Part shown: positions 1-64,000 of the stretch, piece after piece | How the letters are laid out: each line of letters opens with the position of its first letter | How positions within the stretch are numbered: position 1 is the first letter of the stretch | Assembly (NCBI RefSeq): GCF_000003815.2 | Contig: NC_049995.1 | Span: 6,092,475 to 6,156,474 of the forward strand | DNA length: 64,000 nucleotides | Direction of reading: 5' to 3' | Source of the DNA: Branchiostoma floridae | Taxonomy: Eukaryota > Chordata > Leptocardii > Amphioxiformes > Branchiostomatidae | The notes under the pieces: generated by a model | What the model was told of the DNA's origin: nothing | The model's input: only the letters and a program-made list of their open reading frames with translations | Database searches by the model: none | Program-made: the position numbers and the translations under genes

Positions 1-79
1 CAGAGGGTTCTGGTTGATGACCTGGACCTTGTACAGGACATCTACGTGTCCATGTCATCGCCTCCTAACGTCACCAACG
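1..79 (+). CDS. Exon: probable last blade of an LDLR class B (YWTD) propeller
   Basis: The window opens inside an exon. Read in the frame that agrees with the next exon it gives RVLVDDLDLVQDIYVSM and ends in phase 1 at a GTAAAT donor. In LRP-family proteins a short segment of this kind (a hydrophobic-acidic strand, then a variable linker) closes the six-bladed propeller just before the LRP-type EGF module, which is exactly what follows. No YWTD motif lies inside the window, so the assignment rests on this context. Confidence 0.5.
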
Positions 80-3000
80 GTAAATATACCTTTATTTTTT
101 ATATTTTTTTTATATTTGCACAATCTTTAAAAAAGATAACATAAAACAAATTGAAGGATGAAAGTACATGGAGAGAGGAAGAAAAAGCCTCATGGCTTAT
201 GCATTGTCTTCCTCCAAAGTAACCAAAAGAACTATATCAATTAAAAAAATGGAAGGAAATCATAATAGTTCAATAATTAATAACTAAGGCAATATCATAA
301 CGGCGAAATGAATGAAATGATGTAATAAGAATATAACATTGTAAGAAATGTAACAACTAAAATGTTGAAATAGAAGAACAATGAATAGGAGATTAGTTAA
401 TTGTTTGATTGTCTAATAATGACTTTTTAACAGGTTTTTGAAGATGGGTAGTGAATGACAAAGATGTAAGGATTGACTTAAACTATTCCAAACTTGCGGA
501 CATCTGAATAGCATGGAAACTTTCTTCTAGTTACTAAGTAGTTTGTCTTCTATAGCATTCCCGTGTTGCTAACAGAGCATGATTCTGCTAAAGAGCATCA
601 GTTGTAGATGGATTGTTATAGATTAATAGGATTAATAGATCCATGGCTGTAGATCTGGTGTATATAATTAGAAACAGGCCTATAACGAGGACATTAGGCC
701 CCTCGATAACTTTCCATATTGATATATATATATCAAGTATTAAACATTGCTGACATGTGGTCACTGGTTGTTGTTTCAGATTTTTGGCACAGCAGTGCCT
801 TTGCTCTTGAAACAGAGCACCACAGGAATGCCTAAATTTAGATTGCAGTACTTTACTATATACATATGATAATTCGGACTGCTTACATAGATATAGTATC
901 ATTACTGCATTTAAGTTTATGGAATTATGAATGTATCAATAAAAAAGTACCTATGGACTTAATTGGTATGAAAGACAAAATTTCCAAAAACATTTATTCA
1001 ATTATATCAATTTGTGGGCAGGAACACAGAAGTGCCTATTACAACTTGATACGTAACATTTAACAAAAAAATTGCAAAATATTTCACATACAAAGTTTTA
1101 ATATTCAAAGCCATACCTGGTCAAAATCGGATCATCCACATCCTTAAATTTCGTATGAAAGTGATTTTAAGGTTATCCCACTCCAAAATGTAGCTTTTGG
1201 AATTTGAAAAGTAGATATAATGGAGCATTACGAAACACTTCCCCTAAAAAATGAACACCCAAGTAATTCACATATCTATTAGTATCCAATGAGATACACC
1301 TGATACAAACGTGTCCAATATCAGTTCCACTGTATAGATTTCGTTGCAAACGTCGTATATTGAAGACTAACTAATTGTGTGTTTATGTCAGCGTGTTCCT
1401 TGTCGAATGGTGGATGTCAGGAGCTGTGCCTTGCGCATCCAGAAGGAAGGGCATGCGCCTGTCGAGATACTTGGGAACTGCAGGAAGATGGAGTGTCGTG
1501 TGAGTAGCAGCTGCCAATCATTAGTTACCCGTTGGTTAACCACCAGTATAAAAAGGCTATGCGCTTTCCTCACGCTATTACCTACGTAAGCAATAAACGC
1601 CTTGCGCATGTCGTCTGGATTTTGTTTTTTATTGACTCAAATCTTATCAATGTGCATTAACTTCTACCAACGGCACCCCTGTGTGTGTGTGTTAAGGTTT
1701 GTTAACATAGTTTACATGCCATTAAAACGGGGAATTCCCATAATACCTAAATATTTCACACAAAAAGTTACTAATAAAGGTTTCTTATCAAAGTGTTATA
1801 AGACTTCTGTTGTCAAATGCCGACGCAAAAACGTCATCTGTAGTCTACCTATCCGCCATCTTGGATTATAAACCTTAAATGTCTTAAGATAATTTTTCAA
1901 CATTAAAACCCCATGAAAATTGATTAAAAGCGTTCACATGAATGTTTTCTGTAAGAAAATACCAAGTAGTGATGAACCAATTACGTCATCTCATTAGCAT
2001 AATTTATGAATATCTAATTATAATTGTTCAACTAAGACGTGTTAGATATTACAGATATATGAAAAGAAGTAAAGCTTAGGAAGAAAATATGAAAATTCAA
2101 TTGTTTAAGCCAAAGCTAGTGATTTTTGTAAAATTTGCCTTTCAGTAAACCGTTGCAATGGCAACACGAAAAATCATAAACTTACTCTATTTTTTTGTAA
2201 TATGTTGACACTAATATTCTAGGAAAAGTCACCAAGTATGGTTGTTCTAGCACAAGCCGTTTGGGAGTTAGACGACATCAAAGTTGGCGCAGGCACTTTA
2301 CCCCCCCCCCCCCCCAGTCTGGATAGGGTTAAATGATTGATGATCGATCACCCCCTGCAAATTTGGTAATGGTACAAGAAGCCGTTTCGTAATTACGAAT
2401 GAGGAGGGGGTCGAATGAGTACCCCCAGTCCAGGAAATGCCAGAAAAGGCCAGTTTGGATAGGGTTGAAATTTAGTGGATATATAATTAGCCGTATTTCC
2501 GTTTCATGTGGTATTTCTTTTCTACAGGTTGCCTGTCTGGCTACACTCTCTACGGTGATGCATGTTACAAAGCGAATTACCAAGACAAAACCTACAACCA
2601 GGCCAGGCAAGTGTGTGCAGCGGACCGTGGGATTCTGGCCATGCCGAAAGACAGAGACGTGGATAGCTTCTTGAGAAGTTTGAAGAACGCTGTGAGTGGA
2701 ATCTCACGTTTCTGGTTCGGTCTAAGTGATCAGAAGGATGAGGGCGAGTGGGAGTGGGAAGACGGGACTCCACACGACATACTTGCTGACTGGAACAACT
2801 GGCAGCTGGGGGAACCTAACGATAACAATGGAGGAGAAGACTGTGCAAACTACTATGGTTTAGGATGGAATGACGCACCGTGCTCGTCTAAATACAAGTT
2901 TATCTGTCAGCTGAAAGAAGGTATGTTTAAGAACATTTCATATACTTGTAGAATTGCTACGAAGTTGATGTTTGTCTTAAAATGTGCTCTGGTCGAGGAT

Positions 3001-6000
3001 TTAGTTTAACCCTATTCAGACGGGGGGGGGGGCTTTTGAGGTCCGCGCCAAATTTGATGCCGTATAACGCCAGAACGGCTTGCGCTAGAGCCACCAAATT
3101 TTGTGAGTTTTCCTAAAATATCGTTGGCAACAAATTTACGAAGTTCGAAAAATTTTCCGTTTTTTCGTGTTGCCATGGCAACCGTTTGTTGACAGGCAGT
3201 TTGGCCAAAATCACTATTTTTGGTTCTAACAATGTATTTTTCACATTTATTTCCTATATTTCTGCTATTTTGTTACATAAATAAAATCTTGTATTATTTA
3301 ACATATCTTTCATAATTATATATTTATAAATTATGCTAATTTGATGACGTCATCAGTACAAAATCCAAGATGGCGGACCGTATGGCCAGATCAAGAATAT
3401 GAAAGCTAATTATCCCTTACAATTTGTAACTACCTGGTATTTTTTCATAAAAAACTATCTAAATAAATGTATTTAGTCTATTTCCATTGCCTTTTGTGAT
3501 TATTTGTTGCAAAAAAAGTATTTTTTCAAAATTCAAGGTGGTGGATATAACATGGCGAAGCCCAACCGGTATATTAGATGTGCATGACGTCATTTTATGA
3601 CGTCATTTTGACGTCTATGATGTTGCTATTGGCAACACAGGTCGTAACAAACATTATCCATCTATCATCTGCACTTGCTGTTACATTTTTGGAGCAGAAC
3701 ATGAAGTTTTCTGAGAATACCCGTTTTTCATGGGTCCGGCCAATAAAATCAAATTGATGACGTCATAATCATATATGTGCATCATTGTCTACGCAACCTG
3801 ATTAAGAAAGATATGCAGTGCTAAATATCATCCCTTGTTTGGTCATCCTCCATAGAAGATTTTTACAACCCTTAATTTCAAGAGTTAGCCTCTAGGGGAG
3901 TCAAACCTATTCTACTTCTTCTTTACATTAAAATCGATCTACCACCAAAAATATAGTATGCCTGAGGACAAAAAGTTACAAGTTCTAACGCAGTACGTAC
4001 CAAAGGCCCAAAATCGACTGACTGCTGCACGTTATCTTTGAGCAAGAGACAGAGAAACTTATGACTAGTGATGCATGTATCCTCAAAGAACTGCACGTTC
4101 TTTACTTTTAGAATCATACATGAATAGATATTAACCTAAAAACTAACCAAAAATTATGCCTCCTGATTAGCCTACATTTGTGGGGTGCATGAGTTTCCTG
4201 GGGGCTTCGGCCCCCTGGTGACCCCAACGAGGCGATGTCCCTAGCCCTGGACCCCACTGGGGTACTCTCCAAGCAGAGGTTAGGCTCCGGCTGTTTTGTT
4301 TTACGTTTTTTTAGTCGTTTTTATCGGGTTCAAAACCTAACACAGCCCGATAAAAACAACTAAAACACGTTAAAAAAACATCCGGAGCCTAACCTCTGCT
4401 TGGAGAGTACACTGGGGGCATTCGGCGCCCCCGAACCCTCGCTCCTGAGCTGTGAAAAATAAAATCATGCCGAGAAGACTGATACATGTGTATATCAATG
4501 ATATTTAAGCAGAGGAAATTCAAAAGACCCTTCCTCATTGAGTTGACCAACCGGGCCATCACTTATGCTAAATGTCGCGCGCCTATTGGCAGCTGAATGT
4601 GGTGCCGTATTGATCCAATTAGCGACCACGCACACTTGGGCCAACACAAGTCTGGCACGTACAACGTCCGCTCAGTCATGTACCATATACGGTGAAACGT
4701 TGGAATCCGGCCGGTCGTTGAAAATAGCCGTTGAACCCCGCAAAATCATTTTGAAGTGAGTTTTGGTTAAAAATGATAACGTAATTTTTTTGTAAATATC
4801 TCGTGCACTATACCATGTCAATGGACTAAACAGGGCACGGGAGACAAAAACATACATGTTTAGTCAGAAAATGGCCATAAAAGAAATAGGTATCTATCAA
4901 AAATGAAAAATAAAAGAATTTTGGGGGTATACGTATTGGTCCACCCTACCTGTGTGCCAAATTTCATGTCATTCGGTCCAGAAACGGCGGTGATGAATTC
5001 TCTTAAATATTGTGACAGGAGAAAGAAGAAGAAGAAAGAAGAGCGAACATTACGAATACAATATTTTCACTCCGCACCATACCTACGGTATGGCGGGGGG
5101 AGACGGACGGAGGAATAAAATATCTACGACTGTAGAGACGTCACTTGACATGCGTCCGTCGGTGGCGGACATCTTAGCTTAGTAAAATCTTCAAGCGTGT
5201 TTAGTTTATACGGTAGCTAAGTCTCTGCATAACTTATGTTTCGAATTTCCATATCCTAACATGCTGTATTTGATAACATGGGGAAAACGTAAATATGATA
5301 TCTAAAACTGAGCCATTAAATCGAGCCTTAACAAAAATCCTCAATAACTAAATTTGTGAACTGCTTACCTGTACAGCAATCGCCTGCAATCTTGGATACT
5401 TCCGCTGTGGACACGGACGCGCATGTATCCTATCATGGAAGCGTTGTGATGGGGCCACGGACTGTACGGACGGGAGTGATGAGAAGGGTTGTGGTAAGTA
5501 ACCGTCATGAGAGCATTTAGTTATGCTTGAAGTTTAAGTAAAAACCAGAAAGGAAGTGAAGGTGTACCGTAACTCATTCCATCAAGATGCATTGTAACAC
5601 ATTGTTCACTTCCTGACTTATATTCTAGGAGGTTGAACGACCCACACAAACCAACTCAACATCTTCAAACTGTTGTTTGATAAAATGCAACTTCTCCGTG
5701 GTATGTAATATGATGTGTTGTAGCACGTTATATGACACCGATTGTCCAATCGAATGTGTTATTGTTATATATTAAAATGTATTGCGGAATCCAGTCGTCT
5801 GGCTGCTATGTCTGTAGCATTTTTTGCATCTCTGGCATAATGTATTATCTTTACACTTCTCAGTTTGCCTGCCAATACCTGGGAAATTTCAACTCGAAAG
5901 TAGACTAGCAATGCTACCGAATCAGCTAGGCCAGAGGACGTTTGATGAGGTACAGAATTCGTCTTTCGTGGAGCTGCTCAATAGTTCGTACGGCAACCCA

Positions 6001-9000
6001 GGAAAATACCACCCAGAGATCGGAAAATTCATCTCAACGGTTATTTTCCCGCAATGCAATGTCTCCGTAGAGAACGGTACTCTCTGCACTCCGTCTTCAG
6101 ATGCAACCGACATGGCCTCGTGCATGTAAGTGGATATTAATATTATAAGTGGCATTTCATTCACTATTTTGCAAGATTGCACAAAAGCCTTTGATAATGC
6201 TTTAGATGATTGTTACATCGCAACGTGTATGGTAATTTGAATTGAGATATGCGCATTCAGTGAGATACGAAACATGTACAACTCACGTCCTGTTGATGAA
6301 TCAGGTTGTAAAGGTAATACTTTCATGGGCCGGTACTAAATCTACTAAATATGCCCCCCAGGGTTAACGTTACGGGTACACAACTGGTACCGTGCCGCAC
6401 GTGGTGTGAGGAGGTTCTCAACATGGCTGATGACTGGATAAAGGACCAGCTGCCTCGATGTGACTTGTTTCCGTCATCCAAACATGGTTGTTGGAATCCA
6501 GATTCAGCCAAGAAAGGAAACGAAGGTGAAAGAGAGACATTTGTTTGAAAAAGTACTAGAAGTAGTATTGAAAGATGTTTATTCTTCAATTTCCATTTTA
6601 TGCCTTTCCGAAATAGTCGCGTAGTGGTTTGTCATTTTCTAACATTTGTGACACCATTTGGTAGTTGTATATGTGAGATCGATTTCTACACGCCAAAGAA
6701 ACGCATTACGTGTGATGTACACTTAGTAACTTTCTGGTACTTGTTGGCTTGTACTCCGCAGTTTGCTACCATGGCAACGGCATAAACTACCGTGGTACAT
6801 GGAGCAACACCGTTTCTGGGGCTGATTGTGTTGCTTGGTCAGCTGCGGAAGCTGGTTACTACAGTACACAGTACCCCTGGGCTAACCTGGATAACAACTA
6901 CTGCCGCAACCCCATCGGTCATGATCGGCCATTTTGTTTGACTAGAGACGGTGGCCAAGAGGATTGTGACGTTATTCCGTGTGGTACATTTTCTCCTATG
7001 AAAATGATTACTGAAATAAGCACCATGAAAAGAAATATTTGAACACAATGGTCCATCCTGATCATGCCAAGAGCTAATAATCGTTGTAGTTATTTAGTCT
7101 TTCTTATGTGAAGCACTTATTTTCTTCTTGGACCATATAGCCACCCACTTGTGTGTTAGCTAGCTCATTAGGTTATAACATTCCTATGACTTTTTATATC
7201 TCATTACACCAGATGCCGAAGGCTGCTGGGACAGAGGTCCTCCAAACTACGGCAAGATACGTCCAAATAAGAGGTTTTATAATGTTGGTGAAAGAGTCAC
7301 GTACACGTGCAACGAAGGCTACACACTCAAGGCAGGTTACACCAGTGAAGTGAGGTGCATCGAAGGAGAATGGCAATATGACAAACCCAGCTGTTCAGGT
7401 GATTCTAGTGTTTAACGGATGAAACATTGACAGCTTTAAGAGTATATGTGGTTTGCTAAACATGCACAGAATGATAAATTTTGACTGTTTTCCATTGCAA
7501 ACAAACATACTGTACATAGACCAAAGATCCACTCGACCTGCAAACGAATGTTTGTTATTCATTCTTTTAGATGATTACAGGTGTTGGTTTGGAAAAAAAA
7601 AAGAATAGATGTTGAATTGTATACGATTTTTCTTCGCTTGCATTCATTATCAAACATTGTGGCTACATTGACTTACCTCACCGGTGCCATAGCCTCACCG
7701 GCCGTAGGGGCAGCTATGTAACCAGTTTCTGACTAGTTTTTGTATGTCAAAAGTATAAGCATACTTTCTCACTGTTTAAACCTTCCATCCTGTAGTGAAC
7801 CATGAACAACGGCTGCAAGATGAGCTACTGGAGATCTACAGTTCAAGTCTGGCACCTGAAAATGTCACCATCAACTTCACTGGATCTGTGCAACTCATCG
7901 TTGGCTTGGTAAGTATTATCATAAGTTGAAATTTCGTATACATTTTGGTTTGTAGTGAGATTTATGGAACATTGATATGCCATGTACCAATCTATTCATG
8001 TAAACTTTTATTTCTAGGATGAAAAGAAGGAGCAACTTGTCGCGTCTGTCGTCATTGATTTTGTAAGTTTTTACCCTTTCTAAAGATTTCCCCCTTCTGT
8101 AAATAGGATATTGTAGTAAGGTCTCAGTAATGAAAAATCTATTTTACATGACCACCTCCATTAAGAAGAAAGTGGACCCAAATCACAGAAAAAACTGCCT
8201 GCAACGAAATCTCAGGATTCTACCTGAAACGTCTGACCGTTTTGAAAATCATATCTAGTTGCTTGAGTAATTTATATTTGGCGTATATTTTTACATTCAT
8301 CGACGTAACATGTATACTGTACATGCTCTTGAAAAAATCCTGGCCTTTCCAGTTCATAATGCCACGTGTCAACCCTTCCATAGTAGTTAGGTCATTTTGA
8401 ACATAAGAAGTTTGTATGGTTCTTCATTGGCCATCTGTACGTTAAAATATTCTTATTTTGAAGCACTGGCCAGAACAGCAGATTGAGTTGGGATCCAAAA
8501 TACTATGACGACATCCTGGCGTCCAGCTTTCCGGGCAACAGAATTTGGACGCCATCTCTCACTCTTCAGAGAAAGTATGTTGTTGCTTTCTTTAAAACGT
8601 TATATATTTGACTTCCCAATTAATGATATTAACAAATACTTATAAACGAAATGAAATTTCTCGGTCCATACTATACATAGTAATATATCACGATGGTCAA
8701 ATTTGGCCCCAAAATTTCCAGACTTCTTTTTAGGGTTTTAGAACACGAATCATGTTCGATCTGGCGTGATCGCACACGAATCGAACAGAACGGGCGTTCT
8801 ATTAGGGGTCACCAGCGATCACCTGCAAGTTGTTATAGTAAACACGCAGAAAACGCTCAGTGTTATTTTCCTGGATGCCGTCTGTCAGCAGAAAATCAAA
8901 CATTTTCACAAATATATGAACCGTTATCTGGGTAGCATAGTTTCGCTGCCGATTTGTTTGAAACATGTGACATTTAACGAAGCTGCTGGCGTCATTATTG

Positions 9001-12000
9001 TTGACCTTGAATATAACAACACTTGTTTGTGGCGGAATCAATTACCGCATCTCCCTATCCGTGCGACTCGACATGCGGTCAAACATGGTAGACTCCCTTG
9101 CAGTCTTCGAACGGGGCTGTTTTTATGGGGGGGGGGGTGCCATTGGCTCGGGGACGGGGGAAAACTCCCTTTCACTGCAAACTCCCATCCTCGGCAAACT
9201 CCCTTTTCCGGCACAAGAGAACGTAGCCAACGTTAAAAATGGTATTTAAATCGCTTACAAAACGCATGCAAATTAACTCTTTCAGGACTTAAATTATCGA
9301 CAACTAATTTCTCCAGAATTGTGTATTAGGGAGTTTTGGAATATTCAGGCAATTTTGAATTACGGGTCTTTGAGTGTGAAAAAAAAAGATTGTTTTGACC
9401 TTATCTTGGCTGTAGAAATAGTTTGAAGAAGAACTTTCCTTTATTCAGATATCCTTTAGCCCTATTTAGGGCTAGTCTATTAGGGTTCGAATGAAACAAT
9501 GAACTATACAAATACAACGCAAACATACATGTATATATACATATATACATAACAGATCGAAAGAAACATACGCAATCATAAAAACTATTGACTTCGGAAA
9601 ACATTGTACATTGACTTTTTAAAGCATGAAATGTTGTGCAGGGATTTAATGTATGGTGGTAACACATTTCATAGACTGATGGCACGGTAGAGAAAAGTTC
9701 GTTTTTTGAGTTTGTTTTTGGCTTAGGGAGATTAAAACTAAAGGAATTGGATAATCTGGATGAATATGTGTGTGTAGAATAGACAGGAACGATGAAACTG
9801 TAAATGTTATGGGGCTTCTTACTGACAAGTACTCTAAAAACATAGTCAAAGTACTGATGGCGAATCTTTCTCTTACCATAGGCCAAACTTTAAAAATCCC
9901 TACGACAGAAAGTTTGATTTTACAGTCATTTTACATACGATATTAAAGAATTAGATTTTAGGTCAAATTTAGAACCAATTTAAATAGGGTATCTGCTTTT
10001 TGGGCCACTGAAGACCCTTTATGAATCAACCAACTAGGCATATTTCAGAAAACATTCGACAAGATTGTGCAGCACACTTACACGGCTAGATTTGAGGTAT
10101 ACATACTACTGAAACCACGCGGGAGCCCCGGTAACCCGATCACTGAACTCAGTATCACTGAACAAAGTAGTTCTGTGATATATGCCATACATGTATCATG
10201 AACGGAGATGAACATAATGAAACATCAGTTATGTGCATCAGGATTTTGTTTGCATAATTTGTAGGGAAAACATACTAGAAAATACATCATGTTTCAGATA
10301 ATATGACTTAAATACATGTGGCATATATAATTTAGAAAGATTAATCATCTACAAATATCAATCATGCTAATCAGAGCTAAATTTGTATTATACATAAAAA
10401 GGGACATAATTTATTTAGTGATAAATGTTCGATATAATGACATAATTCTTTTTCTGATAAATGTTCGATATACATACTTGTGACATAAGCTATATTTACT
10501 TAGACATTTAAATCAATATGCATAGATTATATATTTGTAGAATCATTTGCAGAATTTATGCTTAAATGTAAACATGGTTTCCTGCTAAATGACTTTAATA
10601 CACATGTAATTACAACGAAAAAGACCATTATTATGTTAATTTGAGCCTTACTTGTATCACCAATGAGATAAGATAAAACCAAAATCTAGAAGGCTTAAAA
10701 TATACCATGGTGGTATGAGGTATCGTGATGTTATTTATGTTGTTTTCTCAGTGCTGATCCTGGCCACCAAGGCCTACCGAAGGAGATCCCGATCCATGTG
10801 AGCAGTGCTGGACGGGCAGAATGGACGGTGGAAACCGTGACCACCACCGTGTGCGATGCAGAGCCCTTCTTTTTTCCTGCAGACAACGTGAAATGCGAAA
10901 TCTGTTTTTCTGCAACCAACGCATTCAAGCAGAGAATTCGTAAGGCTTTTAGAATATTTCTAAACTTATATCTATGTCAGTGTAGGTTAATAAGTTGTAT
11001 AGATTGGATATTATGTCATTTTATGTTTTGAAAGGAATGAATGTATCACGATATCTTTAACATTTTGGCAAAGGATTATAATCATTCAAAAGAAAGAGAC
11101 CAGATTTTTTCTACAAAGGGATACTGTCTAAACGAAAGAATAAGTTATAGTAAGTAAGCAAATTTATGTTTGAATATCTTATTTAGATTTCTTTGATAAC
11201 AATTAGTATTGATTTCTTTAAACCTTTGTAAATTTGTGAAAAATAGAATGCCAAGGGGCAGCAGGCAAGGCAGGCGGTCCATGCGACTCTTTTTCTACTA
11301 CCACAACGGAGGGAGAATGGTACCGAAAGGACAAGGCATTCGTAAAAGACAACAGGGTGGCGTGTCTTGCCGTTCATCTGGAGAGGATCCCCCTGTTCCA
11401 TCTCGCCACTACTGTTGGGCCCTGCATCATCCTGATTGTACTGATGATCATCACATTCATCATGCCCTTGGACAGGGGAGACCGGGTCTCGTTCGGAGTG
11501 ACCATTCTACTCTCTATGGTCGTGTCTCTTGTATTTGTGACAGACGTTCTTCCTGTCAAGGGTGCTTTGCCATTTTTCGGTGAGTCAAAAATGAATATGA
11601 CCTAACAGTTTTTCCAGTAACTATTTGTGACAGATTTTGATAAACAACAGCTGATCAGACATAACTTCTTTTGCCATTCTGGTAACTGTTTTACATGGTT
11701 AATGTTACAGCTACGCTGATCATCGTTTGCATGGGCCTGATGGGCTTGTTCCTCTTTTTCACTGTGGCTATCATCGTTATTCACGACAGGAAGGGCAGCC
11801 TGTCTCCGTCGGCGAAGAAAGTTTTTCTTCATCATCTTTCAAAGTATCCCTTAATTTTCATTCCAACATTTTGAATTTCTGTTATGCCATAGGCATACTA
11901 TAACGCAAAATTGTTTATACCATGTTAATTTATTTTCTAAAATGATATTTTTAACCAGCATTCAAGTTCTAGTTTCTGTGTTTTGTTGGCACGTTGTTTT

Positions 12001-12730
12001 CGTTGAATACTAGACTATATGTTGCTCAGTAAATAACATCTCAAAGAACATTATCTGAATAATACATTCTGCTTTTACCAAAAAGAACCCCTGCTTCGCC
12101 TATTGAGTCAGTTAGTCGAACTTGCTGAAGCTCGATGTTTCTGACTTAGGGAGAAGACAGTGAGCGTAGTTCAGTACACAGAAGTGGTCAATGGCCTTGC
12201 ACTGAGAAACTCGTTATATTAAAAAACAAATTATGACTATGCATGTATATTAACTATTGACGTCATTTTGTTCATGCTTGTTGATAAGGGCACTGCTGAT
12301 GGGAGATCTAACAAAGGAGAAGCCTATAAGAGATGAAGAAGCTGACATGCAGGACCCCACTGCAATTGAGATGACCAACTACGCGTTTCAAACCGATGAC
12401 ATGGCTGCGGTCAACGGCGATGGATCCGATGATGAAATGACTGGGCAGCCGGAAACACCTTCTGGAGGTCAGCAGACATCCGGTTCCTCCGGCCTTCCTG
12501 AGCTGATCTTCAGTGTGAAGGAGATGACCAAGGAGACAATGAAAATAGAGATGGACAAGCTGACTAGGGCGTTAACCAACCGGAGAGAGCAGCTCAGAAA
12601 GCTCACGGAGAAGGAGGAGGAGGTGTCGGACTACATCTTACTGGCTAAGGTTCTGGATAGGCTTTGTGTTGTCATGTACATCCTCAGCATCGCGGCAGCC
12701 GTTCCCATGACTATGTACTTAAGCAAGTAA
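1..12730 (+). CDS. Mosaic Cys-loop ligand-gated ion channel with LRP/ROR-like extracellular modules (3' part of gene)
   Basis: Exons at 1-79, 1392-1499, 2528-2920, 5377-5493, 5864-6125, 6362-6525, 6762-6983, 7213-7398, 7796-7908, 8018-8062, 8474-8574, 10752-10939, 11247-11579, 11711-11843 and 12289-12730 join through GT/AG introns into 2,886 nt of continuous open frame ending in TAA at 12728. Domain order over the visible ~961 residues: YWTD-propeller end (1-26), EGF (27-62), C-type lectin (63-193), LDLa (194-232), Frizzled CRD (233-374), kringle (375-448), sushi (449-510), channel ligand-binding domain (511-710), M1 (711-733), M2 (740-760), M3 (772-795), intracellular loop, M4 (about 930-958). 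Every intron between whole modules is phase 1, the signature of exon shuffling. The protein should sit in the plasma membrane as one subunit of a pentamer with the module array outside. The N-terminus lies upstream of the window. The alternative, two genes meeting at the sushi/channel junction, is not favoured: no start, stop or poly(A) signal is evident between 7398 and 7796 and the phases match. Confidence 0.8.
1392..1499 (+). CDS. Exon: EGF-like domain of LRP type
   Basis: A phase 1-1 exon of 108 nt (36 codons) between a TTTATGTCAG acceptor and a GTGAGT donor. It reads CSLSNGGCQELCLAHPEG, then RACACRDTWELQEDGVSC, with the last Cys completed by the next exon. Six cysteines with NGGC..LCL and CACRDTWEL match the EGF module that caps YWTD propellers in LDLR and LRP proteins. 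An overlapping open frame in another reading is spurious. Confidence 0.85.
1850..2328. mobile_element. Right end of a TTAA-flanked (piggyBac-type) repeat
   Basis: It ends with GTCTGGATAGGG followed by TTAA at 2329-2332, the mirror of the left ends CCCTATTC/CTAGACC seen elsewhere in the window. It shares internal segments with 18.6-18.85 kb (GCAATGGCAACACGAAAAAT, GGAAAAGTCACCAAG, GTTGGCGCAGGCA). The left end is not identified, so the start is approximate. Confidence 0.55.
2528..2920 (+). CDS. Exon: C-type lectin domain
   Basis: A complete C-type lectin domain of about 131 residues in a single phase 1-1 exon, from CLSGYTLYGDACYK to CSSKYKFICQLKE. Six cysteines are in canonical positions. The Ca2+/sugar-binding signature is present as GEPNDNNGGEDC (EPN, the mannose-type motif) followed by GWNDAPC (the WND motif), so the domain is predicted to bind Ca2+ and mannose-type sugars. 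The flanking pattern is normal for vertebrate and amphioxus lectin domains. Ligand preference is inferred from EPN only. Confidence 0.95.
3010..3800. mobile_element. Left part of a TTAA-flanked (piggyBac-type) repeat
   Basis: TTAA at 3006-3009 is followed by CCCTATTCAGAC and a poly-G tract. The body resembles 60.24-60.85 kb: AGAACGGCTTGCGCTAGAGC, TTGCCATGGCAACCGTTTGT, CAAGATGGCGGA, AGATCAAGAAT. Several TGACGTCA-like palindromes are present. The right boundary is uncertain. Confidence 0.6.
4263..4411. mobile_element. Foldback MITE (near-perfect hairpin)
   Basis: The left arm GTACTCTCCAAGCAGAGGTT reappears inverted at the right end (AACCTCTGCTTGGAGAGTAC). The arms are about 70 nt with a loop of a few bases. 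Flanking DNA has further G/C-rich inverted pieces (GGGGGCTTCGGCCCCC). It lies in the intron between the lectin and LDLa exons. Confidence 0.7.
4880..5110 (-). repeat. Dispersed repeat with CCATACC/GGTATGG palindrome
   Basis: The reverse complement of the segment recurs at 29885-29990, 42555-42720 and 45712-45880 (CATACCATAGGTATGGTGAA, TCCTGTCAAAT, CTGAAATTTGGCAC). An A/G-rich stretch (AAGAAGAAGAAAGAAG) lies inside. The class is not known. Confidence 0.5.
5377..5493 (+). CDS. Exon: LDL-receptor class A repeat
   Basis: A 39-codon phase 1-1 exon with six cysteines and the Ca2+-cage motif DCTDGSDEKGC at its end. It starts CNLGYFRCGHGRAC. The spacing is that of a normal LDLa module. It sits between the lectin and Frizzled modules. 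The Asp and Glu residues that bind Ca2+ are all kept, so the fold is probably intact. Confidence 0.95.
5864..6125 (+). CDS. Exon: Frizzled-type cysteine-rich domain, first half
   Basis: This exon enters in phase 1 and leaves in phase 2. It reads VCLPIPGKFQLESRLAMLPN, then QLGQRTFDEVQ and a segment with FISTVIFPQC and NGTLCTP. The pattern LPN.LG..T..E......F..L and FPQC is that of Frizzled/ROR/MuSK CRDs. Two cysteines usually found (before and within the FLC segment) appear replaced. Several NxS/T sequons suggest N-glycosylation. It is continued by the exon at 6362. Confidence 0.85.
6362..6525 (+). CDS. Exon: Frizzled-type cysteine-rich domain, second half
   Basis: This exon completes the CRD: VPCRTWCEEVLNMADDWI, then LPRCDLF and GCWNP. 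PCR..C....... C......C is the diagnostic C-terminal half of Frizzled domains. It enters in phase 2 (completing ATG) and leaves in phase 1 at GTGAAA. A Frizzled CRD immediately followed by a kringle is also the order in ROR receptor kinases, so the pair may have been acquired together. Confidence 0.85.
6762..6983 (+). CDS. Exon: kringle domain
   Basis: A 74-codon phase 1-1 exon reading VCYHGNGINYRGTWSNTVSG ... NNYCRNPIGHDRPFC ... EDCDVIPC. It contains all six kringle cysteines, the YRGT and NYCRNP signatures and the usual length. The lysine-binding acidic pair of plasminogen kringles (DXD/E) is not seen, so lysine binding is not implied. Confidence 0.95.
7213..7398 (+). CDS. Exon: sushi (CCP) domain
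   Basis: A 62-codon phase 1-1 exon with four cysteines: GCWDRGPPNYGKI, GERVTYTCNEGYTL, SEVRC, EGEWQYDKPSC. This is a standard complement-control-protein module with the conserved Trp before the last Cys. It is the module next to the channel and would form the link between the adhesive array and the ligand-binding domain. Confidence 0.9.
7796..7908 (+). CDS. Exon: start of channel ligand-binding domain
   Basis: The exon enters in phase 1 and leaves in phase 0. It reads HEQRLQDELLEIYSSSLAP, then ENVTINFTGSVQLIVGL. An N-terminal helix (RL...L...Y), then P-x-N-V-x-(I/V)-x-F and a strand ending in a hydrophobic segment is how nicotinic-type subunits begin. It is joined directly to the sushi exon, so the channel has no signal peptide of its own and depends on the upstream modules. 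Confidence 0.85.
8018..8062 (+). CDS. Exon: 45-nt ligand-binding-domain exon
   Basis: A phase 0-0 exon of exactly 45 nt, DEKKEQLVASVVIDF, flanked by TTTCTAG and GTAAGT. Nicotinic receptor genes carry a characteristic 45-nt exon at this position encoding the DEKNQ-L-T segment. Both length and sequence (DEKKEQL) agree, which supports common descent of the gene structure with nicotinic subunits. Confidence 0.85.
8474..8574 (+). CDS. Exon: ligand-binding domain, RLSWDP and IWTP motifs
   Basis: The frame encodes NSRLSWDPKYYDDI and FPGNRIWTPSLTL, equivalent to the nicotinic RL-W-P..Y and IW-PDI motifs, leaving in phase 2 at GTATGT. The homologous nicotinic exon is 110 nt, which would start here at 8465 (TGQNSRL), but no AG sits there. 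The AG at 8462-8463 gives a frameshift, whereas AG at 8472-8473 keeps the frame and drops three residues. The latter start is used here. A one-base assembly or allele error is equally possible. The loop-A aromatic Trp of WTD is replaced by Gly in the upstream reading. Confidence 0.65.
8690..9990. repeat. Dispersed repeat, interrupted by a LINE fragment
   Basis: It is homologous to 59295-60020 (AAAATTTCCAGACTTCT, GATCGAACAGAACGGGCGTT, GACCTTATCTTGGCTGTA, AATCCCTA.GACAGAAAG). The copy here carries a G-tract at 9128 and is split by the insertion at 9435-9888. It fills most of the intron before the Cys-loop exon. Confidence 0.6.
9435..9888 (-). mobile_element. 5'-truncated LINE 3' fragment
   Basis: The minus strand has an open stretch (9401-9886) with a LINE-like C-terminal pattern (THTYSSRLSNSFSFNLPKPK followed by TNSKNELFSTV). 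The paralogous repeat at 59.86 kb joins the two flanks directly (AAGTAGAAGTTGAAAAATCC), acting as an empty site, so this is an insertion. It is not a host exon. Confidence 0.6.
10752..10939 (+). CDS. Exon: ligand-binding domain with Cys-loop
   Basis: It contains the Cys-loop with the canonical 13 residues between cysteines: C631 to C645, spanning CDAEPFFFPADNVKC, with the central F-P-x-D kept. It enters in phase 2 (completing Asn) and leaves in phase 1. The intron before it is 2.2 kb and filled with repeats. The Cys-loop is diagnostic for eukaryotic pentameric ligand-gated channels. Confidence 0.92.
11247..11579 (+). CDS. Exon: end of ligand-binding domain, M1 and pore-lining M2
   Basis: M1 is HLATTVGPCIILIVLMIITF, including the conserved Pro. 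M2 aligns position by position with nicotinic M2: GDR at -2' to 0', Ser2', Thr6', Leu9', Ser10', Asp20' and Pro23' (VSFGVTILLSMVVSLVFVTD). Acidic residues at -1' and 20', and no extra Pro-Ala at the inner mouth, predict cation selectivity. The vicinal Cys pair of agonist-binding nicotinic alpha subunits is missing from loop C; cysteines are present instead at QCQG and GGPC. Confidence 0.92.
11711..11843 (+). CDS. Exon: M3 segment
   Basis: The exon encodes the third membrane span (ATLIIVCMGLMGLFLFFTVA and following residues) and the start of the intracellular loop, HDRKGSLSPSAKKVFLHHL. It is phase 1 in and phase 2 out. The donor GTATCC is weak, but the next exon continues in frame. Confidence 0.85.
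12289..12730 (+). CDS. Exon: intracellular loop and M4, stop codon
   Basis: The first ~110 residues are an acidic, Gly/Ser-rich cytoplasmic loop (RDEEADMQD, GDGSDDEM), followed by a charged helix (MKIEMDKLTRALTNRREQL) like the membrane-associated helix of nicotinic subunits. M4 is AKVLDRLCVVMYILSIAA, with the family's VLDR start, and then only MTMYLSK to the stop. M4 ends very near the C-terminus, as expected for a Cys-loop subunit. Confidence 0.92.
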
Positions 12731-13790
12731 AAAGCTGTTACGAATAGTGACACATAAAGTTAAACCAAATCATACAAACAACCTCAAACCGTATAACATT
12801 TCGTCATATTACCAGACCACTTTGTGCAATCCATTTCTGATTGTGTAATGTTAAAATAACAACCATCTTGAAAATTGAACCAGAAAAAAATTCTTTACAG
12901 TCCTGCCCGTTAGTATGCAATACTTCCGTTGTGGAATTTCAATTAAGTATATCAACGTTTATCTAATTTTTTGTACCTTTGAATATCTCTTCTTTTACTT
13001 GGCATCATGCAGAATCTCAAAACCAAAAAGAGGCCGGAAAAGAAAATGCCTACATTTTTAAATCTCAGGTAAAAGCAATACAGAATAAAATGCACGTAAA
13101 AAGAACAATTGGTTCATTGATAAAATTTTTCTGTCTGGATGTATACGACCAATAGAAGATTTAAGAAAGAAACTTTTTCACAAATTTGTCTAAGAAAAAA
13201 AGAAAATCATGTTTCAGAAGACACTAAAATAAACACACTTCGTTCTTTCATGAACTATATGCAACCGACACAAAAGTCTTTAAGAACGATTAAGAAAAAA
13301 ATCAGTCCAGTCAAAAAATGACATTTTAATAGTTGAAACCAAATCAGAAACAAATTAGGAGATCGGCATGATGTTTGTATACACAAAAATCTATGATGCG
13401 TGCGAAGATGTCATGCTTAGTGTGAAGTCAGTGTTATCGTAATGTACTTAAGTAATAATGTTATGATATAAATTTTGTAATTACCAAAACTACATAATAC
13501 CTAATTATGCATGATTACCACGAGTGTGTACTGCATGTGTGTGATTATTATAAGTTACATAATAACTGTTTTAATTCAGTATTAAAGTACGTGATTTAAA
13601 GTATAACATAAGTACAATGAATCAAATAATATGAAATGAAATTAATAATCAAGTTGCAAAATAGCTTGAAAGGAAGCAGTAGGATTTTGTCAATTTAGAT
13701 TAACAATTTGAACCGTTTTCAATAAACATGATCAGATGCAAGACACAAGTTGAAGTCTCTTGTAGCGAGACGATCCTTGTTAAAAGCTAC
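12731..13790. other. AT-rich 3' flank of the channel gene, nothing recognised
   Basis: The interval between the channel stop and the minisatellite is AT-rich with no supportable gene. It probably contains the 3' UTR at its start. The 60-codon open frame at 13139 has no recognisable features. Confidence 0.5.
13084..13089 (+). promoter_or_regulatory. Candidate poly(A) signal of the channel gene
   Basis: AATAAA lies 354 nt after the channel stop codon. It is the first perfect hexamer downstream of the stop. The region is AT-rich, so chance occurrence is possible. Confidence 0.3.
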
Positions 13791-13796
13791 CCAGTC

Positions 13797-14066
13797 AATG
13801 AATTATTTTAACATTTTCACTCGCAGCATAACGAATTATTTTAGCATTTTCACTCGCAGCATAACGAATTATTTTAGCATTTTCACTCGCAGCATAACGA
13901 ATTATTTTAGCATTTTCACTCGCAGCATAACGGATTATTTTAGCATTTTCACTCGCAGCATAACGGATTATTTTAGCATTTTCACTCGCAGCATAACGGA
14001 TTATTTTAGCATTTTCACTCGCAGCATAACGGATTATTTTAGCATTTTCACTCGCAGCATAATGAC
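13797..14066 (+). repeat. 33-bp minisatellite, about 8 copies
   Basis: The unit is AATTATTTTAGCATTTTCAC followed by TCGCAGCATAACG. Eight near-identical copies lie head to tail, with a shared A-to-G change in the last ones. The period is a multiple of three, so it creates a false open frame (NYFSIFTRSIT repeated). Confidence 0.9.
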
Positions 14067-14069
14067 ATA

Positions 14070-15580
14070 AACGTAACGAACGTAATGAAATATTATTATA
14101 TCAAATTACACAAACCTATCATTTTGGAATTACTTTGTCCAAATTTTTTGTCATAATCAAAACCATACCTTTTCCGTACGTGTGATTGTCTAGTTGCAAA
14201 GTCTGCCATGCAAACTCAGTTTTAACATATACTGTTTGTAACTTATGTATAGAAGGTCCTCATTTGCAGAAATTACGCCAGCTAATGACTTTTCAGTCCA
14301 AATAAGAAACCAAAAAATGTTAATATTTAAAAAAAAATATAAAGGTCTTAAGAATGAATTTGTGCCATTTTAAAAACCGCAAGTAAGGGCCCTGTTTGCA
14401 TAATTCATCTGAGATGTTAATTTATTATTTACTTCAAACGTATAGTATATAGTATTAATTTCTCTTTTTGTGGCAGTGCATTTTGTCTTATTACATATAT
14501 TATTACATATGCAAACGTTGCCTTTATTTCAATTACATATACCTGTAGTTGCTCATCTCTTTTTATTCGCATATACGGATGTGACATATTTGAAACTTAA
14601 GTTAATTTCCTGTAACAATTTAGTTATGTTAAAAAAGTCTTTGCAGCATGTGATATATCAGCATCTAATTACGCTCATCATTATGGGCAAAAATGGGCAT
14701 AAATCCATTTTTAATTATTCTTTTTCAGAAATAGTTCCAGGTCCAAAATACAATAAGAGCCACTCTTATGAGACCGAGATGTATCAACTATTTTAAAGTC
14801 AATACCATTACATCATTATAATAAATGTACCTACTTGCATATTGTATTTATAACTTTTAGATTGATGCATGCTGACTAAGAGAAGTCTGAATAAAGCCTT
14901 TGGAAAATGATTTCCGTTGTAAATCTGGGTCGTTGTTTTCTTCTAAAATTATCAAGCAACTAGTAGCCATGACTATCGCTGCCATCAGCATTGATGTAAG
15001 AAAATAGCAGTTATATAGCAAATAAACGTTGAAAATACATTGTTAGAAACGGAATTAGCGACTTTTGTCAAAATGTCCAAACTTTGTGACATTATTGCCA
15101 AATAAATTTTAGGAAAATTCACCAAATTTGTGGTTCTAGCATAAGCCGTTCTGGCGTTATGCGACATAAAAGTTGACGCAGGCCTTCAAAGCCCCTCCCT
15201 CCGTCTGAATAGGTTAAAGTAGTCTTAAAGCGGTAAAACGTACCAAAGTCTCTTCCAAGTACAATATCCATTTGTTTTATTTTGTGTAAACACGTACATG
15301 TGTAGTGGAAAAGATCGCCGTGGAACAGCACCTTCCTACCCGCCTTTTTCAGCGTTGATGTGAATGTGTCGAAACCACATTTTACTGCATAAATTGTGAT
15401 AATTAGATTAAATTAGCGACACCTTAACATGTCAAAATATTCCTCTTACATTGACGAAGCAATGTATGTACAATGATCACCTCGCAGCCTATCTGAGACT
15501 GGTCGTAAAGCAAGGCAGCCGAATCAGCTGCCTTGCAAAAAATACTTGGCATCACTTAAGTATATGTTTGATGGTGTGTA
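14070..15580. other. Intergenic, with a right end of a TTAA-type repeat
   Basis: Mostly AT-rich DNA without a recognisable gene. At about 15060-15216 the sequence resembles the right ends of the TTAA-type family (TTTAGGAAAATTCACCAAA, GTTGACGCAGGC, GTCTGAATAGG-TTAA with one G lost). Confidence 0.5.
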
Positions 15581-15935
15581 TGTAATGTAAGGTTTGTTAA
15601 AAAAATTAGCAGCCCGAACTAAAGGAGAGGCACAAGCACAGGACCTCACCGGGTCCTAATAAACCACTTCCGTAATGTAAGGTTTGGTAAAAAAATTGGC
15701 AGCTCGAGATAGCGGACAGGTAACGGGACCCAGTAGGACCTGGTCCTATTTGACCACTTCCGTAATGTAAGGTTTGGTAGAGAAATTGGCAGCCCGAACT
15801 GAAGGAGAGGCACAAGCACAGGACCTGGTCCTGACCATGACCGTTACGTAAGGCTTGGTGGGAAAAGTTGGTTGCGTGTGTCTTGCTAAGAAGGACCACA
15901 TCTGCTAATGCCGTTATGTAAGGTTTGCTTGAAGA
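15581..15935. repeat. Degenerate ~70-90 bp tandem repeat, about 5 units
   Basis: Units start with GTAATGTAAGGTTTGGTA at about 15582, 15671, 15761, 15841 and 15911. The first three also share TTGGCAGCCCGAACT and AGGCACAAGCACAGGACCT blocks. The open frame on the minus strand is a by-product of the repeat. Confidence 0.75.
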
Positions 15936-16383
15936 CTCGGTAACATGTCCCTCTTGTGTCAGGATGTCCCTTGTTTAGGCTGTGGAAGGTTTTGGAAGAA
16001 GGGCTGATGGAAAATGTGTATACTGTCCCAGCCCAGGCATCATGAAATTCAAGAACCAGGTTGACATGTAAGGTGTATTGTGTTGCAAAATTCGGTGAAT
16101 TCCCTTGGGTGCAATATCATTCTATTTTAGCTTTTCTGTTAGGTTTGGAAATGCCAAATGTTCCACAATGTCCAATTGTATAGTCATAGGTCGCAACTGG
16201 TCTCAATACAGGACTTTGGGTAACAGATTCACAATGAGATATGTAACGAGAGAGGATATCTGAAAAGAAGACACAAAGAGGTAAAAAGAAAATAGTGTAG
16301 TAGTTCTTTTTATTGATTCTGGTTTCTATAGCAGCCGATTTTAAAGAGTGGTTTCTTCTCGTCACCGTAGACGACCAATCAGA

Positions 16384-16545
16384 TCAGTTGTTCCTCTTGA
16401 TGCGGTTAATCCAGCCGCGAAAGGCAGTGACAGGCGGAAAGACTGACGGGTAGCTGGTGCTGCAGTTTTCTGGACCGAAGCTGGTCACCCCCATCACTTG
16501 GTACGACCCGTCTATCTCACAGACAAGAGGGCGGCCAGAGTCACC
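16384..16545 (-). pseudogene. Orphan last exon of a trypsin-like protease (GDSGRP)
   Basis: The minus strand, after a TTGCAG acceptor, encodes GDSGRPLVCEIDGSYQVMG, then VTSFGPENCSTSYPSVF and a C-terminus ending WINRIKRNN-stop. It is a paralog of the last exon at 27777-27938. The Gly after the catalytic Ser-Gly, normally invariant in GDSGGP, is Arg. Flanks from about 16180 to 16830 are also homologous to 27545-28640, so a segment was duplicated. No other protease exon lies nearby, hence a relic. Confidence 0.85.
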
Positions 16546-16849
16546 CTGCAATGCGTGTATTTAAAAAAGTCGTTTTATAATATTAGGCCATGGGAACATG
16601 GTAGCCTGGAATCCATCATAACCTGCAAGGTCAACTCTGATTGACTATGTGAATGTGACCTCACCAGGAGTAGGAAACCATTAGAGTTTACTATACTGCA
16701 CAGCAGCCGACCGATAATGATGATGATGATGACTATGCCCTACTTGGACATAAACTGGATAATGTCCGCAAAGCAAAGTAGACCAATCACTAGGAACATT
16801 TGCTGGGATACACACAATGACAACGTAGTTAAGACGGAATCTGAAGATA

Positions 16850-17830
16850 ATAGCTTTATTGCACAACAATTGTACGGGGTACAAAGTATGGCATCTACAT
16901 AACTACAGTTCTATAACTTAACGCTTATCTAACTAATACAGAAGTTGTAGTATGGGATAAGTTTCTTACAATCATTGGAGGCTGTTACAATCATTGGAGG
17001 AATTTCTAATGTCTAAACCTTCTTTGATATATTTTCCTATATCTGTCATGCAGGGATTGTCACATGTCATGATGTATTTAAATTTGCACTTCAGGTCCAT
17101 TGAGATAAATCCTTGTGTATAAGATGACAACCTTGTGTACAGAGTATTTCTTATATCAGAATATTTGGGACATACAACCATAAAGTGATATTCGTCTTCA
17201 ATTAGCTCTGGACAGAATGGACAAACCCTCTGGTCGATAGGGATTTTTTGGAATCTCCCGGTTTCTATATTTAATTTGTGACAGCCAATTCGGAGTTGTG
17301 TGATTGCCCTACGAATGTCAAGGCTCTTTATGGTTGAAATGTAATTTTCTTGCTTGTAGTGCTTGTTCAATGTAGAAAGAGAGGACAGTTTGGAATTGTT
17401 CCGAATAGAGGAATGCCAATTTTGCACGTATATATCTTGTAAACGTTGTCGTAGCTGAGTGGTGATTGTATCTATGTGGTATGACCTCGGGTTTAGCCAT
17501 ATGTGTCCAAAGCCTTGGTAATTGAGGATATTTTTCACGTGGACAATCCAATCATGTTCTCCGAGTAAAACAGTATTGTATGCCTCACGAAGAAGAGCAT
17601 CTTCTGGTAAATTAACTAAACGATGCCAATATTTTACAAGTTGTATTTCTGCATCAATCAGAGCTGGGAAGGTTCCTAATTCTCCCCTGACTCCATCGTT
17701 TGAGGCTTTGGCATGAATGCCTAACAGAAATTTTTGGAAGCGCATGTCAATGATGTCAAATTCTATAAGCTCAAGACTCATCAACGAGAGTGCGCTCCTC
17801 GAGTAAGTACTAGACAAACTACAGGCAGTT
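16850..17830 (-). mobile_element. LINE 3' end with C-terminal zinc-knuckle-like ORF
   Basis: The minus strand carries 281 open codons (17817-16972). They contain CPFCPELIEDEYHFMVVCPK, the CxxC...H....C motif that follows the thumb region in many CR1/Jockey-type non-LTR retrotransposons. The 3' tail includes TGCAATAAAGCT at 16850-16870. The reverse transcriptase core is absent, so the copy is 5'-truncated. Related fragments lie at 39.5-40.0, 52.45-52.94 and 54.85-55.1 kb. This could be mistaken for a host gene but is repetitive. Confidence 0.8.
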
Positions 17831-17954
17831 CAAAGATAAGCAGCAATGTTTGTACTAAGCCGCTATAATAACATGATAATAACATATGCTAGTGTCAGTC
17901 ACATAATAGTATCTCTTGTTTGACCTTCCTTTGAGCAGCGCAAAAGGTGATTAA

Positions 17955-19178
17955 CCCTATCTAGACCAGGCTTTTTTGGGATACCTGGGGGAGCTCTTTT
18001 GACCCCCCCCCGGTCGTAATTTCAAAACGGCTTCAGTTACGATCACCAAATTTGGAGGACATGATGTACTGGTAAAGTTTTATTTTTGTCATTTTGGTAT
18101 CGTTATGACGTATAATGACGTATTCATGACGTCATAATGTCATATTTGGGGCTAAAATCATCTAAATATGGAATTTCAGCTATACTTAAAGGTATTAAAC
18201 AAAACGATGACAAAAAATGGTACAATATAGGTGTCTTAGTCTGCCAAGTCTTTTGTTGCTAATGATACGCCACTGACGCCTATATGGCGTCAGAAAATAA
18301 CGTCATTTGTCCGCCATCTTGGATCGACCAGCTTGAATTTTTTAAAATACTTTATTTCTACATATAACCCCGAAACCCGAAAGAAGTGGACTAAAAAGGT
18401 TTAGGTGATTGTGTTTTGTAAGAAAATAAAAGTTTTTGACGAAATTTGAGTAAAAATAACATGCATTTCCCGTTGATAATGACGTCCGCCATCTTGCGTT
18501 TTGACCCATGACGTCATCAAATTAGCATAATTATATTTAATTTCAAATGTAACTTAAATTTACACAGGATATTAATGATATAGATAAAAAAATCGTGCTT
18601 TAGCAACAAAAGCATGAAATCCCATAATTCAAACTGAAATCAGTAAATTTGGCAAAACATGCCTGTCAGAAACCCGTTGTCATGCCAACACGAAAAATTA
18701 CAAACTCAACAATTTTTTGCAAAATTTTTGCCAACAATATTTTAGGAAAAGTCATCAAGTTTTGTAGTCTTAGCACACGTCGTTCGGCAGTTATACGACG
18801 TCAGAGTTGGCGCAGGCAATTTTACCCCTTCCTCCCTCCGTGTACACTGTTTGACATGCACTAGATTTCTGGCGGTTTCTAGCGAGGACCAATCAGATGG
18901 CTGCTAGCAGGTCACTGACCGCAGTCGACAATGAGCCAATCACACCCCTTGTATCCCTCTAGTTTCATGTAAATGTCCTGCACTCAACCCAAGCGCATTT
19001 GTGTTGCTATTTTGAATTTTTCCGTAAGTCTAGATCGATCAGCTTGAAAATATTTAACTTTGAAAGTTTTATGTTCCCGACGAAGATTAGATTTGCAAGC
19101 TCTCCAGGACGGGCCGTGTACAAAATGGAGGGAAATTAAATCTAAACTGCTCCCCCCCCCCCCCCGGTCTAGATAGGG
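17955..19178. mobile_element. Complete TTAA-flanked, piggyBac-type non-autonomous element
   Basis: TTAA at 17951-17954, then CCCTATCTAGACC; at the other end GGTCTAGATAGGG, then TTAA at 19179-19182. Inverted termini starting with CCC and a TTAA target duplication are the hallmark of piggyBac-type transposons. No transposase frame is visible. The interior has several TGACGTCA palindromes and CAAGATGGCGG-like blocks shared with other copies in the window. Confidence 0.75.
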
Positions 19179-19189
19179 TTAAGACTGGA

Positions 19190-19420
19190 TCTACAAGATC
19201 CAGCACGGACTAGGACAATACCCTACCATCAGGGGCAAGCCCGTCTCACTTCCACCACGGCAGCGTCGTTCACATTTAGCTCAGCACTTTCGTTTTGTAA
19301 ACACCAAACGCTGTACAGAGGGGGTGGGATGTTCCTGTCCAGGACAGTGGAGGATTGGAATAACTTACCAAGCAGATGTTTGAGATCGCGTAGCGCAGTT
19401 TGCCTTCGAATTCGGCTGCC
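19190..19420 (+). mobile_element. LINE C-terminal fragment
   Basis: The reading LYKIQHGLGQYPTIRGKPVS, then RTVEDWNNLPSRCLRS is the C-terminal pattern (fF.RT...WN.LP) of CR1/Jockey-type LINEs. It is frameshifted between the two parts. Confidence 0.65.
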
Positions 19421-19580
19421 GTGTCACCGATCTTGTGCCCTTGGGAAAGGCACTTTACACAACTTTCCTCACCTCACTCAGGTAAAAAAAAAAGTACCAA
19501 GCTTTAGCTAGGGCCGTCACTCGGATAGGACGTTAAATGGAGGTCCCGTGCCTGGGGAGAGTCATACCCCGGGCAAGTAA
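19420..19580 (+). repeat. SINE-like repeat
   Basis: GCCCTTGGGAAAGGCACTTT, then TCCTCACCTCACTCAGG, a GTACC..GCTTTAGCTAGGG block and GGACGTTAAATGGAGGTCCC resemble widely conserved SINE cores. No tRNA-like promoter boxes were identified upstream, so the class is tentative. Confidence 0.4.
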
Positions 19581-21600
19581 GCAACTGCACGAAAAGCCTC
19601 ATTTCCGGGATAGAAACTGACTTACACATCCCTGGAAAATATGCATGTCCTTCAAAACCCGGAGGTGTCCTGCCTGCGAACGAGACCTGTGCAGTCCTTT
19701 ACATGTCCTAGAATCTCGCGGAAATGCACCATTTCTGTGTACAGGACGTGTAGTCTTCGCTACTAGTATGTACTTCTTGACAGCAGGGTAGTACAGTTGT
19801 CGCTCCTAGATGAGGGTGGTTTCACTATCCAAACATGAGCCCGTTCCGATACTCCTCAACATTACTTCCGTCGAAAGCAAAGTCAAATGCCGACTGCAGT
19901 ATCATCGCTACAGTTGCACACAGAAGCTCATTGATCCATGAAGCCATGGGAGAGAACTATGGCCCGACATCGGTCCTGTTATCATCAGTTCCAGCTGACG
20001 TCTTGTTCCGCGATCTTCAGTAGAAAATTTTTGTTGCTGTAAAATAATGACCAATGACAATGTCTCTATGTTCCTCGGTACCATCAGATAACGCACGCTG
20101 GTATCTAGACACACTTGGACAGTGAGAACTCGCATCCACACGCAAAGACGCGGACTTCACAATACCAACTCAACTGAAGAATGTGAAAATTGTGACATGC
20201 GCTAAGACTGGCCAAAGGTTTGACCTTATAGTTGTGCGAGGAAAAATTCTATTGGCTTTTTATGAAGAATTTGCATGGGCACAGACACAAAGAGCTGTGA
20301 ACTACCGCTAGTGCCAGCCATGTCTATTGTTAAAATCACGTCAAGGAGGTTGTTTGAGCTGCCTGATTACCCGTAATTCACAGTGAAACAATACCTTCCC
20401 GGAAAGGCGTAAAACATGCCGATGTGATTATCAACAGCTTGAAACATCAGTAGAAATTTAACGTTGAACGTTTTTACTTATTTTGTACAATCAAGAACAT
20501 AACCCGTGACAAAAATTTTGTACATCGAGGCTATATCTTGACAAAGGCTACATCTTGACAAAGATCATTTCACGTATATTGTGCGTCGACAGTAGGCAAA
20601 ATGACAGATGGTGACCAAGAATATGGACATTATTTTGTCCTGTGTTCTCTCCATTCTTTTGACAAAAAGCTGTCCCTAGATCAGATCGCAGTCCTATGTT
20701 TTCTCAAAAGCTCATTGGTTTTCTTATGTCCAAGGTCGTTTCAGTTCAAGTTCCTCCGACTAACGAACTGCTGTTTATGTAATGAAAATGACGAGTTTGT
20801 TTAAGCAAGGAGGTTGAAACCTCCTTGGTTTAAGATTTACTTTCCTATCTAGAAGCCAAGATCTATCCCTAGTATTTATTTTTCCGACATATAGACATGA
20901 CAATGAATGGCCCGCTGGGGCACCCAGAGTTACTACCGACGGCACCCAATACGTGCTGACCGTAGGATTTCCAAATACGTTGGAAACGTCGGCGTATACA
21001 AAGCCCAGCTTCATTAATTATGATCGTTTTTAGTATTTTTAGACCTTTATTACTGACCTTGATGGCATTCTTAAAAATGGGGATGCCATTTCTTTTTAGT
21101 TGTATATATTATGTTCTGTTATACGATGTCACGGGTAGACATATCAATGCCCCCTACCCCCCCCCCTTATTTGTGTTTAAAATGTAAACCTCATTGCTTA
21201 TTTGTTGTCCAAGTATAGCCTAGGTTGGGTTGGGTTGGGTTGCAGGGGTAGCAGTTGACGTTAAACGGTTATAACCCGCGACCCAATCTTTGCTTTGAGA
21301 ATAGGCGCCGTCAGGCTTTTGTCTGCCTATTTTCCCAACACGTCTGGGGTAAGGGTCCTAGAAATTCCAGTGCAAGCGCGAGTCAAGGTATGTAAGAAAA
21401 TAGCAAGGACATTACACGCTGAATCAGGAAAGTCATGTACACAGCCAGAACACAGAAAATTTCACAGGTGTGTAAGTCACTTGAAAAACTCGGAAATTAG
21501 AGTTTTTGTGCACTGAAAGAAACCGCCGCAATTATCGAAAATAGTATGGAGCCTTCCCGGTGTGTGTGCATCAAACCATTCCGGCAAAATAGGGTAGTAA
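19581..21600. other. Intergenic, nothing recognised; small palindrome
   Basis: No supportable gene. A short perfect palindrome CAAGGAGGTTGAAACCTCCTTG lies at about 20815, probably a transposon end. A poly-C run and a GGTTG short tandem repeat lie at about 21160 and 21223. Confidence 0.4.
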
Positions 21601-22364
21601 GCGTATTCAGTGACTAGAAGTGGTTAGGGTTAGAAAGGGCTTAGTGGTAGAAAATTTGTTTCCGAGGAATTGTATTTTTTGGCCATTTTTCGGTCTAAAA
21701 TGGATAAAAAAACATGCAAATTTTGACAATTTTCCTGAGAGTGCTTAGGTAAAGTGTTAGGGTTAGAACTAGGGCTAGGGTTAGGATTAGGGTTAGCGTT
21801 AGGGGTTCGTTGTAGAAAATTTGTTTCCGAGGAATTGTGTTTTTTGGCCATATTTTGGTCTGAAATGAATAGAAAACATGTAAATTTTGACCAGTTTTCT
21901 GAGAGTGCTTAGGGTAAGGGTTAGGGGTAGAACTTGGGTTAGGGTTAGGGCTAGGGTTAGGGTTAGGGTTAGGGGTTCGTGGTAGAAAATTTGTTTTCGA
22001 GGAATTGTGTTTTTGGCCATATTTTGGTCTGAAATGAATAGAAAACATGTAAATTTTGACCAGTTTTCTGAGAGTGCTTAGGGTAAGGGTTAGGGGTAGA
22101 ACTAGGGTTAGGGTTAAGGCTAGGGTTAGGGTTAGGGGTTCGTTGTAGAAAATTTGTTTCCGAGGAATTGTGTTTTTTGGCCATATTTCGGTCTGAAATG
22201 GATAGAAAACATACAAATGTTGAATATTTTTCTGAGAGTGCTTAGGGTTAGTGTGAGGGTTAGGGTTAAGGTTAGTGTTAGTGTTAGGGGTCCGTTGTAG
22301 AAAATTTGTTTCCGAGGAATTGTGTTTTTTGACTATATTTCGGTCTGGAATGGATAGAAAACAT

Positions 22365-22672
22365 TCGTTTATTCGTTTATTCAGAAAAGAATCAGCATCG
22401 CAGTTTGTAAGAACAAACTGAATATCACTGATTTTGTACAAATTTTCAACTAGTCGGCTACAAGATATATGTATAAACATCTATTAAACAAATTACAGTA
22501 CATGATGCAGAAACGCCTATACAAAGTTGTACAGTATACTTTACACAGAACACCGAAGTAAGGACAGGAACGTCCTACGCAGAGTATCAGGACTCGTAGT
22601 ACAGGCGTATAGCCTGGTGCAAAAACGACCTTCTCAGTCTCTGTGTCCGGGCAGCTGGCACAGTAAGTGCCA
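22365..22672 (-). mobile_element. Small insertion in the telomere-like array, probably a LINE tail
   Basis: A 0.3-kb non-array segment starts with TTCGTTTATTCGTTTATTC (a simple-repeat 3' tail seen in reverse) and is bordered on both sides by AAAACAT, a likely target-site duplication. After it the array resumes at the same place in the unit. Confidence 0.6.
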
Positions 22673-23455
22673 AAACATGGAAATTTTGACCATTTTTCTG
22701 AGAGTGCTTAGGGTAAGTGTAAGGGTCAGAGCTAGGGTTAGGGCTAGGGTTAGGGTTAGTGTTAGGGTTAGGGCTTCGTTGTAGAAAATTTGTTTCCGAG
22801 GAATTGTGTTTTTAGACCATATTTCGGTCTGAAATGGATTAAAAAAACATGCAAATTTTGATCATTTTTCTGAGATTGCTTAGGTAAAATGTTAGGGTCT
22901 GAACTAGGGTTAGGGTTTGGGCTAGGGTTAGGGTTAGGGTTAGGGGTTCGTGGTAGACATTTTGTTTTCTAGGAATTGTATTTTTTGGCCATATTTTGGT
23001 CTGAAATGGATAGAAAACATACACATTTTGAATACTTTTCTGAGAATGCTTAGGGTTAGGGTGAGGATTAGGGTTAGGGTTACGGTAATGGCTAGGGTTA
23101 AGGTAGGGGTTCGTTGTAGAAAATTTGTTTCGGGGAATTGTGTTTTTTGACCATATTTTGGTCTGAAATGAATAGAAAACATGCAAATTTTGACCAATTT
23201 TCTGAGATTGCTTAGGTAAAGTATTACAGTCATAACTAGGGTTAGGGTTAGGGCTAGGGTTAGGGTTAGGGTTAGGGTTAGGGTTAGGGTTAGGGTTAGG
23301 GTTAGGGTTAGGGTTTGGGGTTCGTGGTAGACATTTTTTTTTCGAGGAATTGTGTTTTTTGGCCATATTTTGGTCTGAAATGGATAGAAAACAGACACAT
23401 TTTGAACATTTTTCTGAGAGTGCTTAGGGTTGCAGTAAGATTCAGCCATATTGCA

Positions 23456-23555
23456 NNNNNNNNNNNNNNNNNNNNNNNNNNNNNNNNNNNNNNNNNNNNN
23501 NNNNNNNNNNNNNNNNNNNNNNNNNNNNNNNNNNNNNNNNNNNNNNNNNNNNNNN
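23456..23555. other. Assembly gap (100 N)
   Basis: Exactly 100 N inside the telomere-like array. The sequence just before (GATTCAGCCATATTGCA) is unlike the unit, so the array may be longer or disrupted here. Confidence 1.
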
Positions 23556-24950
23556 ATATCTGAACGTACTGTTTTTCTGAGAGTGCTTAGGGTAAGTGTT
23601 AGGGTCAGAACTTGGGTTAGGGCTAGGGCTAGGGTTAGAGTTAGGGTTAGGGGTTCATTGTAGAAAATTTGTTTCCGAGGAATTGTGTTTTTTGACCATA
23701 TTTTGGTCTGAAATGGATAAAAAAACATGCAAATTTTGACCATTTTTCTGAGATTGCTTAGGTAAAGTGTTACGGTCATAACTATGGTTAGGGTTAGGGC
23801 TAGGGTTAGGGTTAGGGTTAGGGGTTCGTGGTAGAAAATTTGTTTCCGAGGAATTGTGTTTTTTTGGCCATATTTTGGTCTGAAATTGATAGAAAACATA
23901 CAAATTTTGAATATTTTTCTGAGTGTGCTTAGGGTTAGGCTGAGGATTAGGGTTAGGGTTACGGTTATGGCTAGGGTTAGGGTTAGGGGTTCGTGGTAGA
24001 AAATTTGTTTCCGAGGAATTGTGTTTTTTGCCATATTTTGGTCTGAAAAGAATAGAAAACATGTAAATTTTGACCATTTTTCTGAGAGTGCTTAGGGTAA
24101 GGGTTAGGGGTAGAACTAGGGTTAGGGTTAGGGCTACGGTTAGGGTTAGGGTTTGGAGTTCGTGGTAGAAAATTTGTTTTCGAGGAATTGTGTTTTTGGC
24201 CATATTATGGTCTGAAATGAATAGAAAACATGCAAAATTTGACCATTTTTCTGAGAGTGCTTAGGGTAAGGGTTAGGGGTAGAACTAGGGTTAGGGTTAA
24301 GGCTAGGGTTAGGGTTAGGGGTTCGTTGTAGAAAATTTGCTTCCGAGGAATTGTGTTTTTTGGCCATATTTCTGTTTGAAATGGATAGAAAACATACAAA
24401 TTTTGATTATTTTTCTGAGAGTGCTTAGGGTTAGGGTGAAGATTGGGGTTAGGGTTACGGTTATAGCTAGGGGTTTGTGGTAGACAGTTTGTTTCCGAGG
24501 AATTGTGTTTTTTGACCATATTTTGGTCTGAAATGGATAAAAAAACATGCAAATTTTGACCATTTTTCTGAGATTGCTTAGGTAAAGTGTTACGGTCATA
24601 ACTATGGTTAGGGTTAGGGCTAGGGTTAGGGTTAGGGTTAGGGGTTCGTGGTAGAAAATTTGTTTCCGAGGAATTGTGTTTTTTTGGCCATATTTTGGTC
24701 TGAAATTGATAGAAAACATACAAATTTTGAATATTTTTCTGAGTGTGCTTAGGGTTAGGCTGAGGATTAGGGTTAGGGTTACGGTTATGGCTAGGGTTAG
24801 GGTTAGGGGTTCGTGGTAGAAAATTTGTTTCCGAGGAATTGTGTTTTTTGGCCATATTTTGGTCTGAAATGAATAGAAAACATGCAAATTTTGACCATTT
24901 TTCTGAGACTGCTTTGGGGTAAGGTTATTATTAGGGTTAGGGCTAGGGTA

Positions 24951-26050
24951 GAATTCATAATTTGCTAAGTAAGTATACGGTATAGATAGCTTTTGGTATA
25001 GATTAATGGTGCTTTTGAATTAGGAATCCGTTAAATACTATTACCACAAGGTACCTTAATCCGTTTAACCACTGTATTAGATAAAGACTTAGTGAAAAGA
25101 ACATTTTACATGTACAACTTAAATTTAACACTGCATGCATTTTAATATTATTGCAGTATTTAATGTCATAATTACTTGAGCGAGACTTTGGCGAGCATGT
25201 ACATATATATTGACTTGTGGACTTTATTTTAATTCATTAACAAAGCAAGCACTTTTCATTGACAGAAAGATATAATTTAACTGAGACATAAGTGACATAT
25301 TTAGATAGCACTTATATCATCAGGGATACATTTCAATGTAAACATTGAATAGCCTTTAACTTTGAGAGTTTCTTAATCTATGTTTTCTACACATTTGTAA
25401 TTCGAATAGCAGGAGTAAAGGTGTAAGTATATAATTCGAATACATATTTCAATTCGTGGCTATTCGTCTTTGATTTTGTTAAGATTTTTATGACACCATT
25501 TACACCTCAGGGCGGGTCATTAACTTTTAATTAGACACTATAGAACTCAAGTGAATTCTGAACTTTATTGCAGGTGAAACTGTAACAGATACTACTTATG
25601 CAAATAAGTTGTTAATGACATAATTCATGTTATGGTTCAATTTAGTTCTTATAACAAGTAAACTATTATACTATCAACGTTACTTGTGTAAGTTAATTAA
25701 AGGTGTATATAACACAGCATAGATGATGTAGATGTGGAATTTATTTGTATAATCAGAATATTTCATGGGGATATGAGGTCTCCGAACTCTTGTTTGTAAT
25801 GTCTTTTAAATGCAGGTCCTATTTAAAATTATAGGATAGACATGGACAAAGAATGCATGCAGCGTCTGTGTATTATAAAAGCGTGTAATTGACATAAATT
25901 ACTTGAGAGGGGCGGAGGTAGTCTCGAATAAAGGAAATCGTCATTAGCTTACATTTCTCAGTGCGGAAGGTCATATCGTTTTTCGATGCTTAGACATTCA
26001 AATGATCATGGACAGTCTAGTTTCACAAACAGAAAAGTCGTCAACATATG
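24951..26050. other. AT-rich intergenic DNA, nothing recognised
   Basis: No gene or clear repeat structure. A block at 25490-25545 (ACACCTCAGGGCGGGTCATTAA) matches one end of the TTAA-flanked hairpin element at 36109-36271. Confidence 0.4.
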
Positions 26051-26640
26051 TTGAAGTAAGCAGGCTTCATCATAGCTAGTCTAGTTAGATACCAAGATGA
26101 TTCTTACTGCTCTGCGCTAGATTCTTTCGATTTTGTTACACAGAGATGTTGTTGGACCAGGATGCCATACCGGTGCAACGAACTCGATGATCGGACGCAC
26201 GTAGGTGGAGTTTACGGCCACAAGGTCTTCAACAACGACTTGAAAGTGTTTACGCTTTCTCAGGATGAAAAGCGCTTGCTGGATTTTGCACATATGTAGT
26301 ACACGTGGTATTCCAGTTTAAGTTATATTACAGGAAAACACCATGAATCTTCATGGTTTCAACTTGACTAAATACTAGTCTACTACACGTTCGATATCAG
26401 AGCCGTCAGACGTGGTAAGTTGCTTGGAAAAATTTTGGTTCATATGCATATATTTTGCTTTGGACGAGTTTAAATATAAACCGATGGCCTGACATGCTGT
26501 CATTACTTTGTCTAGCAGGATTGTTGCAAAAAGTGATGAGTTTTTGAGAAAGGCCATGTTGTCTACTATGTCAATGTCAGCAAAGACTTCTGCATGCGTG
26601 TTAGATTTTACGGTACACAAGCGTTCTTTACTATAATTAA
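26050..26640 (-). mobile_element. LINE reverse-transcriptase fragment, degraded
   Basis: The minus strand encodes a broken RT region: FADIDIVDNMAFL in place of FADD...L, then LDKVMTACQAIGLYLNSSKA. Further along lie thumb-like pieces (RKRKHFQVVVEDL, TYVRPIIEFVAPVWHPG). Substitution of the YxDD/FADD residues and frameshifts show it is dead. Confidence 0.7.
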
Positions 26641-26804
26641 GCCTTGTATAAATTCCGTGTAATTAGTTTGTTAGCAAGTTTGACCATGGTAAGTAAATGT
26701 ATGCATCACAGTTATGACATCTGTGCTTTAATTTTATCCTGATTTTGAAAACAAAAATGTTGTTACCCTTCAGCGATGGTCAACATAAAAAAATGCTTTG
26801 AAAG

Positions 26805-27190
26805 TGCCGACTGGTATGTGTAAGACGTTGAGCAGCGTTGGCTGGCCTTTGTTCAGCTATGCGAAGTCACAGCTGGTGAATTTAGGCTACAAGGCTAGCT
26901 TTCAGAGCGTCATCAAAATTGCCATACGCTAAGGATACGAGATGCTAGGTCTCGGGCATTTATGTTACACAAGAAAATCTCTAGGAGTGCTGCGCTGTAA
27001 TAAAAGCAAAAGTAAAACAATGACACTGCTGCAAGCTATTTATTAACCATATGGACTTCGTAATGTTAATAAAGGCAATGTGAAAAAATGCATACTAGTA
27101 TATTGAATGGAAGTAAGAAAAAGTCTTTAAGTTTTCAGCCTCATATTTGCAATCAGCCGATGCTGTTAAAAGCATCAGAAATTTCTCATT
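26805..27190. repeat. Copy 1 of a ~0.37-kb duplicated segment
   Basis: It matches 32062-32420 over its length, e.g. ACACTGCTGCAAGC, TTATTAACCATATGGACTTC, GCCGATGCTGTTAAAAGCAT. The two copies bracket the trypsin-like locus in direct orientation. Confidence 0.75.
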
Positions 27191-27776
27191 GCCTTTATAC
27201 GATTGGGGCGCTCTTAGGAAATCAAGGTCCGATATAGCGTGTGTTTGAATAGTTGTTTATAGATTTCGATCCTTAGCAACTTCATTCTTCTATTAATTTG
27301 CCCCAAACATTGACCTGGAACTTAGCAACTATCCCATATGAACTAATTCTTAAGGCATTTTCCCCATCACGCATCGAACTTCATAGGTCTGCATGGAGGG
27401 GCGATACTCGGTTACTAGATTATAAATGGTTCATTCATTTGTTTATCTGTAATAAATTTTTACCTACTAAGTCTTTTCTGTGTTGAGATGTGGTCTTTTA
27501 GAAAATAACACTCCCCTCTGGAGTACAGTATACACAGGATAGGTCATAGGTCGCAAATGGTCTCTATACAGGATTTTGGGTAACAGATTCACAGTAAGAT
27601 ATGTAACGAAAGAGGACTAAAAGATATATTATATTATATTATCTGAAAAGAAGACACAAGGAGGTAAAAAGAAAGTAGTGTAGTAGTTCTTTGTATTGGT
27701 TCTGGTTTCTATAGCACACTCACTCACTCCGGTTTAAAAAGTGGTTTCCTCTCGTCACCGTAGGCGACCAATCAGA

Positions 27777-27938
27777 TCAGTTGCTCTTCCTGATGCGGTT
27801 GATCCAGTCGCGGAAGGCACAGACACGCGCAAAGACTGCCGGGTAGCTGGTGCTGCAGGTTTCGGCACCGAAGCTGGTCACCCCCACCACTTGGTACGAC
27901 CCGTCTATCTCACAGACAAGAGGACCGCCAGAGTCACC
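27777..27938 (-). CDS. Exon: catalytic Ser exon and C-terminus
   Basis: GDSGGPLVCEIDG gives the catalytic Ser and oxyanion loop, followed by VTSFGAETCSTSYPAVFARV and WINRIRKSN-stop. The S-W-G triad at 214-216 is SFG. The length to the stop is normal for a trypsin-like enzyme. Confidence 0.85.
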   Translation of the reverse strand, partial: GDSGGPLVCEIDGSYQVVGVTSFGAETCSTSYPAVFARVCAFRDWINRIRKSN

Positions 27939-27967
27939 CTGCAATTTGTGGATAAGAAAAGTCATTA

Positions 27968-28438
27968 TGTATGGAGATAAGTGCTCATTCGCTACAAATA
28001 GAGAGGGGCAGGAACAAAAAACTGTTGACGAGAGAACATGAACATACTGTTCAGGGAAAGCAGTGGAAGATAAACTACATCGTATATGTCAATGTTCACA
28101 TTACAATTCCGAAAACAAACAAACTTTTCCTTAAAATCTCCAAATCTTTCCCAAGCTTTTCTCACCTTACCGACCAACAAAAAACAATCTTCTTGCTCAA
28201 GTCGTCCAACCCCTTTATATATGAAAATGTTTAACAATTCATCTCCCACTGCATACAGAAAAGAAGCCAATCCCATCAAAAAGCTTATGAGTAGAAATAG
28301 ATTTAGATTAGACGTTATTTCTCTTTTGATTTATCTATAGATTTCATTTTTCTTCTCTGTAAAGTATACAATTATGTATACCACTACATTGCCTGCAATT
28401 ACCCCTTGGGCATGAACTTGCAATAAAGATTATTATGA
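27968..28438 (+). mobile_element. LINE 3' end inserted in the protease intron
   Basis: C-terminal LINE-like reading FPSFSHLTDQQKTIFLLKSS is followed by the 3' tail TTGGGCATGAACTTGCAATAAAGATT. The paralogous segment near 16566-16580 lacks the whole block, so it marks the empty site. The same tail occurs at 35.26, 37.22 and 55.56 kb. Confidence 0.7.
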
Positions 28439-28639
28439 TATAAAATATTAGGCCTAGTATAATAGCCTGGAAGCCATCATAAAATGAAAGGTCGACTCTC
28501 TCTGATTGGCTGTGTGAATGTGACGTCACAAGGAGTAGGAAAACATTAGAGTTTTACTACACCCTACATAAACAAAACACCCTACGTAAATAATGTTCAC
28601 AAAGCGCTGGGATACACACATTGATAACGTAGTTTACCC

Positions 28640-28770
28640 TCAAACCACCGTAGCTTTATTTCGACTAATCTTACCGCATGGGGTCAAAACTGACCATATC
28701 GCCTATGTACATTTCTATTGGTGTTCACGGGCCTGTTCGTGGTAAATCACTCTAATACAAATGAAAATGT
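28640..28770. mobile_element. End of a second TTAA-type (piggyBac-like) element
   Basis: CCCTCAAACCACCGTA then ATGGGGTCAAAACTGACC. The reverse complement ends the element at 51719 (TGACCCCATACGGTGGTTTGAGGG followed by TTAA, quoted in parts). The preceding TTTA is a degraded TTAA. Confidence 0.5.
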
Positions 28771-28774
28771 CTAC

Positions 28775-28911
28775 CAAGCATGCCCCATCCTCGCCTGGAC
28801 CCTCACCCCCGTTACAGATCATGCTCTCAGGTCTGTAGTCATTGGTCCAAGTGCACTCACTGTCGCTTAGCAACGGGAGGTCTGCCTGCTGCAGCTCATC
28901 AGCAATAGGCC
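28775..28911 (-). CDS. Exon: protease segment before the catalytic Ser
   Basis: It reads PIADELQQADLPLLSDSECT, then NDYRPESMICNGGEG and GEDGACL, the strand region leading to GDSGGP. It ends in phase 0 at GTAGAC and splices in frame to the Ser exon as GACL-GDSGGP. Confidence 0.8.
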
Positions 28912-28970
28912 CTAGTGATAACAAAAAACATAATGATTGTGTGAAACTTTCGAATACAAACATACATGTG

Positions 28971-29040
28971 CACACACACACACACAGACACACAAACACA
29001 CACACACACACAGACAAACAAACAAACAAACATGCAGACA
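28971..29040. repeat. CA microsatellite
   Basis: Imperfect (CA)n followed by (CAAA)n and CAGACA steps, in the shortened intron where the protease His and Asp exons should lie. Confidence 0.9.
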
Positions 29041-29060
29041 TACACACAAGAACAAAATAC

Positions 29061-29152
29061 CTGCCACGGCCAGCTGTTCGGCCTTGCGTTCTCTCCTTCG
29101 ACAATACGTGACGTTCCGGCAGTCCTAGGTGCGATCATTTGATGGCGGCAAC
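29061..29152 (-). CDS. Exon: activation peptide and protease N-terminus
   Basis: After a TTTTCAG acceptor it reads GCRHQMIAPRTAGTSRIVEG, then ENARPNSWPWQ, ending in phase 0. Cleavage after Arg of SR-IVEG would expose the Ile N-terminus typical of the family (usually IVGG). Confidence 0.8.
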
Positions 29153-29231
29153 CTGAAAACAATATGCGAAAAAAAACAGTGTATTCGTTACATCAGCTAC
29201 AAAATCCGTCTGAGCTCCATAAATATTCCTG

Positions 29232-29633
29232 AGTAGGGATGGGTACCTTCTTTTTTTTCGGAAAATCCGGATCTAAAAAAAATTCGGTGCACCGGATGTT
29301 GGACCTATGGGAGATTAAATGATTAGGCATTTACATATTAGGACTAACCGGTCGTGGAAAGTAACACAACCGAAGTAGAGTCGAGTCTTTAGTCTTTAAT
29401 ACCAAGATTTATAGTCAATCGTACAAAGGAAGTTAGCCTTGGAGGATTTAAAAACGGCAGGGGAAGTCGAATACTCCACAAAACAGATTTCTTTGTAGCG
29501 AAATAGGCTATCGTCCTTTTACAATTTTTCACAGACGATCAGGTTCAGGTTCAGGTCCGGACCTGGACCTGATCCTCTGGACCTGAACTGGACCTTGACC
29601 TGAATTTTCTGTACCGGTACCCACCCTATTCCA
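29232..29633. mobile_element. MITE-like repeat in protease intron 1
   Basis: The ends form imperfect inverted repeats (GTAGGGATGGGTACC versus GGTACCCACCCTATTC). The interior has a purine/pyrimidine palindrome (GGTCCGGACC) in a run of CAGGTTC/GGACCTG repeats. The class is unknown. Confidence 0.45.
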
Positions 29634-29746
29634 GGCCTGAGGAAATTGAACGATCCATATGGCTGGTTCTATGGCCCGCTGCAAATTTTAACCATTGTAT
29701 ATGGTGAATCAACTGCAGCTAAAGTTAGAATGTGAAAGACACTTAC

Positions 29747-29792
29747 CATTTGCCATGGCTACCATCGATGCGAAAATCAGAAAAACCTTCAT
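29747..29792 (-). CDS. Exon: signal peptide of the trypsin-like gene
   Basis: ATG at 29792 starts MKVFLIFASMVAMAN, a short hydrophobic signal peptide with small residues before the predicted cleavage. It ends in phase 1 at GTAAGT and continues into GCRHQ of the next exon. Confidence 0.75.
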
Positions 29793-29884
29793 AGCTGTGG
29801 TGATGCAAACCGTTTCGTGTATGTTACAGTCACAAAGTTGTTATAGATACACTTGGAATTATACAGGGTTGTGCGGAAATCATT

Positions 29885-32061
29885 ATTATATTTCAGCCAT
29901 ACCACAGGTATGGTGAAATATATTGTATTCGTAATGTTTCTTCTTCTTTCTTCCTTTCTCCTGTCAAATTTTCAGTAACTCTAAAGTAACTCTAAACTGC
30001 CATAGTTCCAACCCAATAAAATGCTCTCAGTGCCAGGTTATGACCACTGACACACGATCTAGACATAGTCTTTTTTATTCTTCATCTCTCGCGATCGTCA
30101 CATGGCCAACTCCCTCCAGGAGCGAGTGGCTCTCCCTCTCTCTGGAACCCCCCCCCCCCTCCAGACTCTTGTCTCCTAATTCCTTCTCTCTCTCTGACCC
30201 CTCTGGGTCCTACCATTCCACATACTAGTGGGGGGTCCACTCAATACACAACACACGAAGTCAGATTTCATACAAAATAAAAAAAAATTAACGGTGGTGT
30301 ACAGAGTTTTGTATGGGAGCTGGCGATTCCAATAACCAATAACCTATGCATAGGAGCTCCTGTGGAAGTGTATGTTCTTTCATATGGACCCGGAGTGTAT
30401 TGGGTAAGCTCCGTTTTGACATAAAAAAAATAACAATATCAATTCACTATATTGGAGAAGTTACTGTTTAAATTTTTGATTTTCGCCCAGGGATGATTTG
30501 GAACAGTTAAATGTTGCATGGGAAAGAGTATGGCTGAAATATGCTGTATTTGCTCACAAGCAAATGTCTAGTCTTTTTTTAGTAACCCTCGGTCACGTTT
30601 ATCATTCTGTGTTGTAATAGTATTACGAAGCCAAATCATGTCCAGATAGTATAATTAGTATCATTATAGTCTGTAAAAGCACGGATATCTATTTAAGAAA
30701 GTTGCTTAGAATCACCGAGTACACCAATCAAGTTGCTTTTCTCTTAAGGAGAAAAAAAGCTACTGAGATGCAAAGTTTTGTTCTTATTCCCTGAATATTA
30801 TGAACGCAATGATCGTGAGAAACGTACACATGTTATCTTGTTCAGTGTCGAGTACAGTATCCGTTTACGTGTTAACTTAAAATAGCCGAAAGTCAACAAA
30901 GTAGGTTGCAAAACAAATATTATCACCACATTAGTAATACTTTCTCCAGAGTAAAAGTATCAGTTTTGGGATTTTATCCACTTTGTTTACTCGACACTAC
31001 ATGCCATTAGCATCCTTCTTTGTTGTTTTGTGTAAAGCTAACGGCATAACCCGCCGTATGTTCAAATACGTGCTGTCTACGTGCCAAAATGTGGGCAATC
31101 TTTTGGGATCCGTAGATGGTAAGTACCGCCTCCGTACGAAGTCGTAGGGAATCTGACGGATTTTGGAGCACGCAGACACGCCGTAAAACATTGTGTGCCA
31201 TCCGGCTGCGGATTCGCCCGCCGTACGTGCCAGAACGTTTTCAGAAATACGTGGCGGACGTGGCCTCCCCCCCCCCCCCCCCCAATGTACGGACTTATTG
31301 CACGTGCGTCGGGTTGCGCCCTTAATAATAGCTTAAGACTGCAAAGACACAAGGATTGAGTCATATGACTCAGATTCGAATTCCATGGTGAGAGTTTTAA
31401 TTTTATGACTCTTATCTTAAAGTTCCCCTTCAAATTGAGAAAATCAAGTCAACACGTCTGTAAAATCCAATCGTTGCTTGAGTCAGTAGACTCAATATGT
31501 CCTGAACGTCTAAGTAATAATATATTCAATTCCCAGGTAAAGGCAAGCCTAGACGGCTGCATTCGGTAAAATATAAAGCCTCATTTTCCCATTTTGAAGC
31601 CAAAAAAAGGAATAAAATTGACGATTCCATAGTATTCGTGATATCTGTTATTCCTACAAAATTTGAATGCTTCCCAGTGGTTGATTGCATGGATACCGTA
31701 AAACCCATATAAATAAGACTCACTAAACATTTTTGGCGACGCCTCAAGGGCGAGCTTACCAGTATATTGTGCGTCCGTTTGCCAAGAATTCCCAGAATTG
31801 TACAGGCATGTCATGGCAATTGTTCCGCACGTGCGTAGTTGCATCATCTGCCTTTAGCCTGTAATTTTGAACAATGTTTCAACATAGAAAAGAGCACCTC
31901 GTTTGGTACTATATGTTGACTGATTTTTTTGGTATATATTGACGCTTCCTTGAATGATAGGCTTTAAACACTTATGGTGTTTGTGTTGCTAAATATCGCC
32001 TGTTTTTTTTTTCGTACAAAAAAAATTATCAACATATAAAAATAAATATTTTAGAAATATC
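29885..32061. other. Intergenic: dispersed repeats and low-complexity DNA
   Basis: It starts with a copy of the CATACCACAGGTATGG repeat. A pyrimidine-rich tract with a C run lies at 30100-30215. At 31180-31320 a GC-rich piece with a C run is homologous, inverted, to about 52975-53110. No gene is recognised. Confidence 0.45.
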
Positions 32062-32420
32062 AGTGCAGACTGGTGTGCATTAGATGTTGAGCACTGGTGG
32101 TAAATTTTGGTACAAAACTAGCTTTTAGGGTGTTATCAAGAGCCGCCAACCACCAAGGAGCAAAAATGGTTTTGGTAGGTGTCGGGCATTTACATTGCAC
32201 ATGAAAATCGCAAGGGGCGCTATGCAGGATAAAAGCATGAAGGTAACACAATGTCACTGCTGCAAGCAAATTATTAACCATATGGACTTCGTAATGTTAC
32301 TAAAGGTAATGTACACAGCGTAACGTTACATGTATTCAATGGACGTGACAAAAAATCTACAAATTTGTAGCCTCATATTTACAATCAGCCGATGCTGTTA
32401 AAAGCATCAGAAATTTCTCT
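32062..32420. repeat. Copy 2 of a ~0.37-kb duplicated segment
   Basis: Direct-orientation partner of 26805-27190, with the same order of blocks ending in GCATCAGAAATTTCTC. Confidence 0.75.
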
Positions 32421-32977
32421 GACCTTTAACCTTCTTATGACGTCATACTCCATACACCCATTGTTAACCATTTACCTAAATCACACAAAGGTTGATGAAT
32501 TCTTATCACTTAGTCAGTATGCAAACCCGTAGAAATAGCTCTTAAACATTTGAAGTCCTTCAAGAAATAATCAAATATGACTTAGGACAATAGAGAATGA
32601 CTAGTATTCTTACTCTTATTCTTACCACTTACGTACGCAATGGGAACTCACTAGTCAAATATTGATACACACCGTAACCCTTAAAAATGTGCGTTATAGC
32701 AAAAGTTTTATTGTTTTTTTACAACGCGAAGAAAATTTTATTTGCAGAGAAAAACATCAAAGAAGGTATTCCTTATGTTGCTTATAAATGAACAAAAATA
32801 TTTCATATCAAAGCTTTCGTGATGAGACTATTGGTAGAGTTTGTTTCACCAGAATCATTTCCAAATTTACGGTAGACTCAGATTTATGAGGTTTGCTCAA
32901 ATACACTTTTACATAAGAACCACGCCTTCTAAACTAGCGCTGTCGTTTGGTCCGTCTATACGCCTTTCTCTAGAAGA

Positions 32978-33188
32978 ATGCCTGGGTCGGGCAAAAAGTA
33001 CCACTTCGATCACAACATGGAGTCTTCGAGCAGTCAGAGACACGTCTTCGAGATGGAAGGAGGTGAAAAGAAAGGAGGATGCTGCAGCAAGACGTGTAAA
33101 GTTGTAACGGGGCTGGTTATCGTGTTGGCCGTTTTGGCTGGGCTTGCTTGTGTTGGGTATTTCGTGATTTACAGGATGTATTTTGAAG
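32978..33188 (+). CDS. Exon: cytoplasmic tail and membrane anchor of the GH16 protein
   Basis: It starts MPGSGKKYHFDHNMES and carries the span VVTGLVIVLAVLAGLACVGY followed by FVIYRMYF. The Met at 32978 is the first in frame with the span; a second Met is at residue 14. The donor is GTAGGT in phase 1, and the next exon continues as D-QSRLIFED. Confidence 0.85.
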
Positions 33189-36100
33189 GTAGGTTGCGTT
33201 CCGTTAGTTGGGTCATCTTAAGCTCATGCAATTAGGCGTTCTCTAAGATTTGGTTTTAAAAAATCACCTGAAAGTTGAACATGGTGTAGAATTTTTTTGT
33301 GGGCAACCGTCGCTGTATATCAACTGTTATATATGATATATGTTTTTACACTTTTATGATAGGTACTTTGACGTATACAGAGCAAGTTCCGAATGTTGAC
33401 TTTGTGTTGTAAATCTGGTAGAAAAATTTATGGTGTGGACAAATTGGGGAGTGTAACATGCATGATAATGATTTTGTGGTGACATGTAACGTTATTTAGA
33501 CGTCACTTTTTTTTCTACAGGTCTATGTTACACTAAATAGTCCGTACGTGGGTTTTGGCTATACAAGCGAATACGCCCCTTACTCTTTATTAGCCTCCAA
33601 GTTTGCCGACCTTCAACATCTGAAAGGTCACTTGACACACAGTCAGGCAGTCGCGCACTGTTATATATAAGGGCCTTGACATAAGTAAAGGCTACCGTCT
33701 TTGACTGTCAAGAAAGTGCCATTCCGTTTGCTCGCAATATTTCCAAGCTGTACATTGCGGGTAAAATAACAGGTAAAAACGTAATGACATATAGAGGGCA
33801 AGCTTGTTTTTCAAAAACTTTTTTGATTCGTTACGTTACGAAGCCATAAATATGTTCAATCGTAAAGGGAACAAGCAGGTAGGTAACGTCTTGGTCACTA
33901 CAAATTAAAGAGGCATTGTCCACGTCTTGACATCAAATAAGATTTATGAAGAGACAATTGGCGAGGGCACGTTCTTCTTCTTTGCATTTGTTTTCCTATC
34001 AAACAGATTGTGTATTATGGTTGCTAGTGCTTGACAAGCGCCAAAATAGGATTTTAATCTATCTTTACATACTCAGACGACAACCCCTGGTAAAGTCTTG
34101 TCCAGAAAGAAATGTTTGTGAGGACAAGTGTCAAGTTTAAGATCGAATAAAAAAAACATCAGGAGCCTGTGGTTTATGTTTTCTCAGACCAATCTCGACT
34201 GATTTTCGAAGACAACTTTGACACTCTGGACTTCACTAAGTGGAAACATGAAATCACAGCGGCCGGGGGAGGGGTGAGTATTGTCTTATATTCGTTCCAA
34301 CAGTTCTAAAAGTCAATGCCATGACTTTGCCAATATACCATTTTAAAGTTAATACTTCAGATGGTATTTTATAATTCAATCAACAGTTCTAGCATAAACG
34401 CTATCCTGAATACGTTTATATGCAGGAGGGTAGAAATGTTGCATTGAAGGAATGTCCAATTTATGGTTTCTGACGTGTTCTTTCTCTATTTTTTTTATCT
34501 ATTTCCACATTAGAACAATGAGTTCCAGATTTACGTCAATGACCGCGCCAACACGTACGTCCGGGACGGAATTCTGTTCATAAAACCGGTGGGTGCGTTT
34601 TGTTACACTCATTGCTGTTTACCGGATCTGGACGACAATCCAACTTACACATTTTACATGCTTGAAATTTGCGTTACTATTGTGTAATTCTTTTTATCAA
34701 GATAACTACCATGACTACGTACGCCATTTCACGATTCTTCTTGATGATTTAGATATCCGAGTTTAAGTCATACGAAATAAGGACCGTATAGAAATTTCCA
34801 TTGTTTCGTTCACTCAGACACTGACGGCCGATTTCTACGACGAAGCATTTCTGTCCGCTGGGACCCTCAACTTGTATGGTGAGCATCTGATCTTTTCCGG
34901 TGCTAAAGTATAGAAATAAAGCTAAATGTTTCGAACAATTAAGCAGATTCGTTTATTTCACTCACTCACTCACTCACACTTTCTCCAGTAGAAAAAAATA
35001 TTATAGAAAATTAGGAAACTACAAAAAATGGCTCATGATTGTTTTTTAGCTTGTACCCAGCTACAAATAAACACCCAACGCATGTGTCTCACAAAATGTC
35101 GGGACCGCAAACAACCTAGGATTCAAACCCAATAGCATCCGTTTTAGTTTAGCAGTAGCGCTAGTTGACGGCTTTCATTTCAATTAATGTTAATTTTATT
35201 ACAGTATACTATACCGTATTACCATCAATATTGCTTTTCCGTGTACGGTTGCAATTAGCTATAGCCGTTGGGCATGAATGTGGAATAAAGATATTTCATT
35301 TTTCTGTTATTCTGCCCATCCTACCCTAGGCTTGACCCCAGCTGACCAGTGCACCAGTCACTTCAATGGCGGCTGTTGGAGGCAAGGTTCCGCTGACTTC
35401 CCCATCCCTCCCATCCGGTCGGGCCGTCTGACCACCACCGAGAGTCTGAGCTTTACTTACGGCAAGGTGGAGATCATGGCCAAGTTACCGACCGGAGACT
35501 GGATCTGGCCCGGTAGGTTTGGTCTTGCATTTCTGATAGATACCGCTAGAGGCGGTCCAACATCAATCATAATACATTATCATATAGCCAGGCGCCGCGG
35601 ACCAATCAGAAGGCCCCGTTCCACGTTGGTTATGACGCCGTGACACTTAGATTCCGGCCAGGCCGGTGTGTATCCTCCTTCTGATTGGTCAGAATGAATC
35701 GACACCGGCACCAGTGTAGATGCAAATCGACACCGGTGCCGGTATTCATTCATTCTAACCAACCAGACTGACCGATACACACAAGATATGCAGGGTTTGG
35801 CCAATCAAAAGGAGCGAAACATATGCCAGAGCAGAGGGAATAAGTACAGACTGCAAGGAGGGAATAGCTCCTTCTGTTAACATTGATAATGAGTTTTGTT
35901 GTTCTAAAAAGCGAAAGACTGCAATGTTTTGAATATTTTCTGTGAAAATTTTGGTTTCAAACTGCAATCTGTAAACAAATGTATGTACCAGGGAACAAAT
36001 GTGAACTTTCAGAAATTCGACAAATGAATTCACACGTATAGTACCAGGGGATCTATGCGTCATACAGGAGTTTGCAAGTTTGGGTAGGCTATATGATAAT

Positions 36101-39100
36101 AACGTTAATGATCCGCCTGTTCCTCGGTGTACATGGTGTCATAACGCCTGGTCCTTTGCTATAACCACCTCATAAAACCACCTCGTTCGTTTGGCTTACT
36201 CGGTGGTTTTCTTCGGTGGTTATAGCAAAGGACCAGGCGTTATGACACAGTATACACCTCGGGGCGGGTCATTAACCCTTAATTAAATCATGGTTGGGAG
36301 TCTCGGCTTCACCTAGGGAAAGGTGGAGGTCATGCCAAAGTTACCGACCTGAGATGGGATCTGGCCAGGTAGGTTTGGTTTTGCATTTATGTTAGATACC
36401 GCTAGGGGCGCTTATGTCTCATGATCAACCCATCAACCATGGTTGGAGAGTGTCGAATTCACCTACGGAAAGATGGGGGTGAGACCCATGACCAATATAG
36501 GAATGAATGTGGCCAAGTAGGCTTGCACTTGCACTTAGCAATAATATCACTAGGGGTGGTCTTCAGCTGTATTTGCCCAAAAGTAGTTTGGATACCTATT
36601 TCGTTTTAGCTTTGTTTGCTCTTACAGTCGAGCGACCGTAAGCAATATATAGTACATGGCAGAAAAGCAAAATGACATCCAGGTCCGCCTTGTACTTTTC
36701 ATAGAAATCACTAGAGGCGCTTTTGATCGGTCGACTGAAGAGCTGGTCAGAATTTGATGGAGTTAGGGACTAGTAGTGACATTGTAGGTGGGCCACATAT
36801 CATTCGTTTTCTACCATTCTTTTCCAGCCATTTGGCTTCTTCCGATGCACAACGAGTTCGGAGGCTGGCCTTCCTCGGGTGAGATTGACATCATGGAGTC
36901 CAGAGGTGAGATCTTTCCCTGGCAACTTTTTGTTTGCTTTTGGGAATGGCATAAATTCCTATTAAAGCAAGTTTTCTGCCCTTTGACACAATGTTTCGAA
37001 GTCTTTTTTCTGTCCTATAGGAAACCGTAACCTCACCGACGGCAATGGGAACTCCATCGGAGTTGACCACATGGGGTCGACCCTGCACTGGGGACCGTAC
37101 TGGCCGTACAACGCATATGACAAGACTTCAGAGGGATTGTGCGTAGAACCATTTATGTTCTCTTCTAGTTTCATTTTTTATATATTAACTGAATCTTTTC
37201 AACAAGTCTTGTTGTGACCTGTACTTAGCCCGGTGTGGTAAAAATGTGAATAAAGGTCTTCAATCAATCGATCATCTGAAACTAGGATAATATGCTAACT
37301 GAAATTTTGTGAAATCGGTGACAAATCTAGCCAAAAACGGTGCAAAGTAGTTTATTTCTTTGTACTTTAATATCATATGTATAGACATGCCATTTTTACA
37401 ATGTCTACCTACTTTGCGACAACGGTATCGTAGCTGAAATACTATGCTTATTGTTTGTTTATTGTTTGTTTTCACACAAAATAAACAAATTATTTTATGT
37501 ACAAGAGAAACTAGAAACAGCCAAACTAAAATTACACATATTATTTATATTGAGATAATAGTTGATTGTATCATATACACATTTTCTACGAAAATAAGAT
37601 CAAGCAATTCAAAGAAGCAAAGCGTTAGATATTTAGGAAAGTGACGAAAATAAATGGACTGGCTAACTTTGACAACTACATTTGCTCCATTTTTCAGTTC
37701 GGCAAAGGAAGGGACCTTCGGTAGTGCTTTCCATAAATACGGACTGGAATGGACTGCGGACCACATCAAGTAAGCTCAAGTTGCCCCCCCCCCCACACAC
37801 AAACAAATTTCAACCGCAAACAATCAATAGTTGGAACAGAAAGGTGGTGCCTAACAGATTAGACTATGTGAGATTGAACATATTGAAATACTTTTTTACT
37901 CTGTTTTAAAAGGATACTCAAAATTGGCCCTCTGCAACTGCGTGAATAAGTGAACTTTGCCCTTCAAGAATATAAACATATTCTTGAAAGGCACAGTGGG
38001 CACAAGACCAGATTATTTGAATCAAATCATGAAATCAGTTCATATTATTGTTTATCAGGTGCTTCGTGGATGATGAATTGGTCCTGAACGTCTCCCCTCC
38101 CAATGGATTCTGGGAGCTGGGTGATTTTGGACTGCCCGATGAGGAGAACCCGTGGGTGGCGGGCGGCAAGATGACACCATTCGACAAGGACGTAAGATTT
38201 ATGACATTTTTCAAATGCAAGATTCTCCCCCAAATAGTTTCATCAGTTTGGTAGAATATAGGATATAGGAGAATTCTTTTTACACAACCAGCAGGTACTT
38301 ACATTGCTTATGTTTCGTAAGAAAGTCAACCCCGGTGATGAACTGGGATGAGGGGGGATACAATCTTAGCCACGTTTGGGATTGTTTTCTCACCACAAAA
38401 GCGCCACCTATATCGGCTACATATAGCAGTTAGAAGCAGAACTCCAGTTAGAAGCTCTGACGAAGGTTTCTGAGAGACATCGAAACGTAAGCAATGTAAG
38501 TACCTGCTGGTTGTGTAAAAAGAATTCTCCTATATCGTAAAATTTTCTAGTAACAAAGAATCCACAGGCATCTGCCGTCTATATTTCGACAAAGACTATC
38601 ATAGAATTTGTTAGGGTTTAACTGATAAATTTGATAATCTAGACACCGATGGATACTAGCAATTATTCTTCGACCAAGACGGGACACTTCCGTTCAGGTC
38701 ACGTGACCTTTAGCTCATTTTAACGGTAGAAGTCTCATGAATAGAAGCATTTATCAATAGAACCTTCTTGTTTCAACTTGAGAAGGATCAGAGGTGGTAA
38801 GAGACCTTGTTTCTTTCTTCACAGGTTGATACATACGTCAATACTTCTGTGACGCTCTGTCACCCGAGTCCCTTCAGGCAGTCAGGGCAATACTACTAGT
38901 AAATGGTTGTACTTCGCACAACAGCTAGGTGCCGCTTCAGTGTTACAAATGCGGTTCCAAACGCAAAGTACTGTAAATGCATTTAAGTTCGCGGGGATGT
39001 ATTTCGCGGTAGCGGGAAAATGGACTTTTCGCGGTGGTTTTAATTTCGCGGTAGCACCATGCACTGTAGTCTCTTACTGTTATGGAAAAATTTTCGCGGT

Positions 39101-39520
39101 GGTTTTAAATTCGCGGTGAATGAAGCGGCTGCCGCGAAAACCGCGAACATTAATCCACTGCGAACGTTTCTGCATTTACAGTATATTGTCACATTTACAT
39201 TACTCAGGGATTGTCGAACGCTTGTTGGTAATCACTATACTTGGGGGTACGTAAATAACATATAAGGGCTTTATGTTACAGATGTTGTATTTTCTATTCT
39301 ATCCCAGTTCTTCCTGATCCTGAACGTGGCTGTAGGCGGAACGAACGGCTTCTTCCCTAATGACGGGGTGAACGGAGGGTACGACCGCCCATGGGGTGAC
39401 GGGGACTGGTACGGGCTCGCCATGAAGAACTTCTGGGCCGCCAAGGACCTGTGGTACCCGACCTGGGACGGGGAGGACGCAGCCATGCAAATAGACTGGA
39501 TAAAAGTCTGGCAGCTGTAG
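32978..39520 (+). CDS. Membrane-anchored GH16 beta-1,3-glucanase-like protein
   Basis: Ten exons (32978-33188, 34188-34273, 34514-34588, 34818-34878, 35330-35512, 36828-36905, 37021-37138, 37698-37769, 38059-38191, 39308-39520) splice in phase to 409 residues ending in TAG. Residues 1-41 are cytoplasmic, with Cys35, Cys36 and Cys40 before a hydrophobic span (about 42-65), giving a type II membrane protein. The rest is a GH16 laminarinase/GNBP domain: LIFEDNFDTLDFTKWKHEI, NNEFQIYVNDRANTYVRDG, the catalytic GEIDIMES with E224, D226 and E229, then GSAFHKYGLEWTADHI and DWIKVWQL at the end. The intact E-x-D-x-x-E suggests hydrolysis of beta-1,3-glucans, unlike binding-only GNBPs that lose these residues. 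No signal peptide cleavage is expected. A digestive or antifungal role is inference. Confidence 0.9.
33525..33790 (+). repeat. Dispersed repeat in GH16 intron 1
   Basis: It is homologous to 42285-42520 and 45440-45680: GGCTATACAAGCGAATACGC, CCCCTTACTCT, CCAAGTTTGCCGACCTTCAA, GCGCACTGTTATATAT. The class is unknown. Confidence 0.6.
35200..35305 (+). mobile_element. CR1-like LINE 3' tail
   Basis: GTTGGGCATGAATGTGGAATAAAGAT is quoted here in parts (GTTGGGCATGAATG, GAATAAAGAT). The same tail ends other LINE fragments in the window. It abuts the acceptor of GH16 exon 5. Confidence 0.5.
36109..36271. mobile_element. 163-bp TTAA-flanked hairpin MITE
   Basis: TTAA flanks both sides (36105-36108 and 36272-36275). 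Inverted ends are TGATCCGCC...GGCGGGTCA, and the inner arms GTGTCATAACGCCTGGTCCT / AGGACCAGGCGTTATGACAC are perfect. The target and palindromic structure suggest a piggyBac-derived MITE. Confidence 0.75.
36293..36415 (+). pseudogene. Relic copy A of GH16 exon 5
   Basis: GGAAAGGTGGAGGTCATGCC, AAAGTTACCGACC and GATCTGGCCAGGTAGGTTTG track the end of exon 5 and its donor, including the following intron (GATACCGCTAGGGGCG). In-frame stops (TAG, TGA) break the reading. Confidence 0.7.
36425..36560 (+). pseudogene. Relic copy B of GH16 exon 5
   Basis: TTCACCTACGGAAAGATGGG then GTGGCCAAGTAGGCTTG and ATCACTAGGGGTGG are a more decayed version of the exon 5 end and its intron. A third trace (CTTTTCATAGAAATCACTAG, then AGGCGC) lies at about 36695-36722. 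Confidence 0.55.
36828..36905 (+). CDS. Exon: GH16 catalytic motif
   Basis: AIWLLPMHNEFGGWPSSGEI then DIMESR. Glu224 is the expected nucleophile and Glu229 the acid/base, with Asp226 between, as in laminarinases of family GH16. Confidence 0.92.
37190..37275 (+). mobile_element. CR1-like LINE 3' tail
   Basis: CTTAGCCCGGTGTGG, then GTGAATAAAGGTCTTCAATC, another copy of the LINE 3' end, in GH16 intron 7. Confidence 0.45.
38262..38536. mobile_element. 275-bp element with ~50-bp inverted repeats
   Basis: The left end GATATAGGAGAATTCTTTTT, then ACACAACCAGCAGGTACTTA recurs inverted at the right end. It lies in GH16 intron 9. The right part contains CTGACGA...GAAAC, a possible hammerhead-type core. 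Confidence 0.7.
38969..39183. mobile_element. MITE with TACTGTAAAT termini, copy 1
   Basis: It starts TACTGTAAATGCATTTAAGT and ends TTTCTGCATTTACAGTA. The interior is a run of TTCGCGGT/ACCGCGAA inverted motifs. A shorter relative is at 48012-48176. It lies in GH16 intron 9. Confidence 0.75.
39308..39520 (+). CDS. Exon: GH16 C-terminal exon
   Basis: It encodes FFLILNVAVGGTNGFFPND ... DRPWGDGDWYGLAMKNFW ... AMQIDWIKVWQL-stop. The preceding acceptor is TCTATCCCAG, phase 0. An almost identical copy lies at 43749-43961. Confidence 0.92.
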   Translation, partial: FFLILNVAVGGTNGFFPNDGVNGGYDRPWGDGDWYGLAMKNFWAAKDLWYPTWDGEDAAMQIDWIKVWQL

Positions 39521-39544
39521 GCTTTCTGCAACCTTTTATAGGAG

Positions 39545-40017
39545 ACATAAGTACTTTATTGCACAACAATTGTACATGATACAATGTATGACAACAACTA
39601 TTACGCAAAGTACAAAATAGAGGTATACGAAAAGCTTAACAACCTAGCTAATGTAAAAATAATGGCCAATATGATATAATTCTTTGGTATAGCATTACAA
39701 TGGAGTAGACTAATCATTAGTTACGGTATTTTTTCTTATAGCAGAGCAGTCCTTGATATATTTGCCTATTTTTGCATTATGGGAGTTCTGACATGTAAAG
39801 ATATATACAAATCTGTTCGTAGCATCGAGTCTCTTGAAATCTGTTGTACTTGCATAATTGATTCGAGAAATATGAATAATTCATTACGTAAACTAGCGTA
39901 TCTAGAACATTCCATTACTAAGCGAAATTCATCTTCAATGTGTTTTGGGAATTCTATGAAAAATCCATGCGAGCGTGCGAATAAACCAAAGTTTGACAAC
40001 CCCCCACCCCACCCCAA
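39545..40017 (-). mobile_element. LINE 3' end in the 3' flank of GH16
   Basis: The tail GTGCAATAAAGT reads on the minus strand (forward ACTTTATTGCACAACAATTG, as at 16.86 kb). The coding remnant includes KHIEDEFRLVMECSRYASLR. The duplicated 3' flank at 43.98-44.1 kb lacks it. Confidence 0.7.
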
Positions 40018-41309
40018 AAGTTGCCTTCATTATGAAATCTAAGTGGCCAGGAAGGTTAAATAAATGACTGAATATAGTACATGTGTACAACGAACAATAC
40101 ATTCTTCATTTTGTTCTTTCACATCTTCTTCGACCTTGGAATGTTCTTTGAAATTAGTATACATATCCCGATATTTATTTTTGGAATCCACGACATCTAT
40201 TTGCCTATTTCAAACCTGCAAACCCGCTTTGTACGATTTAGAGTATGGATTACTTTGGGGGGGGGGGGCGAAAATTGATACGCGTGCGGATGTCATCTAT
40301 TCAACAAATTAACATCAGCAGCATATACAGCTATAATAATGGTTCAACTTTATCCGTGGGATGACCTATTTCTGTTGCTTCTAAAATCAGGGTATTTATA
40401 TTAAGTGTCAAGTGAACGGTGGTGCAATAACTGTCCGTCGACTAATGTTATCCCTTACTGGCTTTTTTTAAAGCAACGGAAATGGGCACCCCTTATCTCA
40501 ATCAAATACTGAACAAATCCCTCAGTTCAGGTGAGGTGCAGGTTCCGTGCGGCTGGTGGCGTGAGGTGGGGCTATAACGAAAAATAAAGTGCGAAGTGCA
40601 GCAAACAAAACCGAAAAACTACATCTGGGAGCTGGGGTGGCCCATGTGTTGGAACAACCCCAACTTGAAACTAGTAAGTGATGATGCAGTGACAATGTTG
40701 GTAACTTTACACTTACTGTTGTTGGAAAATAACTGGTTCAGTATGTTACAGCCCGGCAAGAGAGTGCATCAAAGCGGAGTGGATGTCCTCTAGTGGGGTT
40801 TTGTGTTCCTAGTGATGTATTGGTGTATTGGTATAGATACCAGTCCGTAGAAGGCCTTGCAGAACAACAACACTAGGGCAATGACCCTAATTGACGCAGG
40901 CGCAGAAGGCCCAAAACGAGTACGAGTCCATTAAACGAGTCCACGGTATTTTAGCCTATTTTCAACTTTTAGCAGGAAAATGTAAGTAAAATTTCATATT
41001 GGTGAGACAGTGTAGGTTACAGATGTTCAGATTCGGCAAAAAAACAAGGTTTTGGCGAATTTTTTTCGGCTTGTGCTGACCCCTAATTTGAAGTGGTCAG
41101 TCCCTAAAATGATGTCATGGAAAGGCAAGATGGTGGTAGTTTTGACCGCTGAAATATCTTGCGCTGGTCAGAAAGTTTAAAGATTAGACCTTTGGACACT
41201 TGAGATAGCGGGCTGCTGTGTGGGGTGAGTTCTTATGACCTGGAATGTTCACGGATGAGATTATGACACCCTGAACTTGCTAATTTTTACATTATCGCCA
41301 ATACAGATT
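40018..41309. other. GH16 3' flank, duplicated downstream
   Basis: 40080-40420 is homologous to 44195-44520 (AACAATACATTCTTCATTTT, ACGATTTAGAGTATGGAT, AACATCAGCAGCATATACAG). A poly-G run is at 40256. 40500-41300 shows nothing recognisable. Confidence 0.55.
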
Positions 41310-41850
41310 TCCATTAGTGTTCACTGCTCACTAGGCGAGCGAGCCTGACTCCTCCTTCCTTGCAGGGTCGGCCAACCCAGTTTGTTCTGCAGGTATGACA
41401 CACTGGTGGTGTTCCTGTAGTCGTTAAAGACAAACCTAGCAGCACGTTTCTGTCCGGATTCTATTTTGTCCACTAACACATTTGTATTGGCATATTGACG
41501 CTTCTGTGTGTTCCATATTGTGGATGCATACTTGGTTTGGGTCTAACTAGCGATGTTTAAGCTTTTGCCCTTACCTCTTTGCTTCCCCCCTTATATTTCT
41601 TCGGAGAAATCCCAGTGTACTGTTGGCCTTGGCCGTGACGGACTTGATATGTGACTGACTTGAGGTCCTGTGACAGAATGATCCCCAGGTAGGGGTGGTG
41701 GGCACTGACCTCAAGAGGTTCTGCAAACATTGTGTACATTAATTGTGGTGAGCATTTGGATGTGTTCACATGGATAATAATACAGCACTTCTTCACATTG
41801 AACTTGAGTTGCTGTGTTAAGACCATTCAGAAAGTATGTCCAGGTCTTTT
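41310..41850 (-). mobile_element. LINE reverse-transcriptase thumb fragment
   Basis: The minus strand reads FNVKKCCIIIHVNTSKCS, EVSAHHPYLGIILSQDLKS, then NTQKRQYANTNVLVDKIESG and RFVFNDYRNTTSVSYL, the NxxKC...YLGV...R(A/F)xFxxYxxxxSV order of CR1/Jockey-type RT C-terminal regions. Frameshifts are present. Confidence 0.75.
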
Positions 41851-42129
41851 TGTGGATAAAGGTGACCGTACGTTAAATCAGAGGCTTGCAATTTAAGATT
41901 TAGGATAAAAATGTGTTTACGGTTATCCATCCAACCCTGCCGAAAACCTACCATGCAACCCTAGTCTTGTTGGGGATTAGACGCTGGCGACACACACACA
42001 TATTTTTGACCTTACATCGCAGTGATGAAATTCAAAATAGACTTCTTGTATGTTACGCTCTGCTACAAGATTTGGGATTTGAACAGTTAACATAGTCCCT
42101 TAAGCCTCTGTGTGTGTAATGTAATGTGC

Positions 42130-43315
42130 AGTTTTGTACAGTTTTTTTATCTCCATTTAAAAAAAATGGAGGTATTGTTTTTGGTTATGTCTGTGTGTGT
42201 CAGTGTGTTAGTTATATTTCAGGATATTTGTAGTATGCATAATAACATTGAAACATCTTAATAGATTGTAATGATATTTTGTATAGGGGGTGTGAAAGTT
42301 TGGCTATGCAAACGAATACGCCCCTTACTCTATTACAAGGCGCCAAGTTTACCGACATTCAAAATCTGAAAGGCCACACTAAGTCAGATAGTTGCGCACT
42401 GTTATATATGAGAGTATTAACATATGTCAACGCTGCCGTTTTTGACTGTAGAAAATTTGACGTTCCGTTTGCTTGCAATGTTTCCAAACGTTTTGAGTGT
42501 TGGTAAAAAGAAAAAGTAAAAAGGTTACCACGTACCGAGGGGAAACTTGTTATGTTTCAGTCATACCATAGGTATGGTGAAATATATTGCATTCGTAATT
42601 AATGTTTTTTCTCCTGTCAAATCTTCAAATTGATTCATCTCCATCGTTCCTGGATCGATTGACCTGAAATTTGGCACAAGGATAGAGTGGGCAATACCCT
42701 AATTTTTTTCCTTTTTCATATCTGCCTTAGGCCACACCATTTTGATTTCTTGGTTCACGGATTCGCTCGCTCCAATTTTTTGGAAAAAAAAAATTAAAAA
42801 TGAAAATTACCACTCAGCAAATTTTCACCATTAATGAAACTATTCACCAACTTTCTGGTGTAGCAAATTGCCCTTTATATTGTAAGCTCCTTAATATGTG
42901 GGTATTATTATTGCAGTCATATTTTTCATTCATGAAGAATGGGACAAACATAAAAACTGACACTACTTTTGTAATTTTCAATGAACAGGTGCTGTTACTG
43001 TACAGTAATAGTGTTTTTGCACCTTTTTCAAGCTGAAAACTTTTTATTCTCCATGTTTTGGATTAGCCCTTACCTTTACCTCAACCATTGTACAATTTCT
43101 ATTTTTATTTCGCCCTCTCGCTCCATATTTTGTTTGAAAAAATCCGTGAACCAAGAAATTAAATTGGTGTGGCCTTAACCCTATCCAGACCGGGCTTTTT
43201 TGGGATAAAATTTCAAATTGTAATTTCAAAACTGCTTGGGTTACGATCACCAAATTTGGAGGGGATCATGTACTAGTAGGGGATCATGTAATGGTAAAGT
43301 TTTATATTTTCTGTT
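42130..43315. repeat. Block of dispersed repeats, copy 1 of the tandem duplication
   Basis: In order: TCCATTTAAAAAAAATGGAG hairpin, the GAATACGCCCCTTACTCT repeat, the CATACCATAGGTATGG repeat, an AATTGGTGTGGCCTTAACCC segment, then the left end of a TTAA-type element (CCCTATCCAGACCGGGC) at 43189. The same order recurs at 45295-46440. Confidence 0.7.
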
Positions 43316-43657
43316 GTCATGTTGAGCATTAAAAGGATCGATAGAGTACCTAACAGCACAATCTATGATATGACCAAAACAAAGCCACTGATACAACTAG
43401 TGCGCCTGAGACAGCTGAACTTTCTCGGACACGTTCTGCGTTTGCCTGAGGATGAGCCTGTCAGTCTGTATGCACTTTACGTCCCTCCTCATGGCAGACG
43501 TAGACGGGGACGCCAACCTACTACGTATCTACAGTACGTCCAGCGACTAATGGGAGACCATCATGGCCAGATCACCCCAAGGCAGCTTCGCCAGCTCGCT
43601 GCTGATAGGCGGAACTTTAGAAGGCTTGCAGTCGCCTGCGCTGCAGCCGAACGATGA
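43316..43657 (+). mobile_element. LINE C-terminal fragment
   Basis: 112 open codons with VRLRQLNFLGHVLRLPEDEP, then GRRRRGRQPTTYLQYVQRLM. The LR...GH.LR.P...........GRR.RGRQ..T pattern is typical of non-LTR retrotransposon C-termini. It stops at 43657, directly at the start of the duplicated GH16 segment. Confidence 0.75.
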
Positions 43658-43748
43658 TGTTGGTAATCACTATACTTGGGGGTACGTAAATAGCATATAA
43701 GAGCTACTAGTATATGTTACAGATGTTGTATTTTCTATTCTATCCCAG

Positions 43749-43961
43749 TTCTTCCTGATCCTGAACGTGGCTGTGGGGGGAACGAACGGGTTCTTCCCTA
43801 ACGACGGAGTGAACGGAGGGTACGACCGCCCGTGGGGTGACGGCGACTGGTACGGGCTCGCCATGAAGAACTTCTGGGCCGCCAAGGACCTGTGGTACCC
43901 GACCTGGGACGGGGAGGACGCAGCCATGCAGATAGACTGGATAAAAGTCTGGCAGCTGTAG
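43749..43961 (+). CDS. Duplicated GH16 terminal exon
   Basis: It encodes exactly the same 70 residues as the exon at 39308-39520, with the same TCTATCCCAG acceptor and stop codon. The eight nucleotide differences in 213 bp are all synonymous. No other GH16 exon precedes it within the window, so it is either an alternative last exon of the upstream gene or the remnant of a duplicated gene. Homology begins about 89 bp before the exon and extends into the 3' flank. Confidence 0.8.
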   Translation, partial: FFLILNVAVGGTNGFFPNDGVNGGYDRPWGDGDWYGLAMKNFWAAKDLWYPTWDGEDAAMQIDWIKVWQL

Positions 43962-46610
43962 GCTTTGTGCAACCTTTTAATTTTGTTTGATATGTAGTAG
44001 TATACGTAGTAAGGCCGTGTTGATTTGCAATTGATTATATGGAAGACATCCTCTGGAAATCCAAAAACTGATGCAAGCTTGCAATTTAAAGAAAAAGTCC
44101 CCCCCCCCCCCATAAAAGTGAATTTATAAAAAAGAAATTATGAAAGTGGTCAGGAATGTTGAGTAAGTGACTTAACGCACTGAATTAAGTATACCTAACA
44201 ATACATTCTTCATTTTGTTCTTTCACATCTTCTTTGACCTTGGAATGAAATTAGTTTTTGGATAAATAATTTTTGGAATCTACGACATATATTTGCTTAT
44301 TACAAACCCGCTTTGTACGATTTAGAGTATGGATGAATTATTTTGGGGAATGGCCGAAAATTGATGCGCGTGCGGAAGTCATCTATATAACAAATTAACA
44401 TCAGCAGCATATACAGCTATAATAATGGTTCACCTTTATTCGCTGGATGGTCTATTTTCGTTGCTTCTAAAATCAGGCTATTTAGGGATGTCAAGTTAAC
44501 GGTAGTGCAATATTTGAAACCACTGTCCGTCGACTTGTTATCCCCCAATGCCCTTTTTTGTAAAGCAACGGAAATAGGTCCCCCACGAATAAAAGTGACC
44601 ATACATTAAATCAGAGCCTGGCAGTTAAGGGTAAAAATGTGTTTTCAGTTATCCGTCCAACCTTGCCAAAAACCTGCCAACTCAAAGAGAGATTTCCGAG
44701 TTAATAAAAGTCATTGTAATCACATAGATCACTCCATATGGAAGACTGTGAGAGCTGACCCATAGTCACGGTGTACCAAATATTTTAGAAGAGCCGTGAG
44801 AATCGATCAGAAAATCGCAATAACGTCAACTCTGCAAGCACAGATTTCTTTAACTTCTGAAACAACCAAAATTACAATGGCAAGGTTCAAATAGAGCTAT
44901 AACTGTTTGACGGGGGTTGGCTGTTCTTCTGGAAAGGCACAATTTCTCGAGCTAACATCGCAGTGACGAAATTTAAAATAGACTTCTTATTGTTTCACGC
45001 TCTAATATCAGATTAGGCATTTTAACAGTTGATAAAAAAGTGCGTAGTAAACATTGTATTTACATGTTCAGTTTATCATATTCCTTTTAGCCCGTGTATG
45101 AGTATGTGTAATGTAATGTGCTTGTAAAATAAAAATAAAAGATATAATCTTGAATATACCAGTGTCCTGGTTCAGTTTTATATTACTAAACTGTACTGGC
45201 TGTATCACTTTAGTCGGGGAAAAAAAGAGAGCAAAGGAATAGAATTATCATTTTCAACATCACCAATGCACTGACGCAGGTCGTCATTGCCTTCTACAGT
45301 TTTTTTACCTCCATTACAAAAAAATGAGCTATTGTTTTTGGTTATGTCTGTGTGTGTCAGTGCATCAATTATGTTTCAGGATATTTGTTGTTCGCATAAC
45401 ATTAAAACATATTGATGGGTTGTAATATAATGATATTTTGTATAGGGTGCGTGAAAGTTTGGCTATGTAAGCGAATACGCCCCTTACTCTATTACAAGGC
45501 GCCAAGTTTACCGACATTCAAAATCTGAAAGGCCACACTAAGTCAGATAGTTGCGCACTGTTATATATGAGAGTATTTACATATGTCAACGCTGCCGTTT
45601 TCGACTGTCGAAAATGTGACGTTCCGTTTGTTTGCAATATTTCCAAACGTTTGAGTGTAGGTAAAAATAGAAGGTAAAAAAGGTTACCACGTACCGGGGC
45701 AAACTTGTTATATTTCAGCCATACCATAGGTATGGTGAAATGTATTGGATTCGTAATGTTTTTTCTCCTGTCAAATCTTCAAATTGATTCAACTCCGTTC
45801 CTAGATCGATTGACCTGAAATTTGGCACAAGGATAGAGTGGGCAATACCCTATTTTTTTTCCATTTTTCATATCTGCCTTAGGCCACACCATTTTAATTT
45901 CTTGGTTCACGGATTCGCTCGCTCCAATGTTTTGAGAAAAAAAAATAGAAATGAAAATTACCACTCAGCAAATTTTCACCATTAATGAAACAATTCACCA
46001 ACTTTCTGGTGTAGCAAATTGGCCTTTATATTATAAGCTCCTTGATATGTGGGTATTATTATTGCAGTCATATTTTTAATTCATGAAGAATGGGACAAAC
46101 ATAAAAACTGACACTACTTTTGTAATTTTCAATGAACAGGTGCTGTTACTGTACAGTAATAGTGTTTTTGTACCTTTTTCAAGCTTAAAACTTTTTATTC
46201 ATCATGTTGCCCTAACCCCAACCATTTTATAATTTTTATTTTTATTTCGCCCTCTCGCTCCATATTTTGTATGAAAAAATCCGTGAACCAAGAAATTAAA
46301 TTGGTGTGGCCTTAACCCTATCCAGACCGGGCTTTTTGGGGATACCTGGGACGGGGGGGGGGGGCGTCGTAATTTCAAAACGGCTTGGGTTACGATCACC
46401 AAATTTGGAGGGGATTATGTACTAGTAAAGTTTTATATTTTCTGTAAGTTTGGTATCGTTATGACGTAATACGACGTAATTATGACGTCATTATGTCATA
46501 TTTTAGGCTAAAATCGTCTACATGACATTTCCGCTATACTTAAAGGTATTAAAGAAAACGATGACTATAAAAGTTATCGTATTGGTGTCTAAGTCTGCCA
46601 TCATTTCCAG
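43962..46610. repeat. Copy 2 of the GH16 3'-flank duplication
   Basis: It follows the layout of 39.52-43.31 kb without the LINE insertions. At 45295-46310 the dispersed repeats are nearly the same as at 42130-43180. From 46315 the TTAA-type element continues (CCCTATCCAGACCGGGC, GACGTCATTATGTCATATTT) to about 46600. Confidence 0.7.
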
Positions 46611-47460
46611 AAAAGAATTTGTAGCTTTTGTTTCTCCTAGCGTGTCAATTAGTCCTCACTCTTAGTGAGCAATTGAGTTGCTCTCAATCCTGATGTTTTT
46701 GACTTAGGGAGATGTTGTTACACTTACATTTCTACCCATAACCCTGGAGTGGCCACCATGTCACATTGAAGTGACCTTCATACTTTACGGTCTCTCTCTT
46801 CGATGTTATCGCCACTGTATCGCAAACATTTCGAACGATGGCAAGCTTACACACCACGCTTGTCTACAAAAGCTGCGAACAAGTTACTTGTCACTGACTC
46901 GATAGCATTTGCCTCCGGAAGAGGGGAAGCAATAAATCAATGATACGTTTAGTGCCATGATTTGGGAAGGGGATCTTGTCCTGGCCGGGTCCTTAGCCGC
47001 GAGGGTGCTGTGTGTATCTAAATTTCAGCTTTTGCATATCCCTGTATATTTCTCTGTTTATGCTTTCATGTACGTATGTGAGTGTATAATTTGTATATTC
47101 ATGGCTGTTATGTAATAAAATGTTGATGTGGGAGTCTCTGTGTCAGTGTACTGAATGTATGGAATAAAACTGTTTTAAACTAATACTTCTTTATCTCGCC
47201 ATATAGTCTGCGGAAATTCCATCGAATCATTTGTCCAACTGTACGTTGCCTGCAATGAAACCGAACATAGACTAATACAAGCTGCATGTGCTCAGTGGTT
47301 AAAATCCATTCGTGTTGTTTTGTATCAGTTTATAATATATTCAGCGATACTGGACCATTAATCTTGCTGAAACATGTGGGTGGGAACAACCAGTGTCACG
47401 TGAAGTTCATGAAGGGGCGGACTCACACCATATAAGTAAACAACCCTGTTCTCTGTTCTC
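46611..47460. other. Intergenic, nothing recognised
   Basis: No gene supported. ATGTAATAAAATG (47110) and GGAATAAAACTG (47160) look like poly(A)-signal-containing 3' ends, perhaps of an unidentified retroelement. Confidence 0.35.
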
Positions 47461-47467
47461 ACTACAG

Positions 47468-47522
47468 GGAAGGTGGGCGGTGATCAACACCCGACTTTGT
47501 AGGCTCTGTAACCGCGTCAGCT
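47468..47522 (+). other. Exon-like segment A, unknown
   Basis: Between CACTACAG and GTAAGTACTG, an open 55-nt stretch GRWAVINTRLCRLCNRVS. It has a partner at 49735-49790 (GRWVISNTKLCGLCDHLS) with the same flanking splice-like signals. No family is recognised. It may be an exon of an unseen gene or part of a repeat. Confidence 0.35.
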
Positions 47523-47859
47523 GTAAGTACTGTTCTCTGTATCAATATCTCACATTTCACGAATTGTTCTGTAGTGCTATTCCGTCATGTGAAGAGGGGG
47601 GGGGGGAGTCCATGTCTATTTTCACTTTCATTATTATCCTCATATCGCAGTGAGCACGTAAGGTGAACTGAAATGATTTCATTTTTTGTGAGCATGTAAT
47701 ACATGCATGTTGATATCTTGGCACTGTCCGCCAGTTGGTCAGTTTTTTCATTTCTTTAAATGCTGAGAGTTGATTTTCGACACGAACGGAGGGTCTGCGT
47801 ACTGATTTTGAACGTGGTTAAACAGTGCCTCCTGAAAGAACTCGACTAAAAGATTATGT

Positions 47860-48400
47860 CCTTACACGGTTGAATGGCATACTTCCAAAACGGTTTATTG
47901 TCAGGAAGTGTGCGTACTTTTAAGACGTTGCTGATTGGAGAATTTCCTAATAGTAACACCTGATTTGTTTTCCTTTCCTTCAATGATCCAACATAATTAC
48001 AGACATGCACATACTGTAAATACATTCAAGTTCGCGGGGATTTAATTTCGCGGTAGCGGAAAAGCACCATGCACTGTAGTCTCTTACTGCAATAGAAAAA
48101 TGTTTGCGGTGGTTTACCACTTCACCGCGAAAACCACGAACGTTAAACCACCGCAAAAGTTTCTGCATTTACAGTAATTGTAACCTGAATGGCGTTGGGA
48201 AAAATAGACACATAACCTACTCGGTTAGCGATTGAGTCCTAACACGGCCAAATAGCATATTTTTCAACCTGTTTATTGTCAGAAAGTGTGTGTACTTCTC
48301 AGATGTCAATGATTGAAATGTTTCCTAATAGTAACACCTGGTTTGTTTTCTTTTCCTTTATTGATTCAACATTACAGATATACACATAATGGTAACCTGA
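47860..48400. repeat. Local direct duplication
   Basis: TCCTAATAGTAACACCTGAT, then TTGTTTTCCTTTCCTT at about 47945 recurs at about 48322, and TTTATTGTCAGGAAGTGTG at 47893 recurs at 48270. The first copy contains the MITE at 48012-48176. Confidence 0.65.
48012..48176. mobile_element. MITE with TACTGTAAAT termini, copy 2
   Basis: It starts TACTGTAAATACATTCAAGT and ends TTTCTGCATTTACAGTA, related to 38969-39183 but 50 bp shorter. It sits inside the first copy of a local direct repeat, whose second copy lacks it. Confidence 0.75.
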
Positions 48401-48709
48401 ATATCCTTGGAATTTGCAACAGAAACATAACCTACTTGGTTTGCATATGGACATACGGACAATATATACATAATAGTATACAACATCCCTGACATTAAGT
48501 ACCCATCATTACAAAATAAGTATCTAAAGTTTTGTTGTACAGATTGATAGCTGTATCTTATCTTGGACAATTTTCATCATAATTTCATTCGAGTGTTGTC
48601 CCTGTACATTATTGTGCTGCTAACGTCGCAAAAAGTCATGCTCTGTTGAAAAAAAGAGACAATCTAAGAATATTTGATTGCATATCATAACGAAGGCATG
48701 ACAAGGAAC

Positions 48710-48930
48710 TGTTCTTTAATGTAACATGTGCAGATGGGTGATATCCCCCCTCTAGACACAGAAATCCTCAACTCTGATGGTTTCATACTAAAACGATATT
48801 CATGGTATACTGTTCATAAAGCCTGCTGTGATGTGGATCACTTTCTAAAAAATGTTTCAGGAACATCTCACATGATTTTGTTTTAATTGATAAGAAATCG
48901 TTGAACAGTGAGATAGTCATGCATCTGCAA
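48710..48930. repeat. Paralogous segment, copy 1
   Basis: It is homologous to 52245-52455: CTAGACACAGAAATCCT, TTCATGGTATACTGTTCATA, TTGATAAGAAATC, AACAGTGAGATAGTCA, GCATCTGCA. It is followed by the 393-bp MITE. Confidence 0.8.
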
Positions 48931-48932
48931 TA

Positions 48933-49325
48933 CACCTTTCTCACGCGGCGGCCATGATAGATCGAAGACGAGGTCGATGAGGCAAACAGACAAAACTTAT
49001 TTCTAAAATCAGGTCCCATTTAGTTTTCCTCCAAACCACACAAATTTTCATGATATAAGATAAAATGTTAAATATTACAAGTAGTGTTATGCACCGAACG
49101 ATGTAGCAATTTAGAGTAGTGTAGACTGATCCCATAGTCCCTTAAGAGATGAAAAATAAAAACATAATAATGCAAAGTTTGGACGGATTTGCAGTCATTC
49201 ACTTATTGGTCGCTTTCCTAATTGTCAGGCTATCATTGGTTGAACTGCTAATTATGATGGACAGTCTTTTGTTTGCCGCATTGAACTCGTTTTAGATCTA
49301 TCATGGCCGCCGCGTGAGAAAGGTG
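48933..49325. mobile_element. 393-bp MITE with ~55-bp inverted repeats, TA-flanked
   Basis: The left end CACCTTTCTCACGCGGCGGC, then CATGATAGATC is repeated inverted at the right end; similarity of the arms runs to about 55 bp with a few mismatches. TA lies on both sides. The paralog at 52.94 kb (CTGCAATAGAAGAAGG) gives the uninserted sequence. No coding capacity. TA target use points to a Tc1/mariner-type element. Confidence 0.85.
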
Positions 49326-49734
49326 TATAGAAGAAGGTTCAGGAATGTAAGTGTGGGTACAGACAAACAAATGCAGGTGCAATAAGTCATCGTTTAGGAA
49401 TCAGACGTGACCCAACCACAGGCGTTTTTGTCATGTCAAAGGAATGTACGCGTAAAATGTGTGCGTTACTATGTGTGCGTTACCACCACATTTCAAACAA
49501 GTTCATTTAAGCATCATGCGCTCCAACATCACTGACAGACTCTTGAAGTTCGTGTTTCATTTTCTTTTGTATCCATGTTTGTTTTGTCATTAGTGGTAGA
49601 GCCGGCTTTCTTGATCTCTTTATCTTTTGGTGTGCGTAAGGGGGCGGACCCACGTGCACGCCAAGTTAAGTAAACAGATTGAATCCTGTCTTGAACTTTT
49701 AAGTTAAGGTTGAACCCTGTTCTCTGTACCACAG

Positions 49735-49790
49735 GGAAGGTGGGTGATAAGCAACACCAAACTTTGCGGGCTCTGTGACCACCTTAGCTG
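49735..49790 (+). other. Exon-like segment B, unknown
   Basis: Partner of 47468-47522, flanked by TACCACAG and GTAAGTACTG. The reading is GRWVISNTKLCGLCDHLS. It is one nucleotide longer than segment A up to the donor. Downstream similarity continues to about 49985. Confidence 0.35.
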
Positions 49791-49990
49791 GTAAGTACTG
49801 TTCTCGTTATCAATATCTCACATTTGACGGATTGTTTTTGTAGTGTTTTTTTTCTTTTTTATGTTGAAGAGGGGGAAAAGTGCATGTCTATTTTCACTTT
49901 CATTGCTTTCGTGCCGCATATCGCGGTGCGCACATAAGGTAAACTGAAATGATTTCATTTTCTGTGAGCAAATAATACACTTTTTACCAC

Positions 49991-51000
49991 TCTGCCTATA
50001 AATTACTGATCCACCAACTTTGATGTGCTGTAGAAAGTTACTGGGCTGGTATTTTTTATTATTTTTTCAACAGGAAGTGGACCTACAGACTCATAGCATG
50101 TTTTAAGACCATATGGATCTCATAAAAGACTCACTGATGTTAAAATATGAATATGATAAACACAGCTAGATTTTATACCTTATAGGCCCCCCAGCGCAAC
50201 ACCCTGGAGCATATTTTTGACACAAATGTGGTACGTATGTTTTCAGCAATGAGCACTCTTTTATGTTCAGGTGGCCCCATGCTAACTAGTACAAAATGTA
50301 TTATTATAACACAGGTATTCTTTAATATGTTCAAAATATTCTCAAAAATAGCTTAAGTGTTTCTGGTAGCCTGACAGGGAAGTGGAAATATGCACAACCA
50401 CGGGACAACCTAAATGTTAAAGTACAACTTGTCTACTTACTGGGCATGTCTTTTGCAACAAATAAGAACTTTTCAATATGGTTGCCCCTTTAGTTTAAGG
50501 AAAAGATGACAAAATTGCAATTTGTGGCCATTCCAAGCATGAAATGTGACCTCTTTGTCTGGGGACAGGAACAATATGGCCAATTAATTTGTTGACTTAG
50601 TACCTGACAGCAGGGTTCACAGCTTGTCACACCTTTATACCTGCCAAGCCAAACATGTCAGCTTGGGTTCTGTTGATCAATAATAGACAAACTTTCAAAC
50701 ATTAAAGTATCACGCACTCAACTATGTAGCAGAATTCCAGAAAAGTTGGATTGAAAAAAAAATCGCCTGTTTATTCAAGTAACAGGAAATTCACTTGGTT
50801 GAGAAGAAACTGAGACCCTGGTCAGTAACCCGCATTTGGTCTTAGTCACAAACTGTCTGATTAAGTGGCAAAAATAACGACTGTGACTGTCTTGCAATTA
50901 TTCCACACTTCTTACAAATGCTCTGTATGTATTAGCATAGTTGTTGATGATAGCTAATTGTGCAGGGCTATGTGTTCTAAGGACAATTGAAATGAATGTA
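49991..51000. other. Intergenic, nothing recognised
   Basis: AT-rich with no gene or obvious repeat. Confidence 0.4.
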
Positions 51001-51480
51001 AGAATGTGGGAGAAGGTTTTTTTTCTATGCCCCCATCAACTTCAATGCCGCATAGCCCCTGAATAGCTTACGCTAGGGCCACAAAACTTACTATATTTCA
51101 GAAAATGTTGATAGCAAAAATTATGATTGAATAAAAAAAGTTCATAATTTTTCATGTTGCCATGGCAACGGAATTCTGTATATTTATTACGAACTTTTCT
51201 AATTTTGGCTTAAACATTCAAGTTTTAAGGTTTTCTTGGCAAACGACACTTGTTCATGACATCTTATCAAATTCAAAGTAAATTTCATGATTCAATATTC
51301 ATAATTTATGCTAATTTGATGACGTCATCTGTCAAAATCCAAGATGGCGGCCAATATTAGCTAGATGACGTCATGACGTCGCCATATAACATGATAATGA
51401 CACAAAATGTTTAACCATAATTTTGTTGCATATGTACATTATTCTCTGAAAATTTCATGATCATACGATAAGTTGTTTAG
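51000..51480. mobile_element. Internal part of a TTAA-type repeat
   Basis: It shares GCTTACGCTAGGGCCAC, TTGCCATGGCAACGG, TGATGACGTCATCTGTC and CCAAGATGGCGGCC with the copies at 3.0 and 60.3 kb. Its ends are not clear. Confidence 0.55.
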
Positions 51481-51719
51481 GTGTGGGTCTCAAAAGTTTG
51501 TTTGAAACAATACTGGGGTCAATTTTGACCCCACAGAACCACGCATAGACTTTCTAAAATAACTTAATCAACAACGAGTCAATTTCGGTAAAAAGGTATG
51601 AGTAGTTATAAGACACACAAACAAACTCATGGGAGGGAATTTGTTTTCGACCAGAAATGCGATAATGGCACATATTATACGCCTGGGGTCAGTTTTGACC
51701 CCATACGGTGGTTTGAGGG
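51481..51719. mobile_element. Right end of a second TTAA-type element
   Basis: It ends GGTGGTTTGAGGG followed by TTAA (51720-51723). Inner palindromes GGGGTCAATTTTGACCCC (51514) and GGGGTCAGTTTTGACCCC (51685) are typical subterminal repeats of piggyBac-like ends. Confidence 0.55.
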
Positions 51720-52244
51720 TTAATCAAAGGCCAAGTTTTCAGTGGGAGTATTTCTGCACTGGTCTATTGTGCAGATTCACATGGGAAGCACTGGAAGAGT
51801 TCATTGTTGCACTGAGAATTTCGTTAGATTCATTTTTGGGCTAAAGTGTCACTAGTAGAAGTGACTTTTAAGCAAAAGTGTTCCATTTTTGCACATGGGG
51901 GGTTTTGGAATAGTCTATTGTTGCATGTGGAGGGAGATGGCTGAAATATTCTGTATTTGATCTCAAGCAAATGTCGGCCTTTCTAGTTTAATTTCCTTCT
52001 CATTTCAGCAATGTGAAATTCTTAACATGAAGGCTAAATACACACTCTCCCGATCTCGGGTGACTTTACCATAACCGTAACCATGGGGACAACTTGAACA
52101 GAAAGGCAGGCCCATGTGACGCGTGACATCTGTAAAAGACGTCACGTACCTTATGTCACACGTAAGAAAACATGTTTTGGTATGTCGGAGGTAACGTGTG
52201 ACACCTGTAAAACAAGTCACGTACTTTGTGTTCTGGGTTCTGTA

Positions 52245-52455
52245 ACGTAACAGAGGGGTGATACACTCTAGACACAGAAATCCTTAACTCTGACCGTTTT
52301 ATACGATAACGATTTTCATGGTATACTGTTCATAAAGCCTGCTGTAATGTGAATCACATTTTTTTAAATTCAATGTTTCAGGAACATCTCGTTTAATTTT
52401 TTTTTAATTGATAAGAAATCACTGAACAGTGAGATAGTCACGCATCTGCATAATA
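52245..52455. repeat. Paralogous segment, copy 2
   Basis: Partner of 48710-48930. It is interrupted after GCATCTGCA by the LINE 3' end; the paralogous sequence resumes at 52937 (TCTGCAATAGAAGAAGG). Confidence 0.8.
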
Positions 52456-52936
52456 GATCATTTAGATACAACATTACAAAACTGAGAATAAGTGCACATT
52501 GCTTAGAAATTGAAAAAGGTCGTCACCGTAACACACCAGCCACTCAGAGACTGTGTCCTACATGTCATGAAAATATAGAAGATGAATTCCACTTTGTTAT
52601 GAAATGTCCCACCTACAGTAAAGAGAGAGAAACATTGTTTAAGAATATTAGAACCAAAACACACATCTCTCTCGCTGGTGCAGAAAGCGATATTTTCCAT
52701 GTATTGCTCTCATGTTCAACTCATATATCCGTTTACGTAGGCCAGTTTCTTTATAATGTATTCCAAATGCGGGATCAGATTAATGATTAATCATACATAA
52801 CTGTACTATTGTCGATAATGTTTTGTTGTTGTTTTGTATGTAGCCTCTTAGTACTACTGTCTGTATAGCTATTAGTTGTTATTAATTGCCATACATTGTA
52901 CCCTGTGCGATTGTTGAGCAATAAATTCATTCATTC
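52456..52936 (+). mobile_element. LINE 3' end with (ATTC)n tail
   Basis: Coding remnant LRISAHCLEIEKGRHRNTPA, then RLCPTCHENIEDEFHFVMKC with the CxxC...H...C motif, stop at about 52790, then a 3' UTR ending GAGCAATAAATTCATTCATT. A short duplication of TCTGCA borders it. Same family as 16850-17830. Confidence 0.8.
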
Positions 52937-52974
52937 ATTCTGCAATAGAAGAAGGTGGAGGAATGTAGAGCTAG

Positions 52975-53400
52975 GGGCACAACCCGCCATACGTGCAATT
53001 TGTCCGCACGTTGTTTTTTTTTTTTTTTTTGTGGGAGGAAACGTCCGCCACGTATTTCTGAAAACACACGTCACTCGCACGGTTGCGCAAGGTGTTAGTA
53101 CGTGGTCTGCACGCTATGCCTGGCTGCGAGCGGTTGCTTTCATCGTTTGTTGCGCAAGTTGTAGGTGAGTTTCACGTGATTACAAGGTATGGTGTCTGTG
53201 CGATTGCCACGTCAACGTATGCAGGCCCTACTTACACGTGCTGCTTACGTACGGTTTCCTTACTCACTCGCATGGTGTGCGTGCTTTCAAATGCGATGAA
53301 CGTAAGTTGTTTTTCGGGGATGTACTGTTGGTTTAAGTATTTTGGACGAGGTTTGTCATAAAAAATGGTGTTGGCTGAAAAAACTCGACCAAGTGCTGCT
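52975..53400. other. GC-rich repeat with T-tract, no gene
   Basis: ACGTGC/GCACGT-rich sequence with a T18-like run at 53016, homologous in inverted orientation to 31180-31320. Open frames here have no recognisable features. Confidence 0.4.
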
Positions 53401-54205
53401 CCTTCTCTGCCGGGAAAGAGCAACTGTTCTTTTCCTTTGTCGTATCCTATTCATGGGACACCCTCTCTGACCAACCAACCTTCAAACTCCTTGGAGTGAT
53501 AGTCAGCGACGACTTGTCCTGGGGCCCACACATTGAGTACATGTTGTCGAAAGTCAGCCCCAGGATTCACTACCTGCGACTGTCCAAACGAGCCGGGCTA
53601 CCAGCAGACGTACTTCTCCAGATCTACAAGACATTCATCCGCCCAGTACTGGAGTACGGCTCACCGGTGTGGGGAGGTCTACCCCGCGGTCTGACTGAAG
53701 AGCTGGAGAAAGTCCAGAGGTCCTGTTGCAGGATCATCGGTATACCCTACGAACAGCTACCTACCTTGGAGTCCCGGAGACGGGATGCGACTGTACGTGA
53801 ACTGAGAAGGGTGGTGGCTGACGCCACTCACCCTTGCCAGGAGTTCCTGCAGCCGGCTACAGAGTGTCAGTACCAGCTACGACGGGCTCCCCGTTTTAAG
53901 CTGCCACTGAGCCGGTCCAACAGACATTCGCAATCGTTTATCCCCAGGGCCCTTGCTCTGTTGAATGTCAATTAACGCACTATCACATCCGTATGACGTG
54001 TACCGAACTCATTGTTACAAATATTGTATAGTAAACGTCTGTAATTTGTGATTTTAAGCAAAATTATAAGTCAATGTAAAGTATGCCTTTAAAATTGTAA
54101 TAACTTTTTAAACAATGTTTAATAATGAAGCTTGTAAACACCAACACAATTCAGGCTAAATTGCCTGCAAAGTGGTGATTTTAATAAAGTTCAAAGTTCA
54201 AGTTC
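53400..54205 (+). mobile_element. LINE RT C-terminal fragment and 3' UTR
   Basis: LLGVIVSDDLSWGPHIEYML, then RPVLEYGSPVWGGLP and the C-terminal RSNRHSQSFIPRALALLNVN-stop at 53973. This is the LGV.iDd.LsW..H...(RPvlEYgspvW) thumb region of CR1/Jockey-type LINEs. The tail ends TTAATAAAGTTCAAAGTTCA. The upstream RT core is missing. Confidence 0.85.
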
Positions 54206-54500
54206 AACCACCCTCCTCGTGCTCAGACACAGGGGCGACATCTTCTGACGCTTCTTTTCTACTCCTCTCCTCTTCCTCGTTGTCCCTCTCATATTTCTTT
54301 TGAGGGGCGCTGGTCGAAGCTGTTACAGATGCAACTGACGGCTTCTTCTGCGTCTTCTTACGCCTCTTGGAGACGGTTTGGCAGTCTTTCGTCGACTCGG
54401 CTTTATAAACTGCAGAAACCATGTGCTTGCCACGTGCGTTGTACGTGCAGAGCACCTGCTCCCTCGTTACAGTGCAGGTGTGTCATTCTTGTCATTTGAA
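54204..54500 (-). CDS. Hypothetical lysine/glutamate-rich coding fragment
   Basis: Minus-strand open frame, in the wider frame VTREQVLCTYNARGKHMVSA ... KRRKKTQKKPSVASVTAST ... DNEEEERSRKEASEDVAP, stop at about 54207. It is low-complexity and charged, so codon-level evidence is weak. It lies at the very end of the LINE 3' UTR. It could be an exon of an unrecognised gene or transposon. No function is assigned. Confidence 0.3.
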
Positions 54501-54844
54501 TGTGAATAGCTGTTTGGTTTAGATGTTGCTTCCAAAGCAACAAAGGCTATGTCTGTTTTTTCCTAAATAATGTTAATATGAATTTAATCTGCATGCATGA
54601 TTTATAATAATGTTCACTTTCGCTAAACTTCATAATGCTACAAGTATGAAAAGCGCATTAATTACCACTCCGGAATTATAGTAAAAACTGGAGGTTCCGC
54701 TGCAGCACCTTAAAAAGCCGCTAGGGGCCATTATTGAACTTGACCTTCATTTTCTTGACCCCTGCCAAGTAAACATACCCACCTACCAAATATCATTAGG
54801 ATCCATCCAAGGCCTCTCGAGTTATGTTGTTTACAGTCACTTAC

Positions 54845-55105
54845 TCGGTCGAAGATGAATTCCACTTTTTTTGTATTGTAGTTTATATTTCAACAATCTT
54901 AACAATTAGTTAAGTTTATATAGTAACGATAGAAATATTCTTAGCCATATCATTGGAACGTTCCCTGACTTTGAGTCTTTGTCTAGCTATAGTGTTGAAA
55001 AATTCATTTTTCTTATGGGTTTTGATCAAACGACATCATACAAAGACACCTCAAGCTACATTTTGAACACTTCTAAGAAACGAGAAGAAGCCGAACAAAT
55101 GTATT
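54845..55105 (+). mobile_element. Decayed LINE C-terminal fragment
   Basis: VEDEFHFFCIVVY and, in another frame, VEKFIFLMGFDQTTSYKDTS are pieces of the same C-terminal region as in the LINEs at 16.9 and 52.5 kb. Confidence 0.6.
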
Positions 55106-55504
55106 AGAATAGTTTCCTATCCACACTGCGCACTCATTGGATCATCCTTCATATGTGACTAAGTTGTGGGGATAGCGCCGAAGTCGCGCGGCGAAGACGG
55201 AACCCTTGCCAGCTGTACACAAATATAAAGGAGGGTGGGTGGGTGGTTGGTTTCGGTTTTATTTTTCTGATAAATCCCCTCCTCGGGAAAACCCTGTTTC
55301 CCACCGAATCTCCCTCCAGCTGTTGCTTCCTGGGTCGACCTCACCACGCGCTCCTCGGCGTTGCGGATGGATCCAACAAGGAGGCAGTAGGGTGATCATC
55401 CCTTGTACTTATATGGTAGTGAGGATCATGTGATTCAGGATTAGCCAATGAGCGCGCAGTGAAGATAGTTTTAGAACCCATGTTTTAGATTGATTAGTCG
55501 TAGA

Positions 55505-55600
55505 AACCATGTGTACTGTATTACGACCTTTCGTATTTATATGCCTGTACTTAGCCCGATAGGGCATGAATGCGCAATAAAGGTAATCATTAATTTAAAT
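55505..55600 (+). mobile_element. CR1-like LINE 3' tail
   Basis: TTAGCCCGATAGGGCATGAA, then TGCGCAATAAAGGTAATCAT, the fullest version of the 3' tail found at several places in this window. Confidence 0.55.
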
Positions 55601-55606
55601 AATTGA

Positions 55607-56290
55607 TCAAATAATAACGTGTCATACTGCCACTGATAAGCTGGCAAGCACTTGACACACACAAAACAATGACACGGCACACTGCCGCTAACAAGCTGAC
55701 GCAATGGACATATCCAGTAATAGAAGTGTTACCTTACTGCTAACAAACTGACGCAATGGCTGACACACAAAATAAAACGCGCGTCACATTGATGCTAACA
55801 ATCCGACACAATGGACGGCATACAACATTGTAAGAGTGCCACCCAGCTGCTAACCAACCGACGCAAAGGTGGGCACACCAGAACAAGATTGCGTCACATT
55901 GCCGATAAACGAACCGACACAGTGGACAGCCCAGGCCAAAAACAATAGGAGTGCCCCCTTGCCGCATAAGAACCACTGCAACGGTGGACACACAAATAAT
56001 GCTAACTTAACCGACACAATGGGCGATGCAAAATACAAATGTAGTTCAAGTGCCACTTTGCCGCTTAATGAACAGACGCAAAGGTGGGTACACAAAGAAT
56101 GACAATGCGTCACAGTGCCGTTAACAAACCGACACAATGGACGACGGAAAAATATTGAAAGTGACACTTTGCCGCTTAATTAACAGACGCAAATAGTGGG
56201 CACACCGATTGATAAAAAAACGCGTCAAACTATCGCTGATAGCGGGAGAGACACAAAAAATAGCGTGCCACGACGTCACTACTAAGCTGA
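55607..56290. repeat. Degenerate ~55-bp tandem repeat, about 11 units
   Basis: The block CGACACAATGGACGG/GACGCAAAGGTGGGCACAC recurs at about 55700, 55749, 55806, 55859, 55914, 55970, 56010, 56074, 56129, 56184 and 56285, with GCGTCACATTGCCG and TAACAAACC linkers between. Spacing is mostly 53-57 bp. Confidence 0.7.
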
Positions 56291-57295
56291 CGTAATGCCA
56301 TCAAATCGTATCAAATAAGGGGTCAAAATTCAACGTTAATGGTGCCATAAACAAATCATGTTAGGCCCACTACCTCTCATAGTAAAAGTTCAACTGAGCT
56401 TATGATTCAATGCACAAAATTACGGGGCACAAGGGTGGGAGGAAAATTCTTCACAGCCGGTCAGAACTTCAGCTGGGTGGTTTCATACGACAGATACTCA
56501 AGGAATTTTCCGCAGGCCTCGTGATCAATCTGTCAATCATCTTTATGGAGGTTCCTCATTGGTCCGTGTCAGCAAACAAGTCCACATGCCCGGCTTTGAT
56601 TACATAGTTTCGCGGGCTTTTATAGGCCGTAGTAAATCATTGCTCTAACCCCCCGAGTCCGGCCTAAAACCGGTATTTGCCCAAAGCGAATTTTATATAC
56701 AACCATCCGTATTTCCAATACCTCAAACGGTAGAAGCGAAAGTTCTAATTATGCTGATTGCATCACGTACACCTACTCCTTGACAATCATTTACAAAGAC
56801 TGTTATATGTGATAACGTTAAATATTTCATTACTACTCAAGGTTTTGGTCATGTTGATAAATTACTACTAGTATGATCATGACAATATGGGCGTGGTGGG
56901 TCAAAAATTCGTTCACATGTAAAGACCACCTGCGAAATTTTCCTCAAAGCTTGACATAGTTTTTTCTGACGTTGTAAATGGCGAAATAGGAGTTGAATAT
57001 GGAGGTAACTTATTCTTCCTTGAGTGTTCAGAGATGAAAGGGACACTATAAAGTCACAGTACCCTTGCATCGCACAACAGATTTTTGTCCTTCGTATCCC
57101 AAAAAGGCCCCTTAGTTGCATAGAGAAAAACTAGGGAGCCTACACAGCTTTGTAAAAAAAAAAACAGAATCCTGTTTTGCTCCTGCACCTAGGGCAGTCA
57201 TGCGGAGGCTCCAAATCAAACTTGCCCTTTGCGTCTACAACACCTAACTTCATCGCCCCAATCCATCCAGAAACGTGTTACATCTCCATATGCAC
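56291..57295. other. Upstream region of the patatin-like gene, nothing recognised
   Basis: No gene or transposon recognised. It may hold the promoter and a 5' UTR exon of the patatin-like gene, but no TATA box or other site could be identified with confidence. Confidence 0.35.
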
Positions 57296-57330
<35 letters not shown>

Positions 57331-57412
57331 ACACACACACACACACACAAACACACACGTACACACACACACACGTACACACACATACACGTGCACACAC
57401 GCACACACAATT
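57296..57412. repeat. CA microsatellite
   Basis: (CA)n with interspersed CGT, GTGC and AAAC interruptions, directly upstream of the patatin-like first coding exon. Confidence 0.95.
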
Positions 57413-57460
57413 TGACTCTGCAAAATAGGAAAATACAATAGTCTTCGTCAGAACTCAGGT

Positions 57461-57682
57461 ATGACAGACTCCTTTAACGTGTTACAGGGTTCAACGATGT
57501 GGCAATGGGGAAGAGACAAGGCGTCCAGTATGTGGCAATGGCGGCCGTGGAGCGCTGACAAACCTAAGCCGCAGCTTCCTGAAGTCAGTGGATCTGACTA
57601 CTCTAGTGTTGAGTATCCATTCGAGAATCTGGTACTAAAAGGTGGAGGGGCGAAAGGAATCGCATACATCGGAGCTTGTAAG
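57461..57682 (+). CDS. Exon 1: oxyanion loop GGGAKG
   Basis: It encodes up to GACK, ending in phase 0 at GTACAC. The Gly-rich loop GGGAKG is the patatin G-G-G-x-[K/R]-G oxyanion motif. Confidence 0.85.
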
Positions 57683-60600
57683 GTACACGTCTACATACTA
57701 CTAAAAGCTATAGTGTGGGGTGCAGTGGTTACATAAGGTACGAGGGGTGATCAATATGTTCTCGGCCTAACCCAGAAATAATAAGCACAACTCAAATTTT
57801 GAGGCACAACTTTATAGTATGAAGTCTTTTATCAATATCCTCCAAATTACAAATCATTGGAGTCATTACTTTCCAGGCATTCGTTTTATGCAAATTACAA
57901 GGTAAGTGGCGAGAAAAAGAAGGGTGAAGTGTGATCAGACAATTTGACCCGCACACCTCAGATTTCAGATCAATTGTCCACTTTTTTTTCGTTATCCCTT
58001 ACCTAACGTTACTGGGTGTCGCCTGCAACGTAATGATCACAATAATTTGAATTTTNNNNNNNNNNNNNNNNNNNNNNNNNNNNNNNNNNNNNNNNNNNNN
58101 NNNNNNNNNNNNNNNNNNNNNNNNNNNNNNNNNNNNNNNNNNNNNNNNNNNNNNNGCACAGCTCAGATTTCGAAGCATAGATGTCAAGTATAACGTCTTA
58201 TATAAATCTGTACCAAAATTCAAATTATTGTGATCAGTACTTTGCAGGCGACACCCAGTAATGTTAGGTAAGGGAGAAGGACAAAAACGTGGACAATTGA
58301 CCTGACCTGATGTGGCGGGTCATCTTGCGCTGCTGGAAGTCAGACACCCAAATTTTTTTGCTTGAAATAGGAGGAGAATCATTATCAAACATTTTGACAA
58401 TGTCTTTTGTTAATTTACGGCATTGGAAACTCGACCCACACATGTCTGATCACAGTTCACACCACTTTTTTCTCGCCACTTACCTTCTAATTTGCATAAA
58501 ACGAATGCCTGGAAAGTAATGACTCCAATGATTTGTAATTTGGAGGATATTGATAAAAGGCTTCATACTATAAAGTTGTGCCTCAAAATTTGAGTTGTGC
58601 TTATTATTTCTGAGTTAGGCCGAGAACTTATTGATCACCCCTCGTATCATATTGAGTCTTTTTCAGCACCCTGTTAGGCTTAGGTCCCAATTCCCAACTC
58701 GGGCCCGGCCGGGAAGCTTTCAAAACACACAGAACGTAAAAGAATAGCCATGAGCATAACTTCCGTATATTCCTTGATACGCACTTTTTTTTCGTTTCCG
58801 CAAAAATACCGGCCGGGGTCCGGTTTGAAAATGGGACCTAAGCCTCAGACATTGGGTTTAGTCCACAAGCGTCGAATGACACATCATGATGGTAGAAATA
58901 GTTCCGGATGAAGTTGACTTGTAATCCTCAACAAAGATTGTTGGAATCGATCAGTGTTGGAAATTAATGTTCAACTCTATCCAGAATGACTACTAACAAC
59001 ATATAATTAACACAGATCAACTTTCAACTTAAACAATAATTGTTTTATTGCCGTGTAACGTTAGTTAGTCAGTCGAGGATGAACGGAGAATTGCACCCTT
59101 TTCTTCAGCAGCAAATTTTGCACTCATTATTCGTTTATTGTTTATTGCGATATTCGTTTATTGTTTTTGGCCCTATCAAGGCTAATCTTCCAATGTCTGG
59201 ACAAGTGAATAATATACACATACAGACAGATATTGTTACTAAACACTATTCAGACCGGAAGGGGGCGTGGCTTTTGGGGCACGCGCCAACTTTCACGGTG
59301 GTTAAAGTTGGCCCTAAAATTTCCAGACTTCTATTTGGGGTTTTAGAACACAAATAGTGTTCGATCTGACGTCGGATCGAACAGAACGGGCGTTTAATTG
59401 GGGGTACCCGCGGTCACCCGCAGGTCGTTACAGTAAACACAGAAAACGGTCTGCTTTTTTCGGGTGCAGTGCGTCAGAAGAAAAACAAAGTTTTCACAAA
59501 TATAAACCATTATCTGGCCAGCATAGGCCATAGCTTAGCTGCAGTTTAGTTTGGAACATGTGACATGTAACAAAGCTGCTGGTGTCATTATTGGTGACCT
59601 TGAATATTACAACACCTGTTTACGGCGGAATCAATTACCCCCTGTCCCTATCAGTGCGACTCGACACATGGCCAAACATGGTATTTAAATCGCTTACAAA
59701 ACGCGTGCAAATCAACTTTTTCAGAATTTAAATTGTCGACAGCTAATATCTCCGGATTTTTATTGAAGGAATTTTTGGAATAGGGAGGCAATTTTGAATT
59801 ACAAGTCTTTGAGTGTGAAAAAACTCGACCTTATCTTGGCTGTAAAAAGTTTTAAGTAGAAGTTGAAAAATCCCTAAGACAGAAAGTTTGATTTTGCAAT
59901 CATTACGTATATGATATAAAAGATTTGGATTTTCAGTCAAATTTAGGACCAATCTAAATATGGTATTTGTTTTTTTGTCCACCAAACACCCTTTCTAATT
60001 CAAACAACTAGGCAGATTTCAGAAAACATTGAGACAAAACTGTGCAGCACACGTACACAGTAGGTTTCGACGTATACACACTGCCAGTTTTCATTTACAC
60101 ATCGAAGAGGGATGTGCGAGGGGTTTAGTGCTTTACTAATTGTCATGATCTGTTGGAAGATGGTCCAGTACAGTCAGGTTTCCCGTAGCGCGCGCGCGGG
60201 AGCCCCGTAAGGGAGTTCCTGTAACCTGATACTCTATGTTCGAATGGAAACTTTGGGGCCAAATTTGACCATCGTGTTTCATGTCGCATTACGCCGGAAC
60301 GGCTTACACTAGAGCCACCAGACTTGGTGAGTTTTCCTAAAATTTAGTAAGCAACAATTTCAAAATATTTAGATTTTTTTCCATTTTTTCTTGTTGCCAT
60401 GGCAACCGTTTGTAGACAGGCACTTTTGACGAAACTCGCTAATTTTGGTTCTAACAATGTATTTTTACAATTATTTGCTATATTACTGCTATTTTCTTAC
60501 GTAGATAAAATCTTACATTATCTAGAATATCTTTCATAACTAATTATGCATAAATTATGCTAATGTGATTACGGCACGGGCAAAAATTCAAGATGGCGGG

Positions 60601-63600
60601 CGGTATGACCAGATCAAGAATAACTAGCTTATTTTCCCTAATGTAAATGTGTTGTAACTATACCTGGTATTTTTTCATGAAAAAACGCTTAAATATACGT
60701 TTTTAGTCTATTTCCGTTGTCTTTTGCGATTTTTTATCGCCAAAAATGTATTTTCAAGGAGGTGGATATAAGATGGCGGAGCCCAACTATTATCTTAGAT
60801 ATCGTTGCGTCAATTATTAAATCGTAAGATATTATGTCTACATCATTTTTTAAAATTCGGTGGCCGTATGATGATTCGTTTTATTCGTTTTATTCGAGTT
60901 ATAGTCAGAAGGGGCGACCAACACATTCCCGCGTCCATGGATGACCAAAAAAGCCCGGTCTGAATAGGGTTAAGACATTAAGAGATTAAAAACGACTATT
61001 GACGTAACTTGCGAAAAAAACTGGATTGCCTTGTCTTAATCTGAAAGAAGTAGACAGAGATTCGGTTGATGTTTGGTAGTAGAGTTAATGCCATGGTAAA
61101 AAAGGTTCACTTTTTGGTCTTTGTTTTTGATGAATAGGAAATTTTGAAATTGTAAGAATTGGAAAATCTTTTAACTTCAGGTACTGGATGAGGCTGGAAT
61201 TTTGCCGAACATCAAGCGGTTTGCAGGGACCAGCGCAGGTGCAATCACTGCAACCCTACTGGCCATCGGGATGAGTCCACAGGAGATGCTGGAAGTGCTC
61301 AGCGAGAAGAACCTGATTGACCTCTTGGGTATGTAACTACGGATACTATATCTTCTTGTTATTGCAGGCCATGATATGATTTGACTGTTTTCCAGTGGAC
61401 TCCATGTTTAACCCACACTTCTTGCAACAGGTTTCGTAATTTCACTAATGCTGTGTAAAGCTCTGTATGATTAGAAAGACAACGACACGTTAAGAACCAC
61501 ATGATTGTACAGAGCTTTCCTCTTATTATCCTATATTGTTTAATTAGTGGAATCTTATTAACCTATAATGTTTAATTAGTAGAATATAAGAGACATTCTG
61601 TATTCTTTCTTTCTTTTTTGTTGTAGTTTATAGTTGGCCATACAAAAGTAACTTTTTGTTGTGTCAATAAAGCTTGCTTTCTATATACACTCAGCACAAA
61701 AAGTTTGGAATGTCAACTTCGGTATATCATATCTTCGTTATTTATGCATCAATTTCAATGTGTTATATATCAATAGAAAGCTTGTGTGATTTCCGATCCA
61801 ATGGTATCAAACACATTGTCATTGTTATCTCATGGAACATACACTAGGCCTGCTAACGTGAGTGGGTCACGAAAAAATAGTGCCCAAATTCCCTCGTTTC
61901 TGTTCAAAACTGTATCGTCCGGTTCAACCGTTGTTATGGCCGCGGGTGACAATGATTCAATCAATCCTTTTATCACCTAACGTTTGGTAAACAGAACATC
62001 CAAGTTTCTTTTTAGCATATCTGAGTAGAGTATTTTATGCGTGTAAATTCATGGAACGAGGACTAGGCCCGCTTACGTACAGGGGTTCCTAAAGATAAAG
62101 TGCCAAAATTACCCTACTAAAATCAATCACTCCATTCTGCTCATTTTCTTCCGTCAGTATTGAATTGTGAATGAAGGCAAGTTGAATAAACAGGACATGT
62201 CAATCAAAGCTACTATTACTCTTTATTCAAGCAAAAAATCTGAACCATGGCAAGAGGTCATCAATCGAGTGCTAGCCATAAGCCGTAGGAAGGCTATTCC
62301 ACCCTAAGACTGTACTCCAGCATCCAAAGGTCCTTACTCTGTGTGGACTGGTGTTGTACTCTTGCAGAACTGCATTTGGTCCAATATTGAAGAGGTAGAA
62401 TGTTGCTATTGGATGGAGGATGGTGTCCCTATATGTCACCACATTAATTTGCCTGGAATGATGACGAGTCTTGTTTACTATGGTGGTTAATACCGCCCCA
62501 CACCATGACGCTGCCTCCACCACCAAATGCCGAAAGTTACTCTTGCCTTGTCAGCGTGCGGTTCTCCTTGCCGCATCCACACTTTGATTCTGCCATCCAA
62601 CTATCGAAAGGGCAGATGAACTCTACTCAAGTGTACTAAAACCTTGTTTGTTCCGTATACCAAATGTGAGGTGAAAAGAGGATCGATTGAACCAGTGACA
62701 CGCGCCAATATCAACAGGATGATGCAGTGTTGAACAGAAGTAGGGGAATTTGGGCACTTTTTTTCGTGACCCACACACGTAAGCAGGCCTTGTGCTCGTT
62801 TCATGTGTTTACAATCATAATAAGTTTGATACCATAGGAAAGAAAATCACACAAGCTTTCTATTGATATATAATACATTGAAATTGATGCATAAATAACG
62901 GAAATATGACATACCAAAGTTGATATTCCAAACTTTTTGTGCCGAGTGTAGTTGAGGGGGAGGGGGTCGTGTGCCCGTGTATGTGTGCTATTGGTTTATT
63001 AATAAATATATGAGTTACATGGTTGAACTACTCATTATGGTGTAACAAAGAGTAAGTGTAGACTATAAAATATTTCTCGTTTCATGTTTAGATCCACCAA
63101 GCGCATGGTTGGAACCCACGAAATGGCTTTACCACATTCCTGGTGTGCCAGACTGGCTGACGGTGGACTTGTTGCCAAAGGCCATCGCAGCGTGGACAAA
63201 GAGAGGCATGCACAGAGGGAATGATTTTTATGACTGGTTCGGTGTCATCTTAGAAGAGCACCTCAAACGACTTTATCCGGATGAGAAACGAATGGACAGA
63301 GACATCACGTTCGACAGAGTAAGAAAGCGCGCGCTAAGAGTAGCAAGACAAAAGTGTTAACCGGTTATAGACTATTTCGCACTTAATTTAACAAAGTTAT
63401 TCCGAAAATCAGAAATACTAGTAATGAATTTGATACGTCAAACTGTTTGACCATATCTATCCTTTGATATAATTTTCATGATTGCATATTGATTCCAATA
63501 TTCTATTTGAATGCATATAGCCGGTTCTTCTCAGAATTTCGGGTTAGATTTATTTCATTTATATAGTACAAGGAAGAAATATTCCAGTTCTACAAATCAA

Positions 63601-63758
63601 TCGACCTTTCCGTATGTGTTAGCTCTACCGTGCGACAGGGAAGGAGCTGTGCATCGTGGCTTACAACATGATCCTCGGTTGTGAAACCTATTTCCATGTG
63701 AAAACTACACCTATGGTAAAGATCCGGGATGCAGTCCGCATGTCCATGTCCATTCCAG
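57461..63758 (+). CDS. Patatin-like phospholipase (5' part of gene)
   Basis: Exons 57461-57682, 61181-61328, 63092-63318 and 63623-63758 splice in phase (0, 1, 0, 1) and continue beyond the window. The N-terminus is Trp-rich (WQWGRDKASSMWQWRPW). The patatin domain starts at FENLVLKGGGAKGIAYIGAC (oxyanion loop GGGAKG), then FAGTSAGAITATLLAIG, giving the nucleophile Ser in GTSAG. The exon ending AVRMSMSIP leads towards the region where the catalytic Asp (DG[G/A]) is expected, outside this window. Such enzymes hydrolyse acyl esters of phospholipids or neutral lipids with a Ser-Asp dyad. There is no signal peptide. ATG 57461 is the first in frame; ATG 57497, after a TTACAG, is an alternative if that is a splice acceptor. 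Confidence 0.85.
57741..58644. mobile_element. Foldback TA-flanked element spanning an assembly gap
   Basis: TA, then CGAGGGGTGATCAATATGTT at the left; the inverse TTATTGATCACCCCTCG, then TA at the right. The arms pair for about 300 bp (e.g. GCCTGGAAAGTAATGACTCC against GGAGTCATTACTTTCCAGGC) and the 100-N gap sits at the centre. The termini resemble mariner-type ends. It lies in patatin intron 1. Confidence 0.8.
58056..58155. other. Assembly gap (100 N)
   Basis: Exactly 100 N at the centre of a long inverted repeat. Confidence 1.
59237..60969. mobile_element. TTAA-type repeat with composite interior
   Basis: The left end ACTATTCAGACCGG and right end CCGGTCTGAATAGGG followed by TTAA (60970-60973) are the family's inverted termini; the left TTAA is degraded (CTAA). 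59295-60020 is shared with 8.69-9.99 kb and 60245-60850 with 3.05-3.7 kb. It lies in patatin intron 1. Confidence 0.65.
61181..61328 (+). CDS. Exon 2: nucleophile elbow GTSAG
   Basis: VLDEAGILPNIKRFAGTSAG, then AITATLLAIGMSPQEMLEVL. The acceptor is TTAACTTCAG and the donor GTATGT, phase 1. The spacing from GGGAKG to GTSAG is normal for patatins. Confidence 0.92.
61686..62950 (-). mobile_element. Dead Tc1-like transposon
   Basis: The inverted ends TACACTCAGCACAAAAAGTT / AACTTTTTGTGCCGAGTGTA are flanked by TA, with arms of about 130 bp or more. The minus strand keeps transposase traces: RQINVVTYRDTILHPIATFY and LQEYNTSPHRVRTFGCW, corresponding to the YRD.iL.P....... QqDnA.pH region of Tc1/IS630 transposases, with the catalytic Asp lost and frames broken. 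It lies in patatin intron 2. Confidence 0.85.
63092..63318 (+). CDS. Exon 3: patatin-like lid region
   Basis: It continues DPPSAWLEPTKWLYHIPGVP ... GMHRGNDFYDWFGVILEEHL ... DITFDR, ending in phase 0 at GTAAGA. The RGND/FYDW segment resembles the G.y.g......l pattern after the nucleophile in patatin-like proteins. Confidence 0.85.
63623..63758 (+). CDS. Exon 4: patatin core strands
   Basis: LYRATGKELCIVAYNMILGC, then TYFHVKTTPMVKIRDAVRMS. The conserved (A/V)xRMSxSIP motif lies just before the substrate loop. It ends in phase 1 at GTTAGA. The Asp exon would follow. Confidence 0.85.
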
Positions 63759-64000
63759 GTTAGATCCTTAATCCACTAAATCTGCATCGCTAAATCTGCA
63801 AGTTTTTGACAAAAATGCCACTGCTATCCCAAAACTATACGCTAGGGGACCCAAACTTATGTCATTTTTTCCTGAGCACAAGAACTATCTAATACTAAAA
63901 AATCGTGACCATAGCATGTTCAGAACACCGAGATAGCAAAACCGGAAGTTGCGCTGCAGTACCAAGGGGAGCCGCTGGTGGCCCCAAAATCTAATCATTT
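63759..64000 (+). other. Patatin intron 4 (partial)
   Basis: Intronic sequence to the window end. ACCGGAAGTTGCGCTGCAGT, then GGGGAGCCGCTGGTGGCC resembles 54690-54730 (GAGGTTCCGCTGCAGCACCT, GCCGCTAGGGGCC), a short dispersed repeat. Confidence 0.45.

Follow-up and report, generated by a model that had tools for sequence, protein, structure and literature searches.

A predicted lancelet gene that joins extracellular recognition modules to a nicotinic-type channel, and the family around it

Anatomy of the gene

The window, by which we mean the whole stretch of 64,000 nucleotides of Branchiostoma floridae DNA that was analysed, carries within positions 1-12730 fifteen exons that read in a single frame into 961 residues, with a stop codon closing at 12730 and GT-AG borders at all 14 introns of this reading. 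The features are listed below; every exon comes from the exon reading, with further evidence in brackets.

1..79, + strand: exon 1, last part of a YWTD propeller, the 5' part lying before the window (upstream genome matches)
1392..1499, + strand: exon 2, EGF-like (FXa_inhibition) module (Pfam)
2528..2920, + strand: exon 3, C-type lectin with EPN and WND motifs (Pfam, motifs)
5377..5493, + strand: exon 4, LDL-receptor class A (LDLa) module, acidic motif CDGATDCTDGSDE (Pfam, motif)
5864..6125, + strand: exon 5, degenerate Frizzled CRD, first part (clade profile)
6362..6525, + strand: exon 6, degenerate Frizzled CRD, second part (clade profile)
6762..6983, + strand: exon 7, kringle (Pfam, PDB chain comparison)
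7213..7398, + strand: exon 8, sushi (Pfam)
7399..7795, + strand: junction intron between sushi and LBD, phase 1, without signal-peptide-like ORF or polyA signal
7796..7908, + strand: exon 9, first LBD exon, equivalent to the mature nicotinic N-terminus (Pfam, fold comparison)
8018..8062, + strand: exon 10, LBD, 45 nt
8474..8574, + strand: exon 11, LBD, lacking the loop-D Trp and with a start displaced from that of the paralogs (paralog loci)
10752..10939, + strand: exon 12, LBD with Cys-loop (Pfam, motif)
11247..11579, + strand: exon 13, end of the LBD, M1, M2 and start of M3 (Pfam, motif)
11711..11843, + strand: exon 14, M3 and start of the cytoplasmic loop
12289..12730, + strand: exon 15, cytoplasmic loop, M4 and stop codon (Pfam)

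The EGF, C-type lectin, LDLa, kringle and sushi modules named in the preliminary description were all recovered by Pfam in the window protein (FXa_inhibition/EGF at residues 28-63, Lectin_C at 82-190, LDLa at 197-232, kringle at 376-448 and sushi at 459-509), every reported match lying above the curated cut-off of its family. The EPN and WND motifs are present in the lectin of the window copy and of 18 other lectin-bearing sequences out of 32. The Frizzled CRD that had also been proposed is not called by Pfam in the window copy; a clade profile made from residues 229-375 of the window protein and 19 relatives can be aligned to the CRDs that relatives have, most of which carry PF01392, and the region is therefore judged to be a degenerate Frizzled CRD. 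Two of the five canonical disulfides are absent and, by the pairing given in the part of PMC6938638 used here, the Frizzled cysteines have been lost as two whole pairs. The suspected propeller end proved to be real, as YWTD-propeller matches occur in the upstream genome at window-relative positions -4375..-4172, -2465..-2271, -2103..-1876 and -743..-570, and the start of exon 1 lies before the window. A signal-peptide exon for the window gene was not found. Judged on these matches, the predicted extracellular modules look intact, and we are highly confident of the anatomy as that of one modular channel gene.

One gene unit and an irregular exon

The step from exons to a single gene had been inferred, and it stands up to comparison with related loci. 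Exons 2-15 are collinear and on the same strand in all five paralogous loci that were taken from this genome, dN/dS is 0.25-0.27 in each of the five window-paralog comparisons, and one of these loci corresponds letter for letter to the annotated B. floridae protein P0003 (499 residues compared). The best alignment spans the sushi/channel junction in 96 of 120 relatives among the matches listed; eight further loci were taken with 5.5 kb of upstream sequence, and in each of the four that reach LBD exon 9 a sushi exon precedes it. Acceptors read AG at 67/70 sites (exons 2-15) and donors GT at 61/65 (exons 2-14) across the five paralogs. Five of the seven misses fall at short alignments, and exon 9 of loci C6 (short) and C17c (not short) reads GC, which by count leaves six short alignments and one real GC donor. 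These comparisons show the exons to make up one predicted gene unit.

It could be argued that a mosaic receptor gene and an adjacent channel gene have been misread as one, and artefacts of this kind are indeed known in lancelet annotation, where an architecture with Neur_chan_memb has been so flagged (PMC4967905, in the passage drawn on here). We consider this highly improbable in view of the collinearity of the unit at five of five paralogous loci and of the junction itself: the 397-base intron contains neither AATAAA nor ATTAAA, reading on past the sushi exon meets a stop six residues further, and a signal-peptide exon of the channel's own, which had been singled out as the sign to look for inside this intron, was not seen there as any signal-peptide-like ORF under a crude hydropathy rule. 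The usual nicotinic layout, with the signal peptide directly before the LBD, is replaced in the predicted gene by a sushi exon in frame. Moreover, of the 11 relatives that had been marked as beginning just ahead of the LBD, 10 lack a hydrophobic start, and the eleventh, P0085, which has one, is an 891-residue CUB protein flagged through a chance motif match. A different doubt concerns exon 11, where the claim of fifteen exons in one frame holds only if the exon starts at 8474, using the AG at 8472-8473, and is otherwise lost. This acceptor costs three residues, the loop-D Trp among them; the exon 10/11 junction reads DF-TWQD-SRL in the relatives, and the window has one base more at this junction than each of the five paralogs. 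The extra base would suit a window copy that has decayed to a pseudogene, or whose exon 11 was assembled wrongly, inside an otherwise functional family, as would the fact that no matched protein is closer to it than about 80% over six exons, whereas two paralogs match proteins among the search matches at 100%. However, every other window exon is open and dN/dS on the window branch is about 0.18-0.20. The window departs at 47 of 525 columns that are invariant in six relatives (9.0%), which is inside the range of those relatives themselves (1.1-12.6%), and its nearest paralog likewise lacks a close matched protein, yet is free of the exon 11 flaw. A defective or misassembled copy is thus, in our estimate, improbable.

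Pore, acetylcholine site and lancelet family

The proposal of a complete nicotinic-type channel with M1-M4 was upheld. Pfam places Neur_chan_LBD at residues 514-665 (PF02931, 68.4 bits) and Neur_chan_memb at 716-949 (PF02932, 82.4 bits) of the window protein; a Cys-loop of 13 residues with the conserved Pro is present in the window and in 145 of 153 sequences overall, and four transmembrane helices with a nicotinic-like M2 are seen both in the window sequence and in the AlphaFold model and fold comparison of the relative P0003. Motifs were counted over 153 sequences, taking the first match in each. Among sequences with a matched M2, the pattern for which itself demanded Gly at -2', the pore residues are kept (-1' Asp in 138/138, 9' Leu in 137/138). 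By motif matching, the acetylcholine principal face has lost the loop B Trp (0/145), the loop A Tyr (0/129) and the loop C CC pair (0/139), and the window protein accordingly lacks the alpha-subunit marks, namely the vicinal loop C Cys pair and loop A Tyr with loop B Trp. Canonical nicotinic exons of the same genome, used as a control, keep the loop B Trp in 8/8 and the loop C CC in 5/8, and the three without CC (L006-L008) still hold the loop B Trp. On sequence grounds, these counts show a predicted cation-type pore that is conserved and a principal face whose acetylcholine residues are lost. It should be noted that the loss of orthosteric residues is by itself no demonstration that the modules gate the pore. 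In comparison with the nearest paralog, dN/dS is lowest of all parts in the LBD (0.12; kringle and sushi 0.30), and the LBD is therefore not a relaxed relic.

In the model of P0003, of which the lectin part is poor and the domain orientations are unsure, the match to residue 1 of the nicotinic receptor starts at residue 510, and the last sushi Cys is residue 508; the fold comparison listed Cys-loop channels alone, as the channel domain fills the list, and so is silent on the CRD, which was judged by sequence. The array thus ends where the mature nicotinic subunit starts and all seven inter-module introns are in phase 1, which together argue for exon shuffling. Across the genes of the family the ectodomain modules comprise lectin, CUB, F5/8C, LDLa, Fz, kringle and sushi. 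The N-terminal module slot shows at least 13 label changes (minimum 5) on a channel-only tree whose root is unsafe, the alpha4 outgroup being a very long branch beside another long row, and whose labels include partial gene models; the tree shows that the slot has apparently changed repeatedly (CUB, C-type lectin, F5/8C).

The preliminary description could name no Cys-loop subunit with such an array. Proteins with both sushi/kringle and channel domains do exist, already in the databases as predicted lancelet proteins, and the gene is not a single oddity: as judged from these matches, it is a member of a large lancelet family that kept the pore and lost most acetylcholine-binding residues. At least 40 places in the genome match the pore exon. 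All 152 protein relatives among the matches listed are lancelet, which is no proof of absence elsewhere, since each of the three protein searches was confined to the 8000 candidates with the most words in common, and the ordinary nicotinic subunits of other animals were not among what they retrieved. Our literature search found no paper on a lancelet mosaic channel family; the single mention is a sentence, in the part of PMC4967905 drawn on, in which that 2016 paper warns that an architecture of this kind may be an artefact.

Possible function and closest known systems

Most likely, the mosaic proteins are cation-channel subunits for non-acetylcholine cues acting via exchangeable modules, a reading in which assembly, ligand and gating are all inferred. 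In an ordinary nicotinic subunit, a signal peptide occupies the position taken here by the modules, which would have been joined at a phase-1 intron ahead of the mature nicotinic N-terminus. The subunits would form pentamers, and their gate may answer cues other than acetylcholine (glycans, lipids, matrix or surface-bound molecules) that reach it through the recognition array atop the LBD or through a remodelled pocket; the opened channel would admit cations to the cell, giving a putative chemosensory or innate-recognition receptor channel. To the account as a whole, that lancelets have exon-shuffled mosaic Cys-loop subunits, gating by such cues via array or pocket included, we would give slightly less than an even chance. 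More tentatively, it is possible that a large lancelet repertoire kept the nicotinic pore, retired the acetylcholine site and lets exchangeable N-terminal pattern-recognition modules set opening or placement, a direct, ionotropic way of recognising glycans, lipids or microbes.

The proteins may instead be accessory (non-alpha) subunits that join a canonical lancelet alpha and offer the complementary face only, the array anchoring or clustering them at synapses or matrix. The loop-D Trp of that face, which all 136 relatives fitting a strict motif possess (119/137 with a looser one), would suit an acetylcholine site shared with a canonical partner, as would the loop C without CC pair and the CC-bearing canonical exons of the same genome. 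However, the canonical CC-less exons retain the loop B Trp that the mosaic family has lost, and the window copy as spliced has no loop-D Trp; we find this rather unlikely. Constraint on the LBD is clear, which would also fit a channel whose remodelled pocket binds small hydrophobic ligands, in the manner of the chemotactile receptors of cephalopods, the array being a mere spacer or tether. Yet in each of the six comparisons made with relatives, identity is higher in the lectin, the LDLa, the CRD, the kringle and the sushi than it is in the LBD; the propeller-end/EGF part departs from this. An inert spacer would hardly be expected to behave so, and we find this version quite doubtful. A synapse-organiser fusion, LRP4-MuSK-like modules on a nicotinic channel, was rejected: the single-kringle PDB chains of apolipoprotein(a) (64.7 bits) and plasminogen (59 bits) outscore ROR2 (45.3 bits) against the kringle, whole-chain plasminogen and HGF scores, which sum several kringles, being left out; MuSK chains are absent from the best 60 of 92 PDB matches; and relatives outside the clade of the window, e.g. 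P0079, have CUB-LDLa-Fz ahead of the kringle.

In animals, the architecture of Cys-loop receptors is as a rule fixed and the channel compact. If the reading as channel subunits with exchangeable modules is true, a chordate genome with at least 40 pore-exon matches would show that evolution can turn fast ion channels into modular receptors for recognition, and transmitter receptors would have become sensors of other cues by a second route besides the cephalopod one. The family also makes it testable how modules on the LBD apex can act on the pore.

Nicotinic acetylcholine receptor subunits are, like the lancelet mosaic, Cys-loop pLGICs; the mosaic differs in the array in front, in the lost principal-face residues and in that a search immediately ahead of the LBD turned up no signal peptide. 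LRP receptors carry YWTD-EGF and LDLa modules, and the window gene likewise has a YWTD propeller, EGF and LDLa, with a four-helix channel instead of the single-pass transmembrane topology. A Frizzled domain adjoins a kringle in ROR and, outside mammals, in MuSK (PMC3927609, in the part used); the window protein also has a CRD, albeit without two of five disulfides, followed by a kringle, and a four-helix channel where Pfam matched no tyrosine kinase domain. The array had been called LRP/ROR-like, which holds for the CRD-kringle order and for YWTD, EGF and LDLa, but the relatives outside the clade, with their CUB-LDLa-Fz, are nearer to MFRP, which has CUB, LDLa and Fz modules and for which the text used (PMC12036977) names no kringle. 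The bacterial pLGIC DeCLIC resembles the mosaic in carrying an accessory N-terminal domain ahead of the LBD, as listed for PMC9897478 and PMC12664993, and differs in being bacterial. The octopus and squid chemotactile receptors resemble the lancelet family in being nicotinic-derived channels that do not bind acetylcholine and expanded in one lineage; the passages of PMC11526382 drawn on mention no extra extracellular modules for them, whereas the lancelet mosaic carries an array.

Gene model and modules of the window gene

The preliminary description had read an array of extracellular modules and a nicotinic-type channel in one frame, and rebuilding the model bears this out: 15 exons, joined by introns that are all GT-AG, encode 961 residues, and the reading frame closes with a stop codon ending at position 12730. 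The claimed EGF-like, C-type lectin, LDLa, kringle, sushi, Neur_chan_LBD and Neur_chan_memb modules are called by Pfam in this order above the curated cut-offs, and the four hydropathy peaks of the protein all lie within the channel part. The claim of a Frizzled domain (CRD) fared less simply. Pfam makes no call for it in the window copy. Over the CRD, a profile of the window clade can be aligned with that of relatives, and most of these relatives carry PF01392; the E-value of this alignment comes from a one-entry library, and its flanks take in some of LDLa. In the window-clade CRD, cysteines 1, 5, 6, 7, 9 and 10 are present and 2, 3, 4 and 8 absent (alignment judged by eye), and an insertion adds two cysteines. 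Given the canonical pairing C1-C5, C2-C4, C3-C8, C6-C10 and C7-C9 found in passages of PMC6938638, exactly two complete disulfides have been lost, which is the pattern expected for a real, evolving domain.

Exon 1 starts upstream of the window edge. The 30 kb upstream of the window were scanned and contain four YWTD-propeller matches; a signal-peptide exon was not found in these 30 kb.

YWTD-propeller matches in the upstream genome (positions relative to the window)
-4375..-4172, YWTD-propeller match
-2465..-2271, YWTD-propeller match
-2103..-1876, YWTD-propeller match
-743..-570, YWTD-propeller match

The genome assembly comprises 513,431,437 bases in 431 contigs, the window being C17:6092475-6156474. 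The 3' flank of the gene holds eight near-identical copies of a 33-base unit (13800-14062). Elsewhere in the window are a satellite-like array with units of about 164-172 bases and telomere-like TTAGGG repeats (21622-24924; the contig is chromosome-scale), a trypsin-like serine protease exon on the minus strand (27777-28088; PF00089, E 5e-12), two weak matches below the curated cut-offs, namely zf-RVT, perhaps a retroelement remnant (52368-52790), and a patatin-like phospholipase, possibly its first exon (57416-57736), and two runs of 100 N (23456-23555 and 58056-58155).

One gene or two

Two genes had been said to be indicated by a signal-peptide exon of the channel's own in the junction intron (7399-7795), which separates sushi exon 8 from LBD exon 9; a search of this intron for signal-peptide-like ORFs, using a crude rule based on hydropathy, found none. 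AATAAA and ATTAAA are absent from this intron, and reading through past the sushi exon meets a stop after 6 more residues. In protein searches, the channel part found 123 proteins (120 listed), a second seed 55 and a channel-only profile 25; among the 152 distinct proteins listed, each named Branchiostoma, 143 have at least one extracellular module in their Pfam columns. The best alignment spans from residue 400 or earlier to residue 700 or later of the window protein in 96 of the 120 listed relatives. A census of 41 family members, chosen for diversity as well as length, found the kringle, the LBD and TM in every one; 35 had sushi, 34 LDLa, 17 CUB, 14 C-type lectin, 13 Fz and 11 F5/8C.

Because lancelet gene predictions may share errors, as a passage of PMC4967905 warns, the genomic DNA of paralogs was inspected. 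The genome contains at least 40 pore-exon matches, window included (40 of 48 candidates scored). Exons 2-15 are collinear on a single strand in all five of the paralogous regions taken (15.5-20 kb each) and exon 1 was found in three, with AG at 67 of 70 acceptors and GT at 61 of 65 donors. Eight additional loci were examined with just 5.5 kb upstream: the sushi exon was found in five, LBD exon 9 was reached in four, each time preceded by the sushi exon, and neither was found within this distance in three. This genomic evidence argues that the array-channel architecture is real.

Two paralogous loci are identical over six exons to annotated B. floridae proteins, that on contig C15 to P0003 (499 residues) and that at C17:2.16 Mb to P0015 (361 residues). 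P0015, encoded at L050-L051 (C17:2152500-2168000) and annotated '5-hydroxytryptamine receptor 3A-like', starts inside the CRD, yet the DNA upstream of this start has exons for EGF, lectin and LDLa in that order; the annotated model looks truncated. The nearest paralog (L042 and L043, C17:6038922-6039252), about 65 kb upstream of window exon 13, has a pore exon 94% identical to that of the window and all 15 exons. Among the hit proteins, none was closer than about 80% over six exons to the window gene or to this paralog, and both may be unannotated, annotated differently or beyond the length range of the search.

Constraint, pore and acetylcholine site

Against five paralogs, the overall dN/dS of the window gene is 0.25-0.27; by part it is 0.12-0.54 for array parts, LBD and M1-M3 and 0.26-0.49 for the last exon, and the sole stop codon in the comparison sits in the group holding the terminator. 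The LBD has the lowest value, 0.12 against the nearest paralog, which speaks against its being a relic. Since the split from that paralog (741 shared codons), the window branch has a dN of 0.022-0.023 and a dS of 0.117-0.126, and the protein departs at 47 of 525 columns invariant in six relatives, within those relatives' own range. The window copy has evolved under constraint. It should be noted that exon 11 opens with T-W-Q-D codons in all five paralogs and that the window has one extra base compared with each. The sole frame-keeping acceptor, the AG at 8472-8473, costs three residues, including the loop-D Trp; a sequence error, a recent change or an acceptor shift may lie behind this.

M2 was matched in 138 of 153 sequences by a pattern that imposed Gly at -2', with Asp at -1' in 138, Leu at 9' in 137 and an acidic residue at 20' in 86. 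In the window, these positions are Asp, Leu and Asp, and -2' lacks the Pro of anion channels. On the principal face of the acetylcholine site, family motif matching found no loop A Tyr (0/129), loop B Trp (0/145) or loop C CC (0/139); P0029 has a CC in its LBD, though outside loop C. Controls came from the same genome: its eight top LBD matches are canonical nicotinic exons, with the loop B Trp in all eight and CC in five. By motif matching, the principal-face site is lost across the lancelet array-channel family. Many LBD exon matches cluster on contig C2 (~26.30-26.51 Mb), where the four loci read (L002, L006, L007 and L008) are canonical nicotinic.

The favoured reading is that the window gene encodes a cation channel subunit which would answer cues other than acetylcholine, with the array as its recognition part; assembly, ligand and gating all rest on inference. 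The main rival is an accessory subunit within mixed receptors. Speaking against the favoured reading, the Trp of loop D, on the complementary face, is kept in all 136 relatives that fit a strict motif (17 of 153 sequences, including the window, were unmatched) and in 119 of 137 with a looser one, so that an acetylcholine site could be shared with a canonical partner. EPN with WND occurs in 19 of 32 lectin-bearing sequences, window included (16 by script and three recognised in printed strings), and EPD with WND in two, with 11 unmatched; EPN is a mark of mannose-type binding. The solved sequences closest to the window lectin are the PLA2 receptor and multi-lectin proteins of the mannose-receptor type, followed by DC-SIGN-type lectins. 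Identity between window and P0003 is 0.93 for LDLa, 0.89 for sushi, 0.84 for kringle, 0.83 for lectin, 0.76 for both the CRD and the propeller end/EGF, 0.75 for the LBD and 0.85 for M1-M3.

Assembly of the array and comparison with known systems

All seven inter-module introns, the sushi/LBD junction among them, are in phase 1, and exon shuffling with a 1-1 phase bias is reported for lancelets in passages of PMC4284660. The AlphaFold model of P0003 (mean pLDDT 68, pTM 0.44) is mostly at pLDDT 80-90 from the CRD through the first half of the LBD. It is poor over a large part of the lectin and over the EGF and propeller end, and its domain orientations are unreliable. Its residue 510 matches mature residue 1 of nicotinic receptors and its last sushi Cys is 508, so the array stops where the mature nicotinic subunit starts. 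The 45-nt exon 10 and the paralogs' 110-nt exon 11 match exon sizes of nicotinic genes. On a quick channel-only tree (85 family rows and alpha4; root unsafe), six module labels, typed from Pfam columns with partial models included, need at least 13 changes, the minimum being 5, so the N-terminal module slot was repeatedly altered.

The contention that array and pore are unlike known subunits holds for the passages of the nicotinic survey PMC6354393 and the pLGIC survey PMC4795631, which report amphioxus expansions and Cys-less forms and in which the fusion is absent, PMC4795631 omitting terminal regions by design. It does not hold for databases, where family proteins already have entries called uncharacterized, CHRNA9 or MFRP, among other names. 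A single literature mention was found: in a section warning of artefacts, PMC4967905 names 269420_PRF0, an architecture with Neur_chan_memb that seems to occur in Branchiostoma alone. In the literature consulted, the closest parallel to the proposed switch away from acetylcholine is provided by the cephalopod chemotactile receptors (PMC11526382, PMC10338036), and that for an additional N-terminal domain by the bacterial channel DeCLIC.
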